A stretch of DNA of 64,000 nucleotides from a virus, in the IMG/VR virus record IMGVR_UViG_3300025141_007995, positions 1 through 64,000 of that record; one strand, given 5' to 3'. The position numbers and the translations under genes were made by a program. Shown one piece after another: positions 1 through 64,000 of the stretch. Every line of letters starts with the position of its first letter. Position 1 is the stretch's first letter. A model generated the notes under the pieces. The model saw only the letters and a program-made list of their open reading frames with translations. It was not told the DNA's origin and searched no databases.

Positions 1-2
1 AA

Positions 3-944
3 ATGAAACTGAGCCCAGAATTAATAAAATCTAAAGATTATAACCTTAATAAAGAGTATCGTATAGCAGTAATGCTTAACGGTCATCCAAAGCATTTAAA
101 TATTACTAGTAAGTTTTATAGCATATATAATGACTTATATGAAAATGTTACTTTTGATTTTTATGTATCAATATGGGATACTATTGATAATGATTATGAA
201 AGTTTTGATCCAATTATAGATTTATCAAAAGAAAAATGGATTACTAAGTATGAGTTATTAAAAGAAGAAGATTGTCCGTTTGACTTAAAAAATTATATAC
301 CTGGTCGACATCAACCTCATTACTGTTGGACATTAAAAAAAGTAAACGAACTTAGAAATACTTCTAATATAAAGTACGATGCAGTGATACAGACTAGATG
401 TGATTATATTTTAAGTAAATTATTTTTAGATAAGACAGTTTATACTATAGTTAGAAAACAATTTAACGACATTATAATGTATGCAAAAAATCCCGTTACA
501 GTTAATAATGAAGATGCATGGGTACAAGATTTTTTCTTCGTTAGTAAACCTAAACCTATGGATGCATTAGCTGAAATGTTTGATGATATATTTGGAAAGA
601 ATGTTAACTATGATATAAAAAATTATGAAGGACCTGTTTTAATGCATTGTATACAACCCTACCATTTAATGAAAAGAGGTATACATATATCTGCTTTTAG
701 GGAAGGAGGAGCCTTAATTAGAGAATCCTATAGATTTAATGAAGATATGTCTTTAGAAACTACCTCTATAACAGTAGGTAACAGTACCATAAAGCAGCAA
801 GCTAACACGAATACAGGTTGGCCTAAAGCACTACCTTCAGATAGTCAGGTATTAAGATTATTAGAAGAGAAAGGACCATTATGGATTTTAGATCCTGAGA
901 ATCAGAAATTTATCGAACAGTATATTAAAAATTCCTCAAAATGA
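3..944 (+). CDS. Glycosyltransferase-like protein (putative)
   Basis: 313 aa. The N-terminus (IAVMLNGHPKH, residues 21-31) looks like the first strand of a nucleotide-sugar-binding fold. YDAVIQTRCDY (125-135) resembles the YDxVIRxRxD stretch of capsule-linked glycosyltransferase-like proteins; the acidic residue there often coordinates metal. No signal peptide or membrane segment is visible, so it is probably cytoplasmic. The ATG is three bases into the window, so an upstream start cannot be excluded. It is followed at once by a 38-aa basic ORF and the purine-salvage pair. The family call rests on motif resemblance only; the substrate is unknown. Confidence 0.45.
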   Translation: MKLSPELIKSKDYNLNKEYRIAVMLNGHPKHLNITSKFYSIYNDLYENVTFDFYVSIWDTIDNDYESFDPIIDLSKEKWITKYELLKEEDCPFDLKNYIPGRHQPHYCWTLKKVNELRNTSNIKYDAVIQTRCDYILSKLFLDKTVYTIVRKQFNDIIMYAKNPVTVNNEDAWVQDFFFVSKPKPMDALAEMFDDIFGKNVNYDIKNYEGPVLMHCIQPYHLMKRGIHISAFREGGALIRESYRFNEDMSLETTSITVGNSTIKQQANTNTGWPKALPSDSQVLRLLEEKGPLWILDPENQKFIEQYIKNSSK

Positions 945-1057
945 AAAAAATAGTTGCTACAATGAAGGAAATATATGATGCGATGAAACCTAACGTTCAC
1001 CGTAATAGAAAAAAATATACTCGTAAATCAAAACATAAAAATAAAAATGAAAGTTAA
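941..1057 (+). CDS. Small basic protein, unknown function
   Basis: 38 aa, starting MKKIVATMKEIYDAMK and ending in a Lys/Arg/His-rich tail (RNRKKYTRKSKHKNK). The ATG overlaps the stop of the preceding gene and its end overlaps the start of the apt-like gene by 11 bases, as in translationally coupled phage operons. The basic tail would suit nucleic-acid binding, but nothing shows this. A similarly basic tiny protein is encoded at 30962. Confidence 0.45.
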   Translation: MKKIVATMKEIYDAMKPNVHRNRKKYTRKSKHKNKNES

Positions 1058-1529
1058 TTTACTAGAATATATTCATACCATAAAAGACTTCCCTAAAGAA
1101 GGAATTTATTTTAAAGATACCCAACCTTTATTAGAAGATACTATAGCATTTAAACAAGCTATAACTGAAATGGGTAGATTAGTTGAGCAACCTGATTACT
1201 GGGTAGGAATAGAATCTAGAGGTTTTATTTTTGCTGCTGCTTTAGCTGCTACCTTCGGAGGAGGATTAAAATTAATTAGAAAAGAAGGTAAACTACCTCC
1301 TGATTTTTTAGTAAAAGAATCTTATGATTTAGAATATGGAAGTGATACTATTGAAATGAAACAGGGTAATGGTTCGGTAATAATTGTAGACGATGTTATA
1401 GCTACTGGAGGCACTATGAATGCATCGGAAAACATTGTATCTAATGCAGGGTATGATTTATTAGATAAACTAGTATTGATCGATATAGGAATAGCAGAGA
1501 ACAACGTTAAATCATTAATTAAATACTAA
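1047..1529 (+). CDS. apt: Adenine phosphoribosyltransferase
   Basis: 160 aa, close to the usual ~170-180 aa of bacterial APRT. It should convert adenine plus PRPP to AMP in the cytoplasm. The type I PRTase PRPP-binding loop is clear (VIIVDDVIATGGT, residues 111-123). The family's early ESRGF (56-60) and the flexible-loop stretch RKEGKLP (79-85) are also in place. One base separates it from a nucleosidase that can release adenine, so the two plausibly form a short salvage route from methylthioadenosine or SAH to AMP. No residue expected for activity appears to be missing. Confidence 0.88.
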   Translation: MKVNLLEYIHTIKDFPKEGIYFKDTQPLLEDTIAFKQAITEMGRLVEQPDYWVGIESRGFIFAAALAATFGGGLKLIRKEGKLPPDFLVKESYDLEYGSDTIEMKQGNGSVIIVDDVIATGGTMNASENIVSNAGYDLLDKLVLIDIGIAENNVKSLIKY

Positions 1530-1530
1530 T

Positions 1531-2079
1531 ATGTGGAAAACAGATAACATACTCTTACTATCTGCTACTGATTTAGAACATGATTGTAAAGAGTTATTTG
1601 GTATACCTATCTTTATAACTGGTATCGGTAAGGTAAACGCAGCTGTAAATACTACAAGGTTAATTAACGAATACAACCCAGATCTAGTTATTAACTTCGG
1701 TTCATGTGGTAATTTAAAAGATTACAGGATAGGAGACGTATTAGAAGTAGGATCAGTATTAAATGATATTGATACTTTAGGATTTAATGAAACTGAACCT
1801 ATTCAATTAAAAGTTAATTCTGGTATAAAATGCTTAACCACTGATCATATGTATGATAGTGCTCATGATGATTATGTTGAATCTTATATGGAAAAAATAG
1901 ATGAATGTGATATTATCGATATGGAACTATTTAGCATAGCAGAAAGTTGTAGAATTGCTAATAAGTTCTTATATTCATATAAATGGGTTAGCGATGATGG
2001 CAGCAATGGTCAATGGCTTGAAAACGCTAAAGCCGGTTTTAGTAATTTTAAACAAATATTTAAATCTAAACATCTATGA
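1531..2079 (+). CDS. mtnN: 5'-methylthioadenosine/SAH nucleosidase-like
   Basis: 182 aa, shorter than the ~230 aa of cellular MTAN, with the reduction spread over loops. TGIGKVNAA (30-38) and NFGSCG (55-60) match the phosphorylase/nucleosidase fold. DMELFSIAESC (130-140) carries the ribose-binding Met-Glu, and SDDG (154-157) holds the Asp that protonates the adenine in this family. The expected reaction is hydrolysis of methylthioadenosine or S-adenosylhomocysteine to adenine plus the thioribose product. It lies directly downstream of APRT, which would consume the adenine. A purine-nucleoside role other than MTA/SAH is possible given the truncation. Confidence 0.78.
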   Translation: MWKTDNILLLSATDLEHDCKELFGIPIFITGIGKVNAAVNTTRLINEYNPDLVINFGSCGNLKDYRIGDVLEVGSVLNDIDTLGFNETEPIQLKVNSGIKCLTTDHMYDSAHDDYVESYMEKIDECDIIDMELFSIAESCRIANKFLYSYKWVSDDGSNGQWLENAKAGFSNFKQIFKSKHL

Positions 2080-2315
2080 GCGATTCAGTAAAAAAGTGGC
2101 ACGAAACAATTACAGAGGATATCCATGCTGTATATGAAACAGCTGACGAAAGAAGAGAGAAAAAAATAAATAAGTTATTAAACAAAGCAAAAGAATCTGG
2201 TAGGATGACAGAGATAATGCAGAGAGTATTAGAAGTACAGAATGAATTTAATACTAGTTCTTTTTTATTAGGTTTAGAAGTAGCATGTGATGAACTATTA
2301 AAAGATGGCGCTTGA
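2076..2315 (+). CDS. Conserved hypothetical phage protein
   Basis: 79 aa, charged and predicted mostly helical (ADERREKKINKLLNKAKESGRMTEIMQRVLEVQNEF). The ATG overlaps the previous stop by four bases (ATGA), and its end overlaps the next gene. No domain is recognised. Confidence 0.6.
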   Translation: MSDSVKKWHETITEDIHAVYETADERREKKINKLLNKAKESGRMTEIMQRVLEVQNEFNTSSFLLGLEVACDELLKDGA

Positions 2316-2829
2316 AAGATATGAAATGCAAATTCATAAAAGTGAGTTTAAACCTTTAAGTTTTGATAACTCATTTAAATTAGAAATTGCTTCTTCATTT
2401 AACAGTAATACAGAAAGACATTTTAAAAATATATTATCTTCTATTGATACTAGATTATCTGATTGGGGCGAAAGACCTACGTTAGATGATATTAAAAAAA
2501 GATTAAATAGTATATCTAAATGTACTTTATTTTTTCATAAAGATTTTAATGAAGTAATAGGTTGGGGTTGGTATTCTAACGTATTTACCTATGATTGGAT
2601 TAATGAAGTACATGCTTTACCAACTGATAAGTCTATTTACTTTGGAGGTACTTATATACGTAAAGAATTAGATATACCACGAACTACCGGAGCACAGTTA
2701 TATAATTACGGGTTTAAATATTTTTTAGATAGAAATGAATATATGTACGGATATATGGACGGTTGGAATAAAGCTCCAATAAAAATATGCCATAAAATAG
2801 GAGGTAGAGAATATAAATTTACAAAATGA
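2305..2829 (+). CDS. GNAT-like acetyltransferase candidate
   Basis: 174 aa. The order helix, strand (CTLFFHKDFNEVIGWGWYSN), a strand ending in FGGTYIRKEL, a following helix (TTGAQLYNYGFKYFL) and a final YMDGWNKAPIKICHKIG resembles the GNAT fold. There the segment after the fourth strand binds acetyl-CoA and a C-terminal Asn/Tyr helix closes the site. The canonical Q/RxxGxG/A loop is not seen, so this is only a fold-level suggestion. It overlaps the following sulfotransferase-like gene by four bases. Confidence 0.35.
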   Translation: MALERYEMQIHKSEFKPLSFDNSFKLEIASSFNSNTERHFKNILSSIDTRLSDWGERPTLDDIKKRLNSISKCTLFFHKDFNEVIGWGWYSNVFTYDWINEVHALPTDKSIYFGGTYIRKELDIPRTTGAQLYNYGFKYFLDRNEYMYGYMDGWNKAPIKICHKIGGREYKFTK

Positions 2830-3392
2830 GAGTTTGCATCTATGCTCAACCTAGAACTGGCTCAACAGTTTTAAGTTCTTATATTTCTAATCAATTAGGT
2901 CTATTAAATGTAGTCGAACCTTATAATATTAAAAACCCTGCATACTACTCAGATGAGCAAGTTTGGCTAGACCCAAGTACTACAGTTAAATTCTTATTTG
3001 GTGAGTTAAGATCTGAACAAGAAACTTCTTTACATCATTATTTTGATAAAGTAATAGTTTTAACAAGAGAAGATGATATATCAGGTGGTGAAAGTCATTT
3101 GATGGCATCAATTACCGGTAAATGGGAACCTTATAAGTATAACATAAGTAAATTTGATCGAGAAGAAAAGATTAAATTACAAGAAACTATTAAATTAAGA
3201 GCTGAGATTAGAAAGCAAATGAAAGCTTTACCTTATTTTCAAGTTACTTACGAAGAAATATTTTACAGAACAGTTGGAATTACGAATATAAATTCTTATC
3301 TTTGTATAAAGCAGGATAACTCGGATATAGGTATGTTCAACTTAGAGCATAAGTATAGACGAGATCCTATAAATAAAAAGTCACTAATTTGA
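2826..3392 (+). CDS. Sulfotransferase-like protein
   Basis: 188 aa. It begins with a strand followed by a PRTGST loop (residues 9-14), the 5'-phosphosulfate-binding loop of PAPS-dependent sulfotransferases (PxRxGST type). A later VIVLTREDD stretch matches the 3'-phosphate-binding Arg region (xxRdP), although the Pro is absent. The likely activity is transfer of a sulfo group to a sugar or other small acceptor, consistent with the glycan genes elsewhere. It is shorter than cellular enzymes. The acceptor is unknown, and a kinase-like P-loop role is less likely. Confidence 0.6.
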   Translation: MRVCIYAQPRTGSTVLSSYISNQLGLLNVVEPYNIKNPAYYSDEQVWLDPSTTVKFLFGELRSEQETSLHHYFDKVIVLTREDDISGGESHLMASITGKWEPYKYNISKFDREEKIKLQETIKLRAEIRKQMKALPYFQVTYEEIFYRTVGITNINSYLCIKQDNSDIGMFNLEHKYRRDPINKKSLI

Positions 3393-3868
3393 TAACTAAA
3401 GAAAAACTCCATAATCCTCCCTTAAGTAAAGAGTGGATAATAAAGTACTTTAAAAAAGACTACTTAAAGAGATCGTATAATAGATTTCAATGGTGGAGAA
3501 GTTATTCACCTAAACGACCACCTTTAAAAAGCTCAGCTTCTTTTAAGGATAAGATATATAACGGCGATTATGAGCACTCACCTCTTTTATTCGAAGCTTA
3601 TTTAGCTGAATATAAGTTAAATGAACTATGGAATGAATGTAATCAAGATTATACTCAGTTCAGTGAACCTGCTTCTATCCATAAAATCAGGAGAAAGAGG
3701 TTATTAGAAGATTATACTAAGGATGAAAATACTAGGTTAGAGGCTATACGCATTAATTTTATGAAGGAATTCAAGATAGATCGAGAGGTTTATTACAAAG
3801 AAGCTGAAAACTCTTCAAAAAATTTACAAAATTTCTATGACTATATGTCTAGAAAATATAAAACTTAA
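3389..3868 (+). CDS. Hypothetical protein (TTG start)
   Basis: 159 aa, basic and aromatic (YFKKDYLKRSYNRFQWWRSY), with no recognised domain. No early ATG exists. The reading frame opens with TTG inside ATTTGATAA, overlapping the previous stop, so a TTG start coupled to upstream translation is the best choice. It is the last gene before the first TATTTAT promoter-like motif. Confidence 0.5.
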   Translation: MITKEKLHNPPLSKEWIIKYFKKDYLKRSYNRFQWWRSYSPKRPPLKSSASFKDKIYNGDYEHSPLLFEAYLAEYKLNELWNECNQDYTQFSEPASIHKIRRKRLLEDYTKDENTRLEAIRINFMKEFKIDREVYYKEAENSSKNLQNFYDYMSRKYKT

Positions 3869-3869
3869 A

Positions 3870-3876
3870 TATTTAT
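3870..3876 (+). promoter_or_regulatory. Late-type motif TATTTAT
   Basis: AAATATTTATTAAC lies 20 bases before the ATG of the gene at 3897. It is one of twelve (C)TATTTAT sites placed ahead of operons here. Without the leading C it is a weaker match. Confidence 0.4.
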
Positions 3877-3896
3877 TAACATAACAAACATTAATT

Positions 3897-4196
3897 ATGA
3901 ACACAATTTTCATTATTTTAGGAGTACTTGCAGTATGTGCAGGTGTCTATTTCTTTTTCTACTCTAAGGGAAAGATCAATGACAGAGACGGAGATTTTAT
4001 CCCAGACGAAATCGAGGATAAGGTTGAAGACGTAAAAGAAAAAGTTACTAACGTTAAAAAAGAAGTTAAACGTAGAGCTAAAGCTGTCAAAGAAGAAGTT
4101 GCTGATGTTAAAGCTGCAGGTAAGAAATTATCTAGAGAGGCAAGAGACGTTGGTAGAGCTGTTAGAGGTAAAAGAGGAAGAAAACCTAAGAAATAA
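3897..4196 (+). CDS. Membrane-anchored charged helical protein
   Basis: 99 aa. One N-terminal membrane segment (residues 3-22) is followed by a short DRDGDFIPDEIED stretch that resembles a calcium-binding DxDGDxxPD loop. A long Lys/Glu-rich helix follows (KEKVTNVKKEVKRRAKAVKEEV...), with a basic tail ending GKRGRKPKK. The layout is like YtxH or apolipoprotein-like repeats. The charged part probably lies in the cytoplasm or lines the membrane. Function is unknown. It is the first gene after a late-type motif, which suggests late expression. Confidence 0.6.
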   Translation: MNTIFIILGVLAVCAGVYFFFYSKGKINDRDGDFIPDEIEDKVEDVKEKVTNVKKEVKRRAKAVKEEVADVKAAGKKLSREARDVGRAVRGKRGRKPKK

Positions 4197-4198
4197 AT

Positions 4199-4420
4199 AT
4201 GCAACAACAGGTAAATGTCGACATCAACCAAACAACAGGAGTTACATGCGATGAATGTGGAGGAATCTACTTCGAAAACGGACTCATTATCCGAGCAGCA
4301 AGTGGACTTCTCACCGGAACAGGTCAAAAGACTTACATCCCAATACCCGTCTTCAATTGTAAAAAATGCGGACACGTCAATAGTGAGTTCCAACCTAAGG
4401 AACTTGAGTCACTTGGCTAG
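4199..4420 (+). CDS. Zinc-ribbon protein
   Basis: 73 aa with two CxxC knuckles (CDEC at 17-20, CKKC at 54-57) about 33 residues apart, fitting a single zinc ribbon. The role is not evident. It is two bases downstream of the previous gene. A second frame (4215-4496) is also open across most of it, but this frame keeps the Cys pairs and is the likelier gene. Confidence 0.6.
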   Translation: MQQQVNVDINQTTGVTCDECGGIYFENGLIIRAASGLLTGTGQKTYIPIPVFNCKKCGHVNSEFQPKELESLG

Positions 4421-4523
4421 GTATTGTTATTCCGGAATACAAGGACAAATTTATGGTGATTCCTCTAATGAGGAATATGATGGAGAGACTAGTTAGAGGG
4501 TAGGAGCTCTGCTAGTTAAAACT

Positions 4524-4547
4524 AGGGGCCTTCGGGCCTCTTTTTTT
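4524..4547 (+). terminator. Rho-independent terminator with UUCG loop
   Basis: A 7-bp stem AGGGGCC/GGCCTCT (one G-U pair) is closed by a TTCG tetraloop and followed by seven T. It is the clearest intrinsic terminator in the window. It ends the 3897-4420 transcript just before the next late-type motif. Confidence 0.88.
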
Positions 4548-4559
4548 GTTCTTTTAAAT

Positions 4560-4567
4560 CTATTTAT
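4560..4567 (+). promoter_or_regulatory. Late-type motif CTATTTAT
   Basis: It lies between the terminator at 4524 and the membrane-protein gene at 4608. A 17-codon ORF starts directly after the motif at 4568 and overlaps the start of 4608; it may be a leader peptide or chance. Confidence 0.5.
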
Positions 4568-4607
4568 ATGAAACCAAAACTAATAGGTTACTTTAAAACT
4601 GTTACAG

Positions 4608-4865
4608 ATGAAAAAAGTTAAAAAGATATTTATGGATTTTAAAAATTTATTTAAAGACGATAACAATATAAACGAAAAGTCTATCGTTGGATTTATTGCA
4701 TTTATAGTAATGATATTGTTTGCATTTGCAGACTTACTTACTGGTTATTTTGGAAAAGATTTAGTTATAAACGAATTTATATATGATTCATTTCTATGGA
4801 TAGTGCTTGGTTGTTTCGGTATTGCTGAAGCAGGAAGAGCTATAAATCCTAATAACAAAAAATAA
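4608..4865 (+). CDS. Small two-TM membrane protein (holin candidate)
   Basis: 85 aa. A charged N-terminus (KKVKKIFMDFKNLFKDD) precedes two hydrophobic segments (about residues 28-48 and 61-78) and a polar tail. Size and topology fit a class II holin, and envelope or lysis-related genes follow (exported protein, TM/coiled-coil protein, spanin-like pair). No family motif is visible, so holin is inference from topology and context. Confidence 0.5.
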   Translation: MKKVKKIFMDFKNLFKDDNNINEKSIVGFIAFIVMILFAFADLLTGYFGKDLVINEFIYDSFLWIVLGCFGIAEAGRAINPNNKK

Positions 4866-4869
4866 AAAC

Positions 4870-6066
4870 ATGAAAAAAATATTATTACTTACTCTTGCTT
4901 TATTAGTAGCAGTACCATCATTAGCACAAGAGGAAAAGAAAAAGAAAAACTTCTTTAAAGAATTATATACTGATTTTTTAAAGTACGGAACTTTATATGC
5001 AGCTGGTGATATAAAAAACTCGATAGAAGCTAAAGAATCAACTTTCTTTGTCAGACCACCAGAAGGTGGAGGTTTATATGACATCCCAGAAGTAGTTGAT
5101 AACACCCCAATCTACCCATTCGATTACAGATACGGATTTGGTATAAGAAAATTAGCTAGATTCGATTACGAAAGAAAACCAAAGAATTTTTACGATGGAA
5201 CAGAAAGCCAATTAGCTTTTGTAGCTCCATCTTCCGCTATCCAAGGTTTAGAATACCAATTACATTACGAAAGAGAAAGATTTAGAGGTGAAGAATTTGA
5301 AAACCATAGATACTTTCTTAAACACACAGGTAAATGGTGGATAGTAAAAGGAGAATCAAGAGAAGTAGGTAAAGTAAATCTTAAATACCAATCTGCTGAA
5401 GTAAGAGGTCGTATTCCGATAGGAAAAAAACTTTCAATTTCTGCAGGTGCTATCTACAGAACCCACGAAAGACCTTACGGATACAATCCAGTTGAAATAT
5501 GGTTAAATGAAACTGATGAAAATGGAAATGCTGTAAATCCTTGGTATACATTAGGATTTGAGTATGGATATGACGATCATTACGTAACAACACAGTATAA
5601 TGGAGAAACATTATATGATTGGTACTGGACAGATCCAGATGGTAATATTGTAGCCAATACAGACTTAGAGTTTAGAGAGACTGTATTTACTCATTTAATG
5701 AACAGATATAACAATGAACAATGGGCCCTCTTAGATGCCTTTGGTGAGATTGCTCCTATCATTGGTGCAGATTTCTATCACTATAAAAACAAGTTCTGGT
5801 TACACGCTTACGCTAATTATATTTTACCTTATCACCACTATGTACAAGGAAATGAAGATTTTTCTTACTTACATAGAAATTCTTGGGGAGTAGGAGGACA
5901 TAATGACGATTTAGATGGTGAACAATGGGAAGATTATTCAGCTGGTATTAATTTTGGTTGGAAAATTGGAAGAAATTTAGGAATATTTGCTGAAGGTGAA
6001 TATACCAAAATGTGGGATACTAAATTCTATAACTCAACTTTTGGAATAAACTATACATTTAGATAA
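4870..6066 (+). CDS. Exported protein, outer-membrane beta-barrel candidate
   Basis: 398 aa. It has a clear Sec signal peptide (MKKILLLTLALLVAVPSLA, with cleavage before QEE, the Bacteroidota pattern). The mature part is rich in Tyr/Trp/Gly with many alternating-hydrophobic strands (RGRIPIGKKLSISAGAIYR, YSAGINFGWKIG, LGIFAEGEYTKMW). It ends in NSTFGINYTFR, like the aromatic-ended last strand of outer-membrane barrels. That suggests insertion into the host outer membrane, perhaps to mask or alter a receptor. An alternative is a virion protein that has acquired a signal peptide. No family is recognised. Confidence 0.55.
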   Translation: MKKILLLTLALLVAVPSLAQEEKKKKNFFKELYTDFLKYGTLYAAGDIKNSIEAKESTFFVRPPEGGGLYDIPEVVDNTPIYPFDYRYGFGIRKLARFDYERKPKNFYDGTESQLAFVAPSSAIQGLEYQLHYERERFRGEEFENHRYFLKHTGKWWIVKGESREVGKVNLKYQSAEVRGRIPIGKKLSISAGAIYRTHERPYGYNPVEIWLNETDENGNAVNPWYTLGFEYGYDDHYVTTQYNGETLYDWYWTDPDGNIVANTDLEFRETVFTHLMNRYNNEQWALLDAFGEIAPIIGADFYHYKNKFWLHAYANYILPYHHYVQGNEDFSYLHRNSWGVGGHNDDLDGEQWEDYSAGINFGWKIGRNLGIFAEGEYTKMWDTKFYNSTFGINYTFR

Positions 6067-6068
6067 AG

Positions 6069-6356
6069 ATGGCAAAACAAATAGGCGAAGATACTAAAGT
6101 AACTTTAGATTTAAAAACAATTGGAATGATAGCTGTAGGAATAGCATCGTTAGTAGGTATGTGGTTTGCAATACAAGCAGATATACAAGAAGCAAAAGAG
6201 CTACCACTCCCAGAAATAGACAGAATCGAATATGATTTAAAAGATGAATTAATTCGATCAACAATAATGGATACCCAAGATGATGTTGAGGATATTAAAG
6301 AAACTTTAGATAAGATGGACGAAAGATTATATGAAATGCAAAAAAACGGTAGATAA
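6069..6356 (+). CDS. TM plus coiled-coil protein
   Basis: 95 aa. One membrane segment (IGMIAVGIASLVGMWFAIQA, about 18-37) is followed by an acidic helical region with heptad-like spacing (DTQDDVEDIKETLDKMDERLYEM). The topology resembles hemolysin XhlA-like or i-spanin-like small phage proteins. It sits between an exported barrel candidate and an exported thioredoxin fold, so an envelope role is likely. The specific function is unknown. Confidence 0.55.
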   Translation: MAKQIGEDTKVTLDLKTIGMIAVGIASLVGMWFAIQADIQEAKELPLPEIDRIEYDLKDELIRSTIMDTQDDVEDIKETLDKMDERLYEMQKNGR

Positions 6357-6359
6357 TCG

Positions 6360-6761
6360 ATGAAAAAGTTAGTTTTCTTAGTGTTATTTTTTCTACCTTT
6401 CTTATCTTTTTCACAAGAATATATTGACGATAGTAATTTTGATGATAAAATAAGTGAACAGTCTGCTTTTGGAGATGACGAAAGTTCTATTGTAGTAGTA
6501 GAATTCTGGGCTAAATTCAATGAAGTTAATGCATTTGCTGATTGGAATAAAGTAGAAGGGGTAAATTATTACAGAGTAGATATAGCAAAAGCTCCATCAG
6601 CTAAAAAAGAATACAGAGTCAGAATGGCTCCAACTATAATAATATTCAAAGACGGAATTAAAGAAGAATCTTTTAAAGCAGGACTAGATTTAGAATGCCC
6701 TGTTACATTAGATGAGTTAATAGAAGCGATTGAAGAGGTCAAAACAGCAAATCAATTTTAA
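6360..6761 (+). CDS. Exported thioredoxin-fold protein lacking active-site Cys
   Basis: 133 aa. The signal peptide ends in LSFS before QEY. The mature domain has the thioredoxin order: strand VVVEFWA (46-52), then KFNEVNAF where WCGPC would sit, a later RMAPTIIIFKDG with the conserved cis-Pro strand, and a C-terminal helix. With no CxxC pair it cannot be a dithiol oxidoreductase of the usual kind. A chaperone or binding role in the periplasm is more likely. It was probably derived from a host thioredoxin-like protein. Confidence 0.62.
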   Translation: MKKLVFLVLFFLPFLSFSQEYIDDSNFDDKISEQSAFGDDESSIVVVEFWAKFNEVNAFADWNKVEGVNYYRVDIAKAPSAKKEYRVRMAPTIIIFKDGIKEESFKAGLDLECPVTLDELIEAIEEVKTANQF

Positions 6762-6770
6762 TTAATAACA

Positions 6771-7328
6771 ATGAAAAAATTAGTATTATTCTTGGCAATG
6801 GTTTTACTGCTTAGTTGTAGTAAAGATGAATTAGCTTTAGAGCCTATAATCGAAATGAGTCTTAATGGCGAATCTTTTGATCCTTATGAAAGGTACGCAA
6901 AAGTTAGAACTTTTGGTGGCACTAAATACGCCGATGGTGTAGTTAAGAAAATCTTTATTTTATATCTTCAAATAGACGACGGCGAACCAAGACTAGACAG
7001 ACAACATTTTGCTTTATATTGTTTGGATTCAGATGCAAACGATGATGGAGAATTATTAGATGTTGGAACATACACTTGGGAAAGTCCAGATGGTAAATAT
7101 GCTGGTGTAGAAATACCAGGTAATGATGAATATGTTGTCTGGAATGAGGTTATAGTACAAGATGCAGGTCAATTAGGTGGAGCACATAGCGGTTTGATAT
7201 GTTTAACTGCTGAAGGGGAGTTTTTCAACCCTTACATTCAAGCAAACATGACGGTAAACTTAAGATTAGAAAACTTTCCTATAGGAATAGATATTGACGC
7301 TACACCTTATGGATATTTGTTAGATTAA
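6771..7328 (+). CDS. Lipoprotein, likely surface-exposed
   Basis: 185 aa. A type II signal peptide ends in a lipobox (VLLLSC, Cys at 16) followed directly by SKDE. A Lys followed by acidic residues just after the lipidated Cys matches the Bacteroidota lipoprotein export signal described for surface-exposed lipoproteins. The mature part is strand-rich with no recognised domain. Placement in the host outer membrane would suit superinfection exclusion or envelope remodelling, but that is inference. Confidence 0.65.
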   Translation: MKKLVLFLAMVLLLSCSKDELALEPIIEMSLNGESFDPYERYAKVRTFGGTKYADGVVKKIFILYLQIDDGEPRLDRQHFALYCLDSDANDDGELLDVGTYTWESPDGKYAGVEIPGNDEYVVWNEVIVQDAGQLGGAHSGLICLTAEGEFFNPYIQANMTVNLRLENFPIGIDIDATPYGYLLD

Positions 7329-7360
7329 ATTTAAATTAATAAGTTATATTTTAGTAGAAA

Positions 7361-7498
7361 ATGACAGAACAGCAAAACGGTAACACCCAGTTGAATGGTG
7401 TTAGAAACGAATTCAACGAAAGGTTAAGAAAGAAAAGTTTTTTAGGGAAAGCAAATAGAATTATCTGGACTAATCAAAGGAGGTATAGAACAATCTAA
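7361..7498 (+). CDS. Small basic hypothetical protein
   Basis: 45 aa. A polar Gln/Asn-rich N-terminus (TEQQNGNTQLNG) leads into a basic C-terminus (RLRKKSFLGKANRIIWTNQRRYR). It follows the lipoprotein gene by 32 bases and precedes the zinc-ribbon gene by 9. No domain is recognised; the tight spacing supports it. Confidence 0.4.
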   Translation: MTEQQNGNTQLNGVRNEFNERLRKKSFLGKANRIIWTNQRRYRTI

Positions 7499-7507
7499 AT
7501 AAAAGTT

Positions 7508-7714
7508 ATGATGCCTTTACCCTGTCCTTCTTGTGGACAGCCTTTAGGATTAAAGCTAGATTTTTTAGTTAAACATCCTGCTGTTCAATGCCCATACTGT
7601 AAATCCGTATTAAAATTTAATATAGATAAAGAATCCACAGCTAAAATGCAGAAGGGTTTAAAAGAACTACAAGACCTTAAAAAAAAGTACGAAAGCCTAG
7701 CAAAGTTTAGTTAA
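7508..7714 (+). CDS. Small zinc-ribbon protein
   Basis: 68 aa with CPSC (residues 6-9) and CPYC (29-32) knuckles 20 residues apart, then a charged helical tail (KMQKGLKELQDLKKKYESL). This resembles the small zinc-finger/coiled-coil proteins found beside phage structural genes. Two adjacent ATG codons are possible starts. Confidence 0.6.
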   Translation: MMPLPCPSCGQPLGLKLDFLVKHPAVQCPYCKSVLKFNIDKESTAKMQKGLKELQDLKKKYESLAKFS

Positions 7715-7721
7715 ATTATTT

Positions 7722-7729
7722 CTATTTAT
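7722..7729 (+). promoter_or_regulatory. Late-type motif CTATTTAT
   Basis: It precedes the DUF2589 gene at 7805 by 75 bases. A 7-bp hairpin lies in the intervening leader. Confidence 0.5.
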
Positions 7730-7736
7730 TAATGTT

Positions 7737-7762
7737 ATGCAGAATGGTTATGCTATCTGCAT
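7737..7762 (+). promoter_or_regulatory. Leader hairpin ahead of DUF2589 gene
   Basis: A perfect inverted repeat ATGCAGA/TCTGCAT with a 12-base loop lies between the late-type motif and the DUF2589 start, followed by a T-rich stretch (TTTTTTT near 7773). It could stabilise the 5' end of a highly expressed message or act as a weak attenuator. Confidence 0.45.
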
Positions 7763-7804
7763 GCAAAATTAATTTTTTTATTAACCTTTTAACTTAATTT
7801 TAAA

Positions 7805-8398
7805 ATGGCAGCATCAATTGCACAAGATTTCGTAGGTTTACCGATTGAAGATCTTATAGTTTCTCCAATAGTTGGAATGGCTAAAGGTCAAGCGAAACTA
7901 AACAAAGTAACATGGGACTACATAAGTGAAGTAGCTTTTGTCACCGAAAATGGTAAGACAGTAGCTAGATCATTAGATGTAGAACTTAACAGAATAGCTG
8001 TAGACGGAGCAACAGGAGCACAAACTCCTGAAGTAGTCCACAGTAGAATTCCAATGTTACCTTTAGTTCCTTTACCTTCTTTAGCTATTACTAATGCTAA
8101 CATTGACTTCACTATGGAAGTACAAACTCAAAACCAATCCTCAGATACAACTAAAGCTAGTGCTGGTACTACAGTAACTGGAGGATACAAAGGTTGGGGT
8201 TTCAATGTAGAAGCAACAGTAACAGGTAAAGTATCTACTACTAAGGAAAACATTAGAAAATCAGATAACACAGCTAAATATACTGTTAGTGTTACTGCAA
8301 CTCAATTACCACCTACTGAAGGTATGCTTAAATTGTCAGATTACCTTACTAAAATGATGGAACCGAGTAATATTCCTCTACCGTCAGATAAAAACTAG
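7805..8398 (+). CDS. DUF2589 domain protein
   Basis: 197 aa. Two DUF2589 signatures are present: an N-terminal FVGLPIEDLIVSPIVGMAKGQ stretch (about 9-29) and a central block ending in MLPLVPLPSLAITNANIDF (about 84-102), the 'P-L-x-L-V-P-L-P-x-L-x-I' hallmark. The rest is Thr/Ser-rich and strand-forming. No export signal. The family is uncharacterised; here it has its own leader and sits next to a second DUF2589-like gene, so the two probably work together. A virion or cell-surface assembly role is only a guess. Confidence 0.7.
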   Translation: MAASIAQDFVGLPIEDLIVSPIVGMAKGQAKLNKVTWDYISEVAFVTENGKTVARSLDVELNRIAVDGATGAQTPEVVHSRIPMLPLVPLPSLAITNANIDFTMEVQTQNQSSDTTKASAGTTVTGGYKGWGFNVEATVTGKVSTTKENIRKSDNTAKYTVSVTATQLPPTEGMLKLSDYLTKMMEPSNIPLPSDKN

Positions 8399-8406
8399 TA
8401 AAATAG

Positions 8407-8437
8407 TTGGTTTCTAATATAATTTTTATTATATTAT
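8407..8437 (+). promoter_or_regulatory. Early-type promoter TTG-N20-TATATTAT
   Basis: TTG at 8407-8409, exactly 20 bases, then TATATTAT at 8430-8437. The ATG of the downstream gene is 18 bases further on. It matches the Bacteroidetes -33/-7 layout. Confidence 0.6.
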
Positions 8438-8455
8438 AAATAAAGGATTCTGTAA

Positions 8456-8941
8456 ATGGCAAAATTACAAATTGAAGAGCTAGTTAGCGGTCTTTTAGAG
8501 GCCGCTATAGTAGCTAAACAGATAAGCGAAAGGCAACATATTAATGCTTTAGCAAATTATTTCGATGATAAAGGAAATCCTATTTCTACTACGGTGCAAA
8601 TAGGCGGTAAAAAAGTTACCGTTCCTTTCTATAGTATTGCAGATCATACTTCGATTGGATTAGATGAGATGGAAGTAGAGTTTGATGCTAGATTAGGTTT
8701 TGATACCTCATCTGAACCATCAAAACTTAAACAATCATTACTTGGTAAGTATAAAGGTAAGAAGAAATATAAAAGCTTAGTTAAGAATATAGAAGTAGAT
8801 CATGCTCATAATCCTAACAATATAGCTTGCGCTAAGATTAGAGTTAAGTTTAAAAAAGATGAGACACCAGAAGCAGTGTCAAGAATGGTTGATGAATTTA
8901 TAACCCAAATGGGTGAACCAACAACACCAGATAAAAAATAA
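8456..8941 (+). CDS. DUF2589-like protein (second of pair)
   Basis: 161 aa. IEELVSGLLEAAIVAKQISERQ (6-27) and VPFYSIADHTSIGLDEMEVEFDARL (about 54-78) correspond to the two conserved blocks of the DUF2589 protein upstream. This makes it a divergent partner rather than a close copy. The C-terminus is basic and lacks the Thr-rich region. It has its own TTG-N20-TATATTAT promoter, so it can be expressed separately from 7805. Function unknown. Confidence 0.6.
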   Translation: MAKLQIEELVSGLLEAAIVAKQISERQHINALANYFDDKGNPISTTVQIGGKKVTVPFYSIADHTSIGLDEMEVEFDARLGFDTSSEPSKLKQSLLGKYKGKKKYKSLVKNIEVDHAHNPNNIACAKIRVKFKKDETPEAVSRMVDEFITQMGEPTTPDKK

Positions 8942-8944
8942 AAT

Positions 8945-9421
8945 ATGAAATTTGAAGTATTAAGATTCAGCTCTCAAAACGAATCCTCTTTAGGAGTACT
9001 TTTTGATGTTACTGAAGGAAGAAAATTTTTATGTTTCACTTTAGAAGATGAAGCAAGAAAAGTAAAAGTTTCAGGTGAAACTAGGATCCCAGCAGGTACC
9101 TATAATTTAGGTTTAAGAACTGTTGGAGGATTTAATGAAAGATATGCAAGTAGATTTCCAGGTATACATAAAGGAATGATACATGTACTAAACGTTCCTA
9201 ATTTTGAGTATATATTATGGCATTGTGGAAATGATGATGATGATACTATGGGATGTTTATTATTAGGAGATACTTCTCAACAAAATATATCTAAGCAAGG
9301 ATTTATTGGAGCTTCTTCTGATGCTTATAAGAGAGTGTACCCTCACATAGCAGATGCATTAGCTAGTGGTCAAGAATGTGAAGTTACATATATTGATTAT
9401 GATACTGCTATAGTACAATAA
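8945..9421 (+). CDS. DUF5675 family protein
   Basis: 158 aa. The features match DUF5675: an opening strand pair ending in LCFTLEDE, then RIPAGTYNLGLRT, RFPGIHKGMIHVLNVPNFEYILWHCGN and a TMGCLLLGD block. The HVLNVP...WHCGN...GCLLLG order recalls an L,D-transpeptidase-like barrel, where His and Cys would be catalytic. Such proteins recur in phages next to lysis or tail genes, and here a spanin-like pair follows immediately. A peptidoglycan-related role is plausible but unproven. Confidence 0.68.
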   Translation: MKFEVLRFSSQNESSLGVLFDVTEGRKFLCFTLEDEARKVKVSGETRIPAGTYNLGLRTVGGFNERYASRFPGIHKGMIHVLNVPNFEYILWHCGNDDDDTMGCLLLGDTSQQNISKQGFIGASSDAYKRVYPHIADALASGQECEVTYIDYDTAIVQ

Positions 9422-9422
9422 G

Positions 9423-9809
9423 ATGAAAAATAAAGATATAAGAACTTACCTCTTCTGGGGCATACTTGGCATATTTGTTGGGTATGTTATTTTTGGTAGA
9501 GGAACTATTAAGGTTGATGTTAAAAAATATGAAGCTAAAATAAATGCTTTAAATATAATTATTGACTCAGCTAGAACTAAGAATGTAGAACTACAAACTA
9601 AAATAAGTGATTTTGAATCAGTAGTGGCTGATGCTAATAATAAGATTAACAACCTTAATAAAAGAATTTATACAATTAAAAAAGAAACAGATGAAAAGAT
9701 TAATAGTATTAATAATCTTAATAACGACGAGCTATACAAGTTTTTCGCAGACAGATACAGACAGTACCTCGATTCGATTGCAAGTCCCAATAGCAAAGTT
9801 AGTAATTAA
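9423..9809 (+). CDS. i-spanin-like TM/coiled-coil protein
   Basis: 128 aa. An N-terminal membrane anchor (LFWGILGIFVGYVIFG, about 10-25) is followed by a long coiled coil and ends in NNLNNDELYKFFADRYRQYL. This is the layout of an Rz-type inner-membrane spanin. A second gene with a signal peptide starts inside its 3' end in another frame, as Rz1 does within Rz. The pair would link inner and outer membrane and disrupt the latter at lysis. Confidence 0.6.
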   Translation: MKNKDIRTYLFWGILGIFVGYVIFGRGTIKVDVKKYEAKINALNIIIDSARTKNVELQTKISDFESVVADANNKINNLNKRIYTIKKETDEKINSINNLNNDELYKFFADRYRQYLDSIASPNSKVSN

Positions 9810-10098
9810 AGACCTTCTTATTGGAGATGCAGCTAAAAGACAGCTTGTAGTTACTGATACTATTTTGCAGAAAAAAGATATTCAGCTTACAGCAAAAGAT
9901 ACTATAATATCTAATCTTAATCTACAAATAGTTAACTTCAATAAAATTATATCTACTAAAGATAAACAGAAGCATATTCAAGAAAATCTTCAAAAAGACT
10001 TAGAAAAAGCTTTAAAAAAAGCTAAAAGGAGAGAATTCCTTTATAAAGTAGGTACGATTGCCGGCGGTGTATTTGCCGTACTTTTCTTAACCAAGTAA
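9691..10098 (+). CDS. o-spanin-like exported coiled-coil protein
   Basis: 135 aa from the internal ATG at 9691, chosen because it creates a signal peptide (MKRLIVLIILITTSYTSFS before QTD). The frame is open back to 9631, but that start would bury the signal. It overlaps the i-spanin-like gene by 119 bases in a different frame. The body is helical with regular TDTILQ/KDIQL/KDTIIS spacing, a Lys-rich coiled coil, and a final hydrophobic segment (VGTIAGGVFAVLFL). No lipobox Cys is present, so it is not a classical Rz1 lipoprotein. A C-terminal anchor suggests a variant spanin. Confidence 0.55.
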   Translation: MKRLIVLIILITTSYTSFSQTDTDSTSIRLQVPIAKLVIKDLLIGDAAKRQLVVTDTILQKKDIQLTAKDTIISNLNLQIVNFNKIISTKDKQKHIQENLQKDLEKALKKAKRREFLYKVGTIAGGVFAVLFLTK

Positions 10099-10104
10099 GT
10101 AAAA

Positions 10105-10112
10105 CTATTTAT
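10105..10112 (+). promoter_or_regulatory. Late-type motif CTATTTAT
   Basis: It lies 13 bases before the ATG of the polytopic membrane-protein gene at 10126. Confidence 0.5.
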
Positions 10113-10125
10113 ACTAAAGAAAACT

Positions 10126-11352
10126 ATGCTTAATACATTTAGAAAAGGTTTTTTTCCTTTTATTATAGCTATCTCTGCTCTTTCCGTATCAGGATCAGCA
10201 GCTTTTTATTCAGTATACGGATTGAGTAAACTATTTGCTGGAGCAGCTGTAGAGGTAATTATAATGGCTGGTTCTTTAGAAGTAGCTAAATTGGTTATAG
10301 CATCATTACTGTATCAATATTGGGATACAATAAACAAAATTTTAAGAACTTATTTAACTATAGCAGCTACAATACTTGTACTTATAACCAGTATGGGTAT
10401 ATATGGATTCTTATCAGCTGCTTACCAAGAAACTTATCAAACGTTATTAGTTAATGAAAATAGAATTGAATTTTTAGATAATAAGGCAAAATTTTATGAA
10501 GACGATATTACAAGATATGATAAAGAGATTGAACAAATACTGGACAATATTAGTACTCTTTCTAATGCCAAGTCTAGATCAATCCAAGTCAAGGATACCA
10601 GTGTGGCTGGAGGCATTCGAAATACGATTTCCACGGTTGACTTACGTCTTGCACAAGATAGACTCAGAGTTGAAGAAAATAACAGGAAAGATGTCTATCT
10701 AAGAAGATCTATAGCTGCAGATAGCTTACAGAAGCATCAATTTGAAATATTAGAATTACAGAATAACTCAGATATAGCAGGTGAATTAGGACCATTAAAG
10801 TATTTAGCTGGACTAACCGGTACACCTATGGATAAGATAATTAATATATTATTATTAGTTATCATATTTGTATTTGATCCATTAGCAATAGCATTAGTTG
10901 TAGCAGCAAATATGGCTTTTGCAACTGCTTTTCCAAGAAGAGAAGAAAATTTATATGGAGAAAAAGAAGAACCTATAACTACTTTATATGAAGAAAAAGA
11001 TAGAGAAGAAGCTCCTGTTATACAGACTTTATTAACAGATGTAGAAGTATTAGATAATATGGAGAAGATGTTGAGTCCTACTCCTACAGCTACTGCAACA
11101 CCTACACCTACCCCAGAAGCATCTCCTACTCCTAAACCAAAATTAATTATAAAAGATGAACCTGTAGGTAATGTAAATGATCTTAAAACCAATCCTAATA
11201 ATTTTAAAATAGTTAACAAAGATGGCTCAGTAGAATACTTAAATGAAGAACCTAGAATAGATATTAGAGGGACTAGAGCTTATGTTAATTTAAAAGACGG
11301 AAGAGAAGGTTGGATGGATAGAGATAATAGTGATAGAATTATCTATATGTAA
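10126..11352 (+). CDS. Polytopic membrane protein with coiled coil and Pro-Thr linker
   Basis: 408 aa. Three N-terminal membrane segments (about 11-31, 39-62 and 78-102) lead into a coiled-coil loop (110-225). A further membrane segment follows (INILLLVIIFVFDPLAIALVVAANMAFA). A cytoplasmic tail then carries an imperfect PTPTATATPTPTPEASPTP linker (about 318-338) and a small strand-rich end domain (IDIRGTRAYVNLKDGREGW). The linker DNA shares a 14-base stretch with the linker of the 1001-aa tail protein at 56332. Similar membrane proteins occur in marine T4-like phages, but the function is unknown. Confidence 0.6.
   Translation: MLNTFRKGFFPFIIAISALSVSGSAAFYSVYGLSKLFAGAAVEVIIMAGSLEVAKLVIASLLYQYWDTINKILRTYLTIAATILVLITSMGIYGFLSAAYQETYQTLLVNENRIEFLDNKAKFYEDDITRYDKEIEQILDNISTLSNAKSRSIQVKDTSVAGGIRNTISTVDLRLAQDRLRVEENNRKDVYLRRSIAADSLQKHQFEILELQNNSDIAGELGPLKYLAGLTGTPMDKIINILLLVIIFVFDPLAIALVVAANMAFATAFPRREENLYGEKEEPITTLYEEKDREEAPVIQTLLTDVEVLDNMEKMLSPTPTATATPTPTPEASPTPKPKLIIKDEPVGNVNDLKTNPNNFKIVNKDGSVEYLNEEPRIDIRGTRAYVNLKDGREGWMDRDNSDRIIYM
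11077..11139 (+). repeat. Pro-Thr-encoding low-complexity repeat
   Basis: Imperfect CCTACT/CCTACA hexamer repeats encode the linker of the membrane protein. CCTACTCCTACAGC occurs identically at 58945 in the tail-protein gene, giving a possible site for recombination or length variation. Confidence 0.6.
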
Positions 11353-11354
11353 AG

Positions 11355-11385
11355 TTGTTTATTCGATTAATTTTTACTATATTAT
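11355..11385 (+). promoter_or_regulatory. Early-type promoter TTG-N20-TATATTAT
   Basis: TTG at 11355-11357, 20 bases, then TATATTAT at 11378-11385. The ATG at 11389 is only three bases past the -10-like box, so the message would be leaderless or nearly so. Confidence 0.6.
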
Positions 11386-11388
11386 ATT

Positions 11389-11595
11389 ATGGACAAAAAA
11401 GTATACGACATGTTAAAGAAGAGTGCTGAAGCAGATAAAGCTAAAGCATTACTTTCATTTGAATTATTAACTAAGAATGCTGTTGGTGTAGGAGATCACA
11501 CTACTGATGATTTCTATAAAAACTGTGAACAAGCATTAAAGTTATTAGCTTCAGCAGAAGAAAGAATTGAAACTTTAGAGAAGTATTTTAATTAA
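11389..11595 (+). CDS. Conserved hypothetical phage protein
   Basis: 68 aa, helical (KALLSFELLTKNAVGVGDHTTDDFYKNCEQALKLL split over two helices). No known domain. It is driven by an early-type promoter ending three bases before the ATG and may be translated from a leaderless transcript. Confidence 0.6.
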   Translation: MDKKVYDMLKKSAEADKAKALLSFELLTKNAVGVGDHTTDDFYKNCEQALKLLASAEERIETLEKYFN

Positions 11596-11615
11596 AAATT
11601 ATTAATAAAAGTTAT

Positions 11616-11957
11616 ATGAGTAAAAAAGCTATAGAAGTTTTAAAGAAGGAGTACCCTACTATTTACAGTGCATACAGAGAGATTCAAGAAGAGCAATTTG
11701 AACTCTTTGCTAAAAAACATCTCGACTATGGAATGGGAAATGTATCAGCTGGAACTCAATTAGTAAATGAAGAAGAGGTTGATTTTGCGATGACAGGCCT
11801 TTGGTATAGATTATCTGATAAAATTAACAGATGGAAAAATATGATACTTACTAATCGTAAAACTCAGAATGAAACATTGATAGATACTTTCCAAGACATT
11901 ACTAACTATGGAATTATAGCCCAGTTAGTATTTAACGGTAAATGGAAAGATAATTAA
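11616..11957 (+). CDS. DUF1599 / Nmad1 domain protein
   Basis: 113 aa, consistent with the DUF1599 (nucleotide modification associated domain 1) family. A helical core carries KKHLDYGMGNVSAG (34-47), WYRLSDKINRWKNM (63-76) and a terminal DTFQDITNYGIIAQL (90-104). The family is linked by genome context to phage base-modification or nucleotide-sanitising pathways; its reaction is not established. It is followed after one base by a Cas4-like nuclease. Confidence 0.68.
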   Translation: MSKKAIEVLKKEYPTIYSAYREIQEEQFELFAKKHLDYGMGNVSAGTQLVNEEEVDFAMTGLWYRLSDKINRWKNMILTNRKTQNETLIDTFQDITNYGIIAQLVFNGKWKDN

Positions 11958-11958
11958 T

Positions 11959-12882
11959 ATGCCAAAAAAAATTCCAAAGCAAGTTAAACTTGTCAAGGAT
12001 AGTTATATAAAGCAATCTAAGAGTAACAAACATATCTCTTATAGCCAATTATTTACCTATCTAAGTTGTAAACGTAAATGGGAGTTACAGTATCTTCGTA
12101 AGATAGCTCCATATGACCCGTCGATACATGCCGTATTCGGATCGGCATTTCACGAAACATTACAGAATTATTTAGACGTTATGTACTCTAATACTGCAAA
12201 AGCAGCAGATGAAATAGATACAAATGCTTACCTTTACGAAAGAATGTCTAAAAATTATAAAAGACAAAAAATGCAGAATGGAGGAGAACATTTCTCTGAT
12301 CCTAATGAAATGAATATGTTCTGGTTAGATGGTAAACATATAATGGAATATATTAAAAAGAAAAGAGGAGGATACTTTTCTAAAAAGAATACTTATCTAG
12401 CTGGTATAGAGACTTTACTTTATCAAGAGATTAGACCTGGAGTATTTTTTAAAGGTTATATAGATTTAGTATTCTATGATAAAGTATTAGATGAATATAC
12501 CTTAGTTGATATAAAAACATCTACAAAAGGTTGGAATAAATTTGCAAAAGCTGATGATAAGAAAATATTTCAATTACTTTTATATAAAGAGTATTTTTCT
12601 AGACAGTTTAACGTTCCTATAGAGAAGGTAAACGTTGAGTATTTTATAGTTAAAAGAAGAGTACCTATAGAAGCAGATTTTGCTGCTATGCAAAGAAGAG
12701 TCCAAGAGTTTAGACCAACAGCAGGAAAGATTAAAAGAGGTAAAGCTCTATCAGCTATGAATAACTTTATAGTGGACGTTTTAGATAGTAATAATGAATA
12801 TATAGATAAAAGTTACCACTGTACTGGTGATAGGAGTCCATGCTGGCATTGCAATGTTTACGATGGAGTTTTAGAAAAATAG
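11959..12882 (+). CDS. Cas4/AddB-like PD-(D/E)XK nuclease
   Basis: 307 aa, RecB-family nuclease fold. The sequence shows FGSAFHETL (His 65), GYIDLV (Asp 169), LVDIKTS (Asp 184, Lys 186) and QLLLYKEY, the ordered H-D-DxK-QxxxY motifs. A Cys in SCKRKW (37) plus a C-terminal CTGDRSPCWHC cluster give the 1+3 Cys pattern that holds an iron-sulfur cluster in Cas4 and AddB. Expected activity is exonuclease on DNA ends, for replication or recombination. The context is phage metabolism, not CRISPR; no array is present. Confidence 0.78.
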   Translation: MPKKIPKQVKLVKDSYIKQSKSNKHISYSQLFTYLSCKRKWELQYLRKIAPYDPSIHAVFGSAFHETLQNYLDVMYSNTAKAADEIDTNAYLYERMSKNYKRQKMQNGGEHFSDPNEMNMFWLDGKHIMEYIKKKRGGYFSKKNTYLAGIETLLYQEIRPGVFFKGYIDLVFYDKVLDEYTLVDIKTSTKGWNKFAKADDKKIFQLLLYKEYFSRQFNVPIEKVNVEYFIVKRRVPIEADFAAMQRRVQEFRPTAGKIKRGKALSAMNNFIVDVLDSNNEYIDKSYHCTGDRSPCWHCNVYDGVLEK

Positions 12883-12883
12883 C

Positions 12884-12891
12884 CTATTTAT
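12884..12891 (+). promoter_or_regulatory. Late-type motif CTATTTAT
   Basis: It is followed by a TATATAAATATATA run and, 40 bases later, the ATG of the small gene at 12932 that heads the glycan island. Confidence 0.45.
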
Positions 12892-12931
12892 ATATAAATA
12901 TATACTTATATATTGTTATAAAACATTAGTT

Positions 12932-13120
12932 ATGATTAAAGATGAAAAGTTAACATCCGTTAAAATTACACAGCCTCACTTCGATAAATTCAAAATGGCA
13001 TGCTTACAAGATAATTTTTCTTTTAAAAAGCTTGCAGATCGGGCAATTTTTCTTTATATTACAGATAAAGAGTTTAAGAGATTAATTCACGAAACTATAT
13101 CCATTAAATTGAAAAAATGA
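12932..13120 (+). CDS. Small DNA-binding candidate (ribbon-helix-helix-like)
   Basis: 62 aa. An N-terminal strand (LTSVKITQPHFDKFKMAC) is followed by two helices (SFKKLADRAIFLYITDKEFKRLI), the strand-helix-helix pattern of RHH/CopG-type regulators. It is the first gene of the operon that runs into the glycan island, so autoregulation is possible. Recognition is by pattern only. Its end overlaps the next start by four bases. Confidence 0.45.
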   Translation: MIKDEKLTSVKITQPHFDKFKMACLQDNFSFKKLADRAIFLYITDKEFKRLIHETISIKLKK

Positions 13121-14550
13121 TAGAAGGTTATATTCCAAAGAACGAAAGAAAGAAAATAATATTACTTTGCGATGATATTAGAATGCATTCAGGTATTGCT
13201 ACTATGGCAAGAGAGTTTGTAGTACACTTATCTCATAAGTATAATTGGTTTCAGTTAGGAGCAGCTTTAAAACATCCTGATCAAGGTAAAACCTTTGATA
13301 TTAGTCAAGATGTAGGAAAGAGAAAAGGTATTAATGATGCAGATGTAAAAGTAATGTCGTGGAATGGATACGGAGACGCAGGAGTTGTAAGAAACTTGAT
13401 TGCAAAAGAACAAGCAGATGCTATTTTTATATTTACTGATCCAAGATACTGGGTATGGTTATTTGAAATAGAAAGAGAAGTAAGAAGTAAAATTCCTATC
13501 TTTTGGTTAAATATATGGGACGATTATCCTGCTCCTATGTACAATAGATCTTATTACGAATCAGTAGATTTATTAATGGGTATATCAAAACAGACAGTTA
13601 ATATTAATAAATTAGTATTAGAGGAAAAAGCTAAAGATAAAGTTATAGAATATGTACCTCATGGTATAGATGAAAAAGATTTCTTTCCTATTAGAGAAGG
13701 ACACGAGCTTTATCCTAAATTATTAGAGTTTAAAAAACAAACTGTACCTGTTGATGCTGAGTTTATAGTATATTTTAATTCTAGAAATATACATAGAAAA
13801 AGACCAGGTGATACGTTAATGGCTTATAAGCATTTCTGTGATCAAATAGGAGAAGAAAAAGCTAAGAAGACTGCTTTAGTTATGCATACTCAACCCTCTG
13901 ATAATAATGGTACAGATCTTCAAGCTATGAAAAATACTTTCTACCCAGAAGGTAATATTTTCTTTTCTAGCCAAAAAATATCTCCTCAACAAATGAACTT
14001 TATGTATAATATGGCTGATTTAACTGTCTTATTATCATCTAATGAAGGCTGGGGATTATCTTTAACCGAATCTATGATGTGTGGTACTATGATATCAGCT
14101 AACGTTACAGGAGGTATGCAAGATCAAATGAGATTTGTAGATGATAAAGGTAAATGGATAGAGTTTGATAGTGAGTTTCCTTCTAATCATAGAGGTACAT
14201 ATAAAGAACATGGTGAATGGGTTATACCAGTCTTTCCATCTAATATATCATTTACAGGTTCTCCTATGACTCCTTATATATACGATGATAGATTAAGTCC
14301 TGAAGATGCATCTAAAGCAATATTAGAAGCTTATGAATTAGGAAAAGAAGAAAGAAATAAAAGAGGATTAAAAGGTCATGAGTGGGTTATGTCTGATGAA
14401 GCAGGAATGTGTTCTTCTAAGATGAGTAAGAAAATAGGAGAGTGTATGGAGAAAGCTTTTAAAAACTTTAAACCTAGACCTTCTTATAGTGTTGTAAAGA
14501 TAGAAAAGTATAAACCTCTTACTGTTAAACATAAAATTACAGGTTATTAA
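13117..14550 (+). CDS. GT-B glycosyltransferase (GT4-like)
   Basis: 477 aa. The N-domain opens with LCDDIRMHSGIATMAREFV, the 'SG..r...l' loop of GT4 enzymes. The C-domain carries SSNEGWGLSLTESMMCGTMISANVTGG, with the E-x7-E-like donor-sugar motif of retaining GT4/GT1 transferases. The donor and acceptor are unknown. It starts the sugar island and overlaps the preceding small gene, with the next GT two bases downstream, so translation is coupled. Cytoplasmic. Confidence 0.78.
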   Translation: MIEGYIPKNERKKIILLCDDIRMHSGIATMAREFVVHLSHKYNWFQLGAALKHPDQGKTFDISQDVGKRKGINDADVKVMSWNGYGDAGVVRNLIAKEQADAIFIFTDPRYWVWLFEIEREVRSKIPIFWLNIWDDYPAPMYNRSYYESVDLLMGISKQTVNINKLVLEEKAKDKVIEYVPHGIDEKDFFPIREGHELYPKLLEFKKQTVPVDAEFIVYFNSRNIHRKRPGDTLMAYKHFCDQIGEEKAKKTALVMHTQPSDNNGTDLQAMKNTFYPEGNIFFSSQKISPQQMNFMYNMADLTVLLSSNEGWGLSLTESMMCGTMISANVTGGMQDQMRFVDDKGKWIEFDSEFPSNHRGTYKEHGEWVIPVFPSNISFTGSPMTPYIYDDRLSPEDASKAILEAYELGKEERNKRGLKGHEWVMSDEAGMCSSKMSKKIGECMEKAFKNFKPRPSYSVVKIEKYKPLTVKHKITGY

Positions 14551-14551
14551 T

Positions 14552-15817
14552 ATGGATAAGATTTCAGTAGTAGTTAGTTCACCAGTAGATACTTACTCAG
14601 GTTACGGAGCAAGATCAAGAGACTTTGTAAAAGCATTAATAGCTTTAGGAAAGTACGATGTAAAATTATTATCTCAAAGATGGGGTAATACTAGATTTGG
14701 ATATTTAGAAGATCACGAAGAAGATGATTTATTAGTAAATATTATCCCTCAAATGACTAGTGCCCCTGATATATGGATACAGATTACAGTACCTAATGAA
14801 TTTCAAAAAGTAGGTAAGTATAACATAGGAGTTACAGCAGGTATAGAAACTACATTATGTGATAAAACATGGATAGAAGGTATTAATAGAATGGATTTAG
14901 TACTAACTTCTTCTGTTCATTCTAAAAATGTTCTTGAAGAGACTAAATGGGATATAAAAGATAATAGAACAGGTCAAATAGTTGAAACATCAAAATCAAA
15001 TATACCAATTAAGGTATTATTTGAAGGAATAGATAATACAAAATATGGAGTTAATCCTAATACTGAATTTGACTTATCTTCTGTAAAAGAAGATTTTTGT
15101 TTCCTATTTGTAGGACATTGGCTGCAAGGTAATTTTGGTCATGATAGAAAGAACGTAGGTTATATGATTAAATCGTTCTTAGAAACGTTTAAAAACAAAT
15201 CAAAACAACCAGCTCTTTTACTTAAAACCTCTCATGTAGGTAGTTCTATAATCGATCAAGATAGGATACTTAAGAAGATAGGAGAAATAAGGCAAAGTGT
15301 AAAAGGTAAGTTACCTAACATATACCTTATACATGGAGAAGTACATGATACAGATATAAATAACTTGTACAATAACCCTAAAGTTAAAGCGATGGTCTGT
15401 TTAACTAAAGGAGAAGGCTTTGGTAGACCTCTATTAGAGTTCAGTGTCGTTAAAAAACCTATACTTACAACAGGTTGGTCTGGACATATGGACTTTTTAA
15501 ATAATAGAGAAGCTTTCCTTTGTGGTGGTGAGATACATAAGTTAGATAATTCATCAATACAGAAAGGAGTATTGCTTCCTGAAAGTGAATGGTTTCAACC
15601 TGATGATGGTCAAGTAGGAGCAGGATATAAAGAAATTTATAAAAATTATAAAAAATGGGTACCTTTAGCTAAACAGCTAGGATTTAGAAATTCAAAAGAC
15701 TTTAGTTTTGAATCTATGACTAAACTATTAGGAGAGATATTAGACGAAAGCTTACCAGAATTTCCTAAGCAAGTAGAGTTGAATTTACCTAAATTAGATT
15801 TACCTAAATTAAAATAG
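14552..15817 (+). CDS. GT-B glycosyltransferase (GT4-like)
   Basis: 421 aa. It opens SSPVDTYSGYGARSRDFVKAL, the N-terminal acceptor-side loop. A donor-domain block KGEGFGRPLLEFSVVKKPILTTGWSG is typical of GT4 (G-E-G-F-G-x-P-x-x-E). It is distantly similar in layout to the preceding GT, suggesting related steps in one polymer. The C-terminus has a short repeat-like LNLPKLDLPKLK tail. Substrate unknown. Confidence 0.78.
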   Translation: MDKISVVVSSPVDTYSGYGARSRDFVKALIALGKYDVKLLSQRWGNTRFGYLEDHEEDDLLVNIIPQMTSAPDIWIQITVPNEFQKVGKYNIGVTAGIETTLCDKTWIEGINRMDLVLTSSVHSKNVLEETKWDIKDNRTGQIVETSKSNIPIKVLFEGIDNTKYGVNPNTEFDLSSVKEDFCFLFVGHWLQGNFGHDRKNVGYMIKSFLETFKNKSKQPALLLKTSHVGSSIIDQDRILKKIGEIRQSVKGKLPNIYLIHGEVHDTDINNLYNNPKVKAMVCLTKGEGFGRPLLEFSVVKKPILTTGWSGHMDFLNNREAFLCGGEIHKLDNSSIQKGVLLPESEWFQPDDGQVGAGYKEIYKNYKKWVPLAKQLGFRNSKDFSFESMTKLLGEILDESLPEFPKQVELNLPKLDLPKLK

Positions 15818-15819
15818 TT

Positions 15820-16281
15820 ATGAAAAAAGATAGATTAGTAAAAGGTCCTTTTGGTAGCGATGCTTGTTATGAACAAACGTTTACACAAGAAGGAGAGGAA
15901 GTTAAAACTTGGCTTTGTATGGGCAGCGGTTTTAGTACTTCTACTAAAATGGATAAAGATTCTAAGATAGTAAAAGATACATTAGAAACTTCTCCTGAAT
16001 TATATAAAGATTTAATGCACATAGATGAAAATGATAGAGCATGGTTTCCTGCTACAATTACTCTTCCTGGTAAAGGAATGGTATTTGCAGATGGTACAGA
16101 TAAGAAGAATTGGAGATGGGCAGCTATCAAAGCAAAAGTATTAACAGAAGAAGAAATTAAATCAGGTAAGTATCCAAAAGACCAAACACATAAAATGGAT
16201 ATGAAAAATATGTCACATTTTGACGCTAATAAAGGATTTATGGACGCTTTAGAAATTATAGGATTTTATGAAGTCAATTAG
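15820..16281 (+). CDS. Conserved hypothetical protein
   Basis: 153 aa with conserved-looking blocks TWLCMGSGFSTSTKM, DRAWFPATITLPGKGMVFADGTDKKNWRWAAIKAKVL and MDMKNMSHFDANKGFMDALEIIGF. The Trp/Met-rich blocks recall a protein widespread in marine T4-like phages. Function unknown. It overlaps the next GT by 14 bases. Confidence 0.6.
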   Translation: MKKDRLVKGPFGSDACYEQTFTQEGEEVKTWLCMGSGFSTSTKMDKDSKIVKDTLETSPELYKDLMHIDENDRAWFPATITLPGKGMVFADGTDKKNWRWAAIKAKVLTEEEIKSGKYPKDQTHKMDMKNMSHFDANKGFMDALEIIGFYEVN

Positions 16282-16900
16282 TTACGCAATTACAGTATGT
16301 AATGAGTTTGTAGAAATACAAAATCTCGTTCCTTTTCTTTTACAGCATAAAAGAGATGAAGATCAAATAGTAGTTTTATACGATCAAAATAACGGTACCG
16401 AAGGAGTAGAAGACTTCTTAAGAGCTAAGAGTGTTAATAATGACTTTAGCTGGTACCCTGGTACATTTAATAGAGACTTTAGTGAGTGGAAAAATCTACT
16501 TACCAGTCACTGTAGAGGAGATTATATATTTCAAATAGATGCTGACGAATTACCAGATGAAGCATTAATTAAAAATCTACCTAGACTATTAGAAGCTAAT
16601 CCTGATAATGAAGTTTACCTTACTCCAAGAATAAACACAGTTAAAGGTTTAACTCAAGAACATATTGGAAGATGGCAATGGAGAGTAAATGAAAAAGGAT
16701 GGGTTAACTGGCCTGACTATCAATGGAGAATATGGCAAAATAAACCTGAAATAAAATGGGTAAATAAAGTTCATGAAAAGCTATCAGGCTATAAAACATT
16801 TGCTGCATTACCAGCCTCACCTAAATATGCTTTATATCATCCAAAAGATATTATTAGACAGGAAAGACAAAATGCATTTTATAACACTATAACAGATTAA
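16268..16900 (+). CDS. GT-A glycosyltransferase (GT2-like)
   Basis: 210 aa. It begins ISYAITVCNEFVEIQNLVPFLLQH, the usual GT2 start, with YIFQIDADELPDE at about 91-103 supplying the DxD-type metal motif. A later WVNKVHEKLSG matches the C-terminal His/Glu region of LPS core GT2 enzymes. It is smaller than typical and soluble. The product probably belongs to the same glycan as its neighbours. Confidence 0.75.
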   Translation: MKSISYAITVCNEFVEIQNLVPFLLQHKRDEDQIVVLYDQNNGTEGVEDFLRAKSVNNDFSWYPGTFNRDFSEWKNLLTSHCRGDYIFQIDADELPDEALIKNLPRLLEANPDNEVYLTPRINTVKGLTQEHIGRWQWRVNEKGWVNWPDYQWRIWQNKPEIKWVNKVHEKLSGYKTFAALPASPKYALYHPKDIIRQERQNAFYNTITD

Positions 16901-16902
16901 TT

Positions 16903-17319
16903 ATGGGAGCACCATTTATATTACAAGAAGATTCAATTAAAGATGTAGTTAACTCAGTAGGAGTAATAACTGATTATTTAAAAAAGTTTGAACAAAAAGA
17001 TATTTCATTAGTTAAATTATTTGCTGATGATGTAGAGCTTATAGATTGGAATATTCATAGGAAAGGTTTTGACGATGTAGTTAAAGCTTACGAAGATATA
17101 TTCAAAGCAGTAAATACTTTTAAAATTACTAGCCCCGGTATTGGAGATGTATCATCTACAGATTCAGTTCTACTCTACCCAGTCATTAAAGTAGATGCTC
17201 AAGCATTTTTATGTAGAATAGATATAACGATTGATAATAAAGAACCTTTAAAAGTTATTGATATAATTACTCTAAACAGTAAAGGTTTAATTAGTAAAAT
17301 TAACGCCTTTAAGCAATAA
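16903..17319 (+). CDS. NTF2/SnoaL-like protein (candidate)
   Basis: 138 aa. A leading helix (VVNSVGVITDYLKKFEQKD) is followed by LVKLFADDVELIDWNIHRKGFDDVVKAYEDIF and then alternating strands. This is the cone-shaped NTF2/SnoaL pattern, which includes many small isomerases and dehydratases. Its position between a GT and a sugar-nucleotide dehydrogenase makes a sugar-processing role possible. No catalytic residues can be named. Confidence 0.45.
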   Translation: MGAPFILQEDSIKDVVNSVGVITDYLKKFEQKDISLVKLFADDVELIDWNIHRKGFDDVVKAYEDIFKAVNTFKITSPGIGDVSSTDSVLLYPVIKVDAQAFLCRIDITIDNKEPLKVIDIITLNSKGLISKINAFKQ

Positions 17320-18131
17320 TGAAAGTAGGTATTATAGGAAATGGTTTTGTAGGAGAAGCACAAGCATTTGCTTTTAGTCCTACGTACGAAATAAAAATTT
17401 ATGATGTTGATCCTCTAAAGAGTTTAAATACTTTAGAAGAAGTACATAACTGTGGAGTAGTATTTGTTTGTGTACCATCTCCTATGAATGAAGATGGCTC
17501 TCAAAACTTATCATATATCGAAGAAGTTTTTGATAATGCTACACCTCGCCCAGTATATGTTATAAAATCAACAGTTATACCTGGTACGACACGTCTCTTA
17601 CAAGAGAAATATAAAGATTTAAGTATAGTGTTTAGTCCTGAATTTTTAACTCAAAGAACCGCTAAATTAGATATGATGACTCAAGCAAGAATTATATTTG
17701 GAGGTGATGATATAACTACAAGAGCATTAGAAGATTTTTATTCTAAAAGATTTAAAAATAGAAACTATATCCATACTGATTCAACTACAGCAGAGTTAAT
17801 TAAATATATGAATAATACTTTCTTTGCTACTAAAGTATCATTTATGAATGAGTTTAAAATATTAGCTGATAAGTTAGGAGTAGATTGGAAAACAGCAATA
17901 TGGGGATTTGCATCAGATCATAGATTAGGAGACAGTCATTTAGATGTTCCTGGTCCTGATGGTAAATTAGGTTTTGGAGGAACTTGCTTTCCAAAAGATA
18001 TTAATGCTATCATAGATGTAGCAAATAATAATAAAGTTGATATGAAAGTATTAAAAGCAGCCTGGAAAACTAATTTAGAAGTAAGACCTGAAAAGGATTG
18101 GGAAAAATTAAAAGGAAAAGCAGTAGTATGA
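17319..18131 (+). CDS. UDP-glucose/GDP-mannose dehydrogenase, short form
   Basis: 270 aa. NAD-binding IGNGFVG at the N-terminus, FVCVPSP, a KSTVIPGTT block, FSPEFL and catalytic FGGTCFPKD are all present. These mark the family that oxidises a nucleotide sugar to the uronic acid. Cellular enzymes are ~430 aa; here the third, C-terminal UDP-binding domain is missing, so either another subunit provides it or the substrate differs. It overlaps the previous gene by one base and the next by four. A full-length relative lies at 23226. Confidence 0.8.
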   Translation: MKVGIIGNGFVGEAQAFAFSPTYEIKIYDVDPLKSLNTLEEVHNCGVVFVCVPSPMNEDGSQNLSYIEEVFDNATPRPVYVIKSTVIPGTTRLLQEKYKDLSIVFSPEFLTQRTAKLDMMTQARIIFGGDDITTRALEDFYSKRFKNRNYIHTDSTTAELIKYMNNTFFATKVSFMNEFKILADKLGVDWKTAIWGFASDHRLGDSHLDVPGPDGKLGFGGTCFPKDINAIIDVANNNKVDMKVLKAAWKTNLEVRPEKDWEKLKGKAVV

Positions 18132-19213
18132 AAACAAAGATACGTAAAAAGTCCGCTTTAGTTCTAGGTGGAGGAGGATTTATAGGAGGACATTTAGCTA
18201 AAAGATTAAAAGAAGAAGGGTTTTGGGTTAGAATAGTAGATATCAAACACAAACATGAATATTTTAATCATAACGATATATGTAACGATTATGTAGCAGG
18301 TGACTTAAGAGACCCTAAAGTAGTTGAAGCAGTATTTAGAATAGAAACAGATCCTAATCATAAGGATGTTATTTATAACTATAATTTCTATAAACAACCT
18401 TTTACTAACGTAGAAGCTTTTGATGAAGTTTATCAATTAGCTGCTGATATGGGAGGAGCTGGCTATATATTTACCGGAGATAATGATGCAAATGTTATGC
18501 ATAACTCAGCATTAGTAAACTTAAATGTAGTAAACGAAGCTACTAAAACCGGAGTAGGTAGAATATTTTATTCTTCATCAGCTTGTATGTACCCAGAACA
18601 TAATCAATTAGATCCTGATAACCCTAATTGTGAAGAGTCATCAGCTTACCCAGCAGATCCAGATAGTGAATACGGATGGGAAAAACTATTTAGTGAGAGA
18701 TTATATTTTGCTTTTAATAGAAATTATAATTTAGATGTAAGAGTAGCTCGTTATCATAATATTTTTGGTCCTGAAGGAACATACGATGGAGGTAGAGAGA
18801 AAGCTCCTGCTGCTATGTGCCGTAAAGCTGCTGAAGGAAAAGAAGAAATAGAAGTATGGGGAAGTGGTAATCAAACAAGATCATTTATGTATGTAGACGA
18901 ATGTGTTGAAGCTACTTTAAGGTTAATGAGACAAGATAAGTTCTTAGGCCCTGTTAATATTGGATCAGAAGAAATGGTTACTATTAATGAATTAGCTCAA
19001 ATAGCAATAGACCTTTCCGGAAATAATCTTTCTATAAAAAATATTGATGGTCAAGAGTTTATAGACAAATATGGCTTTCCTTGTCCGTTAGGAGTAAATG
19101 GTAGAAATTCTCATAATAAATTATATAGACAAAAAATAGGATGGGAGTCTAAAGCTACTCTTAAAGAAGGAATGGCTAAAACTTTTAAATGGATTAAAAA
19201 ACAAATAAAATGA
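18128..19213 (+). CDS. gme: GDP-mannose 3,5-epimerase
   Basis: 361 aa, close to the ~377 aa of plant GME. It is an extended SDR with GGGGFIGG (14-21). The GME-diagnostic stretches are QLAADMGG (103-110), SSAC (150-153), YGWEK (182-186), GGREKAPAAMCRKA (221-234), TRSFMYVDECVEA (250-262) and GRNSHNKL (325-332). Cys152, Tyr182 and Lys186 are the expected catalytic residues, with Lys225 in REKAP. The expected reaction converts GDP-D-mannose to GDP-L-galactose (and GDP-L-gulose). The start at 18128 (ATGA overlap) is preferred over an in-frame ATG at 18098. It is probably cytoplasmic and feeds the island's glycosyltransferases. Confidence 0.87.
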   Translation: MKTKIRKKSALVLGGGGFIGGHLAKRLKEEGFWVRIVDIKHKHEYFNHNDICNDYVAGDLRDPKVVEAVFRIETDPNHKDVIYNYNFYKQPFTNVEAFDEVYQLAADMGGAGYIFTGDNDANVMHNSALVNLNVVNEATKTGVGRIFYSSSACMYPEHNQLDPDNPNCEESSAYPADPDSEYGWEKLFSERLYFAFNRNYNLDVRVARYHNIFGPEGTYDGGREKAPAAMCRKAAEGKEEIEVWGSGNQTRSFMYVDECVEATLRLMRQDKFLGPVNIGSEEMVTINELAQIAIDLSGNNLSIKNIDGQEFIDKYGFPCPLGVNGRNSHNKLYRQKIGWESKATLKEGMAKTFKWIKKQIK

Positions 19214-19518
19214 TAAGTAAAAGAGCAAAAACATTTTTCGATTATAATAAAATATTATTTACTTTATCTAAAGTTATTGGAGCATGGGTGAATGGCAATA
19301 CTGAACTGGTAGGAGTAAATAGTAATTATGAAAAAAGAATAATAGACGTAGATACTGACTTTGTACCTGCTACTAAAGATAACGGTTGGAAGTTTTCTAT
19401 AGTTCTATCGTACGATTTAAGTAATAACCTTAATAAAGAACAAGTAGCAACAACTCTTAATAGCTTAATATCAGATACAATCGACCCTTTACCTCGTAAT
19501 AATAGAACTAGTGGATAA
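19210..19518 (+). CDS. Hypothetical protein
   Basis: 102 aa. An N-terminal amphipathic helix is followed by strands (KRIIDVDTDFVPATKDNGWKFSIVLSYDLS). No domain is recognised. It overlaps the epimerase stop by four bases and is part of the same coupled operon. Confidence 0.55.
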   Translation: MISKRAKTFFDYNKILFTLSKVIGAWVNGNTELVGVNSNYEKRIIDVDTDFVPATKDNGWKFSIVLSYDLSNNLNKEQVATTLNSLISDTIDPLPRNNRTSG

Positions 19519-19756
19519 AATAAGAAAACTATTAGTTATGTTTGGTAACCTATTCGATCCAGGATGGTATGCTAATAAGATAAACGAAAAGTTAGGAGTT
19601 TATGAGTGGGCAAAGAAAAGTAAGTTTCGTAAATGGCAAGAAGGTTTAACAGGCTGGAAGTTTTGGGCTTGGCAGTTAGTAGGAGGTTTAACTTTTGTTA
19701 TTGTTATAGAGTTCTTACTCAATAAAATAGGTATGACAATGTTACCTTGGAAATAA
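19511..19756 (+). CDS. Small membrane-associated protein
   Basis: 81 aa from a GTG at 19511; an ATG at 19538 would give 72 aa. A Trp-rich amphipathic part (FRKWQEGLTGWKFWAWQLVGG) leads into one C-terminal membrane helix (LTFVIVIEFLLNKIGM). It could anchor the glycan machinery at the inner membrane, but no family is recognised. Confidence 0.5.
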   Translation: MDKIRKLLVMFGNLFDPGWYANKINEKLGVYEWAKKSKFRKWQEGLTGWKFWAWQLVGGLTFVIVIEFLLNKIGMTMLPWK

Positions 19757-19760
19757 AAAA

Positions 19761-20552
19761 ATGAATAAAAAGATATTACTATTTACGACTATTGGTGAAC
19801 TCTCTGAAGAGTCTCAAGCTCATGTTAATGCTAGCTTTCAATCTTGGAAAGATTACGGTTTAGACATATTAGTATTTGGTGAAACTTTTCATAAGGATTT
19901 ATGTAATAAGTTCGATGCTAAACTAGATACATCAGTAGAGAAATCAGAATTTGGTATACCATTAGTTAGGAGTTTATTTTTAAAAGCGTTGGAATATGAT
20001 GGATTTGATATGTTTTGTTATATTAATTCTGACATTATTTTTGACAAAGATCCTAGACGAGTACTTGAACTAATTGAGTTTAAATCGTTTATGGCTGTTG
20101 GACAAAGATTAGATGTATGGGATTGGCCTAATATAACCAAAAAGGAAGCTCATAATCCAGGAGGTATCGATTACTTCTTTATGACAAAAGACTTTAGAGA
20201 CTGGAGCGATATGCCAGACTTTAGTGTAGCTAGAGGAAGATTCGATCATTGGATTATGGGCAAGGCCTTAGAAAGTGGCAAAGCAGTAGTAGACCTTACT
20301 AAAGTATTTTTACCAATTCATCCTGAACCTAAGAATAGGATATCAGCTAATCCTGATGTACAGTATGCTAATGGAATGGTTAAGTTAGGATATCAACAGT
20401 ATAGAAATATGAATATATTTTTAGACTTACAATGTCATGGACAAATTAATATGACACCTTTTATAATGACTAAAAAAGGATTAGAGAAAAGAACTGAAAT
20501 ACCCTTAAATGAGTTTAAACACCAATTCGAATACGACTATGAAAAATTTTGA
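19761..20552 (+). CDS. Glycosyltransferase-like protein
   Basis: 263 aa. KILLFTTIGELSEESQAHVNASFQSW opens like a GT-A nucleotide-binding domain. DMFCYINSDIIFDKDP (about 83-98) holds the metal-binding D-x-I-F element, and GGIDYFFM plus FDHWIMGKAL follow as acceptor-side elements. It overlaps the HAD gene by 14 bases. Substrate unknown. Confidence 0.6.
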   Translation: MNKKILLFTTIGELSEESQAHVNASFQSWKDYGLDILVFGETFHKDLCNKFDAKLDTSVEKSEFGIPLVRSLFLKALEYDGFDMFCYINSDIIFDKDPRRVLELIEFKSFMAVGQRLDVWDWPNITKKEAHNPGGIDYFFMTKDFRDWSDMPDFSVARGRFDHWIMGKALESGKAVVDLTKVFLPIHPEPKNRISANPDVQYANGMVKLGYQQYRNMNIFLDLQCHGQINMTPFIMTKKGLEKRTEIPLNEFKHQFEYDYEKF

Positions 20553-20913
20553 TTTATCTGAACCTAAAATTATAGTATTTGATTTAGACGGTACTTTGTT
20601 AAATGTTGATAAAAACCATTACGATAAAGCTACTCCTATCAAGCATAGAGTAAATATGGTTAATAAACTATACGATGAAGGTCATACGATTATAATAGAG
20701 ACAGCTAGAGGATGCGTAAGTGGAAAAAATTATTTCTTTTATACTTTAGAACAATGCAAAAAGTTTGGTTTAAAATTCCATACACTTCGTACAGGAGTTA
20801 AGTATGGAGCAGATCTATTTGTAGATGATAAAGGAATGTTAGATAATGATTTCTTCAAAGATGATGGAGAAGGAAAAAAATTAGAACCTTGGCAGTATAA
20901 AGATCGTGATTAA
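20539..20913 (+). CDS. HAD-family phosphatase (capsule-type)
   Basis: 124 aa from 20539. HAD motif I FDLDGTLL (14-21) supplies the nucleophilic Asp pair, TIIIETARG is motif II, and FVDDKG near the end is motif IV. The small size fits type C0 HADs found in capsule operons, which dephosphorylate sugar phosphates. An in-frame ATG at 20509 would lengthen it by 10 residues but deepen the overlap with the upstream gene. It ends one base into the next ATG. Confidence 0.72.
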   Translation: MKNFDLSEPKIIVFDLDGTLLNVDKNHYDKATPIKHRVNMVNKLYDEGHTIIIETARGCVSGKNYFFYTLEQCKKFGLKFHTLRTGVKYGADLFVDDKGMLDNDFFKDDGEGKKLEPWQYKDRD

Positions 20914-22241
20914 TGGCTAGTATAAGAAAGTTTATAAGCAAAAGTCCAAACATAGTAAAAAAGTTATATTATAAATTAGTTCCTTTCTATAAAAGATACG
21001 GATCAGAATTTAGAGATACTTATGACTTCTTACTCCATTCGATAGATTTTACCCCTTCCCAACTAAAGGAGTATCAGTTTTTTAAGTTAAGAGAAACTAT
21101 CTCTAATGCTTATGAAAACATACCCTACTATCATAAGTTGATGGTTGATTACGGTGTACCTAGATATATACACGATCCTTCTGATATTTCTAAGTTACCT
21201 ATACTTACTAAACAATTAGTAAAAGATAATTGGAAAGATTTAATCAATAAAAAATATAAAGGTGACATAATTACTTTCAAAACCTCAGGTTCAACTGGAG
21301 AGAAATTTAAGTTTTTAGGTAATGATAATTTATATAAAAGAGAAGCTGCATTTGTATTAAGAGCATTTAATATGCATAATGCCTCCCTATATGATAAACC
21401 TTCTGTATGGGTTAGAAGATATGCTCCTAAAGTTGGAGAGCCAATATCATATACTGATCATGAATTAAATAGAGTATATCTATCACCTTTTAATTTATCT
21501 CCTACTACTATTGAAAGCTATGTTAGAGAAATAGATAGAACATCAGCTGAAACTTTAGTTACTTATCCATCATTAGCTAATTTTATGGCTAATTTAATGT
21601 ATGATAAATGTTTAAGGTTTAAAAAAATTAAATCAATTCATGTAGCATCTGAAATGATACTTCCGGAATGGAGAAATAATGTAAGAGCTAAATTAGGAAT
21701 TAATCTGTATGCTCATTACGGTATGATGGAGAAGGTATCTTTCTTTTCTAATTTTTTAGGTAGTGATAAGTATGCTGAAAGTTTAGAGTACGGCTTTACT
21801 GAGATAGTAAACGGTGATGTTATAGGTACTGGCTTCTTAAATGATGTAATGCCTTTTATACGTTATTCTCCCGGTGATAGAGCTGTTAAAAACAGTGACA
21901 TTGAGTACTTCAATGCATTACCGGTAAGTGTAGATGATTTTATAGGAAGATCTACAGATATGATTTTTACTAAAGATGGTAGAAAGTTATCTGGAGTCAA
22001 TTTTTATACTATGATGTATAAAATACCTGGAGTTGAAATGTTTCAAATAACTCAAAAGTCTATTAATGAAATAATAGTTGATTATATACCTTCTGATAAA
22101 TGGGGAAAAGATACAGAAAACTGTATTATAGATGGTATGGAAGATAGAGTAGGTAAAGATATAAAATTAAAAGTTAATTCAGTTATAGAGTTAGAAAGAA
22201 GCTCTACTGGAAAATTTAAAACGATTAAAAATGAATGTTAA
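20913..22241 (+). CDS. CapK/PaaK-type adenylate-forming enzyme
   Basis: 442 aa. It has an ANL-superfamily layout with a phosphate-binding loop FKTSGSTGEKFKF (about 124-136), YPSLANFMANLM, an HYGMMEK adenosine-motif equivalent and RYSPGDRA (motif with the ribose-binding Asp). The C-terminal subdomain ends SSTGKFKTIKN, with the catalytic Lys region. CapK proteins of this type occur in capsule and O-antigen clusters. The likely role is acyl-adenylate or acyl-CoA formation for decoration of a sugar, but the acid is unknown. It overlaps the aminotransferase start by 11 bases. Confidence 0.76.
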   Translation: MASIRKFISKSPNIVKKLYYKLVPFYKRYGSEFRDTYDFLLHSIDFTPSQLKEYQFFKLRETISNAYENIPYYHKLMVDYGVPRYIHDPSDISKLPILTKQLVKDNWKDLINKKYKGDIITFKTSGSTGEKFKFLGNDNLYKREAAFVLRAFNMHNASLYDKPSVWVRRYAPKVGEPISYTDHELNRVYLSPFNLSPTTIESYVREIDRTSAETLVTYPSLANFMANLMYDKCLRFKKIKSIHVASEMILPEWRNNVRAKLGINLYAHYGMMEKVSFFSNFLGSDKYAESLEYGFTEIVNGDVIGTGFLNDVMPFIRYSPGDRAVKNSDIEYFNALPVSVDDFIGRSTDMIFTKDGRKLSGVNFYTMMYKIPGVEMFQITQKSINEIIVDYIPSDKWGKDTENCIIDGMEDRVGKDIKLKVNSVIELERSSTGKFKTIKNEC

Positions 22242-23226
22242 TTTAGATAATGTAAAACCTTACATATTATCAGATAGAGTAATATCATCTGATATGATTT
22301 ATTTAGATTGGAATGAAGGCTCAGCTATACCTGATAAGATGTTAAAAAGAATAAAAGATAAGTTGACTGACTTACACCATTATTCAGATCCTTCCAATAA
22401 CGAATTAAAAGAAGCTTTAGAATCTCATACTGGAGTTGATAAAACATTTATAGAAGTCTTTAACGGTTCAGATTCAGCTTTAGATTATACATTTCGAGTA
22501 TTATTAAATAGTAACGATAAAGTATGCATACCTTATCCTAATTATACTCAAGTAAATCAAACTATTACTTCATTAGGTTGTAGAGTTCTTAACTGCGATA
22601 TTAGTACCTTAGAAGAGAATATTAGATCGTTTAAACCTAAAGTAGTTTATTTATCTGTTCCTAATAATCCTTTAGGTTATGTTTACAATACGTTACCTTT
22701 AGCAGAAAAATATCCTGGTACTTTTTTTATAGTTGATGAAGCTTATGCTGAATTTTTTCCTAAATGTTCTATATTTGATCAAGCATATAAGTATGCTAAC
22801 GTTATAGTAACAAGAACTTTTTCAAAAGGTTTTGGATTAGCTGGGATAAGGCTTGGATATCTGACAACTAATTCTTATATTATGAATAAGATTAGGTCTA
22901 TTAATAACTTTAAACAGGTTAATACTTTAGCAGCTATAGCAGGAGTAGAAGCTTTAAAAGACTTTAAAAGTATACAATCTAATATTAATTTAACTAATAG
23001 AGTTAAGAAAATGTTTATAGGTATGCTTAAAGATTATAGAATAAGAGATAGTCATGCTAATTTTGTATTATTAGAGCATACCAGAGCTAAGGAAATAATA
23101 AATGAATTGAAGAGTTTAGGTATTTTAGTTAGAGATAGAAGTAAGTTTATTAATAATACAATGAGAATAACTATGGGTAGTGGAGCTGATATGCATCAAA
23201 TAGCTGAGATTATAAAAAAATACTAA
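22231..23226 (+). CDS. HisC-like PLP aminotransferase
   Basis: 331 aa, a little short for histidinol-phosphate aminotransferase (~350). Fold type I PLP features are NGSDSALDY (78-86), NNPLGY (145-150), DEAYAEF (169-175, PLP-ring Asp and Tyr) and TFSKGFGLAGIRLGY (196-210) with Lys199 as the Schiff-base residue. A phage has little use for histidine synthesis, so an amino-alcohol, amino-sugar or threonine-phosphate decarboxylase-like (CobD) role within the glycan cassette is more plausible. It overlaps the next gene by one base. Confidence 0.75.
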   Translation: MNVNLDNVKPYILSDRVISSDMIYLDWNEGSAIPDKMLKRIKDKLTDLHHYSDPSNNELKEALESHTGVDKTFIEVFNGSDSALDYTFRVLLNSNDKVCIPYPNYTQVNQTITSLGCRVLNCDISTLEENIRSFKPKVVYLSVPNNPLGYVYNTLPLAEKYPGTFFIVDEAYAEFFPKCSIFDQAYKYANVIVTRTFSKGFGLAGIRLGYLTTNSYIMNKIRSINNFKQVNTLAAIAGVEALKDFKSIQSNINLTNRVKKMFIGMLKDYRIRDSHANFVLLEHTRAKEIINELKSLGILVRDRSKFINNTMRITMGSGADMHQIAEIIKKY

Positions 23227-24506
23227 TGAAAAAAAATATATCATTTATAGGATTAGGTAAGCTAGGTTTACCTCTTGCTACTAATTTTGCTAAGAACGGA
23301 CATAATGTATTAGCAATAGATAAAAATCAAAAATTAATAGAGTTTGTAAATGGAAGAGAAGCACCTTGGTACGAAGTAGGATTAGAAGATAATCTTTCTG
23401 CTGCAGAACCTTATATAAAATACTCTACTGGGTATAAAGGTTTAGGTAAAACAGATATAACTATTATACTAGTTAATACTCCTTCCGTAAAGAAAGATGG
23501 ATCGTTTTCTAATTTATATATTGAACAATCTATTTACTCTATTTGTGAGGAGTTAAATAATGTTGGAAAGAAAGAGCATCATATTATCTTATCTTCTACT
23601 GTTATGCCTGGTTCTATTAATAATGACTTTATTCCTTTAATAAAATCTTTAACTAATTGTAAGGTTAGTTTTAGTTATGTACCTGACTTTGTAGCTATAG
23701 GTCAAGTTATAAAAGACTTTGAGAACCCAGATTTTCTTCTAATAGGTAGCGATACAAAAAAGTCATCTACATTAACTAAAAAGTTATACAAGACTATAAT
23801 TAAGTCTAAACCTCCTATTAAAGAATTAACTTTAGCTGAAGCAGAACTATGTAAAGTTTCTTTAAACGCATACATTACTACTAAAATATCTTTTGCTAAC
23901 TATTTAGGTACTTTAGCTAGTAAATTAGATCCGAATATTAATGTAGATAATATTACTGATACAATAGGATTAGATGTTAGAATAGGAACTAAATACTTTA
24001 GATCAGGAGGTCCTTATGGAGGTACTTGTTTTCCTAGAGATACTTGGGCATTTGCAAAGGTATCTGAAAAGGTAGGTTTAAAATCTCATCAAATGTATGC
24101 TAATGAAGAAATTAATAATCAAACAGATAGAGAAATATACGATAAGATAATGGTAAGAAATTCTCCTACCATAGGATTAGTAGGACTAGGATTTAAACCT
24201 GGTACTCCAGTTATCACTGAAGGTATAGCTACTAAGTTTTTAAATAGAATTAAAAATTTTCAATGCCAAGTTTACTTATACGATAGATATTCAGATGCTA
24301 TTGACGATATTATTAAAGAACATCCTGATATAGACTTTGTAGATTGTAGAGTAAATAATTATAAAATAGTTGATATTATTAGTGCTTGTGATTCTATAGC
24401 GTTCTGTAACGGAGATAAAGCTTACTTAGATAAAGAGCATTTTGATGGTGTAGATATGTTTGAAATTAATACTAAAAATATAGTAGACCCCTGGAGAGTA
24501 TTATGA
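23226..24506 (+). CDS. UDP-sugar 6-dehydrogenase (full length)
   Basis: 426 aa, the normal three-domain length. The N-domain has GLGKLGLPLATNFAKNGH. The central domain has the catalytic YGGTCFPRD. The C-terminal domain carries GLGFKPGTP, the substrate-binding region of UDP-glucose/UDP-N-acetylmannosamine dehydrogenases. Two such enzymes in one operon (also 17319) imply either two uronic acids or a division of labour between subunits. It overlaps its neighbours on both sides by 1-4 bases. Confidence 0.82.
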   Translation: MKKNISFIGLGKLGLPLATNFAKNGHNVLAIDKNQKLIEFVNGREAPWYEVGLEDNLSAAEPYIKYSTGYKGLGKTDITIILVNTPSVKKDGSFSNLYIEQSIYSICEELNNVGKKEHHIILSSTVMPGSINNDFIPLIKSLTNCKVSFSYVPDFVAIGQVIKDFENPDFLLIGSDTKKSSTLTKKLYKTIIKSKPPIKELTLAEAELCKVSLNAYITTKISFANYLGTLASKLDPNINVDNITDTIGLDVRIGTKYFRSGGPYGGTCFPRDTWAFAKVSEKVGLKSHQMYANEEINNQTDREIYDKIMVRNSPTIGLVGLGFKPGTPVITEGIATKFLNRIKNFQCQVYLYDRYSDAIDDIIKEHPDIDFVDCRVNNYKIVDIISACDSIAFCNGDKAYLDKEHFDGVDMFEINTKNIVDPWRVL

Positions 24507-25543
24507 AGGTACTATTTGCAAAACAACAACTAGATTTAGTAGGACCAAGACAATCATTTGCATATGCTGATGATCATGAGTTAGAAATACTAAGAGGGTT
24601 TCAAGGTAAGGTTTCTTTATGGGAAATGTTATGTGCTTTAAAAGCTGACTTTCTTATAACTCCTACCTTAGTACAAGCACCTTGGTTAAGTACTTTATTA
24701 GCTCAACCTGGGTATAAAGATACTATGCAAAAAACAACTTCGCAAGTTATTAATCCTAATGAATTTGATTTTGGAGCATACGATGTAGTTATTACTCATG
24801 ATTCATTCTTAGGATTACAAATAGATGCATTAAAAGCAAAGTTTCCTAAAACAGTTTTTGCATATCTATTAGCAGAACATTCTAGTTGGCAAATGCACAG
24901 GATAGGTTATAAGTATGATTTATATTTAGACCATACTTTAGAATCAGTAGATGATGTTGTAAGATTACCTCAAGCAGTTAACTTTTTATTTCCTAGAATA
25001 CCTGATAGAGTTAGAGAGTTATTCTATCAAGAAAGAACATCAGTATTTTTAGACTATAGGTCGTTAGGTTATTTTATAGGTAATGGTTCTAATAATTTTT
25101 TACTTACAGAAGATAAAGTTAATAAATTTTATGATAACCTTAAATTTAATTTACCATTAGAGAAAATTAGTAATGTATCTATGAAACCTTTTATGTTTGA
25201 TGAGGTTTATAATAATGATTCAATAGAGTACTATAGTAAATTATGTAGAACTAAATACTTTGTTTCTATTGCTAATAGAGTTGGTCAAGCAGCATTTGAT
25301 GCAGCTTCTGCTAATTGTATAGTATTTGGTAATTCTAAATCTAAACTTCATAAACTTTTATGTCATCCTTTTACTTTAATGGATGAAGAAATAAAAATAG
25401 AACATATTAAAAATAAAATAGATACGTTAGAAAATGATCCAAAACTATGTATGGAGATATTAGATAAGCAGAATGAATATTTATTAAAGACATGCGTAGA
25501 ACATCCTAAAAATGTATTTAAAAAATCTTTAGAATTAAAATGA
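24503..25543 (+). CDS. Possible GT-B glycosyltransferase
   Basis: 346 aa. KVLFAKQQLDLVGPRQSF and the strand DVVITHDSFLGLQIDALKAKFPKTVFAYLLAE resemble a GT-B N-domain. RTKYFVSIANRVGQAAFDAASANCIVFGNSKSKLHKLLC resembles the donor domain, where a shared transferase pattern places a conserved acidic/Gly-rich turn. No exact GT signature is seen, so the call leans on context between a dehydrogenase and a nucleotidyltransferase. Confidence 0.45.
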   Translation: MKVLFAKQQLDLVGPRQSFAYADDHELEILRGFQGKVSLWEMLCALKADFLITPTLVQAPWLSTLLAQPGYKDTMQKTTSQVINPNEFDFGAYDVVITHDSFLGLQIDALKAKFPKTVFAYLLAEHSSWQMHRIGYKYDLYLDHTLESVDDVVRLPQAVNFLFPRIPDRVRELFYQERTSVFLDYRSLGYFIGNGSNNFLLTEDKVNKFYDNLKFNLPLEKISNVSMKPFMFDEVYNNDSIEYYSKLCRTKYFVSIANRVGQAAFDAASANCIVFGNSKSKLHKLLCHPFTLMDEEIKIEHIKNKIDTLENDPKLCMEILDKQNEYLLKTCVEHPKNVFKKSLELK

Positions 25544-25968
25544 AAAAAGGAGTTATAGCAGGTAACTTTGATGTAATGCATCCAGGTTATATAAAAATGT
25601 TTAAAGAGTGTGCTGAGAATTGTGATTGTTTAATAGTACTTTTACATTCAGATCCTTCTATAGAAAGGCCTCATAAACTTAAACCTATTTTATCTACTAA
25701 AGAAAGAAGAGAGATGCTATCTGAGTTAAAATCTGTATGTGATGTATTTGAATATAATTATGAAGCTCAACTTTATGATTTACTTCAAGTAGGAGAGTTT
25801 GATATTAGATTTTTAGGTAGTGATTATATTAATAAACCTTTTACTGGTGATGATTTAAAAATACCTATTCATTATTTAGATAGATCACATGGATGGTCTA
25901 CTACTAGATTTAAAGAAGAAATAACTAGACAGGTTTACGAACAAAATAAATTATCAAAATACTTATGA
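25540..25968 (+). CDS. Cytidylyltransferase-like protein (HPGY variant)
   Basis: 142 aa, the size of glycerol-3-phosphate cytidylyltransferase. GNFDVMHPGYIKMF (8-21) aligns with GTFDxxHxGHxxxL, but the second catalytic His of HxGH is Tyr here (HPGY). The RTxGISTT motif appears as SHGWSTTR near the C-terminus, and LLHSDPSIERPHKLKPILSTKERREML carries the usual KP..S..eR segment. It should activate a phosphorylated sugar or polyol with CTP, although the His-to-Tyr change may lower activity or alter the donor. It starts four bases before the upstream stop. Confidence 0.7.
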   Translation: MKKGVIAGNFDVMHPGYIKMFKECAENCDCLIVLLHSDPSIERPHKLKPILSTKERREMLSELKSVCDVFEYNYEAQLYDLLQVGEFDIRFLGSDYINKPFTGDDLKIPIHYLDRSHGWSTTRFKEEITRQVYEQNKLSKYL

Positions 25969-26816
25969 AAATATTAGTAACAGGAGGTGCCGGAGGAGTT
26001 GGTACTAACCTTATAGAGAAATTATTAGAATTAGGTCACGAAGTAACCAGTTGGGATAACTACTCTGCTGGATTAGAATCTAATCATATAAAAGGAGCAA
26101 CATATATTAACAGAGATACTAGAGAAATGTCTTACGGATCAGGTCCTGGGACTATAAAAGGATTTGATTTAGTATACCATTTAGGAGAGTATTCAAAAGT
26201 AGTTCCATCATTCGATATACCAGAATTAGCCTTTAGGTATAATTTAGATGGTAGTATGAGAGTTTTAGAATCTTGTAGACATGAAAACATACCAGTTGTA
26301 TATGCAGGTTCTTCTACTAAACTATCTCATCCTGGTGAGTTAGGATCACCTTATGCTTTATATAAGTCTACTGTAGCTAAATTATTTCAATGCTATGGTG
26401 ACTGGTATGATTTAAAATATAATACCTGTTACTTCTATAATGTTTATGGTCCTAGAACCGAAACTTGGGCTAATGAATGGCAAACAGTTATTAATATATT
26501 TAGAGACCAAAAGAAAGCAGGAAAAAATTTAACTATTACAGGAGATGGAACTCAAAAAAGAGATTTTACTCATGTAGAAGATATAGTTCAAGGTTTAATA
26601 TTAGCAGGAGAAAATATTAACAATGAAGAGTATCAGTTAGGAACAGGAGAAGAGTTTAGTATTTTAGAAATAGCTAAAGCATTTGATCATCCTCATGAAT
26701 TTATAGATCCTAGACCGGGGGATAGACCCAACGGTTTAGCAGATATTAGTTCTACAAAAGAACGTTTAGGATATGAGCCTAAGCATAAAATAATGGATTA
26801 TATAAAAAATATATGA
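25965..26816 (+). CDS. NAD-dependent sugar epimerase/dehydratase
   Basis: 283 aa extended SDR. GGAGGVG (7-13) binds NAD, GSSTKLS supplies the Ser/Thr and YALYKS the catalytic Tyr-Lys. NVYGPRTETW and GDGTQKRDFTHVEDIVQG are UDP-glucose 4-epimerase-family signatures. It probably converts a nucleotide sugar in the island. It is distinct from the GME at 18128, lacking REKAPAA. It has four-base overlaps on both sides. Confidence 0.8.
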   Translation: MKILVTGGAGGVGTNLIEKLLELGHEVTSWDNYSAGLESNHIKGATYINRDTREMSYGSGPGTIKGFDLVYHLGEYSKVVPSFDIPELAFRYNLDGSMRVLESCRHENIPVVYAGSSTKLSHPGELGSPYALYKSTVAKLFQCYGDWYDLKYNTCYFYNVYGPRTETWANEWQTVINIFRDQKKAGKNLTITGDGTQKRDFTHVEDIVQGLILAGENINNEEYQLGTGEEFSILEIAKAFDHPHEFIDPRPGDRPNGLADISSTKERLGYEPKHKIMDYIKNI

Positions 26817-27760
26817 AAATAGCTTATATAAGTGAAATGGGTAATAGAGGTCAAATATCTCGAGTAGGTAGAGATTTTGATATGATGAGAACTGAATGGT
26901 CTTGGCCTTGTGCATTAGAAGCTGATCTATTTCCTTTTGATACAGAACCTCAGGGCATTATGTACGATTTAGGATTAGTAATACTTCCTAAACAACATTT
27001 ACATTTATGGAGAAATAGTAACTTCTTTGATAGAGCTAAAAAATTCTGTAAGAAGATAGCTATAATGCAAGAAGGTCCTCACTGGTGCTTCCAAGATTAT
27101 AAACTTGAAGATCAGATTTGGTACTATAATAGTTTAAAAAATGCAGATATATTATACGTACATAATAAATTAGATATAGAATATTATAGAGGAATTACAG
27201 ACCATAAAGATATAAGAATACTTCCTTCTCTAATGGTAACAGATAGAGTAGAGAATTTACCTGAAGTAGAAAGAGACGGTGTAATGATAGGAGGTAATTT
27301 TGTAAGCTGGTATGGAGGATTTGATTCGTATATGGTAGCTAAAAGTATAGATGAAACCATCTACTCTCCTCAGATGGGTAGAAGACAGGAAGGAGAAGAG
27401 CAGTTAGGAATTAATCAACTACCTTATATGAGTTGGGTAGATTGGATTAAAGCTTTAAATAATAGAAAATATGGCATTCATTTAATGAGAACTCATGCAG
27501 CTGGAACATTTGCTCTTAATTGTGCATTTTTAGGTATACCTTGTATAGGGTATAGAGGATTAGACACTCAAGAAATATGTCATCCTCAATTATCGATTGA
27601 AATAGGAGAAATAGAAAAAGCTAAAGAAATGCTTGGAAATCTGAAAAATAATTCGTATTTTTATAAAGAGTGTTCAGAGCAAGCAAAAGAGAATTATAAA
27701 AAATATTATCATGAAGATATCTTTAATACAACCTTCAAGAAACAATTTAAAATATCTTAA
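26813..27760 (+). CDS. Possible GT-B glycosyltransferase
   Basis: 315 aa. KIAYISEMGNRGQISRVGRDFDMMR and the strands ending KIAIMQEGPHWCFQDY and ADILYVHNKLDIEYYRG suggest a GT-B N-domain. HAAGTFALNCAFLGIPCIGYRGLDTQEICHP resembles the donor-sugar loop (A-x-G-x-P-x-I). The C-terminus overlaps the next gene by 50 bases, which is unusually deep for this operon. Substrate unknown. Confidence 0.5.
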   Translation: MKIAYISEMGNRGQISRVGRDFDMMRTEWSWPCALEADLFPFDTEPQGIMYDLGLVILPKQHLHLWRNSNFFDRAKKFCKKIAIMQEGPHWCFQDYKLEDQIWYYNSLKNADILYVHNKLDIEYYRGITDHKDIRILPSLMVTDRVENLPEVERDGVMIGGNFVSWYGGFDSYMVAKSIDETIYSPQMGRRQEGEEQLGINQLPYMSWVDWIKALNNRKYGIHLMRTHAAGTFALNCAFLGIPCIGYRGLDTQEICHPQLSIEIGEIEKAKEMLGNLKNNSYFYKECSEQAKENYKKYYHEDIFNTTFKKQFKIS

Positions 27761-28886
27761 ATGGTCTTACGATTCTATTAGAAAGAATCAAGGAGATCAT
27801 GAGGTACAAATATGTGTAGCGGACGATGCTTCTTCTGATGGTACTTCTGAATGGTGTAAACAAATTGCAAAAGAAGATAAACTATTTAAATTTATTAGAA
27901 ACGAAGGTCCTGAAAGGTTAGGTCATACAATTCTATATGACACTTTGATTAATGAAGTAGCTACATTTGACATTGCTATGATTTATCATGCAGATATGTA
28001 CTTATGTCCTGAAGCTTTAGATTATGTAGAAAAATTAATTGAACCTAAAGTTATAGTATCTTTAACAAGAATAGAACCTCCAATGCATCCTGATGGACCT
28101 GAAAAAGTACTATTAGCTTGTGGAGAAGAACCAGAAAGATTTAGAGAGCAAGCAGTATTAAATTATGTATTTAAAAATACTGATAGAGATAAAGTAACAG
28201 AAGGTATATTTGCTCCATGGGCTTTTTATAGGAAAGACTTCCAAGAGATAGGAGGACATGATCCTTTATATGCTCCTCAATCGAAAGAAGATACTGATAT
28301 ATTTAACAGATTTCAGTTAAATGGAGTTAAATTTAAACAAACATGGGGAGGTTTTGTATACCATATGACATGTAGAGGTAGTAGAAGAAATGTATTAGAT
28401 GCTGCTAAAAATATACACGAAGATAGTCCTGAATGGTCAGCTCAGAATATGAGATCTACTCGTAACTTTATACGTAAATGGGGTCATTTTTGTAAACATG
28501 ATACATTAATGAAGCCTATTATACCTCCTAAGTACAATATTAGATTTAATCTTACTAATACTACTTTGGATAAATTACATATGTTAGAACCTTGGTGTGA
28601 TAACTTAGATACAGATATTTCCACAGAAGAATTAGACAGATATATAAAAGCAGAACAAAAAAATACTATAATTGATTTAAAGCCTAAGTTTAATTATAAT
28701 AGAAATAGTGATATCACAGTTAATATAGATTGTAATACTTTCACTAATGAAGACTTTATTAACTTATCTAGAATGTCTCAAATTATAAAAGATAGTGGAG
28801 CAGTAGGAGAGTTTAATTTAGGTAATCTATTTATTAATATAGTAAGAGTTAAAGAATATACAGATAATTTAATTAAGTTAAAATGA
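27711..28886 (+). CDS. GT-A glycosyltransferase (GT2) with C-terminal extension
   Basis: 391 aa. ISLIQPSRNNLKYLKWSYDSI and VADDASSDGTSEW form the GT2 nucleotide-binding start. IAMIYHADMYLCPEAL provides the DxD-like HAD(M)Y metal site, and FDPL-like HDPLYAPQSKEDTDIFNRF holds the ED catalytic region. The ~100-residue C-terminal extension has no recognised domain. It is the last glycosyltransferase of the island, followed by a 61-aa gene overlapping by four bases. Confidence 0.75.
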   Translation: MKISLIQPSRNNLKYLKWSYDSIRKNQGDHEVQICVADDASSDGTSEWCKQIAKEDKLFKFIRNEGPERLGHTILYDTLINEVATFDIAMIYHADMYLCPEALDYVEKLIEPKVIVSLTRIEPPMHPDGPEKVLLACGEEPERFREQAVLNYVFKNTDRDKVTEGIFAPWAFYRKDFQEIGGHDPLYAPQSKEDTDIFNRFQLNGVKFKQTWGGFVYHMTCRGSRRNVLDAAKNIHEDSPEWSAQNMRSTRNFIRKWGHFCKHDTLMKPIIPPKYNIRFNLTNTTLDKLHMLEPWCDNLDTDISTEELDRYIKAEQKNTIIDLKPKFNYNRNSDITVNIDCNTFTNEDFINLSRMSQIIKDSGAVGEFNLGNLFINIVRVKEYTDNLIKLK

Positions 28887-29068
28887 CAAAAAAGTATTTA
28901 GTAGAGTTTACTCATCAATCAGGACAAGTAGAACAAGTAGAGTTAGTTACTGACAAAATAGAGTGGTCAATTAACCAATGGTGTAGAAATAGAGCTATAG
29001 TTAAACATGAAATTGTAGCAACTATTAATGAGTATACAAATAATGACAACAAAATGCTTTTTGGCTAA
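28883..29068 (+). CDS. Conserved hypothetical protein
   Basis: 61 aa, a compact strand/helix mix (KYLVEFTHQSGQVEQVELV, SINQWCRNRAIVKHEIVATI). No known domain. It closes the glycan operon; a late-type motif overlaps its stop. Confidence 0.55.
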   Translation: MTKKYLVEFTHQSGQVEQVELVTDKIEWSINQWCRNRAIVKHEIVATINEYTNNDNKMLFG

Positions 29069-29076
29069 CTATTTAT
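29069..29076 (+). promoter_or_regulatory. Late-type motif CTATTTAT
   Basis: ACTATTTATTAATATG: the motif ends four bases before the ATG at 29081. The same 16-base string occurs at 52172-52187, directly ahead of another structural-region gene. Confidence 0.55.
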
Positions 29077-29080
29077 TAAT

Positions 29081-29455
29081 ATGAAACTAGAAAATTTAGT
29101 ACAACAAATTACAGAAGCAGCTAAAATTAACTTCGCTGGTCATCAATTTATTTTAAAAGTAGATACTAACGAAGATCCTCAAAAGAAAGGTGTTAAAGTA
29201 CAGTTCATTCCTACCGAATTTGGTTCTATCTCAGCAACTGAGCAAAATGATATTGCTATTGAATTAGAAGAAAGACTTGAACAAGGTCTATCAGAATATG
29301 ATTTAAGAGTAGAAAGAGATAGAAACTTGAAAGATAAAACTATTATAGGATTCTTTATTTATATAGAGTACTTTGATAGAATTATTAGAAAGGCACTATC
29401 AGGCCAGAACCCAGATTTAGACGAACCAGTACAGGATATACCAGGAGATGAATAA
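29081..29455 (+). CDS. Hypothetical protein, likely late-expressed
   Basis: 124 aa. An N-terminal helix (ENLVQQITEAAKI) is followed by strands (HQFILKVDTNEDPQKKGVKVQFIPTEFGSI) and a helix. The acidic tail ends NPDLDEPVQDIPGDE. It may be a virion component because it shares its start context with the 52185 gene, but no domain is recognised. Confidence 0.5.
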   Translation: MKLENLVQQITEAAKINFAGHQFILKVDTNEDPQKKGVKVQFIPTEFGSISATEQNDIAIELEERLEQGLSEYDLRVERDRNLKDKTIIGFFIYIEYFDRIIRKALSGQNPDLDEPVQDIPGDE

Positions 29456-29849
29456 ACACAAAGCTTCACTTAGGCAGACATTATTTTCAATACATAAAGT
29501 TCCTTTTAGAATAAAGGAAAAACAACTTGATAAAACCTCTGTTAATCAAAAGCTATTCTTTGACTTTTTACAGTCAATGCAAAGGATAGAAATAAGAAGA
29601 GAGAAGTTATTAGATATAGGATTAGACGTAACTGGGTATGAAGATATGTTCTTCCAGGTAATAGAAAGTCTACTTAATTTAACTTTCAATAAAAAACAAC
29701 TACAATTACTTCATACTTATCTGTATGAATTATCTCCAAATCCAGAATGGGACGGTACTATTAGTTTAAAAGTAGGAGAAAAAGAAGAAAAAACAGTAAA
29801 CTTTAAAACTCCTAAAGAAGTATGGGATGTTTTGCAGAAACTAGGTTAA
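29448..29849 (+). CDS. Hypothetical helical protein
   Basis: 133 aa. A basic N-terminus (NKHKASLRQTLFSIHKVPFRIKEK) leads into several helices with no recognised motif. It overlaps the preceding gene by eight bases, so translation is coupled. Confidence 0.5.
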   Translation: MNKHKASLRQTLFSIHKVPFRIKEKQLDKTSVNQKLFFDFLQSMQRIEIRREKLLDIGLDVTGYEDMFFQVIESLLNLTFNKKQLQLLHTYLYELSPNPEWDGTISLKVGEKEEKTVNFKTPKEVWDVLQKLG

Positions 29850-29853
29850 AAAG

Positions 29854-29884
29854 TTGCTATTCCGAGTTTTTCTTCTTATATTTA
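29854..29884 (+). promoter_or_regulatory. Early-type promoter TTG-N20-TATATTTA
   Basis: TTG at 29854-29856 and TATATTTA at 29877-29884 with 20 bases between. The ATG at 29910 is 25 bases downstream. Confidence 0.6.
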
Positions 29885-29909
29885 TATCTAATTAAAACGG
29901 TTATACTAT

Positions 29910-30320
29910 ATGAAAAAATTAAAAATGATTACCTGCCCTAGATGTGGCGAAAACTTCCCTGAACTTAGAAAAACTCAATACGGATACAATTTCTGTGTCA
30001 ACTGCTCTGATGTAGAATCAGTTGTCGGTATTACTACTGTAGAAGGTAGTGGTGACCATACTTATAATGATATTATTATTATGGATAGAAAAAAAGCTTT
30101 ATCTATTGCTAGAAAAGAAGCAGAGCTAAAAGGTAAGAAGTTTGATCCCGGAGTAGAAGTACAAGATTTTGAAAAAGACGAAGGACCTGTAACTCAATCG
30201 TTGAAAGAAGGAATAAGTGCTTCTCTTAATCCATCAGATGAAACTAATCTTAAGTTCCCAGAATATGATACTTATGATCCAAATGCTGAACCTGAAGGTA
30301 TAGAAGGAATAGATTACTAA
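29910..30320 (+). CDS. Zinc-ribbon protein with acidic tail
   Basis: 136 aa. CPRC (residues 9-12) and CVNC (29-32) form a C4 zinc ribbon reminiscent of TraR/DksA-type fingers. A helix (RKKALSIARKEAELKGKKF) and a long acidic, low-complexity tail follow. An RNA-polymerase-interacting regulator is possible. It is driven by an early-type promoter and overlaps the HNH gene by one base. Confidence 0.55.
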   Translation: MKKLKMITCPRCGENFPELRKTQYGYNFCVNCSDVESVVGITTVEGSGDHTYNDIIIMDRKKALSIARKEAELKGKKFDPGVEVQDFEKDEGPVTQSLKEGISASLNPSDETNLKFPEYDTYDPNAEPEGIEGIDY

Positions 30321-30949
30321 TGGCACGACCAAGTAAAATACTTACCAAAGAAGATATACTAAGAGCACAAAAGATGACTAGGTCTAATTTTGCAGCTGCT
30401 AGATATTTACATGTCTCTTATAATCATTATAAAAAGTACGCTAAAATGTACAAAGATGATGATGGTAATAGTTTACTTGTAGCTCATATGAATCAAGCTG
30501 GTAAAGGTATTCCTAAATTCTTATCTAATAAAGGAAAAGAACCACCATTGATGGATCTTTTAGAAGGTAGGATACCTATAGAACATTTTGATGCTCAGAA
30601 AGTAAAGCAGAGAATTATTCAAGAATGTTTATTAGAAGAAAAATGTGCCAAATGTGACTTTATGGAAAGAAGAGTTCATGATACGAAAGTACCAATAGTC
30701 TTAACTCATAAAGATAGAAATAGAAAGAACTGGAGATTAGATAATTTAGAATTTCTATGCTATAATTGTGCATTTTTATACTATGCTGATCCTATAACTG
30801 AACAACAAGTTCAGGCAATGGAAGATTATGTAGATAAATCAAAAGAAGAATTCAACTGGGAGATGGATCAACATCATATAGACCACTTAAAAGAATTAGG
30901 ACTATATGAAGAAGAGAAACCAGGTGATGAATTTATAGAAAGGTTATAA
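30320..30949 (+). CDS. HNH endonuclease-like protein with N-terminal HTH
   Basis: 209 aa. The N-terminus (ILRAQKMTRSNFAAARYLHVSYNHYKKYAKMY) looks like a helix-turn-helix. The C-terminal half has CAKC, then LTHKDRNRKNWRLDNLEFLCYNC, the zinc-supported HNH core with His in THKD and Asn in RLDNL. HNH proteins of this kind in phages are nicking or homing enzymes, or DNA-packaging partners. It is not flanked by an intron or duplicated sequence, so homing is not shown. Confidence 0.68.
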   Translation: MARPSKILTKEDILRAQKMTRSNFAAARYLHVSYNHYKKYAKMYKDDDGNSLLVAHMNQAGKGIPKFLSNKGKEPPLMDLLEGRIPIEHFDAQKVKQRIIQECLLEEKCAKCDFMERRVHDTKVPIVLTHKDRNRKNWRLDNLEFLCYNCAFLYYADPITEQQVQAMEDYVDKSKEEFNWEMDQHHIDHLKELGLYEEEKPGDEFIERL

Positions 30950-30957
30950 CTATTTAT
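30950..30957 (+). promoter_or_regulatory. Late-type motif CTATTTAT
   Basis: AACTATTTATCAATATG: the motif ends four bases before the ATG of the small basic gene at 30962. Confidence 0.5.
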
Positions 30958-30961
30958 CAAT

Positions 30962-31111
30962 ATGAAAACTAATAAAAATAAAAAGTTTTCTACGTTTAAA
31001 AGACGTAAATCTCACGAAAGAAAAGTTGCTGACGACCTAGTAAAGCAACACGAGCGAAACGAAAAGTTACGTGAAAAAGAGATAGGAAAGAATTTTCTAG
31101 ATCTCTTCTAA
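30962..31111 (+). CDS. Small basic protein
   Basis: 49 aa, highly charged (KTNKNKKFSTFKRRKSHERK then an acidic/basic helix to GKNFLDLF). The close match of its start context to other late genes supports it. It may be a nucleic-acid or capsid-associated peptide. It resembles the basic ORF at 941 in composition only. Confidence 0.5.
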   Translation: MKTNKNKKFSTFKRRKSHERKVADDLVKQHERNEKLREKEIGKNFLDLF

Positions 31112-31131
31112 GTTTAATTTAATTTTATTTT

Positions 31132-31725
31132 ATGAAAAAAATCTCAACAATAACTATGTTAGTATTTGCAGTTAGTATATTTTCATTATTTGCAAATTCA
31201 ACTTTATATATTCCCTACACTAAATCAGTATTAAATTCTTTAAAACCTTTACCTGTAGTTGAATTAGAAATAGAAATAGAAGAAGTAGAGGTAAAGATAG
31301 AAGTAAAAGATCATAAAGCATTTTTAGATGCTATGGGGATGAGAGAATCATCTAATAATTATTTAGCGGTTAATTCATATGGATATATAGGTAGATACCA
31401 ATTTGGTAAAGCTACTTTAAAATCGTTAAATATTAAAACTACTCAAGCAGAGTTTCTTAGTAATCCAGAACTACAAGAGTTTGCTATGAATGAATTATTA
31501 ACCGATAATAAAAAGAGGTTAAAAAAATATATAAGAAATTACGAAGGAGAAACTGTACATGGAGTATATATTACAGAATCAGGTATACTTGCAGCTGCTC
31601 ATTTAGCAGGAGTAGGAAACGTTCGTAAATTTTTTAGAAAAGGTTATGAATTTAAAGATGGTTATGGTACTAAAATGACAACTTATATGAATAACTTCTC
31701 TGGGTATAATTTGGATATATTATAA
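31132..31725 (+). CDS. Lysozyme/transglycosylase-like protein with N-terminal anchor
   Basis: 197 aa. A hydrophobic N-terminal signal or anchor (about 5-27) and an acidic spacer (ELEIEIEEVEVKIEV) precede a catalytic domain starting FLDAMGMRESSNNY, with Glu72 as the likely acid. It continues into NSYGYIGRYQFGKATL, the lytic-transglycosylase-type helix and loop. It could act as a signal-anchored endolysin or as a virion-associated muralytic enzyme. No separate cell-wall binding domain is seen. Confidence 0.68.
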   Translation: MKKISTITMLVFAVSIFSLFANSTLYIPYTKSVLNSLKPLPVVELEIEIEEVEVKIEVKDHKAFLDAMGMRESSNNYLAVNSYGYIGRYQFGKATLKSLNIKTTQAEFLSNPELQEFAMNELLTDNKKRLKKYIRNYEGETVHGVYITESGILAAAHLAGVGNVRKFFRKGYEFKDGYGTKMTTYMNNFSGYNLDIL

Positions 31726-31741
31726 ATTTTTACTATATTAT
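31711..31741 (+). promoter_or_regulatory. Early-type promoter TTG-N20-TATATTAT
   Basis: TTG at 31711-31713 (inside the end of the lysozyme-like gene), 20 bases, TATATTAT at 31734-31741. The ATG at 31747 is five bases further, implying a leaderless or nearly leaderless message. Confidence 0.55.
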
Positions 31742-31746
31742 AGTAT

Positions 31747-32043
31747 ATGATAAAGTTACATTTTGAAACTACTGTTGAGTTTGAAAAGTTATTTCGTTCT
31801 AAGACTAAAGAAATAACTGATGGTATGGTAAGTGGAATAGAAAGAGCTATGAATACGAATAAAAAGATAGCTTTTCTATTTGAAATCACCTTTACTAATG
31901 GAGATCATGCTTACGAAATTACTTTGTCATCTCACTTATGGGCTGATGCTCTTGATAGCTGTTTAGCTTATTATCATGCCGAAGGACATTCTGATGAAGC
32001 TATAGATTGCTGGAAATTATTAGAATGTGCTAAAGTATGGTAA
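31747..32043 (+). CDS. Hypothetical protein
   Basis: 98 aa. ATG directly after the promoter box. It contains KKIAFLFEITFTNGDHAYEITLSSHLWADALDSCLAYY, a strand-strand-helix layout without a named domain. It overlaps the following small SWIM-like gene by seven bases. Confidence 0.55.
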   Translation: MIKLHFETTVEFEKLFRSKTKEITDGMVSGIERAMNTNKKIAFLFEITFTNGDHAYEITLSSHLWADALDSCLAYYHAEGHSDEAIDCWKLLECAKVW

Positions 32044-32210
32044 ACCCTTTTGAGGAATTATTTGTAGAACCTAGAACATGGAAATTTAAATCCTCTAGTT
32101 CTAATAAAGAGTACACTGTAACAGAAGGAAGATGGTTATACTGTGATTGTTGGGGGTATATTGCTCATAGGAATTGTAAACATATAAAAGAAGTAAAAGA
32201 AAAGTTATGA
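32037..32210 (+). CDS. Small SWIM-like zinc-binding protein
   Basis: 57 aa. WLYCDCWGYIAHRNCKHI (34-50 region) fits the SWIM zinc finger CxCx(n)CxH, here CDC...NCKH. SWIM domains bind DNA or proteins. The overlaps of seven bases upstream and four downstream support translation. A second, unrelated-length SWIM-like mini-protein lies at 33010. Confidence 0.55.
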   Translation: MVNPFEELFVEPRTWKFKSSSSNKEYTVTEGRWLYCDCWGYIAHRNCKHIKEVKEKL

Positions 32211-32383
32211 GTTTAAATTTTAATGATGATAGTTTTTGGGAGTTAGCACTTAACATCAGATGGCCTCACGAAGGTATAATATTAGGTTATGAGCTAATAC
32301 CAGCTGATGATATATGTGATTATGTAACGATTAAAGTACATTTATTGTTCGTTACTATCCTTATAGAATATGGAAATATTTAG
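32207..32383 (+). CDS. Small hypothetical protein
   Basis: 58 aa (DDSFWELALNIRWPHEGI, then PADDICDYVTIKVHLLF). No motif is recognised. Its start overlaps the SWIM-like gene's stop (ATGA), the usual coupling here. Confidence 0.45.
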   Translation: MSLNFNDDSFWELALNIRWPHEGIILGYELIPADDICDYVTIKVHLLFVTILIEYGNI

Positions 32384-32402
32384 AAAATAACTGTGAAAAC
32401 AG

Positions 32403-32433
32403 TTGGTAGTCTGAGATATTCTTCTTATATTAA
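32403..32433 (+). promoter_or_regulatory. Early-type promoter TTG-N20-TATATTAA
   Basis: TTG at 32403-32405, 20 bases, TATATTAA at 32426-32433. AAGGTATA and ATAAAGGTTATG follow, a leader shared with the sites at 39870 and 46733. Confidence 0.65.
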
Positions 32434-32457
32434 GGTATAATATTAAAAATAAAGGTT

Positions 32458-32736
32458 ATGTATAATGTGAGTTTCGAAGTTTGGCTTAAAGATGAAGTAA
32501 AAGATATCTTGAAAGCTAATTATGTAGATAAATCCTTATCTACGGATGATTTTCTAAGATTAGTATTAGAAGTTAAAGAGTACTTAAGTGAGTGTGATTC
32601 TCCTGAGGAAGTAGAGATAGAAGAAGTAGTAAATTTTATCTTTGAATGTTCATCTTATAAAGATAAGATGTGGATAATTTATCCTGAAGAGCATAAGTAT
32701 GCTGGCCAAGAAAGAAGTTTAACTCCTAATTATTAA
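32458..32736 (+). CDS. Hypothetical acidic protein
   Basis: 92 aa, acidic and helical (SLSTDDFLRLVLEVKEYLSECDSPEEVEIEEVVNFIFE). No domain is recognised. The start is supported by the shared AAAGGTTATG context after an early-type promoter. Confidence 0.55.
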   Translation: MYNVSFEVWLKDEVKDILKANYVDKSLSTDDFLRLVLEVKEYLSECDSPEEVEIEEVVNFIFECSSYKDKMWIIYPEEHKYAGQERSLTPNY

Positions 32737-32738
32737 TT

Positions 32739-33026
32739 ATGACTAAAAAAGAAAAGCAAAGATCGTTAACTAAAGAGTTTCTAACTTGGGTAAAAGATAT
32801 TTATCCTAAAGCAGAATTTGATGATTCTGAAGGATATGGATATACTGATATCTCTATTGACGGAGACTTTAAAGGAGATAATGTAATATCTTTTAGAAGA
32901 CATCAGAATCAAGTTGACGCATATAACTGGGCTGAAGATCATGTATTGGAAGCTGAGAAAGTTATGGATAAAAAGTTAGATGAATTAAAAAATAAATATC
33001 AATTATATTATGGTAGAAGTAATTAA
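32739..33026 (+). CDS. Hypothetical protein
   Basis: 95 aa. KEFLTWVKDIYPKAEFDDSEGYGYTDISIDGDF suggests a small alpha/beta fold; the C-terminal helix is charged. It is two bases after the previous gene and overlaps the next by 17. No known domain. Confidence 0.55.
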   Translation: MTKKEKQRSLTKEFLTWVKDIYPKAEFDDSEGYGYTDISIDGDFKGDNVISFRRHQNQVDAYNWAEDHVLEAEKVMDKKLDELKNKYQLYYGRSN

Positions 33027-33180
33027 ACATACGTTAGGGTTCTGTGGAGAGCATTGGCATCCTAATATTTGGACTGCTCTTGCTGGATCTCCTGTAATAG
33101 CATCTACGGTATATTACGTTAAATGTAAATGCGGTGGATGGTTTAATCATAAAAAAGGCTGTGATCATGTTGGAATTTAA
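33010..33180 (+). CDS. Small SWIM-like zinc-binding protein
   Basis: 56 aa. YYVKCKCGGWFNHKKGCDHV fits CxC...CxH, the SWIM finger, at the C-terminus. The N-terminus has TLGFCGEHWHPN with further possible zinc ligands. It is the second such mini-protein within 1 kb. It overlaps the upstream gene by 17 bases. Confidence 0.5.
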   Translation: MVEVIKHTLGFCGEHWHPNIWTALAGSPVIASTVYYVKCKCGGWFNHKKGCDHVGI

Positions 33181-33200
33181 ACAAAAATTAACTATATTAT
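33170..33200 (+). promoter_or_regulatory. Early-type promoter TTG-N20-TATATTAT
   Basis: TTG at 33170-33172, 20 bases, TATATTAT at 33193-33200. The ATG at 33204 is three bases later, the third nearly leaderless arrangement of this class. Confidence 0.55.
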
Positions 33201-33203
33201 AAT

Positions 33204-33353
33204 ATGGAAACTTTTGAAGATTATATGAATAAAAAAAATAGAGATGATCTACTTAATGAGATTATAGAATTAAAGATGAAACACCCCTTATCTGAAAAAG
33301 ATAAATTAAAGTTACAAAAACTGCAACAAAAATTAAATGAAGAAAGAATTTAA
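33204..33353 (+). CDS. Small charged coiled-coil-like protein
   Basis: 49 aa, Lys/Glu/Leu-rich helix throughout (LLNEIIELKMKHPLSEKDKLKLQKLQQKL). The start lies three bases past an early-type promoter. The end overlaps the nucleotidyltransferase start by 17 bases. Confidence 0.5.
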   Translation: METFEDYMNKKNRDDLLNEIIELKMKHPLSEKDKLKLQKLQQKLNEERI

Positions 33354-33804
33354 AGTTATGTTAGTAAGTGGAGGGTTTGATCCTGTCCACAAAGGTCATA
33401 TAGAAATGATTGAAGCAGCAGCTAAACAAGCTGAAGAAGTATGGGTAATACTTAATAATGATACTTGGTTGAGAGAGAAAAAAGGTAAAGCTTTTATGAA
33501 AGAGTCTGAAAGAGAGTATATTATGTCAAGAGTAAAAGGAGTCACTAGAACATTTGTTTGTAGACCTAGATCAGCTTCTGATAGAACAGTATGTGATGGA
33601 ATTTATTCTGCAATAAACGCTTACCGAAGAGATATAGAAGGAGAACTTTCTATGGCATTTGGTAATGGAGGAGATAGAGTACCTGGTAATATTCCGGAAG
33701 CAGATTACTGTAACTCGATGGATGTTGAAATGGTATGGAACTTAGGTAAAAAAGTTCAATCATCTTCTTGGTTGTTGGAAAAATATCAAAATGCAGCATT
33801 ATAA
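33337..33804 (+). CDS. Cytidylyltransferase-like nucleotidyltransferase (HxGH)
   Basis: 155 aa. SGGFDPVHKGHIEMI (11-25) has an intact HxGH. LNNDTWLREKKGKAFMKESEREYIM matches the RfaE/HldE-C-type KGRP...ER region, and the C-terminal VQSSSWLL stands in for the ISTT motif. Best comparison is the ADP-heptose-type or glycerol-phosphate cytidylyltransferase group. Unlike the relative at 25540, the catalytic His pair is complete. It may activate a sugar phosphate for the island or act on a nucleotide cofactor. Confidence 0.72.
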   Translation: MKKEFKVMLVSGGFDPVHKGHIEMIEAAAKQAEEVWVILNNDTWLREKKGKAFMKESEREYIMSRVKGVTRTFVCRPRSASDRTVCDGIYSAINAYRRDIEGELSMAFGNGGDRVPGNIPEADYCNSMDVEMVWNLGKKVQSSSWLLEKYQNAAL

Positions 33805-34456
33805 GGAGTATTGCGCTAAGAAAAATATATTCGATTGTGAATTTAAAGTCTATTATAATCCAGATCACGATGGAGGAGGACCTTTATTTATAGATTATAT
33901 ATTTTCTAAAAAAGAATTTTTAAATAATAATAAAAACGTTAAAAGTATATTAGAGTTATGCTCAGGACCAGGTTTTATAGGGTGGTATCTTTTTCACCAA
34001 CTCGAAGCAGAAACAGTTTCTTTTTCCGACTTAAACCAAGAGGTTTCAGAAGGAATAAAGTTAACTAATAAAAGATATAATTACGATTTTAAGTTTCATC
34101 ATAGTGATGGCTTTAATAATTATAATGGAGGAAAGGTAGATTTAATAGTTTGTAATCCTCCTTTTTTTGATAAAGAAGAACAGTTAAAAACCTTTATTGA
34201 CTGGTATCAGATAAAAAATGAAAAGTTAGCGAGGTATATAGCTTTAGATAAAAACTATGAACTACATACTAGAATAATAAAAGAGTATGATAAGTATTTA
34301 AATAAGGGAGGTAAATTTGTACTGGTTAACGATGTAAGGTATAACACACCAGAAAAGTTAATATCATTAGCTAAACCTGGGGTTAAATATAAAGTAGATC
34401 AGTATTACATCAAAGAGAAAAACCCTAATTATTATACATTAACTTTTTATAAGTGA
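33791..34456 (+). CDS. Class I SAM-dependent methyltransferase (NPPF type)
   Basis: 221 aa. ILELCSGPGFIGWYLF is the SAM-binding motif I with a downstream acidic SDLN. VDLIVCNPPFFD is motif IV of N5-glutamine and N6-adenine methyltransferases (N-P-P-F/Y). The size favours a HemK/RlmG-like enzyme acting on protein or RNA, though DNA adenine methylation cannot be ruled out. It overlaps the nucleotidyltransferase by 14 bases. Confidence 0.72.
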   Translation: MQHYKEYCAKKNIFDCEFKVYYNPDHDGGGPLFIDYIFSKKEFLNNNKNVKSILELCSGPGFIGWYLFHQLEAETVSFSDLNQEVSEGIKLTNKRYNYDFKFHHSDGFNNYNGGKVDLIVCNPPFFDKEEQLKTFIDWYQIKNEKLARYIALDKNYELHTRIIKEYDKYLNKGGKFVLVNDVRYNTPEKLISLAKPGVKYKVDQYYIKEKNPNYYTLTFYK

Positions 34457-34463
34457 TATTTAT
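34457..34463 (+). promoter_or_regulatory. Late-type motif TATTTAT
   Basis: GATATTTATATTAAAG lies 14 bases before the ATG of the Hint-domain gene at 34478. It lacks the leading C. Confidence 0.4.
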
Positions 34464-34477
34464 ATTAAAGAATTTTT

Positions 34478-36787
34478 ATGCAAGGAACATTATTTTCTTC
34501 TGATTACGTAATAGATGCTAACGGTAATGAAAGATTAATTGAAATCAATACTGATACTGCGTTTACAGACGACTTTATAGAGAACTATTTAAACTTAACT
34601 GACTTTATTAATATACTTTCTACTAATAGTATAGTAGAGGTAGTAATTATATATAAAGACTTCCATTATAATTTTGCAAATAAATTAGAAGAAGTATTAA
34701 GCACTCAGTTACCTTCTATTACATATACTAGACATTTAGAAGACATAAATTCTATCTATCCAGGTTCAGTTACAGACGCAGCTAATAAATTTATATTAAG
34801 ACTTGCTTATAATGAAAACGCATTATTTGATTCAACTTATGCTAAAAATAAATTAAACTTATTTGAATTATTTGTAGACAATAATAATACAACTGAAATA
34901 GCTGAATTTTACCATTCAGGATCTGACGGAATCACTAATACAATTACAGCTTCAACTAATGCATCAAACATTCCAGATTATATATCTAAACCAGCAGAAG
35001 TTCTTCACTCATCTTATAACCTATATAAAGGAGTTTCCGGTTCTAACGATCAAGAGAAATTAGATAATGTAATAGAAGAAGTAGAAGATATTGAAAGAGT
35101 TGATAAAATGATACAAAAGTATCATTATAATAGTGGCCAAGTTGAAAGTGATAGAATTACATCTATTAGATTATTTTCTATAGTTTATGGTACTGATATT
35201 AAATTAGTACATTTAGGTATAGCTAAATCTTCAGCAATATTGACTATACCAACTTCAATTGAATATGATTACAGAGGAAAAGGAAGATTAAAACTACAGC
35301 ATTACTACGAATTTGCTACTAATTTTCCTAAGATGAATCGTAAGCAAGGAGGATTTAGACCTACTGTAAAAGTATTAAAAACTGATAATACAGGAGTTGA
35401 ATTAAGCTCAGTAAAAGTAAATGATGTATTAGCTTCATATTATGTTTCTGGATCACCAGATACTGATAGCGGATCAGCATTAGTTGAATGGAGTGTACCA
35501 GGTGATACTATTCCTTCTGGTTCTTTTAGAACTAGTTCAGTAGTTTTTCAAGCTATGTCATCTTCAGCAGGTGATGCTACTTTAGGTAGATTAGTTACTA
35601 ACGATGGATTTGAACTTCCAGTTACACCATCAACAGTATTTTTAGTACACAATGCTTCTACTAATACAGTTACATATGAAACTATGCATAATATTAACTC
35701 AGGAGATAGTTTATTTGATCTTGATGGTAATAAGTTTTTAGTTTCACAATCATTATTAGACGTTTATTCAGATGAAGATAATATAGTTCATGAATTAAAC
35801 ATGGAATCAACCGATATGTACATCCTTAGTGCTTCAGGTATATTAGTTCACAATGCTCCTTGTTTTATAGCTGGGACTATGATAGAATGTGAAGATCTAA
35901 TTAAACCTATAGAGGAAGTTAATGAAGGAGATAGAGTAGCTACTTACAATCATGAAACTAACGAAATAGAATTTAAAACAGTCGAAGAAATTAGTATGTA
36001 TGATAATAAACCTATTATTAAAGTTACTATAGGTGATATAGATATTACTAGCACACATGATCATCCATACTATGTAGAAGGTAAAGGATATGCTTCTTAT
36101 AATCCTATTCAAACTTTTGAAGATGCTGGTTTAGAAGTAGCTAAGTTAGAAGTAGGAGATAAAGTAATGGATTATTATAAAAGTTTTGTAGAGGTAGTAA
36201 GTATAGAAGAGTTAGAAGAAACTGAGACTGTTTTTAATCTTAAACACGTAAAGGATAATAATAACTTTTATGCTAATAACTTCTTAGTTCATAATAGATC
36301 TGGTTGCTTTGTAGCAGGAAGTGAAGTAGCTTTAGCTAATGGTGATCATAAAAATATAGAAGATGTTGTCATTGGAGATTTAGTATTAAGTTGGAATGAA
36401 GAAACTCAACTAATTGAAGTAGATGAAGTATACGATACCGTTACTCCTGTTAATACCAGACTTTACGATTTAACTTTTACTGACTCTAAAATTACCTGTA
36501 CTCATGATCATCCAGTTTATGTCAGAAATGGAGAGGAAGCTTCTTCTTTTGAACTAAAATCTATGTCACCAGAACAAAGTAACGAAAAATATAATTTACC
36601 TCATAAAGTTACTGAACTACTGATAGGAGATAATGCTATTAATATTCATAATTCTGGAAGTAAATTAGAAAAAGCTGAGTATCATAATAGATTAGTAGGA
36701 TGGGCAGATCCTGTAGCAACCTATACTTTAAGAGTTAAAAATAATAATAACTTCTTTGTTAATGGAATATTAGTACACAATAAATAA
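34478..36787 (+). CDS. Large protein with tandem C-terminal Hint (intein-like) domains
   Basis: 769 aa. Residues 1-~390 form a strand-rich body; IDANGNERLIEINTDT near the start recalls ATP-grasp-like ends seen in marine phage proteins. From Cys462 a Hint domain begins CFIAGTMIEC, has a THDHPYY block and ends NNFLVHN. A second starts at Cys610 (CFVAGSEVAL), has CTHDHPVY and ends NGILVHNK at the stop. A degenerate module ends GILVHN just before Cys462. Residues after HN are Ala and Arg, not Cys/Ser/Thr, so autocleavage rather than true splicing is expected (BIL-like). Probably virion-associated. Confidence 0.75.
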   Translation: MQGTLFSSDYVIDANGNERLIEINTDTAFTDDFIENYLNLTDFINILSTNSIVEVVIIYKDFHYNFANKLEEVLSTQLPSITYTRHLEDINSIYPGSVTDAANKFILRLAYNENALFDSTYAKNKLNLFELFVDNNNTTEIAEFYHSGSDGITNTITASTNASNIPDYISKPAEVLHSSYNLYKGVSGSNDQEKLDNVIEEVEDIERVDKMIQKYHYNSGQVESDRITSIRLFSIVYGTDIKLVHLGIAKSSAILTIPTSIEYDYRGKGRLKLQHYYEFATNFPKMNRKQGGFRPTVKVLKTDNTGVELSSVKVNDVLASYYVSGSPDTDSGSALVEWSVPGDTIPSGSFRTSSVVFQAMSSSAGDATLGRLVTNDGFELPVTPSTVFLVHNASTNTVTYETMHNINSGDSLFDLDGNKFLVSQSLLDVYSDEDNIVHELNMESTDMYILSASGILVHNAPCFIAGTMIECEDLIKPIEEVNEGDRVATYNHETNEIEFKTVEEISMYDNKPIIKVTIGDIDITSTHDHPYYVEGKGYASYNPIQTFEDAGLEVAKLEVGDKVMDYYKSFVEVVSIEELEETETVFNLKHVKDNNNFYANNFLVHNRSGCFVAGSEVALANGDHKNIEDVVIGDLVLSWNEETQLIEVDEVYDTVTPVNTRLYDLTFTDSKITCTHDHPVYVRNGEEASSFELKSMSPEQSNEKYNLPHKVTELLIGDNAINIHNSGSKLEKAEYHNRLVGWADPVATYTLRVKNNNNFFVNGILVHNK

Positions 36788-36790
36788 ATT

Positions 36791-36931
36791 ATGGCATCAT
36801 CAATATATAAAACAGTATCATTTAGTGAAGTTAGAGAAGGAAAACTCAATGCAGCTTCTTCTGCTCAAGAAACTAATACTAAAGCAATTATAGGAAGATT
36901 TATAACTTACTTTAAAGCAAAACACTTATAA
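36791..36931 (+). CDS. Small hypothetical protein
   Basis: 46 aa (ASSIYKTVSFSEVREGKLN, then a helix to FKAKHL). It starts three bases after the Hint gene and is probably co-transcribed with it. No motif. Confidence 0.4.
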   Translation: MASSIYKTVSFSEVREGKLNAASSAQETNTKAIIGRFITYFKAKHL

Positions 36932-36937
36932 AAAAAG

Positions 36938-36968
36938 TTGCTTTTTCGAGTTATTTTACTTATATTAT
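36938..36968 (+). promoter_or_regulatory. Early-type promoter TTG-N20-TATATTAT
   Basis: TTG at 36938-36940, 20 bases, TATATTAT at 36961-36968. The ATG is 12 bases downstream. Confidence 0.6.
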
Positions 36969-36980
36969 TATTTAAATGTT

Positions 36981-37175
36981 ATGATTATGAACCAGTTATT
37001 TTTTATTAAATCACACAAAGTTAACCACAAAACAATAGATTCAGTAATGGAAGGTTGCCATATTGAATTCGATGGTTATCGATTCGAGCAACTTAAGAAA
37101 CGTCCTTTCGGTAGATCTATAGATAAGAGATTGAGGAGTATAAATGAAGAAACTCAATTAGTTATCTATAAATAA
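36981..37175 (+). CDS. Small basic hypothetical protein
   Basis: 64 aa (62 if the second ATG at 36987 is used). HIEFDGYRFEQLKKRPFGRSIDKRLRS is basic and may bind nucleic acid. It is the first gene of the redox operon and runs directly into the next ATG. Confidence 0.5.
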   Translation: MIMNQLFFIKSHKVNHKTIDSVMEGCHIEFDGYRFEQLKKRPFGRSIDKRLRSINEETQLVIYK

Positions 37176-37532
37176 ATGGAGAAGTTAAATTGGTATTATA
37201 TTTTTCTTGGGTTTCTTGTTACCATTATTGCTCAAGTTGGAGCTTGGTTTCAACATAACCTTCAGTTTAAAAATCCTAAGTATGATGAAACCTGGTGGGG
37301 AATGTATGCTATGGCTATACCTCTTACTTATGTTTTTATTTTAGCTACTAAATATAATGTAATAGGGTATGGAGGATCTATATGGGGAGCTAGATTTGTA
37401 GGATTTGCTTTAGGAATGTTTATATATGCTATTCTTATTCAGATCTACTTTAAAGAACCTTTTACACTTAAAATAGTAGTACAGTTATTACTTTGTTTTA
37501 GTATATTAGGAGTTCAAGCTTTTATGAAATAA
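37176..37532 (+). CDS. Four-helix integral membrane protein
   Basis: 118 aa with four hydrophobic segments (about 7-25, 42-60, 69-88 and 98-116) and an amphipathic loop (FQHNLQFKNPKYDETWWGMY). The fold suggests a small inner-membrane transporter-like protein. It is co-transcribed with flavodoxin, three bases away, but nothing ties it to electron transfer directly. Confidence 0.6.
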   Translation: MEKLNWYYIFLGFLVTIIAQVGAWFQHNLQFKNPKYDETWWGMYAMAIPLTYVFILATKYNVIGYGGSIWGARFVGFALGMFIYAILIQIYFKEPFTLKIVVQLLLCFSILGVQAFMK

Positions 37533-37535
37533 ATA

Positions 37536-38045
37536 ATGGAAATTAAAATTATTTACGGATCAGATACAGGTAATACAGAAGACGTAACTAATATGTTAGT
37601 TAATCTTTTAGATAATACTGAAGTAGTTACAGTTGAAGACTTAGAACCTAAGGATTGGAAATCTCATGAATATTATTTATTAGGAATACCTACTTGGTAT
37701 GATGGTGAACTTCAAAGTGATTGGGAAGAGTACTTTGATGAATTTAAAACTATAGATTTTACAGGAAAGACTATAGCATTATTTGGTTTAGGAGATCAGT
37801 ATACTTATGCTACTTGGTTTTGTGATGGAGTAGGAATATTAGCTAAAGTAATAATGGAAAATGGAGGTAAGGTTATAGGTTATACTGAAAAAGATAGTTC
37901 ATATGATTTTGAAACTACTCCTAAGGTTTTAGTAGATGATAAAACTTTTTATGGGCTTTGTATAGATCAAGATAATCAAGAAGAACTTACAGAAGATAGA
38001 GTTAATAAATGGGTAGAAAAGGTAAAGAAAGAGTTGGAATCCTGA
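37536..38045 (+). CDS. fldA: Flavodoxin
   Basis: 169 aa, long-chain flavodoxin size. The FMN phosphate loop GSDTGNTEDV (8-17) is intact. IPTWYDGELQSDWEEY (about 55-70) has the Trp-Tyr loop that stacks on the flavin. LFGLGDQYTYATWFCDG provides the second flavin-binding loop. It would carry one electron at a time between a reductase and a phage or host enzyme. The cognate reductase is encoded 480 bases downstream. Confidence 0.88.
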   Translation: MEIKIIYGSDTGNTEDVTNMLVNLLDNTEVVTVEDLEPKDWKSHEYYLLGIPTWYDGELQSDWEEYFDEFKTIDFTGKTIALFGLGDQYTYATWFCDGVGILAKVIMENGGKVIGYTEKDSSYDFETTPKVLVDDKTFYGLCIDQDNQEELTEDRVNKWVEKVKKELES

Positions 38046-38064
38046 TGAATTCTTCTTATATTTA
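38034..38064 (+). promoter_or_regulatory. Early-type promoter TTG-N20-TATATTTA
   Basis: TTG at 38034-38036, inside the flavodoxin end, 20 bases, TATATTTA at 38057-38064. The ATG at 38082 is 17 bases on, after AAAGGAAGTAAT. Confidence 0.6.
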
Positions 38065-38081
38065 TAGATAAAGGAAGTAAT

Positions 38082-38324
38082 ATGGCAGAAACAAACAGAT
38101 ACGTAGTAAAAATAGAAGCTTACGTTTATGGTAAAGATGATTATCATGTAAGAATGAAAGCTCATAAAATGCTTGATAAAATCAATGCAGATAATTTAAA
38201 CGCAGATGCTGAAATAAAAGAGCTTGGCTCTCAACCTTTCGGTACTATGCAATATAGAGAATTAGAGGACTTTAGTCGTCCTTCTAAATTAGATGAACCG
38301 GACGATAGTCCATTACCGTTCTAA
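38082..38324 (+). CDS. Hypothetical protein
   Basis: 80 aa. A strand (RYVVKIEAYVYGKDDYHVRMKAHKMLDKI), a helix, then an acidic Pro-rich tail (DEPDDSPLPF). No domain. It has its own early-type promoter between flavodoxin and reductase. Confidence 0.5.
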   Translation: MAETNRYVVKIEAYVYGKDDYHVRMKAHKMLDKINADNLNADAEIKELGSQPFGTMQYRELEDFSRPSKLDEPDDSPLPF

Positions 38325-38325
38325 T

Positions 38326-38550
38326 ATGTTTGAAGTAATACGATTTATTAGCGCTTATTTGGGTATAGGCTGTATTTGGATAATATGGTTTGAGTGGTTT
38401 TGTAATAACAATAAGATAGGAGGAGCATTTAGTAATAACGAAAGATATATTCAGATGCTATTGTGGCCTCTTAATTTAGGAGTATTTCTATATACTTGGG
38501 TACTTGAAGTTATAAATAATTTTAATAATGGCGGACCTAGGAGTTATTAA
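38326..38550 (+). CDS. Small two-TM membrane protein
   Basis: 74 aa from the ATG at 38326, one base after the previous stop. Two hydrophobic segments (FISAYLGIGCIWIIWFEWF and MLLWPLNLGVFLYTWVLEVI). The role is unknown; it overlaps the reductase start by 23 bases, so the three genes are coupled. Confidence 0.5.
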   Translation: MFEVIRFISAYLGIGCIWIIWFEWFCNNNKIGGAFSNNERYIQMLLWPLNLGVFLYTWVLEVINNFNNGGPRSY

Positions 38551-39241
38551 ATCAATAATAAAAGAAACTAAAAACGTATGGAGATTCAAAATAGAGTCTC
38601 CTTTGTTCGATACATTAAATTACAAATCAGGACAACTTATTAATTTATTTTTAAGAAGTCCAAATGAACCTCCTCATATCAGAAGTTATTCAATATCATC
38701 ATGGCCTGATAATACTAATGAATTAGAAATAATAGTAACAGATCAACCAGGAGGTAAGATGAGTGAGTTACTATTTAGAGAAGCTAAGGTTGGGACTGAA
38801 TTAGAGTACCAAGGACCTATGGGTGTATTTACCCTTCCGGAAGAGATAGATAGAGATTTATATTTCGTATGTACTGGATCAGGTATTAGCCCTTTCAGAT
38901 CCATGGTTAATTATGTGACTAAGAACAATATAAAAACGAAGAATATACATCTTATATATGGATGTAGAACTAAAGCAGATCTACTTTATTACGATGAGTT
39001 AAAGCAATTAGAAAAAGAGAATCCTAATTTTCATTATCATTGTACTCTATCGAGAGAAGAAGTAGAAGGTTTTCATCATGGATATGTTCACCCTATCTAT
39101 TTAGATTTAGTTAAAGATACTAAAGAAAAACCTCTATTTTACCTATGTGGTTGGAAACAAATGATTACAGATACTAGAACTAATCTTAGTAGTCTCGATT
39201 ACAAAATGGGTAAAGATATCAGGATAGAAATATTCGGTTAG
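38528..39241 (+). CDS. Ferredoxin/flavodoxin-NADP reductase
   Basis: 237 aa, the two-domain FNR fold. RSYSISS (52-58) is the FAD-binding R-x-Y-S/T-x-S motif. CTGSGISPFRSM (about 115-126) is the NADP pyrophosphate loop, and the C-terminus has YLCGWKQMI for nicotinamide/ribose binding. It ends in IEIFG rather than the plastid-type Tyr. With the nearby flavodoxin it would form an NADPH-to-flavodoxin electron chain, for example to power a radical-SAM, desaturase or ribonucleotide reductase system. Confidence 0.83.
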   Translation: MADLGVIKSIIKETKNVWRFKIESPLFDTLNYKSGQLINLFLRSPNEPPHIRSYSISSWPDNTNELEIIVTDQPGGKMSELLFREAKVGTELEYQGPMGVFTLPEEIDRDLYFVCTGSGISPFRSMVNYVTKNNIKTKNIHLIYGCRTKADLLYYDELKQLEKENPNFHYHCTLSREEVEGFHHGYVHPIYLDLVKDTKEKPLFYLCGWKQMITDTRTNLSSLDYKMGKDIRIEIFG

Positions 39242-39846
39242 TGAAAGATAAAGATCTTAATATTACAGATACCAGAATAGAGTTTAAAGATGATCCAAAC
39301 TCTATTGTCATGGATATAGTTTCTAAAGAGTTAATGGAATTTTATTCCTCTATCGTAACTCAAAATAAAGGAAAAGTATTAGATGTTGGCTTTGGATTAG
39401 GTTATAGTGCTGATGCAATATATAACAAATTAGGATCTTACTACTGTATAGAAGTTAATAAACAAGTATACGATAAAGCTAGAGTCTGGGCTGAAGGTAA
39501 ATCAAACGTGCATATATATTATGGTGACTGGATAGATGTTATTCCAGACTTCTTAGTAGATGTTTGTAAAATTAAATTTGATGGCATATTTTTAGATACA
39601 TATAAAGATATTAATTATCATAAGTTTGAGGATTATGCTAAATTGATTGCTAATGATAATTGTGTGCTTTCTATATTTAGTTATTTTACTTTAAGGAACA
39701 TATCTGAATTACATTCGCATTATTTTAAAATAGATTCTAAATATAGAAGTAACTACCCTAAAGACATAGAAGGAGGTCATACATGTCACTGGACTTATTT
39801 CTTAGATGGTGAGTTTAAAAAGAAAGTAGCAGAAACACCGTTTTAA
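39241..39846 (+). CDS. SAM-dependent methyltransferase (GTG start)
   Basis: 201 aa. GKVLDVGFGLGYSADAIY is motif I (D-x-G-x-G-x-G), and a later YYCIEVNKQVYDKA provides the acidic ribose-binding Glu. IFLDTYKD is in the position of motif IV. Similar to guanidinoacetate/small-molecule methyltransferases and to phage methyltransferases; substrate unknown. The start is GTG, overlapping the reductase stop (TAGTG). Confidence 0.65.
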   Translation: MKDKDLNITDTRIEFKDDPNSIVMDIVSKELMEFYSSIVTQNKGKVLDVGFGLGYSADAIYNKLGSYYCIEVNKQVYDKARVWAEGKSNVHIYYGDWIDVIPDFLVDVCKIKFDGIFLDTYKDINYHKFEDYAKLIANDNCVLSIFSYFTLRNISELHSHYFKIDSKYRSNYPKDIEGGHTCHWTYFLDGEFKKKVAETPF

Positions 39847-39869
39847 TAGGGAAATATATGTGAAAATAG

Positions 39870-39900
39870 TTGCTTTTCTGGAAAATTATTCGTATATTAA
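39870..39900 (+). promoter_or_regulatory. Early-type promoter TTG-N20-TATATTAA
   Basis: TTG at 39870-39872, 20 bases, TATATTAA at 39893-39900, then AAGGTATATTAATA and ATAAAGGTTATG. The leader is almost the same as at 46733. Confidence 0.65.
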
Positions 39901-39929
39901 GGTATATTAATAATTAAAAAATAAAGGTT

Positions 39930-40430
39930 ATGTATAAAAATTCAACATCATTAATTTCTGGTACTGATAGCAAGAAAGCTAAAAGTGAAACAAAAGACTG
40001 TGTAGTAAAAGCTATTGCTTCTTCTACTAACGTAGACTATGATACTGCTCATAGTTGGGTAAAAGAAAACTTCGAAAGAAAAGATAAAAAAGGAACTAGT
40101 AACTGGATGATTTCTAAAAGATTTAAGAATCAAGATATGGAAATCGGAGGTAAAAAGTTTAAAGTAAAGAAGTGTAAGTCTTGGGAGATAACAAATACTT
40201 ATAAGTTATACGGAGAGTCAATTGATCGTCAAAAGACTGTTAAATCTTTTAGAAAAGATAAGCAGAAAGGTACGTATATGGTATTAGTTAGTAAGCATGC
40301 TTTTACTCTTAAAGATGGTACGTTAATTGATAACTATGGAGAAGAGTGGAGACCTACTAGAAAGGTATTAGGAGCTTTTAATATATCTCCAGTCGTAGAA
40401 GAAGTTCAACTTTCCCTAGATTTTTCTTAG
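39930..40430 (+). CDS. Papain-like cysteine protease candidate
   Basis: 166 aa. TKDCVVKAIA (22-30) places a Cys at the start of a helix, and VLVSKHAFTLKDGTLIDNYG (118-137) supplies His123 and an Asp/Asn after a strand. This is the C...H...D/N order of papain/C39-like peptidases recurrent in phages. Possible uses are host-protein processing or prohead maturation. It has its own early-type promoter, favouring a role early in infection. Confidence 0.5.
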   Translation: MYKNSTSLISGTDSKKAKSETKDCVVKAIASSTNVDYDTAHSWVKENFERKDKKGTSNWMISKRFKNQDMEIGGKKFKVKKCKSWEITNTYKLYGESIDRQKTVKSFRKDKQKGTYMVLVSKHAFTLKDGTLIDNYGEEWRPTRKVLGAFNISPVVEEVQLSLDFS

Positions 40431-40437
40431 GGAACAG

Positions 40438-40468
40438 TTGGAAGTCTGAGATATTTTTCGTATATTTA
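40438..40468 (+). promoter_or_regulatory. Early-type promoter TTG-N20-TATATTTA
   Basis: TTG at 40438-40440, 20 bases, TATATTTA at 40461-40468. The ATG at 40499 is 30 bases downstream behind AATAAAGGTTATG. Confidence 0.65.
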
Positions 40469-40498
40469 AGTATATATAAATCAATAATAATAAAGGTT

Positions 40499-41401
40499 AT
40501 GGCAAATAAATTAATTTTTGAAACTCTTAAAGCTAAAGAGGATAAATTACAAGCTAAATTAGATAAATTAAATAAAAAAGATAGAGTAGTTAGAGATGCT
40601 AAAACTAAGGCTCTAAATGATACTTTAAGATCTTATTTTGAAGGTACTGAAGGTATTGAAACTAACTTAGTAGATCTTAGGTATGAACCTACTTATGGTT
40701 CTTCTATGGAGATTACTGCTCAAGGTACTTCATATGAAAAAGATATATGGAATGAAGATAAGCAAGATTATGAAACTAAGACTTTATTTAGAAGAAATGA
40801 GATCTGTACTGTTCACGTAAAAGAAGTTAATAGATATGATAATGATGACATTGGAGATTTTTATACCGAACTAGGAATTAGTACTTACTCTTCTTCTGAT
40901 AAATACTCAGACTTTACTTTAGAAAGAATGTTATTTACTGGTCAAGTTGGTATGATTATTAAAGACTTTAAAGATGATATCTTAGCTGATATGAATAAAG
41001 TTTATGAAAAGCATATTAAATTAACTGATAAAGCTTGGGAAAAAGTAGCTGAGGTTAAAAAGCAGATTAACGATATAGAAGATCAAAGATCTAAATATAA
41101 AGAAGACGTCTTTATCGAAGATCTTAAGAATGGTATTAAGTTACTAGAAGGTAAGACAGCTCATATCCAGGAGAGATACGATTACGGTACTGGTGGTGTT
41201 ATAGCTGCTAAGATTACTAGAATGTCTTACTCAGGTAAATCTGCTGACTTAGAAGTTCAAGTAACTGGTAGAAGATGGAATCAAGAAACTGAAGCTTACG
41301 AAGATACTGTTTGGAGTAAGGATCTTGACAAGGTAAGAGTTAGTAACCTTAAAAATGCTTTCTTAACTGGATATAATAATATCACATGGGAGAGAGTATA
41401 A
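40499..41401 (+). CDS. Hypothetical coiled-coil protein
   Basis: 300 aa. A basic N-terminal coiled coil (LKAKEDKLQAKLDKLNKKDR), a strand-rich middle, a second helical hairpin (DKAWEKVAEVKKQINDIEDQ) and a C-terminal strand domain (AAKITRMSYSGKSADLEVQVTGRRW). WNEDKQDYETKTLF and WNQETEAYEDTVWS look like an internal duplication of one motif. No family is recognised. It overlaps the next gene by 16 bases. Confidence 0.55.
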   Translation: MANKLIFETLKAKEDKLQAKLDKLNKKDRVVRDAKTKALNDTLRSYFEGTEGIETNLVDLRYEPTYGSSMEITAQGTSYEKDIWNEDKQDYETKTLFRRNEICTVHVKEVNRYDNDDIGDFYTELGISTYSSSDKYSDFTLERMLFTGQVGMIIKDFKDDILADMNKVYEKHIKLTDKAWEKVAEVKKQINDIEDQRSKYKEDVFIEDLKNGIKLLEGKTAHIQERYDYGTGGVIAAKITRMSYSGKSADLEVQVTGRRWNQETEAYEDTVWSKDLDKVRVSNLKNAFLTGYNNITWERV

Positions 41402-41616
41402 TTAATACAATTATTGATAAGACTGATTTGGTTATCATGAGCTGTAAAAGTCAAAAGCAGCTCAAGGTAGCCGCTCAGTATGCAGATCTAGCTGAGAATG
41501 CAATACTTAATGAGTTTGGATCTGATATGACTGCTGAAGAAGCTGTTATTTATAGTGAATTTAAAGGATTTAATGGGCAGAAGTTAGCTGCTAGAAAAAT
41601 AATGCTAAAAAAATAA
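41386..41616 (+). CDS. Small hypothetical protein
   Basis: 76 aa, helical (KSQKQLKVAAQYADLAENAILNEFGSDMTAEEAVIYSEF). No domain. Its stop is immediately followed by the bS21 start, so it is likely coupled to it. Confidence 0.5.
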   Translation: MGESIINTIIDKTDLVIMSCKSQKQLKVAAQYADLAENAILNEFGSDMTAEEAVIYSEFKGFNGQKLAARKIMLKK

Positions 41617-41817
41617 ATGTTAAGAATAAAAATAGGTAAAAAAGAAAATATTAATCAAGCGATAAAACGTTTAAAAAGAAAAGTTAGAAATACTGGTCTA
41701 ATTAAACAGATTAGAGAGAATAGATATTTCGAAAAACCTTCTGCTGTTAAAAGAAAAAGAAAGCAGAAAGCAGTATACCAGAAGAACTGGGAAATGAAAA
41801 ACGGAATAGATATATAA
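41617..41817 (+). CDS. rpsU: Ribosomal protein bS21
   Basis: 66 aa, the size of bacterial S21. IKIGKKENINQAIKRLKRKVRNTGLIKQIRENRYFEKPS follows the bS21 pattern (E-N-x-x-A-L-K-R-x-K-R-K, then L-R-x-R-x-x-F-x-K-P-S). A basic tail carries the family's KAVYQKNW ending. It would bind 16S rRNA next to the anti-Shine-Dalgarno sequence. Phage-encoded bS21 is known and can replace the host copy. The start abuts the previous stop. Confidence 0.87.
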   Translation: MLRIKIGKKENINQAIKRLKRKVRNTGLIKQIRENRYFEKPSAVKRKRKQKAVYQKNWEMKNGIDI

Positions 41818-41828
41818 AAAAAGAAGAT

Positions 41829-42056
41829 ATGAGCGATAGAGAAATCATGAGTGCTAAAGGTATGGGATCGGGATACCCCCATGAATTTGCTTCAACTAAA
41901 ATGGATCAACCAGATCCAACTATTGAAGAAAACAATAGATATAGACAAGGTAAATCACCTAAACAGATGAGAAGTAGTTATATAGGAGCTGCTATATCAG
42001 GTATAGGATTAGTACTAACAATAATTTTAATCTTATTAGATAAATACTTATTTTAG
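41829..42056 (+). CDS. Small C-terminal-anchored membrane protein
   Basis: 75 aa. A polar N-terminus is followed by one C-terminal membrane helix (YIGAAISGIGLVLTIILILLD, about 51-71). Tail-anchor topology; no motif. It lies 11 bases after bS21, in the same operon. Confidence 0.5.
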   Translation: MSDREIMSAKGMGSGYPHEFASTKMDQPDPTIEENNRYRQGKSPKQMRSSYIGAAISGIGLVLTIILILLDKYLF

Positions 42057-42060
42057 AATT

Positions 42061-42459
42061 ATGAAAAAGTTAGAAAGTATAGATAAGTTTTTAATTGCTG
42101 CTCTAATATTGTTCACATTTATGTTATGTGGTTCAGTATCAGCACAAGAAAGATATTCTGTAGAAAAAGTACAAAATGCTTATATTATTGATTTTGAGGA
42201 TGCATGGTTAGATTATAGGTGGGATTCAAATGGTAATGAGGTTAAATCATTTGGTAAGTTAATATTAGATAAGAAAGAATATAAAACATTAATTAAAGAT
42301 ATTAAAAGATTACTTAATCAAACCGAAGCAGATATAGAAAGACGTAGTTATTCAATATTAAAATGGAGTTGGGATAAGGATAGCGTTTGGATTTATCAAA
42401 ACAAAAAAGCTTTTGGAGTATCTGAAGAAGATATAAAATTATTAAATAGTAAACTATAA
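42061..42459 (+). CDS. Exported hypothetical protein
   Basis: 132 aa with a signal peptide ending VSA before QER, matching other exported proteins here. The mature part is charged and helical/strand mixed (LDKKEYKTLIKDIKRLLNQTEADIE). Likely periplasmic. No family is recognised. Confidence 0.55.
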   Translation: MKKLESIDKFLIAALILFTFMLCGSVSAQERYSVEKVQNAYIIDFEDAWLDYRWDSNGNEVKSFGKLILDKKEYKTLIKDIKRLLNQTEADIERRSYSILKWSWDKDSVWIYQNKKAFGVSEEDIKLLNSKL

Positions 42460-42464
42460 AAATA

Positions 42465-42606
42465 TGCCCAGTAGAGCAGTAGGTAGCTCACTCTGGCTTA
42501 ACCCGGCGCGAAGTGGATCATAAACGTAATGTGAAACTTGTAATAGATACGATCGTGAAAAGCAAAGGGGTTAGAGAGGCCGCAGGTTCGAGTCCTGCCT
42601 GGGTTA
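42465..42606 (+). tRNA. Interrupted tRNA-like gene, anticodon unassigned
   Basis: The 5' end gives an acceptor strand (TGCCCAG), TA, a D-arm (GAGC, AGTAGGTA, GCTC) and CTCTG. The 3' end gives TAGAG, a 5-base variable region AGGCC, a perfect T-arm (GCAGG, TTCGAGT, CCTGC) and acceptor CTGGGTT. CTCTG/TAGAG can form the anticodon stem, but about 76 bases lie between them instead of 7. Acceptor pairing is 6 bp with one end mismatch, and no CCA is encoded. The insert is far too short for a group I intron. Either a short intron is removed, the gene is decayed, or it is a structured RNA derived from a tRNA. Confidence 0.5.
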
Positions 42607-42639
42607 ACTAATAAAGTCAGAAAATAAAATAAATATATT

Positions 42640-43092
42640 ATGGTAGAATATAGAAATAGATACGGAGATGTTTATACCTTTGAGCCGTTAGAAAACGGAA
42701 ACATTCAATGGAGTGGTAATTTTAAACATTGCAGGTGTGGAATGCCTAATGATTATACCAAAGCTTGGGAAAAATTCCAAGAAAATTATGGTGGGTTAGA
42801 TTATGAAGAATTTGTAGGTAGTGTTCATAACTATGATGAAGAAACAAACTCTTATGTATTTGCTGACCTTGTACCTTTAATCACCTCTAAAAAAGATGTA
42901 ATCAATATGGTAGACCCAAGTGGCGGTCCATACATCACAGAAGGAACTGATATGAAAAGGTTTAGATTAAAAGGAATAGTTAAAGAGTTTATCTCCAATG
43001 AAAACGGATACGAAATAATAGTAGATGGGTGTAATCCACCTGAATTAGATAATGAATCCAGATTAATAAATGAAATTTCTCTAAAAAAATAA
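42640..43092 (+). CDS. Hypothetical protein
   Basis: 150 aa. It has a Trp/Cys-containing stretch (WSGNFKHCRCGMPNDYTKAW) and a C-terminal strand domain (MKRFRLKGIVKEFISNENGYEIIVDGC). One CxC could bind metal, but no full site is seen. It lies between the tRNA-like locus and the ligase, two bases from the latter. Confidence 0.5.
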   Translation: MVEYRNRYGDVYTFEPLENGNIQWSGNFKHCRCGMPNDYTKAWEKFQENYGGLDYEEFVGSVHNYDEETNSYVFADLVPLITSKKDVINMVDPSGGPYITEGTDMKRFRLKGIVKEFISNENGYEIIVDGCNPPELDNESRLINEISLKK

Positions 43093-43093
43093 T

Positions 43094-44356
43094 ATGTTAG
43101 AATATACTGAGTTTATAAAGGCAATGCGAGCTACAAGCAGCAGCACAGATAAAGTTCAAATTATTAAGAACGCAAGTAGTGATGTTCATATGTTATTAGA
43201 GTATACTTATAATCCATTTAAACAGTATTATGTTACAAGTAAAACCTGTAAGAAAAGAAGTGATTTGATTAAAGGTACAAATGATTTAGCTTTATTTGAA
43301 TTATTAGAAAAATTAACTAATAGAGAAATAACAGGACATGATGCTGTACGCTGTATAAATGATGTTGCTATTGGAATTGACAATCCAATTATTTATAAAA
43401 TTATAGATAAAGATTTAGGTATTAGAGCAGGAGCAAAAGTAATCAACAAAGCAGTGCCGGGTCTAATTCCAGAATTCAATGTAGCATTAGCACAAGAATA
43501 TGATGGTAAATGTGATTGGAAGGATCATTGGTACGTTAGTAGGAAATTAGACGGTGTACGTTGTTTAGCTATGGTAGATGAAAATGGTAAATGTACACTT
43601 TATTCTAGAATGGGTAAAGAATTAACTACATTAAATAAAATAAAAGAAGCAATCGAAGCAACTAATATAATCAATACGGTGTTTGATGGTGAGATTTGTT
43701 TAATGGATGAAGAAGGTAATGAAGATTTTCAAGGTGTAATGAAGCAATTGAGACGTAAAGATCATCAAATTGAAAATCCTATATTCATGATATTTGATAT
43801 GATTCATAAATCTGAATTTGATAATCAAAAAGGTACTGAGAAATTATCTGATAGATTAGCTAAATTAAGAGCATGGCAAGGTGGAAGACGTACAGATGTT
43901 AATATATTACGTTATACAGAACAATTCCAAATAACAGATAATGATCATTTTGATTATTGGTGTGAACAACCCAAACAAGAAGGTTGGGAGGGTATTATGT
44001 TACGTAAAGATGTAGCTTATGAAGGTAAACGTAGTAAAAATTTACTTAAAGTAAAGAAATTCTATGATGCTGAGTATGAAGTAATTGATTTTGATGTTGA
44101 TGATCATGAAGTAGTTAGAGATGGTAAATCAGAAACAATTAAAATGTTAGCCCAAGTATGGATTGAACATAAAGGTCATAAAGTAAAAGTTGGTAGTGGT
44201 TGGAATCAAGATCAACGTTTAAAATATATGGATGGTTCAATTGTAGGTAAAATAATTACAGTTCAATACTTTGAAGAAACATATAATCAAGAAGGAGGAA
44301 TTAGTTTAAGATTCCCAACAGTAAAAATTGTTCACGGAGAAAAAAGAGAATTATAA
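43094..44356 (+). CDS. lig: ATP-dependent DNA ligase
   Basis: 420 aa. Motif I is KLDG with Lys151 as the adenylated residue, in YVSRKLDGVR. Downstream, TVFDGEICL is motif III-like (F-D-G-E), WEGIMLRK is motif IV (E-G-(I/V)-x-x-K) and LLKVKKF motif V. The OB domain has WIEHKGHKVKVGSG. It seals nicks in DNA during replication and recombination. It is the size of T4-like phage ligases (~490) minus part of the N-terminal region. Confidence 0.9.
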   Translation: MLEYTEFIKAMRATSSSTDKVQIIKNASSDVHMLLEYTYNPFKQYYVTSKTCKKRSDLIKGTNDLALFELLEKLTNREITGHDAVRCINDVAIGIDNPIIYKIIDKDLGIRAGAKVINKAVPGLIPEFNVALAQEYDGKCDWKDHWYVSRKLDGVRCLAMVDENGKCTLYSRMGKELTTLNKIKEAIEATNIINTVFDGEICLMDEEGNEDFQGVMKQLRRKDHQIENPIFMIFDMIHKSEFDNQKGTEKLSDRLAKLRAWQGGRRTDVNILRYTEQFQITDNDHFDYWCEQPKQEGWEGIMLRKDVAYEGKRSKNLLKVKKFYDAEYEVIDFDVDDHEVVRDGKSETIKMLAQVWIEHKGHKVKVGSGWNQDQRLKYMDGSIVGKIITVQYFEETYNQEGGISLRFPTVKIVHGEKREL

Positions 44357-44357
44357 T

Positions 44358-44447
44358 ATGAGTACAACATTAGAAGGATTAGTGGTGCTATTAGTTTTTG
44401 CAACAATATGTGCAATAATAATTTGGAAAATGGAGCCAGGTGAATAA
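44358..44447 (+). CDS. Tiny single-TM membrane protein
   Basis: 29 aa: a membrane helix (LVVLLVFATICAIIIWK) with a polar MEPGE end. It begins two bases after the ligase stop. Tiny proteins of this kind are common in phage operons; no function can be given. Confidence 0.4.
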   Translation: MSTTLEGLVVLLVFATICAIIIWKMEPGE

Positions 44448-44464
44448 ACACCAAAGAGACTAAG

Positions 44465-44683
44465 ATGATAAGGTATCCAGACATAGTAGCGGTATATAAA
44501 CTATCAGATAGAGCGAATGCTAAGAAGTTTATGAAGATCTTTAAGAATACTCTTATAGATAAGGTAATAGATAATAAGTCTAGAGCAATACCTAGAGGAG
44601 CTAAGATAGTAGACTTAGGAATAGGAAAGGACTTTAAAAAGAAATGGAAAGAGAAGCATAAGATTTATACTTTAACTAAATGA
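44465..44683 (+). CDS. Small basic hypothetical protein
   Basis: 72 aa, very Lys-rich (KKFMKIFKNTLIDKVIDNKSR, KKKWKEKHK). No domain. It overlaps the next tiny gene by four bases (ATGA). Confidence 0.5.
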   Translation: MIRYPDIVAVYKLSDRANAKKFMKIFKNTLIDKVIDNKSRAIPRGAKIVDLGIGKDFKKKWKEKHKIYTLTK

Positions 44684-44784
44684 AGAAAGTATATATATGG
44701 TTGAGAGTATTCTTTATTAGGATACCAAAAGAAATAAAGTACAAGCTATTAGAGATGTACGATATAGAAAGATTTAAATTATAA
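44680..44784 (+). CDS. Tiny basic hypothetical protein
   Basis: 34 aa (KKVYIWLRVFFIRIPKEIKYKLLEMYDIERFKL). An amphipathic helical peptide with a start overlapping the previous stop. Low information content. Confidence 0.4.
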   Translation: MKKVYIWLRVFFIRIPKEIKYKLLEMYDIERFKL

Positions 44785-44789
44785 AGGTT

Positions 44790-44939
44790 ATGAATAGACT
44801 AACAATAGAACAGAGACTTGAGGGGTGGGAGTTTGATATGAAAGCGTTGAGGGAGAGTGAGGGGGGCGCGTTTCTCTCTCTCGACCGAAGGTCGCCACGC
44901 GGATTTCGAACAAAGTTCTCAATCATTCCTCCATCCTAA
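44790..44939 (+). CDS. Doubtful small ORF over a GC-rich hairpin
   Basis: 49 codons from an AAAGGTTATG start context, but its second half runs through the GC-rich hairpin at 44867-44901. The translation (GGAFLSLDRRSPRGF) looks like read-through of structured RNA. It may be a genuine short gene upstream of an RNA element, or the ATG may be fortuitous. Confidence 0.25.
   Translation: MNRLTIEQRLEGWEFDMKALRESEGGAFLSLDRRSPRGFRTKFSIIPPS
44867..44901 (+). ncRNA. GC-rich nested hairpin element
   Basis: An outer pair CGCGT (44867-44871) / ACGCG (44897-44901) encloses an inner perfect hairpin CGACC-GAA-GGTCG (44882-44894), preceded by GGGGGG. The stretch is strikingly GC-rich against the AT-rich genome. 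It opens a 440-base non-coding interval, so it could be a terminator-like or regulatory RNA structure or part of an origin. Confidence 0.45.
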
Positions 44940-45320
44940 TGATCGACAATAAAGAGGCAGTATAAAGGAGAAAGAATAAGGTCTGAGGTATAGTAGACTT
45001 TGGTCAATACTCTATATCGTCTTATAGTAGATCTTAGGAGAGAGAACCTCTTAGATATATTAGCTTTAAAGATAGAAGATATACTTACACTAAAGCCTAT
45101 TATAAACTATTAGTGTATATATTCATATATAGATATACACATATAAACATATAAAGATATATGATGTTATATAGAAAGAACCGGTATGATCGTATAGAAT
45201 ACAGAAGGAATATATCAGGGGCGTGTGTCTGCCTACCCTTTTTTTCGTCCATATAGTAGAAAATCCATAGGTCGAATCGATATAGATGCCGGAATGAGGA
45301 CAAAATAACTTAAGAAATAG
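44940..45320 (+). other. Long non-coding interval
   Basis: No credible gene on either strand; the one longer minus-strand frame is low-complexity Tyr/Ile/Phe. TATAGTAGA recurs at 44989-44997, 45023-45031 and 45252-45260. The centre is very AT-rich (TATATA/ATATAT runs around 45115-45170). A GGGGC...CCC stem followed by seven T at about 45218-45245 may be a weak terminator. An origin or control region is possible but not shown. Confidence 0.4.
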
Positions 45321-45351
45321 TTGGAATCCTGCTATATTTTTCGTATATTTA
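45321..45351 (+). promoter_or_regulatory. Early-type promoter TTG-N20-TATATTTA
   Basis: TTG at 45321-45323, 20 bases, TATATTTA at 45344-45351. The ATG at 45380 is 28 bases downstream. Confidence 0.65.
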
Positions 45352-45379
45352 TATTATAAAAGGTTCAAAAGGTAAGAGA

Positions 45380-45580
45380 ATGAAAGAATTCTTCAATAAA
45401 GGCCTATGGTTTCTTATTATAGCCTCAGTACTCATAGTAGGAACGGCTCTAGTAATGCTATTAATCGATCTATCAGTACATGGATTGTATATGGTATTGT
45501 CTTATCCCCTACATACACTCGTCATCTCAGGCGGTCTTCTTATAGTAGGAATAATATATCATCTATATAAGGAAAAGTAA
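45380..45580 (+). CDS. Small two-TM membrane protein
   Basis: 66 aa, two hydrophobic segments (LWFLIIASVLIVGTALVMLLIDL and LHTLVISGGLLIVGIIYHLY) with a short loop. It is a single-gene unit with its own early-type promoter and no close downstream gene. Possible host-membrane modifier; no family is recognised. Confidence 0.6.
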   Translation: MKEFFNKGLWFLIIASVLIVGTALVMLLIDLSVHGLYMVLSYPLHTLVISGGLLIVGIIYHLYKEK

Positions 45581-45834
45581 CTTCGTAGTACGGTCACTCT
45601 TATGGCCGTCTGACATCACCTTGATATAACACTGACAGTATAGTTCCCTTACCGGTACGTTACCTGATTGTCTTGCCCATACCTCTCTGTATATTTCTTA
45701 CGATTTTTAGTGATATAGGTTATATATATTTATATATTTATATATAGTATTATTATCTAACCCTTCTTATAGTATTACCTATCGTAGTATCTATTGTGTG
45801 ATCTATCGTAGTATTGACGACTCTGATGTTAAAC
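45581..45834. other. Non-coding interval with short repeats
   Basis: No gene seen. CTATCGTAGTAT occurs twice (45779-45790 and 45803-45814), and an alternating TATATATTTATATATT tract lies around 45720-45748. It separates the last plus-strand gene from the convergent minus-strand pair. Confidence 0.4.
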
Positions 45835-45990
45835 TTAGAAAAATCTCCAAGTTAACTTAATTATACCAAGGTAAATATTAACCTCAGTCCAATCTTCGTC
45901 TTCGAAGCCTTGTGTTCTTTCTCCTTTAGGGAAGTAAGTGGCACCAATTAGGAATCCATCTCCTAATCCAGTAATTCTAAAATCATCCAT
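45835..45990 (-). CDS. Small minus-strand hypothetical protein
   Basis: 51 aa, the second of two genes read on the minus strand. DFRITGLGDGFLIGATYFPKG, then an acidic loop and VNIYLGIIKLTWRFF, gives a small strand-rich protein with good composition. That it starts 11 bases after the Cys-rich peptide gene, with both behind one minus-strand promoter, supports it as real. Function unknown. Confidence 0.6.
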   Translation of the reverse strand: MDDFRITGLGDGFLIGATYFPKGERTQGFEDEDWTEVNIYLGIIKLTWRFF

Positions 45991-46001
45991 AGTTTTTTAT
46001 T

Positions 46002-46070
46002 TTAACAATCGCAACAAGAACAACTACAACTAGTTCCACACTTACATACTTGACAATTACAATTTTCCAT
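46002..46070 (-). CDS. Metallothionein-like Cys-rich peptide
   Basis: 22 aa read on the minus strand, with 10 Cys in CxC, CxC, CxC and CCxC spacings (Cys at 4, 6, 9, 11, 15, 17, 19, 20 and 22 among others), no aromatic residues, and Asn/Ser/Lys/Thr between. This is the composition of a metallothionein or a metal-chelating peptide. A degenerate early-type promoter reads toward it from 46094-46124. It is too short for a standard metallothionein domain, so a minimal copper, zinc or cadmium binder is inference. Confidence 0.55.
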   Translation of the reverse strand: MENCNCQVCKCGTSCSCSCCDC

Positions 46071-46093
46071 GTTTTATTACTTTTATTATTACT

Positions 46094-46124
46094 ATAATAT
46101 AAGAACTTTTACAATGGGATCCTA
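46094..46124 (-). promoter_or_regulatory. Degenerate early-type promoter on minus strand
   Basis: Read on the minus strand: TAG (for TTG), 20 bases, TATATTAT, then the Cys-rich peptide start 23 bases on. The surrounding AGTAGGATCCC resembles the AGTTGGAATCC of the plus-strand sites. It is the only promoter-like site seen on this strand. Confidence 0.45.
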
Positions 46125-46176
46125 CTAAATACGGGGATTTTTTTTCCAAAAAATTTTCTATATATGGGGTTTTATT

Positions 46177-46184
46177 CTATTTAT
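46177..46184 (+). promoter_or_regulatory. Late-type motif CTATTTAT
   Basis: TTCTATTTATAGGAAATG: the motif ends five bases before the ATG at 46190. Confidence 0.55.
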
Positions 46185-46189
46185 AGGAA

Positions 46190-46633
46190 ATGAAACCTAT
46201 AGATCCACAATCTTTGTTTAATCTCTTCGAAGTAGGCGATGAAGAAGTCTATGAAGAGCATAATGTAACAGACGTACTCCAGAATCCTTACGTTTTAATG
46301 AGTATGGTCGTAAGAGGAGTGGAGAATTACAAGGTTCTTGACAAATTATACCTAAGAAATCACAAAAAACACTACGAAGACGTAAGAGAAGACGTAAAAT
46401 TCAAGTATTTTTCTAAATTATACAGGTATTTAAGTAGAATTGACGTAAATAAATTCGAAACTAAGTATTCTATCACAGAAAACTACGATATAGTCAAGGT
46501 AAACGTTCTGCTAAATGAGTTACTGTCCTATTTTGAGGATATTGAGTATTATGAGAGGTGTGCGGTAGTAAAAAAGTACATAGACCTCATATATGACGAT
46601 CCAAAAGTTGTACTACCCAATAACTTAATATAA
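46190..46633 (+). CDS. Hypothetical acidic protein
   Basis: 147 aa, acidic and mostly helical, with a Tyr-rich middle (KKHYEDVREDVKFKYFSKLYRYLSRI). It is directly behind a late-type motif, so probably late-expressed and possibly virion- or assembly-related. No domain is recognised. Confidence 0.55.
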   Translation: MKPIDPQSLFNLFEVGDEEVYEEHNVTDVLQNPYVLMSMVVRGVENYKVLDKLYLRNHKKHYEDVREDVKFKYFSKLYRYLSRIDVNKFETKYSITENYDIVKVNVLLNELLSYFEDIEYYERCAVVKKYIDLIYDDPKVVLPNNLI

Positions 46634-46639
46634 AAATCT

Positions 46640-46720
46640 ATGATTTTAGTAAAAGTAGTGATGATAATGGTCATTTCATGGTTCATTATGAACAGGTTGT
46701 TCAAATATCTTGATAAATAA
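46640..46720 (+). CDS. Tiny single-TM membrane protein
   Basis: 26 aa (ILVKVVMIMVISWFIMNRLFKYLDK), one membrane helix with a basic end, six bases after the previous gene. Low information; plausible phage micro-protein. Confidence 0.35.
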   Translation: MILVKVVMIMVISWFIMNRLFKYLDK

Positions 46721-46732
46721 AAGGGGAAATAG

Positions 46733-46763
46733 TTGCTTTTCTGAGATATTCTTCTTATATTAA
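46733..46763 (+). promoter_or_regulatory. Early-type promoter TTG-N20-TATATTAA
   Basis: TTG at 46733-46735, 20 bases, TATATTAA at 46756-46763. The following leader (AAGGTATATTAATA, then AAAATAAAGGTTATG) nearly duplicates that at 39870. Confidence 0.65.
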
Positions 46764-46792
46764 GGTATATTAATAGTTAAAAAATAAAGGTT

Positions 46793-47101
46793 ATGACATA
46801 TCAAGAGAAAGTTAAAAAATCAAAGAAGATCCGCAAATCTATTAATTCATTAGGAATTAAAGAAGAAATCAAAGTTACCTATGGAGTAGATAGAGTAGGT
46901 AAACCAGCAGAGTATACCATAAGAGCCTATAGTGGGTTTAAGGGTGAGAATAATTATGCTATAAGTGAGGCTAATAGCTTTATGGGTAGATCAATGAATG
47001 TAGATAAAGTAACTAATACTATGCTTAGGTGTTATTCATTCGATTTAATGAGTCAAAGAACTACATATAACTTTCCTTTATACTTACTTAAAATAGTCTA
47101 A
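46793..47101 (+). CDS. Hypothetical protein
   Basis: 102 aa. A basic N-terminus (QEKVKKSKKIRKSINSL) is followed by strands (EIKVTYGVDRVGKPAEYTIRAYSGF). No known domain. Early-type promoter upstream. Confidence 0.55.
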   Translation: MTYQEKVKKSKKIRKSINSLGIKEEIKVTYGVDRVGKPAEYTIRAYSGFKGENNYAISEANSFMGRSMNVDKVTNTMLRCYSFDLMSQRTTYNFPLYLLKIV

Positions 47102-47109
47102 CTAAAGTC

Positions 47110-47376
47110 ATGATATTACCTCAGCACATACAATCTCAGATCTACGATTTAATATCCCATAGATTCAGAGACATTACCGTAGATAGATACTCTATGGACA
47201 CATCAGACTGGAATCTATCCGTTACCGGTAAATATTCATTTATCGTTAATATAAGAAAAGGCTACCCTCTAACAGTAATGGTATCGGAGATAGCTAATCA
47301 AAAACATACTGAGGAGGCGTTCTATATTAGAGGAGTGTTAGAAAGTGAATTAAATGATAATATAAAATATGATTAA
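47110..47376 (+). CDS. Hypothetical protein
   Basis: 88 aa: HRFRDITVDRYSMDTSDWNLSVTGKYSFIVNIRKGYPLTVMVSEI is a run of strands, then a terminal helix. No domain. It overlaps the lipoprotein gene by eight bases. Confidence 0.5.
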   Translation: MILPQHIQSQIYDLISHRFRDITVDRYSMDTSDWNLSVTGKYSFIVNIRKGYPLTVMVSEIANQKHTEEAFYIRGVLESELNDNIKYD

Positions 47377-47995
47377 ACTACTATATAAAATTTCGTGGCA
47401 ACTTTGCGCGTTTTGCGCGGCGAGCGCGGTGCTGTTCTTTAGCTGTACTGTCGATGACCTCCCTTCCTCCCCTTGTATTGATGGAGATTGTGATGCAGAG
47501 ATGGTATTACCGGGGTATTTAGATGAAAATGGCTATCATCATATCGATTTAGACTTCACCGGAGAGTATTTACCTTGGTTTCAAGTGGATGTCTTTGCAG
47601 ATAAGGTCTTACCTCAATATGAATATAACGGAGTTCAACCGGTGGAAGCTAGATTTGATAGCGATACACATTGGACTATTGGAGATTCTTTGATGGTAAC
47701 CGTAAATAACTACAATCCCTTTCAGGGACCTTATGACTATACCGGTAATTTACTACCAAATTCTTCTTATAATATCATTCTAAATCAGTTTGCAGGTATA
47801 ATAGTTAACATAGTTCAGGGTACTAGTATTTATTTTTCCGATGATCACAATCGTTTAAGGTCAAAAAGGATAGTTGGACCTATTCCTCCAATGGCTCAAA
47901 ACGATACTATTACACTTTATATGGAGGTATATTGGGAGGGAGTTGGTAATTCCGTAATAAAAGACCATTATTTTGAAAAATTTATTGTGGAATAG
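47369..47995 (+). CDS. Lipoprotein with GC-rich signal-peptide segment
   Basis: 208 aa. A hydrophobic lipoprotein signal ends in FFSC (Cys26), followed by TVDD. The mature part is strand-rich (HIDLDFTGEYLPWFQVDVFADKVL, TITLYMEVYWEGVG), maybe an immunoglobulin-like fold. The codons for residues ~12-19 (TTTGCGCGTTTTGCGCGGCG) are strongly GC-rich, unlike all neighbours. This could mark a recombined signal-peptide cassette or a folded 5' mRNA segment. Likely anchored in the host envelope. Confidence 0.62.
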   Translation: MIKLLYKISWQLCAFCAASAVLFFSCTVDDLPSSPCIDGDCDAEMVLPGYLDENGYHHIDLDFTGEYLPWFQVDVFADKVLPQYEYNGVQPVEARFDSDTHWTIGDSLMVTVNNYNPFQGPYDYTGNLLPNSSYNIILNQFAGIIVNIVQGTSIYFSDDHNRLRSKRIVGPIPPMAQNDTITLYMEVYWEGVGNSVIKDHYFEKFIVE

Positions 47996-48026
47996 TTGAT
48001 CTTCTGAAAAAAAATCATTATCTTAA
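47996..48026 (+). promoter_or_regulatory. Early-type promoter TTG-N20-TATCTTAA
   Basis: TTG at 47996-47998, 20 bases, TATCTTAA at 48019-48026, a looser match (TAnnTTAA). The HD gene start at 48116 is 89 bases downstream. Confidence 0.5.
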
Positions 48027-48115
48027 TTATATATTAAGAATTAAATATAAATAAATACTTAATTATATGAATAATATAAGAGTAATATAATAATATAACA
48101 AATAATTAATCTAAT

Positions 48116-48850
48116 ATGACATTAAAAGCGGAGAAAATCCATTCGAATTACGATAAACATCTTAAAATTATAGATACTTATTTAGGTGATCGTAAAGAAT
48201 CATGTAAAAATCTTATAGAACACTTAGGCGAAGCCTATATTATGTCACCTGCTAGCGGTAAATCATGGCATCATAATGCTTTTGCCGGAGGTTATATCGA
48301 CCACGTTAATAGAGTAGTTGAGTTTAGTATTAAACAGATGAGACTTTTCAAAGAGATGGGTGGTACTATAGACTTCACAGAAGAAGAATTAGTATTTTCT
48401 GCTTTATTTCATGATCTTGGTAAGATAGGTGACGGAGAGAAAGAAAACTATATACCTCAGACCGATAAGTGGAGACAGGATAAGCTACATGAGATGTATA
48501 CTTATAATCCAGACCTTGGATTTATGCTAATCCCAGATAGGTCACTGTTCATATTACAAAAATTTGGTATTAAAGTATCTAAAAACGAGTTCTTAGGTAT
48601 CAGACTACACGATGGTGTGTTCGATAAAGCTAATGAAGCTTATTTCTTTAGTAACGTACCGTCATCCAGAATGAAAACTAACATAGTCTTTGTACTTCAT
48701 ACGGCTGATTTCTTAGCCTCTAAGGTAGAATATGATAAATGGCTTTCAGATGGTGGTGTTACCTCACCGAAAACAAAAAAAATTAAGTCCTCTACGGGAA
48801 AAAGGGTAAATTCTTCTCAAGGACTAAAAAACATGTTAAATAAACTATAA
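48116..48850 (+). CDS. HD-domain phosphohydrolase
   Basis: 244 aa. GGYIDHVNRV (His63) precedes ALFHDLGKIGDG with the metal-binding His-Asp at 99-100. HTADFLASKVEY near the C-terminus holds the final Asp. These make up the H...HD...D site of HD phosphohydrolases. In T4-like marine phages related proteins act on nucleotides or are of unknown substrate. The downstream partner, a TM coiled-coil protein, starts in its stop codon. Confidence 0.76.
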   Translation: MTLKAEKIHSNYDKHLKIIDTYLGDRKESCKNLIEHLGEAYIMSPASGKSWHHNAFAGGYIDHVNRVVEFSIKQMRLFKEMGGTIDFTEEELVFSALFHDLGKIGDGEKENYIPQTDKWRQDKLHEMYTYNPDLGFMLIPDRSLFILQKFGIKVSKNEFLGIRLHDGVFDKANEAYFFSNVPSSRMKTNIVFVLHTADFLASKVEYDKWLSDGGVTSPKTKKIKSSTGKRVNSSQGLKNMLNKL

Positions 48851-49161
48851 TGAACGTAACTTTATACATAATAATCGGTATTTTAGTTGCCATTTCGGGA
48901 ACTTTAGTGTATATTATTAGAAACCTTATGGTAAAAGTGGAACAATATGAAGATGTCACAGTAGATCAAACACAATATCTTCAGAATATATCTAATATCA
49001 TAGGGGAGTCTAACAAACACTTACAGAATCTCGACGAAAAGGGGGTCTTTCAATCAGATGATGAAGTTGGTGAATTTTTTAACCAAATGAAAGCAGTACA
49101 AGACGAGTTGGATAGGTACATGCTCCCAGATAACTATGGCAAGGAAGAGAGCGAAAGCTAA
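48850..49161 (+). CDS. TM plus coiled-coil protein
   Basis: 103 aa. An N-terminal membrane helix (LYIIIGILVAISGTLVYII, about 5-23) is followed by an acidic coiled coil (YLQNISNIIGESNKHLQNLDEKG). The last 26 bases overlap the sigma-factor gene. The same protein type precedes the late sigma gene in other marine T4-like genomes by my recollection; function unknown. Confidence 0.55.
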   Translation: MNVTLYIIIGILVAISGTLVYIIRNLMVKVEQYEDVTVDQTQYLQNISNIIGESNKHLQNLDEKGVFQSDDEVGEFFNQMKAVQDELDRYMLPDNYGKEESES

Positions 49162-49840
49162 TTACTTTACAAAAGAGACAGAAGAGTACATTGTAAGGTT
49201 TAATGAATCGGAAGATCAAGACTACAGAAGTAAGATCTTTACCGAACACATTTATTACCCATTTTATAAACTAGCAGAAAACATAATTCATACATTTAAG
49301 TTCTACTACACAGATGTAGATAAAATAGAAGACTTAAAACATGAAATAGTTTCAGTACTATACGAAGAAAAGATAATGAAGTTTGACTCAACTAATGGAG
49401 CAAAAGCTTACTCTTACTTTGGGACTATAGTTAAAAGATGGCTGATAAACTACAATAACAAAAACTATAAAAAACTAAAACAGATAGGTCAGTTCGCCGA
49501 TATGGAGGACTCCTATAAACAAGCGTATGCTGTAGATCACAATTATGCCAAATCTTTAAGCGACTTTATAGATATATGGGTTGATGAAACTTATCTTATA
49601 ATAGACGACTTATTTATTAAAGATCAAGATAAAAAAATAGCAGATGCTGTTTTAACTATTTTTAAAACTAGACACGATTTAGATATTTTTAAGAAAAAAG
49701 CTCTTTATATATACATTAGAGAGATGACAGATTGCGATACACCTAACCTAACTAAGGTAATAAACGTACTAAAAGGTAAGTTTAAAGAAAAGTACCAAAA
49801 AAGCTATGATTTAGGATTATTAACTAATAAGTCTCAATAA
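49136..49840 (+). CDS. Late sigma factor candidate (T4 gp55-like)
   Basis: 234 aa. KIEDLKHEIVSVLYEEKIMKFDSTNGAKAYSYFGTIVKRWLINYNNKNYKKLKQ (about 62-115 in pieces) follows sigma-70 region 2, with the aromatic/basic -10-recognising helix and the FDxxxGxxFxxYxxxIxRxxLI core. No region 4 is evident, as expected for gp55, which needs a sliding-clamp coactivator. It would direct host RNA polymerase to the (C)TATTTAT-type late sites. It lies directly before the baseplate operon. Confidence 0.68.
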   Translation: MARKRAKANYFTKETEEYIVRFNESEDQDYRSKIFTEHIYYPFYKLAENIIHTFKFYYTDVDKIEDLKHEIVSVLYEEKIMKFDSTNGAKAYSYFGTIVKRWLINYNNKNYKKLKQIGQFADMEDSYKQAYAVDHNYAKSLSDFIDIWVDETYLIIDDLFIKDQDKKIADAVLTIFKTRHDLDIFKKKALYIYIREMTDCDTPNLTKVINVLKGKFKEKYQKSYDLGLLTNKSQ

Positions 49841-49842
49841 GT

Positions 49843-49850
49843 CTATTTAT
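49843..49850 (+). promoter_or_regulatory. Late-type motif CTATTTAT
   Basis: GTCTATTTATATATAAAACATTATG lies 12 bases before the ATG at 49863, at the head of the baseplate operon. Confidence 0.6.
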
Positions 49851-49862
49851 ATATAAAACATT

Positions 49863-50231
49863 ATGAGTTTAGATAAAGAAATATTTAAGGGCAAAACCCT
49901 ATCTGACCTCTTCGGTGAAATATACGATAACTCAAAAGAGACTAAATCACAAGTAAAAGGGCTTATAGCTGAGTTAAAACCTTTAATTGAGAATATAGGC
50001 GACGCTACTTTACTAGTACCGATGATTAAAGAGTACATGGAGATAGGTGTAAAAAACGATGAACACCTTATCAAATTAGCTACTGTAATACAAAGGTTAG
50101 AAATAGCAGCTTCTAAAGGAGAGACAGGGGAATTCGACCTCTCCGAACTACAAGATTTGTTAGAAGAGTCTCAAGAAGCACAAGAAGAGATTAAAGATGT
50201 AGGAACCACAGAAGAAGGTAACGAAGAATAA
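49863..50231 (+). CDS. Helical protein at head of baseplate operon
   Basis: 122 aa, strongly helical and acidic (SQVKGLIAELKPLIENIGDATLLVPMIKEYME, then ELQDLLEESQEAQEEIKDV). It is probably an assembly factor or minor virion component by position. The stop is two bases before the spike-like gene. Confidence 0.55.
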   Translation: MSLDKEIFKGKTLSDLFGEIYDNSKETKSQVKGLIAELKPLIENIGDATLLVPMIKEYMEIGVKNDEHLIKLATVIQRLEIAASKGETGEFDLSELQDLLEESQEAQEEIKDVGTTEEGNEE

Positions 50232-50233
50232 AT

Positions 50234-51346
50234 ATGTTTTCTCCAAATTACTTACTACCAGAAGAATCATCATTACAGGGTACATTTGCAGCTAGAGTTG
50301 CTCACGTAGTTCTAGATGAATCAGATGAGATGTATTCTGACTACGGTAAGCAAAACTCTATAGGGTGTATATTCTATATACCTATTGGAGTAGATTATGA
50401 AAAAAAGGATTTGAGAGACCTACCTTTTGCCAAACCTCTAGACAGCTCAGTAAGAAGGTACCCTCTAAATGACGAGATAGTATTAATTACATCAGCACCT
50501 AGTAGTATATTAACAGATAGAGATAAATCAGCATACTATACTAGAGTAGTTTCTATTTGGAATAACCCTAACCACAATGCTTTTCCTGCCGGCGACGACT
50601 TAGAGCTAGGATATAGCGTTGACGAGCAAAGAGTATCACCTTTACAGCCTTTTTATGGAGATGTAGTATTAGAAGGTAGATCGGGACAGACTGTAAGGTT
50701 CGGAGGAGAAAAACATCCAAAGAATATATATACTGATGATAGTAATAAAGGAAAACCTTTTATTATTATATCTAACGGCCAAGTACTTAAGAAGGACGGA
50801 AACGACTTTACCGAGGAAGACATAAACAAAGACGACTCAACCATCTTTATAACCTCAGATCATACTGTACCGTTAAAGCAGTCTAGATCTAAGTATAAAG
50901 CAGCCAATACAGAACCTACAGATGCAAGTAAATATAAAGGTAAACAGGTAATACTTAATAGCGGTAGACTTTATTTTAATAGTAAAGATGAAGATATATT
51001 ATTTTCTGCAAAAGAATCATTTGGAGTAACAGCTAAAGACATTAGCCTTGATGGTGATAAGTATGTAGCATTTGATGCTAAAAAAATATACCTAGGAGAA
51101 AAAGCAAGATTATATGAATCACAACCTGTAATACTAGGTGATAGTTTAGAATACTTATTAGATGATTTATTTAACTCATTAACCAGTTTAAGCAAAGCAA
51201 TGGCTAAAGCACAGGCAGGAGGAAAACCAGTCACCTCTTTAATGAAGGAAGCACCTAAATTGAGAGGAATAGTAAGACAGTTAAAAAGAAGGATTAATCC
51301 AAGTGGTAAATCTGATCTTAAATCTAAAAAAACATTTACTGAATAA
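50234..51346 (+). CDS. Baseplate spike/hub-like protein (gp5/gpV-type)
   Basis: 370 aa. The N-terminal region (GTFAARVAHVVLDESDE..., RYPLNDEIVLITSAP) resembles an OB fold. A middle stretch of short repeating strands (ILFSAKESFGVTAKDISLDGDKYVAFDAKKIYLG) resembles the spike beta-prism, and the C-terminus is a helical basic tail (RQLKRRINPSGKSDLK). Position next to gp25 and gp6 homologues fits the central spike. No lysozyme domain is inserted, unlike T4 gp5. Confidence 0.6.
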   Translation: MFSPNYLLPEESSLQGTFAARVAHVVLDESDEMYSDYGKQNSIGCIFYIPIGVDYEKKDLRDLPFAKPLDSSVRRYPLNDEIVLITSAPSSILTDRDKSAYYTRVVSIWNNPNHNAFPAGDDLELGYSVDEQRVSPLQPFYGDVVLEGRSGQTVRFGGEKHPKNIYTDDSNKGKPFIIISNGQVLKKDGNDFTEEDINKDDSTIFITSDHTVPLKQSRSKYKAANTEPTDASKYKGKQVILNSGRLYFNSKDEDILFSAKESFGVTAKDISLDGDKYVAFDAKKIYLGEKARLYESQPVILGDSLEYLLDDLFNSLTSLSKAMAKAQAGGKPVTSLMKEAPKLRGIVRQLKRRINPSGKSDLKSKKTFTE

Positions 51347-52167
51347 TGCCACACGGACTATTAAAAGAATTTAAAAGCAACTTATCAGGTATAGTAGCCA
51401 TGGCTCTAGGAAGACTAGAAGCTTATGCTATAGTATATGCTACTAAAAAGATAAATGAAATAATAGACGAACTAAGAGACAAATGCCCTCCACCTGCTAT
51501 ATTAAACCAGTTAAGTAGGACGGTAAATAATATTAAAAAAATAATAACTAAAGTAGATAGCAGAATAGATAAGTTTGCACAAATACCTAAAAAACTAGAT
51601 ATACCTATAAAAGGAGGTAAGGCTGCAGTACAGATACTATCACATTTACCAGTACCATCAGCAATTGGTACACCACCAGGCCCTGCTGGAGGTTTAATAA
51701 TAGCAGTAAAAACAGGAAAGATACAAACTCTATCAAGTCTATTAGTATGGACTAGAAAGCTGGTCGAAGTACTAGAAGACGATCAAAAAGCAATAAAAGC
51801 TTTGATAGCAGATAGCGGCACTATTTTTGACCCAATTAAACAGAGGTTAGATATAATAGATAAATTATTGCAAAGATGTGCTGAGAATCCTGATCTTTCT
51901 CAGGATGATAGAGATAAGATACTTGAAGGTCTAAATGTACCAAGGAAGAGTAATTTAGAACCTACCTCATATAAAGGTCGAAACGGTAGAGTTTATAATA
52001 TAGAGGTAATACAAGATGTAAACGCTCCAGCTATAGCTCCCAAAAGGCTCGCAGTAGCTAAAGACTTTAGGGGAATAGTAGTTTTAAGAGGTGAATCTTC
52101 TTTTGCTAGCGACCCTCAAGTACTAATCGACGAATTAAAATTAAGAATTGACAACCAACTTCCATAA
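51346..52167 (+). CDS. Virion structural protein (baseplate region)
   Basis: 273 aa. A helical N-terminal half (AYAIVYATKKINEIIDELRDK, NIKKIITKVDSRIDKF), a glycine-proline segment (GTPPGPAGGLIIAV), and a C-terminal strand/helix domain (LEPTSYKGRNGRVYNIEVIQD). Recurrent in marine T4-like baseplate operons as I recall; role undefined. It overlaps the previous stop by one base. Confidence 0.55.
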   Translation: MPHGLLKEFKSNLSGIVAMALGRLEAYAIVYATKKINEIIDELRDKCPPPAILNQLSRTVNNIKKIITKVDSRIDKFAQIPKKLDIPIKGGKAAVQILSHLPVPSAIGTPPGPAGGLIIAVKTGKIQTLSSLLVWTRKLVEVLEDDQKAIKALIADSGTIFDPIKQRLDIIDKLLQRCAENPDLSQDDRDKILEGLNVPRKSNLEPTSYKGRNGRVYNIEVIQDVNAPAIAPKRLAVAKDFRGIVVLRGESSFASDPQVLIDELKLRIDNQLP

Positions 52168-52172
52168 CTTAA

Positions 52173-52180
52173 CTATTTAT
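52173..52180 (+). promoter_or_regulatory. Late-type motif CTATTTAT
   Basis: ACTATTTATTAATATG ends at the start codon; the motif lies four bases before the ATG at 52185. It is identical over 16 bases to the site at 29068-29083. Confidence 0.6.
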
Positions 52181-52184
52181 TAAT

Positions 52185-52637
52185 ATGAAGACTAATGAAC
52201 TTAGAAAACTTATAAGAGAAGAAGTAAAGAAAGCAGTTAAAGAAGAGTTACAAGATATGCTTAACGAAGCAGTAAAATTTGCTAGTACTCCGAATAAGAC
52301 TGGTGTAGGTAATTCCTACAGACCAATTACTCAAAAAGACATAAAGAGAACCTGGTCTACTGGCCCTCTTAACCCTGGAACTATTCCTTTAGAAGAAATG
52401 CTCCAGCAAACTAAAAAATCAATGACAGGCGAAGACTACAACAACGTAGTATCTTCAGACTCTTCTATGGTTAGAAAGCCTAACTTCGCAAGCGGTATGG
52501 CAGCTAATATGGGAATGACTGAAAACTCAGGCCCAACAACTGGTATAGATATAAGCAAATTAAATTTTGTAAAAAATGCAAAAGCAGTATATGATATGTC
52601 TATAAAGAAAGATAAACAAAAAGGCGGAATGATATAA
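52185..52637 (+). CDS. Virion-region hypothetical protein
   Basis: 150 aa. A charged helical N-terminus (RKLIREEVKKAVKEELQDMLNEA) leads to a Ser/Thr/Gly/Met-rich body with little predicted structure. The ending (KKDKQKGGMI) is basic. Its place between spike-like and gp25 genes suggests a baseplate or assembly role. Confidence 0.5.
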   Translation: MKTNELRKLIREEVKKAVKEELQDMLNEAVKFASTPNKTGVGNSYRPITQKDIKRTWSTGPLNPGTIPLEEMLQQTKKSMTGEDYNNVVSSDSSMVRKPNFASGMAANMGMTENSGPTTGIDISKLNFVKNAKAVYDMSIKKDKQKGGMI

Positions 52638-52639
52638 TT

Positions 52640-53050
52640 ATGGCGTTTGAGATAAAAAAAATTAATCCATTAGACTTAACTCCTAGTAAAGGAGTAGGAG
52701 TATCTTTACCATTTTCCGGTAGGGCTGTATTTAATACAACCTTTGAAACTAAAGATGCTATAAAAGCTAATTTAATTAATTATTTTTTAACAGCTAAAGG
52801 TGAACGTTACTTTAACCCTTCTTTTGGAGCAGGTTTAAGAAACCTTTTATTTGACAATATAGATGAATCAGCTTTAGATGAAATAAGAATAAATATCTTG
52901 GATGATTTAGAAAAATTCTTTCCTAGAGTAGAGGTTACAAGTTTAGAGTTAATACCAGAAACTGACAGAAATACTATAGTTTTTAGTATGAGATACGCAA
53001 TAGCTGATTCTAACATATCTGATGAAGTAGTAATAAATTTTAACAAGTAA
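52640..53050 (+). CDS. gp25: Baseplate wedge protein, gp25/GPW family
   Basis: 136 aa, the normal size. NLINYFLTAKGERYFNPSFGAGLRNLLFDNID (about 45-76) is the gp25 lysozyme-like core (R-x-M/F-x-P-x-F-G-x-G-L-x-x-L-L-F-E). In T4 the wedge component lies at the sheath-baseplate interface. It strongly supports a contractile tail. The stop overlaps the gp6 start by one base. Confidence 0.84.
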   Translation: MAFEIKKINPLDLTPSKGVGVSLPFSGRAVFNTTFETKDAIKANLINYFLTAKGERYFNPSFGAGLRNLLFDNIDESALDEIRINILDDLEKFFPRVEVTSLELIPETDRNTIVFSMRYAIADSNISDEVVINFNK

Positions 53051-54858
53051 TGGCACAAGAAAGAATAGTAAAATATATTAATAAGAATTTTGATGACTTT
53101 AGGTCTCAACTTGTAGAGTATGCTAAAAGCTACTTTCCTGATACTTATAATGACTTTGATGCTACCTCTCCCGGTATGATGTTTATTGAAATGGCATCGT
53201 ACGTTGGAGATGTATTATCATTCTACCAAGATACACAGCTACAAGAAACTTTTTTAACTTATGCAAAAGATCCTAAAAATCTTTTTAATTTAGCATATAT
53301 GATGGGGTATACTCCAAAAGTAACTGGAGTATCTGAAGTAGATATAACTATAACTCAAACAGTAAACGCTAACGGTTCCTACTTACCTACCTGGACTGCA
53401 GCAGCAGCACTACCAGCTAATTCAGTAGTTAAAGCATCAGATGCATCAGCTACTAATTTTATTATACCAGACCCGGTAGATTTTCAATTTAGCAGCTCTT
53501 ATAACCCTACTATAGTTGAAATAGCTACTTTAGACGGAACCAATAACCCTGCAACCTTTAAATTAACTAAAACAGTTAAAGCGTTTTCCGGTAAAGTAAA
53601 AAGTAAAACGTTTTCTGTAAGTAATGCAGAGAAATTTAAAACACTAACCATATCTGATGATAATATAGTTCAGGTATTAGAAGCAACAGGTAGTAGTACT
53701 GGTGATAGTTATTTTGAGGTTCCTTTCTTAGGACAAGATACCATCTTTGATGATGTATCAAACAGCAGCTCAGACTCAAATAACGTTCCTTATGTTCTAT
53801 CACTTAAAAAAGTACCTAAAAGATTTGTAGCTAGATTTAGATCTAATGGTAATCTAGACCTTCAATTCGGAGCTGGAACATCAGATAGCGATGATTCTGT
53901 TATTTTACCAGACCCTACCAACGTCGGTAGTGGTACTAATCAGGGTATAAATAGAATAGACTACGCTTATGACCCCTCTAACTTTACATACAGTAAAGCT
54001 TACGGCGTCGCTTTAAATGAAGGAGTTACAGTAAAGTACCTAGTAGGAGGAGGAGCAAGCTCTAACGTACCAGCAGGAACTATTACTAATAAGAGCTCTA
54101 TAGTTCCTACTCGAGGAACATTAGCCTCTTTATCCTTTACAAACGAAAAACCAGCAGCAGGTGGAAGAGACGGAGATTCAGTAGAGGAATTAAGAGAAAA
54201 CTCTCTTAGATCGTTTAACGAACAAAGTAGAGCTGTAACACTACAAGACTATACCGTTAGAGCTTTATCGCTTCCTTCTAAATTTGGAAGCATGGCTAAG
54301 GTATATGCTACTCAAGACGAACTAACAAATACTAATACAACAGACGCTATAGTTGATAATAATCCATTAGCACTTTCACTTTATGTATTAGCCTACGATA
54401 ACGATAAAAAACTTACCACAGCAACATCAACCTTAAAATCTAATCTTAAAACCTATCTAGCTGAATATATGATGATATCAGATAGTTTAAACTTTAAGGA
54501 TGCTTTTGTTGTTAATATAGGAATAAATTACGATATTATAGTAAGACCTAATTTTGCAGGTCGAGATGTTCTTTTAAACTGTAACTTAGCACTACAGGAT
54601 TATTTTAATATCGATAAAAGAAATATTAACCAAACTATTAATATATCAGAATTATATCTTATATTAGATAAAGTAAAAGGAGTACAGACAGTACAAAATA
54701 TAGAAATTATAAATCTAAATGGCGGTAACTATTCACAATATGGGTACGATATCGAAGGTGCAACTAGAAATAGTATAGTTTATCCTTCATATGATCCATG
54801 TATATTTGAAGTAAAGTTTCCTAATGCAGATATAAAAGGAAGAGTAATAACAAGATAA
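53050..54858 (+). CDS. gp6: Baseplate wedge protein, gp6/J family
   Basis: 602 aa, similar to T4 gp6 (660). The opening DFRSQLVEYAKSYFPDTYNDFDATSPGMMFIEMASYVGDVLSFYQD is the conserved N-terminal wedge signature. The C-terminal half has the EELRENSLRSFNEQSRAVTLQDYTVRALSLPSKFGS baseplate-J core and a NISELYLILDKVKGVQTVQNIEI finish. It forms the (gp6)2 ring with gp7 in T4. Confidence 0.83.
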   Translation: MAQERIVKYINKNFDDFRSQLVEYAKSYFPDTYNDFDATSPGMMFIEMASYVGDVLSFYQDTQLQETFLTYAKDPKNLFNLAYMMGYTPKVTGVSEVDITITQTVNANGSYLPTWTAAAALPANSVVKASDASATNFIIPDPVDFQFSSSYNPTIVEIATLDGTNNPATFKLTKTVKAFSGKVKSKTFSVSNAEKFKTLTISDDNIVQVLEATGSSTGDSYFEVPFLGQDTIFDDVSNSSSDSNNVPYVLSLKKVPKRFVARFRSNGNLDLQFGAGTSDSDDSVILPDPTNVGSGTNQGINRIDYAYDPSNFTYSKAYGVALNEGVTVKYLVGGGASSNVPAGTITNKSSIVPTRGTLASLSFTNEKPAAGGRDGDSVEELRENSLRSFNEQSRAVTLQDYTVRALSLPSKFGSMAKVYATQDELTNTNTTDAIVDNNPLALSLYVLAYDNDKKLTTATSTLKSNLKTYLAEYMMISDSLNFKDAFVVNIGINYDIIVRPNFAGRDVLLNCNLALQDYFNIDKRNINQTINISELYLILDKVKGVQTVQNIEIINLNGGNYSQYGYDIEGATRNSIVYPSYDPCIFEVKFPNADIKGRVITR

Positions 54859-54859
54859 A

Positions 54860-55990
54860 ATGGCAGTATATAAAATATTTCCCGAACAAGATACTTTTAT
54901 CTATACTCAAGTAGTAACCGGTAATGCTGGATACGATGAGATATTAGAAATAGGTGGTTATAATATACAAAACATTGGACAATCCTCAAGAGCATTAATA
55001 CAGTTTAAAACATCTGAAATAGTTAATACTGTTAATAGAACTATAGCAACTGGGTCTTGGAGTGCTAGTTTAGATTTATCGCTAGCTTATGGATACGAAA
55101 ACCCCGCAACACAGTCTGTATACGTCTACCCCTTAGCTCAGCAATGGGAAGGAGGATTAGGTAAATTTGGAGATGAACTAGGATCTTCTTTAACTTCTCA
55201 AAGTGCTGATAAGTCTGGTTGTTCTTGGAGATATAGAAAAGCAGAAGAAACTGACGCATGGACATTATCTAGCTTTCCTACCGACGTGACTGGCTCATAT
55301 AACGCTACTTACCCTGGAGGAGGTAGCTGGTTTTCAGCTTCAAGCGGAACTAATTTAGAAGCTACTCAAAGCTTTAGCCTAAACGATCAGCTTGATTTAA
55401 GTGTAGATGTTACTACAGCTGCAAAATTACATTACTCAGGTACTTTAAACAACTATGGTTATATAGTTAAACTTCAAGATAGTTTAGAATTTAATTTATC
55501 ATCCTCACTACTTAATAAATACTATAGCAGTAACACCAATACTATATACCCTCCATCACTAACACTTAAATGGGACGATAGCGCATACGATACAGGGAGT
55601 TTAACACTACTATCCTCATCCGAAGCTATATGCCAGGTATCTAATAATAGAGGAGAATATGCCGATATAGGTAAAACTAGATTTAGATTATTAGCTAGAC
55701 CGATAGCACCTCCTAGAATATATACTACTGGGTCTATATACAAAACTAATTATGCACTACCTTCTGGTTCATTTTACGGACTACAAGATGCATATACAGA
55801 AGAAATGGAAATACCTTTTGATACCGCCTTTACTAAGGTAAGCTGTGACTCTACAGGTCCTTATTTTGACGTATTTATGAGCGGATTACAACCAGAAAGG
55901 TATTATAAAATATTAATTAAAAGTACACTAGATGGTACTACATCAATATTTGATGATGATAATATATTTAAGGTAGTTAGAAATGGCTAA
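54860..55990 (+). CDS. Virion structural protein, Ser/Thr/Gly-rich
   Basis: 376 aa. Rich in Ser, Tyr and Gly, with SSSL/GSW/TGS segments typical of baseplate-associated receptor or fibre proteins (SLTLLSSSEAICQVSNNRGEYADI, RPIAPPRIYTTGSIYKTNYALPSGSFYG). The C-terminus ends in a strand domain. It follows gp6 by one base, the position occupied by gp7 in T4, but no homology to gp7 is visible. Confidence 0.55.
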   Translation: MAVYKIFPEQDTFIYTQVVTGNAGYDEILEIGGYNIQNIGQSSRALIQFKTSEIVNTVNRTIATGSWSASLDLSLAYGYENPATQSVYVYPLAQQWEGGLGKFGDELGSSLTSQSADKSGCSWRYRKAEETDAWTLSSFPTDVTGSYNATYPGGGSWFSASSGTNLEATQSFSLNDQLDLSVDVTTAAKLHYSGTLNNYGYIVKLQDSLEFNLSSSLLNKYYSSNTNTIYPPSLTLKWDDSAYDTGSLTLLSSSEAICQVSNNRGEYADIGKTRFRLLARPIAPPRIYTTGSIYKTNYALPSGSFYGLQDAYTEEMEIPFDTAFTKVSCDSTGPYFDVFMSGLQPERYYKILIKSTLDGTTSIFDDDNIFKVVRNG

Positions 55991-56345
55991 GAAGTACGAT
56001 ATAAGGATACAAAAAACAGTCTTAAATAAAGATCAATTTGATAAAGCAGTTGATACTACATTTAAAACGTTTGTCACAACCCCTGATGAATCAGATGAAA
56101 TAACTTTACCTGAATTTTTTAACTTATATGAAAAACTTTACTACGATATACCGGTTGAAGGAGAAGTTAATTCACATGAATTTCTAGTTGTTGAAAGCGG
56201 TAAATTAGTAAACTTAGAGCAAGACACAACAGAAATACAGCCATTATTAGATGAGATAACTACTTTGAGAGAAAGAATATTAGATCTAAATAACGATATA
56301 ATAGAGTTACAAACAGAGAATTTGACCAACGATGCCACAGACTAA
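55983..56345 (+). CDS. Small virion-region protein
   Basis: 120 aa. A basic start (KKYDIRIQKTVLNKDQF) and an acidic C-terminal coiled coil (LLDEITTLRERILDLNNDIIELQTEN). Probably a chaperone or connector for the large downstream protein. It overlaps its neighbours by 8 and 14 bases. Confidence 0.5.
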   Translation: MAKKYDIRIQKTVLNKDQFDKAVDTTFKTFVTTPDESDEITLPEFFNLYEKLYYDIPVEGEVNSHEFLVVESGKLVNLEQDTTEIQPLLDEITTLRERILDLNNDIIELQTENLTNDATD

Positions 56346-59337
56346 TTATACAGTTAATTTTATTGACCCTGAAGGACTAGAAACGTTCTCTGTTAAAGAT
56401 ATAGATATAGTAGATTCTTTTACTATCAACTCTGAATTTAAAGCTTTTGAAAATAAGATCGAATACCACGTATATAGTCTTGATGGAGTACTTTTAACAT
56501 CAGATTTTGGTTATAATCGTCAAAGCTACTTAGGATCAAGTCAACAAGACCCTGACGGTAAGATTCTTGAAATGACTATAGATCCTGTTGAGGATATAAA
56601 AAGATATGGTTTTTCTTCCGGTGATGTAAAGGTAGTTTATAACTTTATTGATGACCTTTACACAGAGAATAAAGTACCTGTTCAGTTCTTTATAGAAGAG
56701 ATATCAGAAGACAGAACAGAATTAAGATTACTTACTAATCAAATACCCGATTCAAAAGTAGTTGAGACTACTAATACGATAAAAGAAGATCTTGCATCAA
56801 CCTCTTATTTAAACGACTTTAGAGTAAATCCTGGTAATAACGATCTACTTATAGGAATAAATATAGATATACAACCTTATAGAGATTATAGCTCTGTAGT
56901 AGTAAAGCTATATGAACCTCTTCCTGAACAGTACGAAATAAAACAATCACTTACTATAGATAGAATAGTATCTGACTCGTTAGGGTATGAGATATTGGGT
57001 GAGACTATTCCTGATGAAATTAAAATACCGTACTTAAAAGGACCAAACTACAACGTAGAAGATATCAAAGGTACCACAGTACCTACTCCTTACTTTAATT
57101 ATAACGAATTATTTTCTTTTCCTACTAATCAAACCTATAGACAATTAAACTCTCTATTCGCTGAAAAAAGTATTGAGTTGAGTGCTGACTATACTGACTT
57201 TGCTAACTACATACAGTTTAGTTCTGCAAAAGAAAGGATAGAAAACTTTCAATATAAATTAAACCTAGTCACATCTTATCAAACCTCATACTCAGCTTCA
57301 TTAAACGCTAATAATAATGCAGCCGGAGTAACAGGAAGTTTAGACTACTTTAAGACAAGGATAGATAACATACTTAAGAACTTTGATCATTTTGACAGAC
57401 ATCTATATTATGGAACAGGATCATACTCTTGGCCTAAACAGGCACCGTATAACGAGCCTTATATAGTTGCTACAGGATCTGCAACAGCTTCTGTATCTAA
57501 CCTAGTAGAGAGTGCAAGCTTATATGATGATACTAATAACTCAAGACTAGTAAATACTGTACCTGAATTTTTAAAAGAAGACAGCGACAATGCTAAATAT
57601 CTTTTATTTACAGATATGATCGGCCAGCACTTTGATAATTTATGGGTATACACCAAAGCATTGTCGGATAAGTACGATAACGATAATAGACCTAATAGAG
57701 GTGTACCAAAAGGATTAGTAGAAGAGGTACTGAGAAACTTTGGTGTAAAACTATACTCTAGTAATAAATCAATAGAAAATCTATTTGCTAACTATACAGG
57801 AGAGTTTTATCAAACAGGCTCAGAAAGCTTAAAAGCAACCGGATCGTGGGGACAAGGTACTTACCTTATAAGTGCTTCTAATTCCCCTATATCAGAAGAT
57901 TTATACAGAAAAGAAATATATAAACGTATTTACCACAACTTACCGTTACTTCTTAAATCTAAGGGTACCGAACGAGGAGTACGAGCACTAATAAATACTT
58001 TCGGTATACCTTCGTTAAACACAAGCGGTTCCATGGGAGGCTTGTTGGTAAGGAGCTATGGAGGTAATAGTACCACAGCAAGTGTTAACTTAGGTTTAGA
58101 TTTTGCTAATACATCATCAATAGGAAAAATAAAATTAGACAATACAGGTAGTACAACTACTGGTAATACTCTATCTCAATATTCTTCTATAGTTCAAAGA
58201 GACGGTATATACGATAAGTACAGTGACGATATCCATACAGTAGATATAGGATACTCTCCTATAGACGTTATAAATGATAAAATATTTGATTTTTATACCA
58301 AAAGCGGAAGCTTTAATATAGATAACTTTATAGGTGATCCTAATGCTGCTTACTCAAGTAGTTATTATAATTTAGATTCAGCTTCATTTCAAGCAATGAG
58401 TCATATTATTACACATCCTACAGGAAGTGATGATTATGGAGACTTTGTAAGAATATTAAAGTTTTTTGATAACGTATTATTTAAAAGCATAAAAGACTTT
58501 ATACCTGCAAGATCTAACATTAATACGGGTATAATAATTAAACCTCATGTACTTAATAGAAGTAAAATAAAACAAGTACAAGCTACTAGTAATCAACCTA
58601 AGACAGGAGTTAGCTCTAACTATGGAGATAATATGCAAATTACTGGTTCGATAGAAATATCACAACTAACTGGTAGTTCTGGAGGTTCTTTTGGAAATAT
58701 AGATTTAGAGCAGGTAATTCCTTTAACTGCTAGCTATACCGAAAGCGTAATGACACCAGACGGATTAAGGTCTAAAACCTATCACGACCATGAAGAAGCT
58801 AGATACGATGGAGAATTGTCTGGTTCACATATAAAAAACACTGGTGAGTTAAATGATGAAAACATCTTTAAATATGAAAATCCTAACGTAATTCAATACA
58901 AAGTTATTGATTTTGACGATATGTTAGTACCGCCTACTCCTACACCTACTCCTACAGCCACCCTAACACCTACTCCTACACCAACAGTGCCAGCAGTAAC
59001 CCCAACAGCTACTCCTACTGTGACACCATCATCATCTGATCTTGGATTAGAAAGTTGTTGGAGAATAGAAAGATGTTCTGATGCTGCTGTATTCTATGCA
59101 CCAAAAGATAGAGGGTGTATTAACGATGCTGCTGCAATATTAAGTCATAACTTCCACGCTGGTGATTACGTACAATTCTTTAATTTCTCTGTAGGAGCTG
59201 AAGCTTGTCCTGGAGGAGCAACCTACTGTGGAAATATAATTAGCGCAGCTACACAAGCTCCTACAGCATTAATATCAGTAGATGATCAAATGTCCGGAGC
59301 TGATCCATGTAACGATGATGCAAGATGTACAGAATAA
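56332..59337 (+). CDS. Large tail/baseplate protein with Pro-Thr linker and Cys-rich end
   Basis: 1001 aa, the largest protein here. The body (1-~865) is Tyr/Ser-rich and strand-forming. Residues ~867-901 are a P-T repeat linker (PTPTPTPTATLTPTPTP then a second block). A terminal domain (~905-1001) has seven Cys (CW, RC, GC, AC, YC, PC, RC) and suits an extracellular disulfide-stabilised receptor-binding tip. The linker DNA shares a 14-mer with the 10126 gene. Likely a host-interaction protein; the receptor is unknown. Confidence 0.6.
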   Translation: MPQTNYTVNFIDPEGLETFSVKDIDIVDSFTINSEFKAFENKIEYHVYSLDGVLLTSDFGYNRQSYLGSSQQDPDGKILEMTIDPVEDIKRYGFSSGDVKVVYNFIDDLYTENKVPVQFFIEEISEDRTELRLLTNQIPDSKVVETTNTIKEDLASTSYLNDFRVNPGNNDLLIGINIDIQPYRDYSSVVVKLYEPLPEQYEIKQSLTIDRIVSDSLGYEILGETIPDEIKIPYLKGPNYNVEDIKGTTVPTPYFNYNELFSFPTNQTYRQLNSLFAEKSIELSADYTDFANYIQFSSAKERIENFQYKLNLVTSYQTSYSASLNANNNAAGVTGSLDYFKTRIDNILKNFDHFDRHLYYGTGSYSWPKQAPYNEPYIVATGSATASVSNLVESASLYDDTNNSRLVNTVPEFLKEDSDNAKYLLFTDMIGQHFDNLWVYTKALSDKYDNDNRPNRGVPKGLVEEVLRNFGVKLYSSNKSIENLFANYTGEFYQTGSESLKATGSWGQGTYLISASNSPISEDLYRKEIYKRIYHNLPLLLKSKGTERGVRALINTFGIPSLNTSGSMGGLLVRSYGGNSTTASVNLGLDFANTSSIGKIKLDNTGSTTTGNTLSQYSSIVQRDGIYDKYSDDIHTVDIGYSPIDVINDKIFDFYTKSGSFNIDNFIGDPNAAYSSSYYNLDSASFQAMSHIITHPTGSDDYGDFVRILKFFDNVLFKSIKDFIPARSNINTGIIIKPHVLNRSKIKQVQATSNQPKTGVSSNYGDNMQITGSIEISQLTGSSGGSFGNIDLEQVIPLTASYTESVMTPDGLRSKTYHDHEEARYDGELSGSHIKNTGELNDENIFKYENPNVIQYKVIDFDDMLVPPTPTPTPTATLTPTPTPTVPAVTPTATPTVTPSSSDLGLESCWRIERCSDAAVFYAPKDRGCINDAAAILSHNFHAGDYVQFFNFSVGAEACPGGATYCGNIISAATQAPTALISVDDQMSGADPCNDDARCTE
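58930..59034 (+). repeat. Pro-Thr-encoding low-complexity repeat
   Basis: Imperfect CCTACT/CCTACA hexamers code for the linker of the 1001-aa tail protein. CCTACTCCTACAGC at 58945 is identical to a stretch at 11077. Length polymorphism or module swapping would be expected here. Confidence 0.6.
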
Positions 59338-59349
59338 TAATAATATAAT

Positions 59350-60549
59350 ATGGCAGGAACAACAACAGACAATTTTATTATTACTAATCCGGGATTAGCC
59401 GGAGTTAGGCTTTTATTTGGTACAAGTAGTAACCAGGGTAAAGTACAGGGTATAGTAGCAAGCACCACAGACTGTAATCAAAATAATTATGCTGCTGAAT
59501 TTGAATCTTTAGAAGTATTTAATATATTCAGCACACCTTTTCCTATAGCAAGCAGACAGGTTCAAACTAGCCACTATTATTTTGAAATACATCCGCCTGT
59601 TGCATTCGATACAGGTTCAACTACTACACCAACTGTTTGTATAGACACAACGTTTGTACCTTCTACTGAAGTTGATTTTACTAATAATGTTTATAACGTA
59701 ACATTTAATAGTGATCAAGAGTTAAGATCTTCTCAATTTCAATTTGTAGTCGATAGTAATAATTCTGGTTCAAGCACTAGACCAGCTAATATACAGGCTA
59801 TATTAGCAAATACCGCAGTAACAGCATCAGTACAGGATTCAAACTATTCTTCACTAGCAGTTATAAGAGGAAGGTATGAAGGAGCAGAAACTGGTGTATC
59901 TGATTACGGTATACTACCTGCAATAGCTGCTGAATTAAAAAGAGGAGCTATATATGATTCTAGTATTTCTTCAAGCTACATTTGTACTCAAACCTCCTCT
60001 ACTGACATAAGGCCTATTAAAGACTTTTTCTTAGTTCCTACACAAGATTCAGCAACTAAAGTAGACTCAGGATCTACTAGTTATAGTAATCCTAACTATA
60101 GATACATAACTCTTGTTAAAGGTAATAGTATAACTCAAACTGCTAGAACAACAGGTACTGAGTTATACCTTAGTTTTAATACCGCATCAGCAGGAGTAGC
60201 TATAGGAGATTATCTTCAATTATTCGGAACTACCGCTGGCGGCGGTCCGACATATTATAATAGAGGAATAGAGTTTGTAAAAGTAGCAAGCTTAAAACAG
60301 CATAACTCTTCAGTAGTTTCTGCTTCTGTAGAAAGAAATGCAATAAAGGATCAATTTGATAGTGTAGTTGATTATGGTGATAATACAGGTTTCCATGTAA
60401 GACATGTAAAAGGAGACCAAATTTATCAAGCTGAAGGAAATAAACTATTCAAAGTAGCAGATAAAAAATTATATAACTACGATACAGAAGAAGTCTTTTT
60501 TGTAGGTGAAGAAGGGTATATTTTATATCCTTTCGGTAGTTGTAACTAA
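59350..60549 (+). CDS. Virion structural protein
   Basis: 399 aa, Ser/Thr/Asn-rich (SSNQGKVQG, STTTPTVCIDTT). The C-terminal 100 residues hold short strands (YQAEGNKLFKVADKKLYNYDTEEVFFVGEEGYIL). It follows the large tail protein by 12 bases and is probably part of the same tail tip or fibre. No family is recognised. Confidence 0.55.
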   Translation: MAGTTTDNFIITNPGLAGVRLLFGTSSNQGKVQGIVASTTDCNQNNYAAEFESLEVFNIFSTPFPIASRQVQTSHYYFEIHPPVAFDTGSTTTPTVCIDTTFVPSTEVDFTNNVYNVTFNSDQELRSSQFQFVVDSNNSGSSTRPANIQAILANTAVTASVQDSNYSSLAVIRGRYEGAETGVSDYGILPAIAAELKRGAIYDSSISSSYICTQTSSTDIRPIKDFFLVPTQDSATKVDSGSTSYSNPNYRYITLVKGNSITQTARTTGTELYLSFNTASAGVAIGDYLQLFGTTAGGGPTYYNRGIEFVKVASLKQHNSSVVSASVERNAIKDQFDSVVDYGDNTGFHVRHVKGDQIYQAEGNKLFKVADKKLYNYDTEEVFFVGEEGYILYPFGSCN

Positions 60550-60567
60550 TAAAAGTTTAAATTAATA

Positions 60568-60574
60568 TATTTAT
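60568..60574 (+). promoter_or_regulatory. Late-type motif TATTTAT
   Basis: AATATATTTATATAAAAG lies 19 bases before the ATG at 60594. It lacks the leading C. Confidence 0.45.
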
Positions 60575-60593
60575 ATAAAAGAATAAAACAAAA

Positions 60594-61253
60594 ATGGGAT
60601 ACTTAAATAATGGCGTTGTAACCGTTGACGCAATATTAACGAAGAAAGGAAGAGAACTACTAGCAAGAGGCGATGGTTCTTTTAAGATTACTCAATTTGC
60701 TTTATCCGATGATGAAATAGATTATACATTATATAATCCTTCTCACCCATCAGGATCTCAGTATTATGGGCAAGCTATAGAAAATATGCCTCTATTAGAA
60801 GCTTTTCCTGATGAAACTAAATCATTAAAATATAAACTAGCAACTCTGCCTAGAGGTACTTCAAAACTACCATTACTAGAAGCTGGATATGCTAGTATAG
60901 TACTTAAACAAGGAGCTTCATTAGCAATAACTCCTCAAACATTAAACTATCTAGGAGCTACTTCTACTTTTGAAAGTGGAGGATATACTGCTACTATAGC
61001 TGATGTAAGGGTACTTTCAAGCTTTACAGGTGTTGGAATAAACACAGAAGAAGCTGAGACATTAAATTCAACACAAACGATTGGAACTAATGTATCTAAG
61101 ACTGTAATAGGAACTTCTATTAATTTAAGAGCTACTACAGTGAATACTTTATTTGGAACCAGAACTAAACTTCAGACTACTATTCAAATTATAGGTAGAG
61201 ATTCAGGAGCAAGAGTTACTATTCCTATTACTATTAACAAGGTAAATAACTAA
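60594..61253 (+). CDS. Virion structural protein
   Basis: 219 aa. GYLNNGVVTVDAILTKKGRELLARGDGSFKITQFALSDDEIDY is a conserved-looking N-terminal block seen in marine T4-like structural proteins, as I recall. The rest is strand-rich with many Thr/Ser. Probably a tail or neck component. Confidence 0.6.
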   Translation: MGYLNNGVVTVDAILTKKGRELLARGDGSFKITQFALSDDEIDYTLYNPSHPSGSQYYGQAIENMPLLEAFPDETKSLKYKLATLPRGTSKLPLLEAGYASIVLKQGASLAITPQTLNYLGATSTFESGGYTATIADVRVLSSFTGVGINTEEAETLNSTQTIGTNVSKTVIGTSINLRATTVNTLFGTRTKLQTTIQIIGRDSGARVTIPITINKVNN

Positions 61254-61257
61254 TAAG

Positions 61258-62256
61258 ATGTCGTATAAAAGATTTGATAACGAAGACGTAGTAGTAAGTG
61301 CAGAATCTGTAACGGCTCCTTGCTGGAGTAATAACGTAGTTAATTTACAGGTATTCGAACTTAACTCTACACAGACTGCCGCTACTAGTGGTAAGTACTA
61401 TTATAACGTATATAACACAGGATCAGAAGTTGCTAACACAGCAATACAGTTTTCAATAGCTCATGGAAATAAATTAGGATTAGGAGCACCTTTATATGAC
61501 ACATCAGTTACTGGTAAATCATATAGCTCTACAGTTTATGGTCAGTTTAGGACTTTAATCTTCGGAGATGAAGATACTAACTTTACATTTACTTCTGGTA
61601 ATACAACTCGTACTCCTGAAAACGTTTTATTTATCTCAGTTGAAAGAGCAAGATATAAAGAGAAAATATTTCCAGGTTCCTTATACCTAAAAATAACAGG
61701 CTCAACAGGAGCACCTTTACATCTAGTAGATAACAGCTTAACATCATCAACAGATACGTTTGTTGATTCCGGAAGAGTATATTCTATATATTCTGGATCT
61801 GGACCTGGAGGTGTTACAGACTCAACTGTAGAGTATGGAAAATTATTTCCCGATGTAGGTATAATAGCACTAGACGGAGACATACTTTCTTCTAGTGACG
61901 TTGTAGCAATAAACGGTACCGCATCTAACTGGTCTACAACAGTAGCTAACAATCAGTTTTTCAAAGCAATCGATACAGGAAGTAGTTTTAAATTACGCTC
62001 AGAAGAGACAGTATCTTCTAATTACGTATTTATTAGAGCTAGAAATGCTGAGTTTAACTATTCAAATAATCCATCAAACATAACAGGATCGGGAGAGTTG
62101 AGACATAGTGTAATGATTGATAATCCTCAATCTTATCTTACAGCTGTCGGTCTATATAATGATAATAACGACCTGCTAGCAGTAGCTAAACTATCTACTC
62201 CTTTGATAAAAGATTTTACAAAAGAAGCATTGTTAAGGGTCAAACTTGATTATTAA
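61258..62256 (+). CDS. Virion protein, tandem paralog A
   Basis: 332 aa, Ser/Thr/Gly-rich. Its end shares a pattern with the next gene: NYSNNPSNITGSG, then SYLTAVGLYNDNNDLLAVAKL...PL...LLRVKLDY. Tail-fibre or adhesin-like; the shared C-terminus may bind the same partner. It is four bases after the previous gene. Confidence 0.55.
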   Translation: MSYKRFDNEDVVVSAESVTAPCWSNNVVNLQVFELNSTQTAATSGKYYYNVYNTGSEVANTAIQFSIAHGNKLGLGAPLYDTSVTGKSYSSTVYGQFRTLIFGDEDTNFTFTSGNTTRTPENVLFISVERARYKEKIFPGSLYLKITGSTGAPLHLVDNSLTSSTDTFVDSGRVYSIYSGSGPGGVTDSTVEYGKLFPDVGIIALDGDILSSSDVVAINGTASNWSTTVANNQFFKAIDTGSSFKLRSEETVSSNYVFIRARNAEFNYSNNPSNITGSGELRHSVMIDNPQSYLTAVGLYNDNNDLLAVAKLSTPLIKDFTKEALLRVKLDY

Positions 62257-62259
62257 TGA

Positions 62260-63222
62260 ATGAGCGCTTGGAAAAAATTAAATCAACAGGATGCCTTTGT
62301 TACAACTTATGTAGCTAAAAAATCTCACTTTGTTAGTGCGAGTAACTATACATACTTCTATACCGATAAGAACCCTGTTAAGTATTATGCAGCTGAAAGG
62401 TTAGAAGGCAATATATACTACCCTACCGGTAGTGATCTATTCTCTGGATCTTACAAACCCTTAGTTCATAGAAGTCTTGAACAGCTATACTATAAAAGCT
62501 ATCAAAGCAGCTCTGGTACTATTACAGGTTCATTTGCTGCTGACTCAGGATCTTATAACAATTATGACCATTATCTAGAATCATCTTTTTCTGATTCAGG
62601 ATCTAGATTTTTATCAGGATCTCTAGCGATGGTATATTGTATACCTCAAAAATCTTTTGGTACCCACATAGAGCCTTTATCTTTTAGATTTGATCCTTCA
62701 CAGGGTGATTTTAATGCACAGAGTTTTTACATCAGGGTTCAAGATGATTATATTAGTGCAAGTTACTTTGAAAGAAACGCTTACGGGTACTACGGAGGAT
62801 TAGAACCTATAATAGATGATGGAGAAGGTAACTTAATGATATCTGGTTCATCTAAAAATAGAGTAGGTAATATAATATATTCACATGGTCAAGTCATACT
62901 AACCGACCAAGATGTAGCTCAATATATGATAGCAAGCCAGTCGGCAAATATATCTTGGAAATCAAATCAACCTATTTATACATATAACTACGACTGTAAG
63001 GTTTCCGATGACGAATTTAATCATACTCAGAATCCAACAGCTCTTACCGGTTCAGATAACCGAATGAGAGATAATGTAACGGGATCAGCATTTGTTCCTT
63101 ATATTACAAGTGTAGGATTATATAATGATGCACAAGAATTAATAGCAGTAGGAAAGCTTGGTCAGCCTCTACCTAAACCTGCTAACACTGAATTGACCGT
63201 AAAGATAAAATTAGATATATAA
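62260..63222 (+). CDS. Virion protein, tandem paralog B
   Basis: 320 aa. The C-terminus repeats the preceding protein's layout (NHTQNPTALTGS, then YITSVGLYNDAQELIAVGKL...PL...LTVKIKLDI), while the N-terminal three quarters differ. This marks an old duplication with a diverged distal part. An ATG three bases earlier is not in frame. Probably a fibre or tail-surface protein. Confidence 0.55.
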   Translation: MSAWKKLNQQDAFVTTYVAKKSHFVSASNYTYFYTDKNPVKYYAAERLEGNIYYPTGSDLFSGSYKPLVHRSLEQLYYKSYQSSSGTITGSFAADSGSYNNYDHYLESSFSDSGSRFLSGSLAMVYCIPQKSFGTHIEPLSFRFDPSQGDFNAQSFYIRVQDDYISASYFERNAYGYYGGLEPIIDDGEGNLMISGSSKNRVGNIIYSHGQVILTDQDVAQYMIASQSANISWKSNQPIYTYNYDCKVSDDEFNHTQNPTALTGSDNRMRDNVTGSAFVPYITSVGLYNDAQELIAVGKLGQPLPKPANTELTVKIKLDI

Positions 63223-63223
63223 A

Positions 63224-63751
63224 ATGGCAAGTTTAACTTTAAGAAACGTAAAAGGTGGAGCTCTAACTCATGTTGAGGCAGATCAAAACTTTGGTACTTT
63301 ATTTGTATCGGCTTCTATTACAGGAAGCGGCGGTAACCTATTATTATTTTCTAGAGGTTCTGGTAGTACTGCTTTTGCAACAGGAAGTGGAGCTATTACT
63401 GCATCTATGAATTTAAACCTACAACATATAACAAACGTAGGTGCTACAACAACTAAAGACATTACAGCTAATAACTTTATAACAACATCAGATAAAAGAT
63501 TAAAGTCTGAAATAGAGCCAATAGCAAATGGACTAGAAATAATAAAACAATTTTCTTCTTATACCTATAATAAAGAAGGTAAAGCAGATGCAGGTTTCAT
63601 TGCTCAAGAAGTACAAGAGTCTATTCCTTACTCAGTTCATGAAAATGATCTAGGAATGCTTACTATGAATGATAGACCTATATTAGCTCATCTTCATAAA
63701 GCCATACTAGAATTAGAAGAAAGAGTAAAAGCATTAGAGGAAAAAGAATAA
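63224..63751 (+). CDS. Tail-fibre protein with S74 intramolecular chaperone
   Basis: 175 aa. A short strand-rich N-part (SITGSGGNLLLFSRGSGSTAF) precedes an S74/ICA domain. TTSDKRLKSEIEPI (87-100) holds the Ser89-Lys94 autocleavage dyad, then GFIAQEVQESI and a terminal helix (KAILELEERVKALEEK). The domain trimerises and then cuts itself off the fibre. The fibre part is unusually short, so the remainder may lie in a neighbour. Confidence 0.82.
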   Translation: MASLTLRNVKGGALTHVEADQNFGTLFVSASITGSGGNLLLFSRGSGSTAFATGSGAITASMNLNLQHITNVGATTTKDITANNFITTSDKRLKSEIEPIANGLEIIKQFSSYTYNKEGKADAGFIAQEVQESIPYSVHENDLGMLTMNDRPILAHLHKAILELEERVKALEEKE

Positions 63752-63757
63752 CATGAT

Positions 63758-64000
63758 ATGGCCGTTCGTACTGATGGAGCTTTCAACATGTTTTCAGCCA
63801 GCGCTGAAGACACTCATTCTATAGAGTTTAATCTATCGAAATCGTTAGCTACCATAATGAACTCCGTTACTGGAAGTTCCTTTAACGAATTTATATCAGC
63901 CTCTCTGTACCCTCACTACGATCCTTCATATGCTGGCAACGTTCAAGACCCTGTTATAAGTTATGTATCAGCATCTTTACAGTGGCGTAACTATCCTTTA
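63758..64000 (+). CDS. Virion protein, truncated by the window end
   Basis: The first 81 codons only; the frame is open to the end of the window. AVRTDGAFNMFSASAEDTHSIEFNLSKSLATIMNSVTGS is Ser/Ala-rich as in the upstream virion genes. The ATG at 63758 is chosen because an alternative at 63753 soon meets a stop. Confidence 0.6.
   Translation, partial: MAVRTDGAFNMFSASAEDTHSIEFNLSKSLATIMNSVTGSSFNEFISASLYPHYDPSYAGNVQDPVISYVSASLQWRNYPL

Follow-up and report, generated by a model that had tools for sequence, protein, structure and literature searches.

A candidate family of tRNA-shaped phage RNAs with a conserved domain in place of the anticodon loop

The stretch of DNA that we analysed (hereafter, the window; 64,000 nucleotides of a 66.7-kb viral contig) carries at 42465-42606 an element in which, read directly from the sequence, only the anticodon loop of a class-I tRNA is lacking (Table 1). 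Between the two arms of a 5-bp anticodon stem (CTCTG/TAGAG) lie 76 nt (42496-42571) where a normal loop has 7 nt, in exact agreement with the count given in the original prediction. The intact acceptor, D arm, variable region, and T arm that it had described can likewise be read off directly, and the stems covary across the relatives reported below. The pairing extends further than had been proposed: the anticodon-side stem comprises 7 bp (CTCTGGC/GTTAGAG), not 5, and a 4-nt bulge (TTAA) separates it from a 3-bp helix (CCC/GGG). As for the earlier suggestion that AACCC and GGGTT at the ends of the insert hold it closed, the CCC/GGG helix is real and covaries, with four pair types, whereas the flanking part turns out to be the TTAA bulge and the 7-bp stem on which the helix stacks. 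Elsewhere in the window, a long block of sugar genes (13117-28886; glycosyltransferase-, UDP-sugar dehydrogenase-, epimerase-, and cytidylyltransferase-like by protein reading) is unusual for a phage contig of 67 kb, and a 769-aa protein (34478-36787) shows matches to intein/Hint-type domains at residues ~461-606 and 606-691, as well as a repeated block of the NNNNF-VHN type (repeat D4), and so apparently contains twin protein-splicing or Hint modules.

Table 1. Parts of the tRNA-shaped element in the window and the evidence for each.
Feature	Position	Strand	Evidence
Whole element, tRNA-shaped RNA, long form, 142 nt	42465-42606	+	Sequence; covariance model R1, 172 bits; covariation
U1, mismatched with U42605 (position 72)	42465	+	Sequence
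Acceptor stem, 5' strand GCCCAG	42466-42471	+	Two-sided changes at 5/6 acceptor pairs across the family
UA between acceptor stem and D arm	42472-42473	+	Sequence
D arm GAGC-AGTAGGTA-GCTC	42474-42489	+	100% paired; two-sided changes at 3/4 pairs
A26	42490	+	Sequence
5-bp anticodon-stem arms CTCTG / TAGAG	42491-42495 / 42572-42576	+	Sequence
7-bp anticodon-side stem, 5' strand CTCTGGC (partner 42570-42576)	42491-42497	+	100% paired; two-sided changes at 5/7 pairs
One-sided bulge TTAA	42498-42501	+	Kept in nearly all members; TAAA in L036/L050, TTATAA in L046
Insert helix, 5' strand CCC (partner GGG 42567-42569)	42502-42504	+	100% paired; middle pair CG 14 / UA 13; inner pair four types
Near-invariant insert GGCGC (family: RRCGC)	42505-42509	+	Alignment
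Hairpin in two parts (AAGT/ACTT and CAT/ATG), optional, long form only	42511-42539	+	Two-sided changes at A1 48:78 and 58:69
Invariant core CGATCGTGAAAAGC	42550-42563	+	Identical in 31/31 alignment rows
3' strands: insert helix GGG + 7-bp stem GTTAGAG	42567-42576	+	Covariation
Variable loop AGGCC	42577-42581	+	Sequence
T arm GCAGG-TTCGAGT-CCTGC	42582-42598	+	Stem 100% paired, two-sided changes at 3/5 pairs; T loop the same in all rows
Acceptor 3' strand CTGGGT (42599-42604), U72, discriminator A73 (42606); CCA not encoded	42599-42606	+	Sequence

We searched for relatives with a 23-mer from the 5' half and a 17-mer from the insert, both of which recovered the element in other phage contigs; a pattern joining the insert core to the T arm enlarged the set, and a pattern spanning both sides of the insert gave no extra member. 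Besides the window, relatives were found in 33 phage contigs with 31 different IMG sample IDs, making 34 copies with that of the window. The insert measures 42-76 nt across the family and, long or short, sits within a tRNA body in every relative; the two-part hairpin is missing from short forms, whose total length is ~112 nt, such as L015, L020, L036, L037, L039, L046, and others. The exact 17-mer core likewise always fell within a tRNA body, save for two chance matches in unrelated sequence (L017 and L025). One contig (L001), at 99.9% identity over 4.8 kb, amounts to a second record of essentially the same virus, and another (L008) is a close relative with ~91% identity over kilobases. The element is a conservation island within a region of gene turnover: both genes that flank it are replaced in L008, yet the 174 nt around it are 97% identical. 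Across 41816-44464 of the window, the small genes on either side of the element and an ATP-dependent DNA ligase gene (43094-44356) are unmatched in L008, and the element and the outer regions are kept. Misassembly, which the original prediction had raised as a concern, is ruled out by the near-identical or homologous copies in other samples. In relatives of the downstream gene P0002 (L004-L007), the element is missing from the stretch before that gene, and we therefore do not regard the two as tied to each other.

The family is known from metagenome contigs only, and these are mostly fragments. Sensitive blastn searches of isolate phage genomes and plasmids returned generic T-arm or chance matches and not the element, and in bacterial genomes a first scan with exact patterns gave 0 matches and a second gave 26, none of which is the element. 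No family in Rfam 15 matches the whole element, and we found no published description of the family in the literature that we searched, in which subscription journals were thinly represented. By its baseplate protein the phage is nearest, among isolates, to Flavobacterium phage immuto (57% identity), from which we infer that the host lineage is probably flavobacteria.

The standard tools return no tRNA call at this locus. ARAGORN reported no tRNA anywhere in the 64-kb window, the Rfam tRNA model gave the element 18.3 bits, under its cut-off of 29, and Rfam searches of the window and the members produced sub-threshold or short-form tRNA matches only. The folding energy of the element is not significant either (z -0.86; no better than shuffled sequence), and the fold is accepted here on the conservation and covariation seen in relatives, not on folding energy alone. 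Two alignments were used: A1, made with MAFFT from 14 members, and A2, a model-based alignment of 31 matches (28 distinct sequences) with 35 pairs. In A2, which was fitted to the model and is hence biased towards it, 98.2% of cells hold standard pairs, 21 of the 35 pairs change on both sides, and 120 cells show two-sided changes, compared with 30 ± 5 for shuffled controls and no more than 26 with the partners slid. A1, which was not fitted, agrees with A2 (18 pairs with two-sided changes vs 5 in shuffles). Covariation was found in the acceptor, D, anticodon, and T stems and also in the insert helix, where the three pairs that follow the UUAA bulge (CYN/NRG) are always formed and the inner position shows four pair types. 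Past this helix, RRCGC is near-invariant and CGAUCGUGAAAAGC is invariant. Conservation in parts of the insert indeed exceeds that of the tRNA body, with 16 of 21 columns invariant in the 3' part of the insert vs 15 of 30 from the variable loop to the acceptor. Taken as sequence comparison, these patterns indicate that the fold is under purifying selection. They also dispose of one of three options that the original prediction had offered, namely a decayed tRNA, a reading which the lack of calls by standard tRNA finders would fit, as it would fit an assembly error. Both are refuted: copies come from 31 further sample IDs, the covariation is strong, selection appears to be purifying, and the insert is better conserved than the body that carries it.

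A second of those options was that the insert is a tiny intron. Stated more fully, the insert would be a very small intron of a novel type in the precursor of a working tRNA, either self-splicing or cut by an unrecognised enzyme, with a host ligase rejoining the halves. The insertion does lie in the anticodon arm, the usual site of tRNA introns and the site at which archaeal bulge-helix-bulge and bacterial group I tRNA introns are found, and the base of the insert (bulge, short helix, internal loop) loosely resembles the archaeal splice motif. We examined every contiguous deletion that leaves a 5-bp stem, a 7-nt loop, and a 4-5-nt variable loop. No cut gives, across the family, either U33 in a 7-nt loop or a single conserved anticodon, and nearly all members have C or A at position 33. 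In most members, a deletion past the seventh nucleotide of the loop would yield GCUUAAC (C33; anticodon UUA, reading UAA), and this is the most tRNA-like product of excision, but it is not conserved. Stop codons are used in the ordinary way in the window, where TAA terminates 48 of 69 long frames, so that no ochre suppression is needed. The enzymes expected of such a process were sought in the member contigs, most of which are fragments: EndA was found in none of the 15 contigs searched, RtcB in none of the same 15, and RNA ligase in none of 25, the exception for the latter two being an unrelated virus (L051) that has several interrupted tRNAs and does carry both RtcB and RNA ligase. Thus, unlike archaeal bulge-helix-bulge introns, the element has no family-wide U33 product and no EndA was found with it. 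It differs from group I introns in being too small and in lacking the catalytic core of group I or group II, and no Rfam intron family matched the window or six member loci. An insert of 42-76 nt is far smaller than known self-splicing introns. We conclude that the tiny intron is not supported and consider it unlikely, while treating it as the main rival to the reading developed below.

Several other loci with tRNA-like matches were encountered. The unrelated virus just mentioned (L051, also L104; IMGVR_UViG_3300033747_000022, 203,584 bp) has a run of tRNA genes with replaced anticodon loops at 6046-6159, 6386-6506, 6517-6633, and ~6643-6765, and a further tRNA match at 102482-102606 of the contig. 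Their inserts have in common the motif AAAATAT-[hairpin]-TTAACAGCAA, which differs from that of the window family; the RNA ligase of this virus is of the Rnl2 type, and a CAGCAA motif is repeated in other intergenic stretches. Phage tRNAs may have been interrupted a second time, independently, in this virus. In Vibrio phage JSF10 (L013, 358-434), an unannotated tRNA-like match of normal length to the body of the model (37 bits) lies beside annotated tRNAs. In two Micrarchaeota contigs (L067 and L078), ARAGORN in bacterial mode missed archaeal tRNAs that carry insertions in their anticodon region; these chance finds are probably archaeal introns of the ordinary kind.

The body most resembles a flavobacterial initiator tRNA. 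Among the tRNAs of one Flavobacteriales genome, initiator tRNA-Met aligned far better than any other to the body carried by the window, with a score of 23 against 12 for the runner-up, which bears out the first of the two types, Met and Lys, that had been proposed for the 5' half. In keeping with this, the covariance model, run on 101 genomes of one flavobacterial family, gave best matches of ~75 nt that reached at most 62.6 bits among the matches listed, vs at least 105 bits for complete members of the family, and initiator-type tRNA-Met stood at each of the top eight loci. The element has in common with flavobacterial tRNA-fMet the body sequence GTRGAGCAGTWGGTAGCTC, AGGYC, an A11-U24 pair in most members, and an unpaired 1:72. 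Pair 1:72 is unpaired in bacterial initiator tRNAs; of 26 distinct sequences in the family, 20 have a mismatch there and the remaining 6 have one at 2:71. The element lacks two things that tRNA-fMet has, a CAU anticodon and the triplet of G-C pairs in the anticodon stem (29-31:39-41), and the long form holds 76 nt in place of the 7-nt loop. Resemblance to the initiator is lost in members with a different D stem, such as L014. An initiator-like body and a complete tRNA core might suggest a tRNA whose oversized anticodon arm serves unusual decoding, frameshifting, or initiation. Such a role in translation is very improbable in our judgement, as the anticodon, U33, and the 7-nt loop are all missing along with the initiator G-C triplet; moreover, the acceptor stem differs widely among members and position 73 varies (17 A, 10 G, and 1 T; n = 28), so no shared charging identity is visible.

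The element shares the coding strand with the unrelated genes that flank it, and it often follows a stop codon by 3-20 nt. In 16 loci (e.g., L014, L015, L016, L018, L020, L037, L042, and L048) one conserved gene is found upstream, either directly or across tRNA genes; this gene is QueC (7-cyano-7-deazaguanine synthase; Pfam PF06508), which is present in 16 of 27 contigs, and in L016 the order is queC, tRNA-Ala, tRNA-Gln, element. A link to queuosine was considered and rejected: a search of the same contigs yielded no TGT gene, and we therefore treat the proximity of queC as neighbourhood only and read no queuosine function into it. Small unrelated genes adjoin the element at other loci, that of the window included. 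The box TTCGTATATT or a variant (TTCGTATCTT, TTTGTATATT) precedes the element by 15-19 nt in six members (L028, L036, L038, L046, L047, and L050). An intergenic repeat of the window, AGTTG-N8-GAG-TATTCTTCTTATATT (at 29848, 32397, 36932, 38028, 39852, 40432, 45312, and 46727), ends in a box like TTCGTATATT and is probably the promoter of this phage lineage. Given the order of tRNA genes at some loci and the promoter-like box before the element at others, the RNA would be made either within a tRNA operon or by transcription on its own. A position between unrelated genes and close behind a stop codon is also what one would expect if the element acted in cis, its tRNA-like fold being a processing mark in mRNA (tRNA punctuation) that RNase P and tRNase Z cut in order to separate or trim transcripts. 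We think this improbable, more so than the intron: punctuation requires a tRNA body only, which leaves an insert more conserved than the body unexplained, and it does not account for members that stand right after a promoter-like box.

We also compared the element with known RNAs that combine a tRNA-like part with something else. In tmRNA, a tRNA-like body carries an extra domain on the anticodon side, and short frames can be read in the insert, so that the element might be pictured as a reduced tmRNA with a short tag frame on that side. The principle is common to both and the parts are not: neither ARAGORN nor Rfam gave a tmRNA match, a family-wide tag frame is missing (the candidate frame varies among members and is nearly gone in short forms), and the D stem is present, unlike in tmRNA. 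This identity is barely credible. The reading frame of the insert, VDHKRNVKLVIDTIV..., was itself discarded as not conserved. The bacterial Y RNA YrlA, like the element, joins a tRNA-like module to an extra stem; identity with Y RNA was rejected, as the Rfam match to YrlA is weak (E 0.8; 16.2 bits vs a gathering score of 69) and no TROVE/Ro gene was found in the 25 contigs searched. In phage T4, rnaC (species 1) and rnaD (species 2) are stable non-coding RNAs of 139 and 119 nt that lie in a tRNA cluster and have no known role (PMC3014915, PMC9697503). They are the nearest precedents to the element, and the former is close to it in size and has a T arm at its end. As homologues the T4 RNAs were rejected: covariance model R1, run on L034, matched neither rnaC nor rnaD, and no comparable insert in the anticodon loop is recognisable in them. 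The nearest functional analogy, which is not a relative, is the engineered tRNA scaffold, in which the cell processes and protects a structured foreign RNA that has been joined to a tRNA body (PMC3753655); the element differs in being natural, conserved, and phage-borne.

Taken together, sequence comparison supports a predicted tRNA-like fold, selection on that fold, the unity of body and insert, and a position in an operon or near a promoter-like box firmly enough that we regard these as established at that level. The best reading of them, which we hold to be somewhat better than an even bet, is that the element represents a new family of tRNA-shaped non-coding RNAs that do not decode, built on an initiator-tRNA scaffold with a conserved domain in place of the anticodon loop. 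Similar modest confidence attaches to its two components jointly, that the insert belongs to the working RNA and that this RNA does not decode. The initiator-tRNA body would serve as scaffold, and the loop domain would consist of the 7-bp stem, the UUAA bulge, the 3-bp helix, and an internal loop and tip containing CGAUCGUGAAAAGC. RNase P and tRNase Z would release the RNA as they do a tRNA, CCA would be added after processing, and the insert would be retained in the mature RNA, which would be stable and act in trans. The tRNA body would then confer survival and docking on a tRNA-binding factor, and the tip would make the specific contact. A frayed, initiator-like end without an anticodon would make ordinary decoding impossible, and proteins that grip tRNA bodies could still handle the RNA. 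Of the three options in the original prediction, a tRNA-derived regulatory RNA has therefore fared best insofar as it names a tRNA-derived non-coding RNA; its regulatory part corresponds to the role in trans that we can only suppose.

As to what such an RNA might act on, an antisense role is unsupported, since we found no complementarity to rRNA or to the window. Antisense pairing with, or mimicry of, rRNA (E. coli rRNA was used for the comparison) was no better than with shuffled sequence, and a 9-nt identity to 23S rRNA, GUGAAAAGC, is at chance level. Phage tRNAs have been proposed or shown to counter host defences that cut tRNAs, partly through altered anticodon loops (PMC10264068, PMC11555353), and the element, like the counter-defence tRNAs (PMC10264068), is a phage-encoded tRNA shape with an altered anticodon loop. 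From this, and from a body that tRNA-binding proteins could grip, comes our tentative guess of a decoy or inhibitor: the RNA might occupy or divert a tRNA-handling factor of the host, such as a translation factor or a defence nuclease directed at anticodons. More speculative still than the non-decoding reading, and in our estimate well short of an even chance, is a broader proposal, that the family is a natural tRNA scaffold in which an initiator tRNA carries a conserved anticodon-end domain acting in trans on the tRNA-handling or defence machinery of the host, and that it belongs to a wider, overlooked class of phage tRNAs with replaced loops, to which the several tRNAs of the unrelated virus L051, with their own shared motif, would also belong.

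The element probably is a previously undescribed kind of phage tRNA-like non-coding RNA with a job other than translation. Genes of this type escape standard tRNA finders, and a class of phage RNAs may thus be hidden. With its initiator-tRNA body, its invariant core, and a covariance model, the family offers material for testing, by which the role of the non-decoding stable RNAs in phage tRNA clusters becomes approachable, T4 rnaC and rnaD being examples without a known one (PMC3014915, PMC9697503). It would provide a natural precedent for the engineered tRNA scaffold, and it may expose a new way in which phages handle host translation or a defence that targets tRNA.
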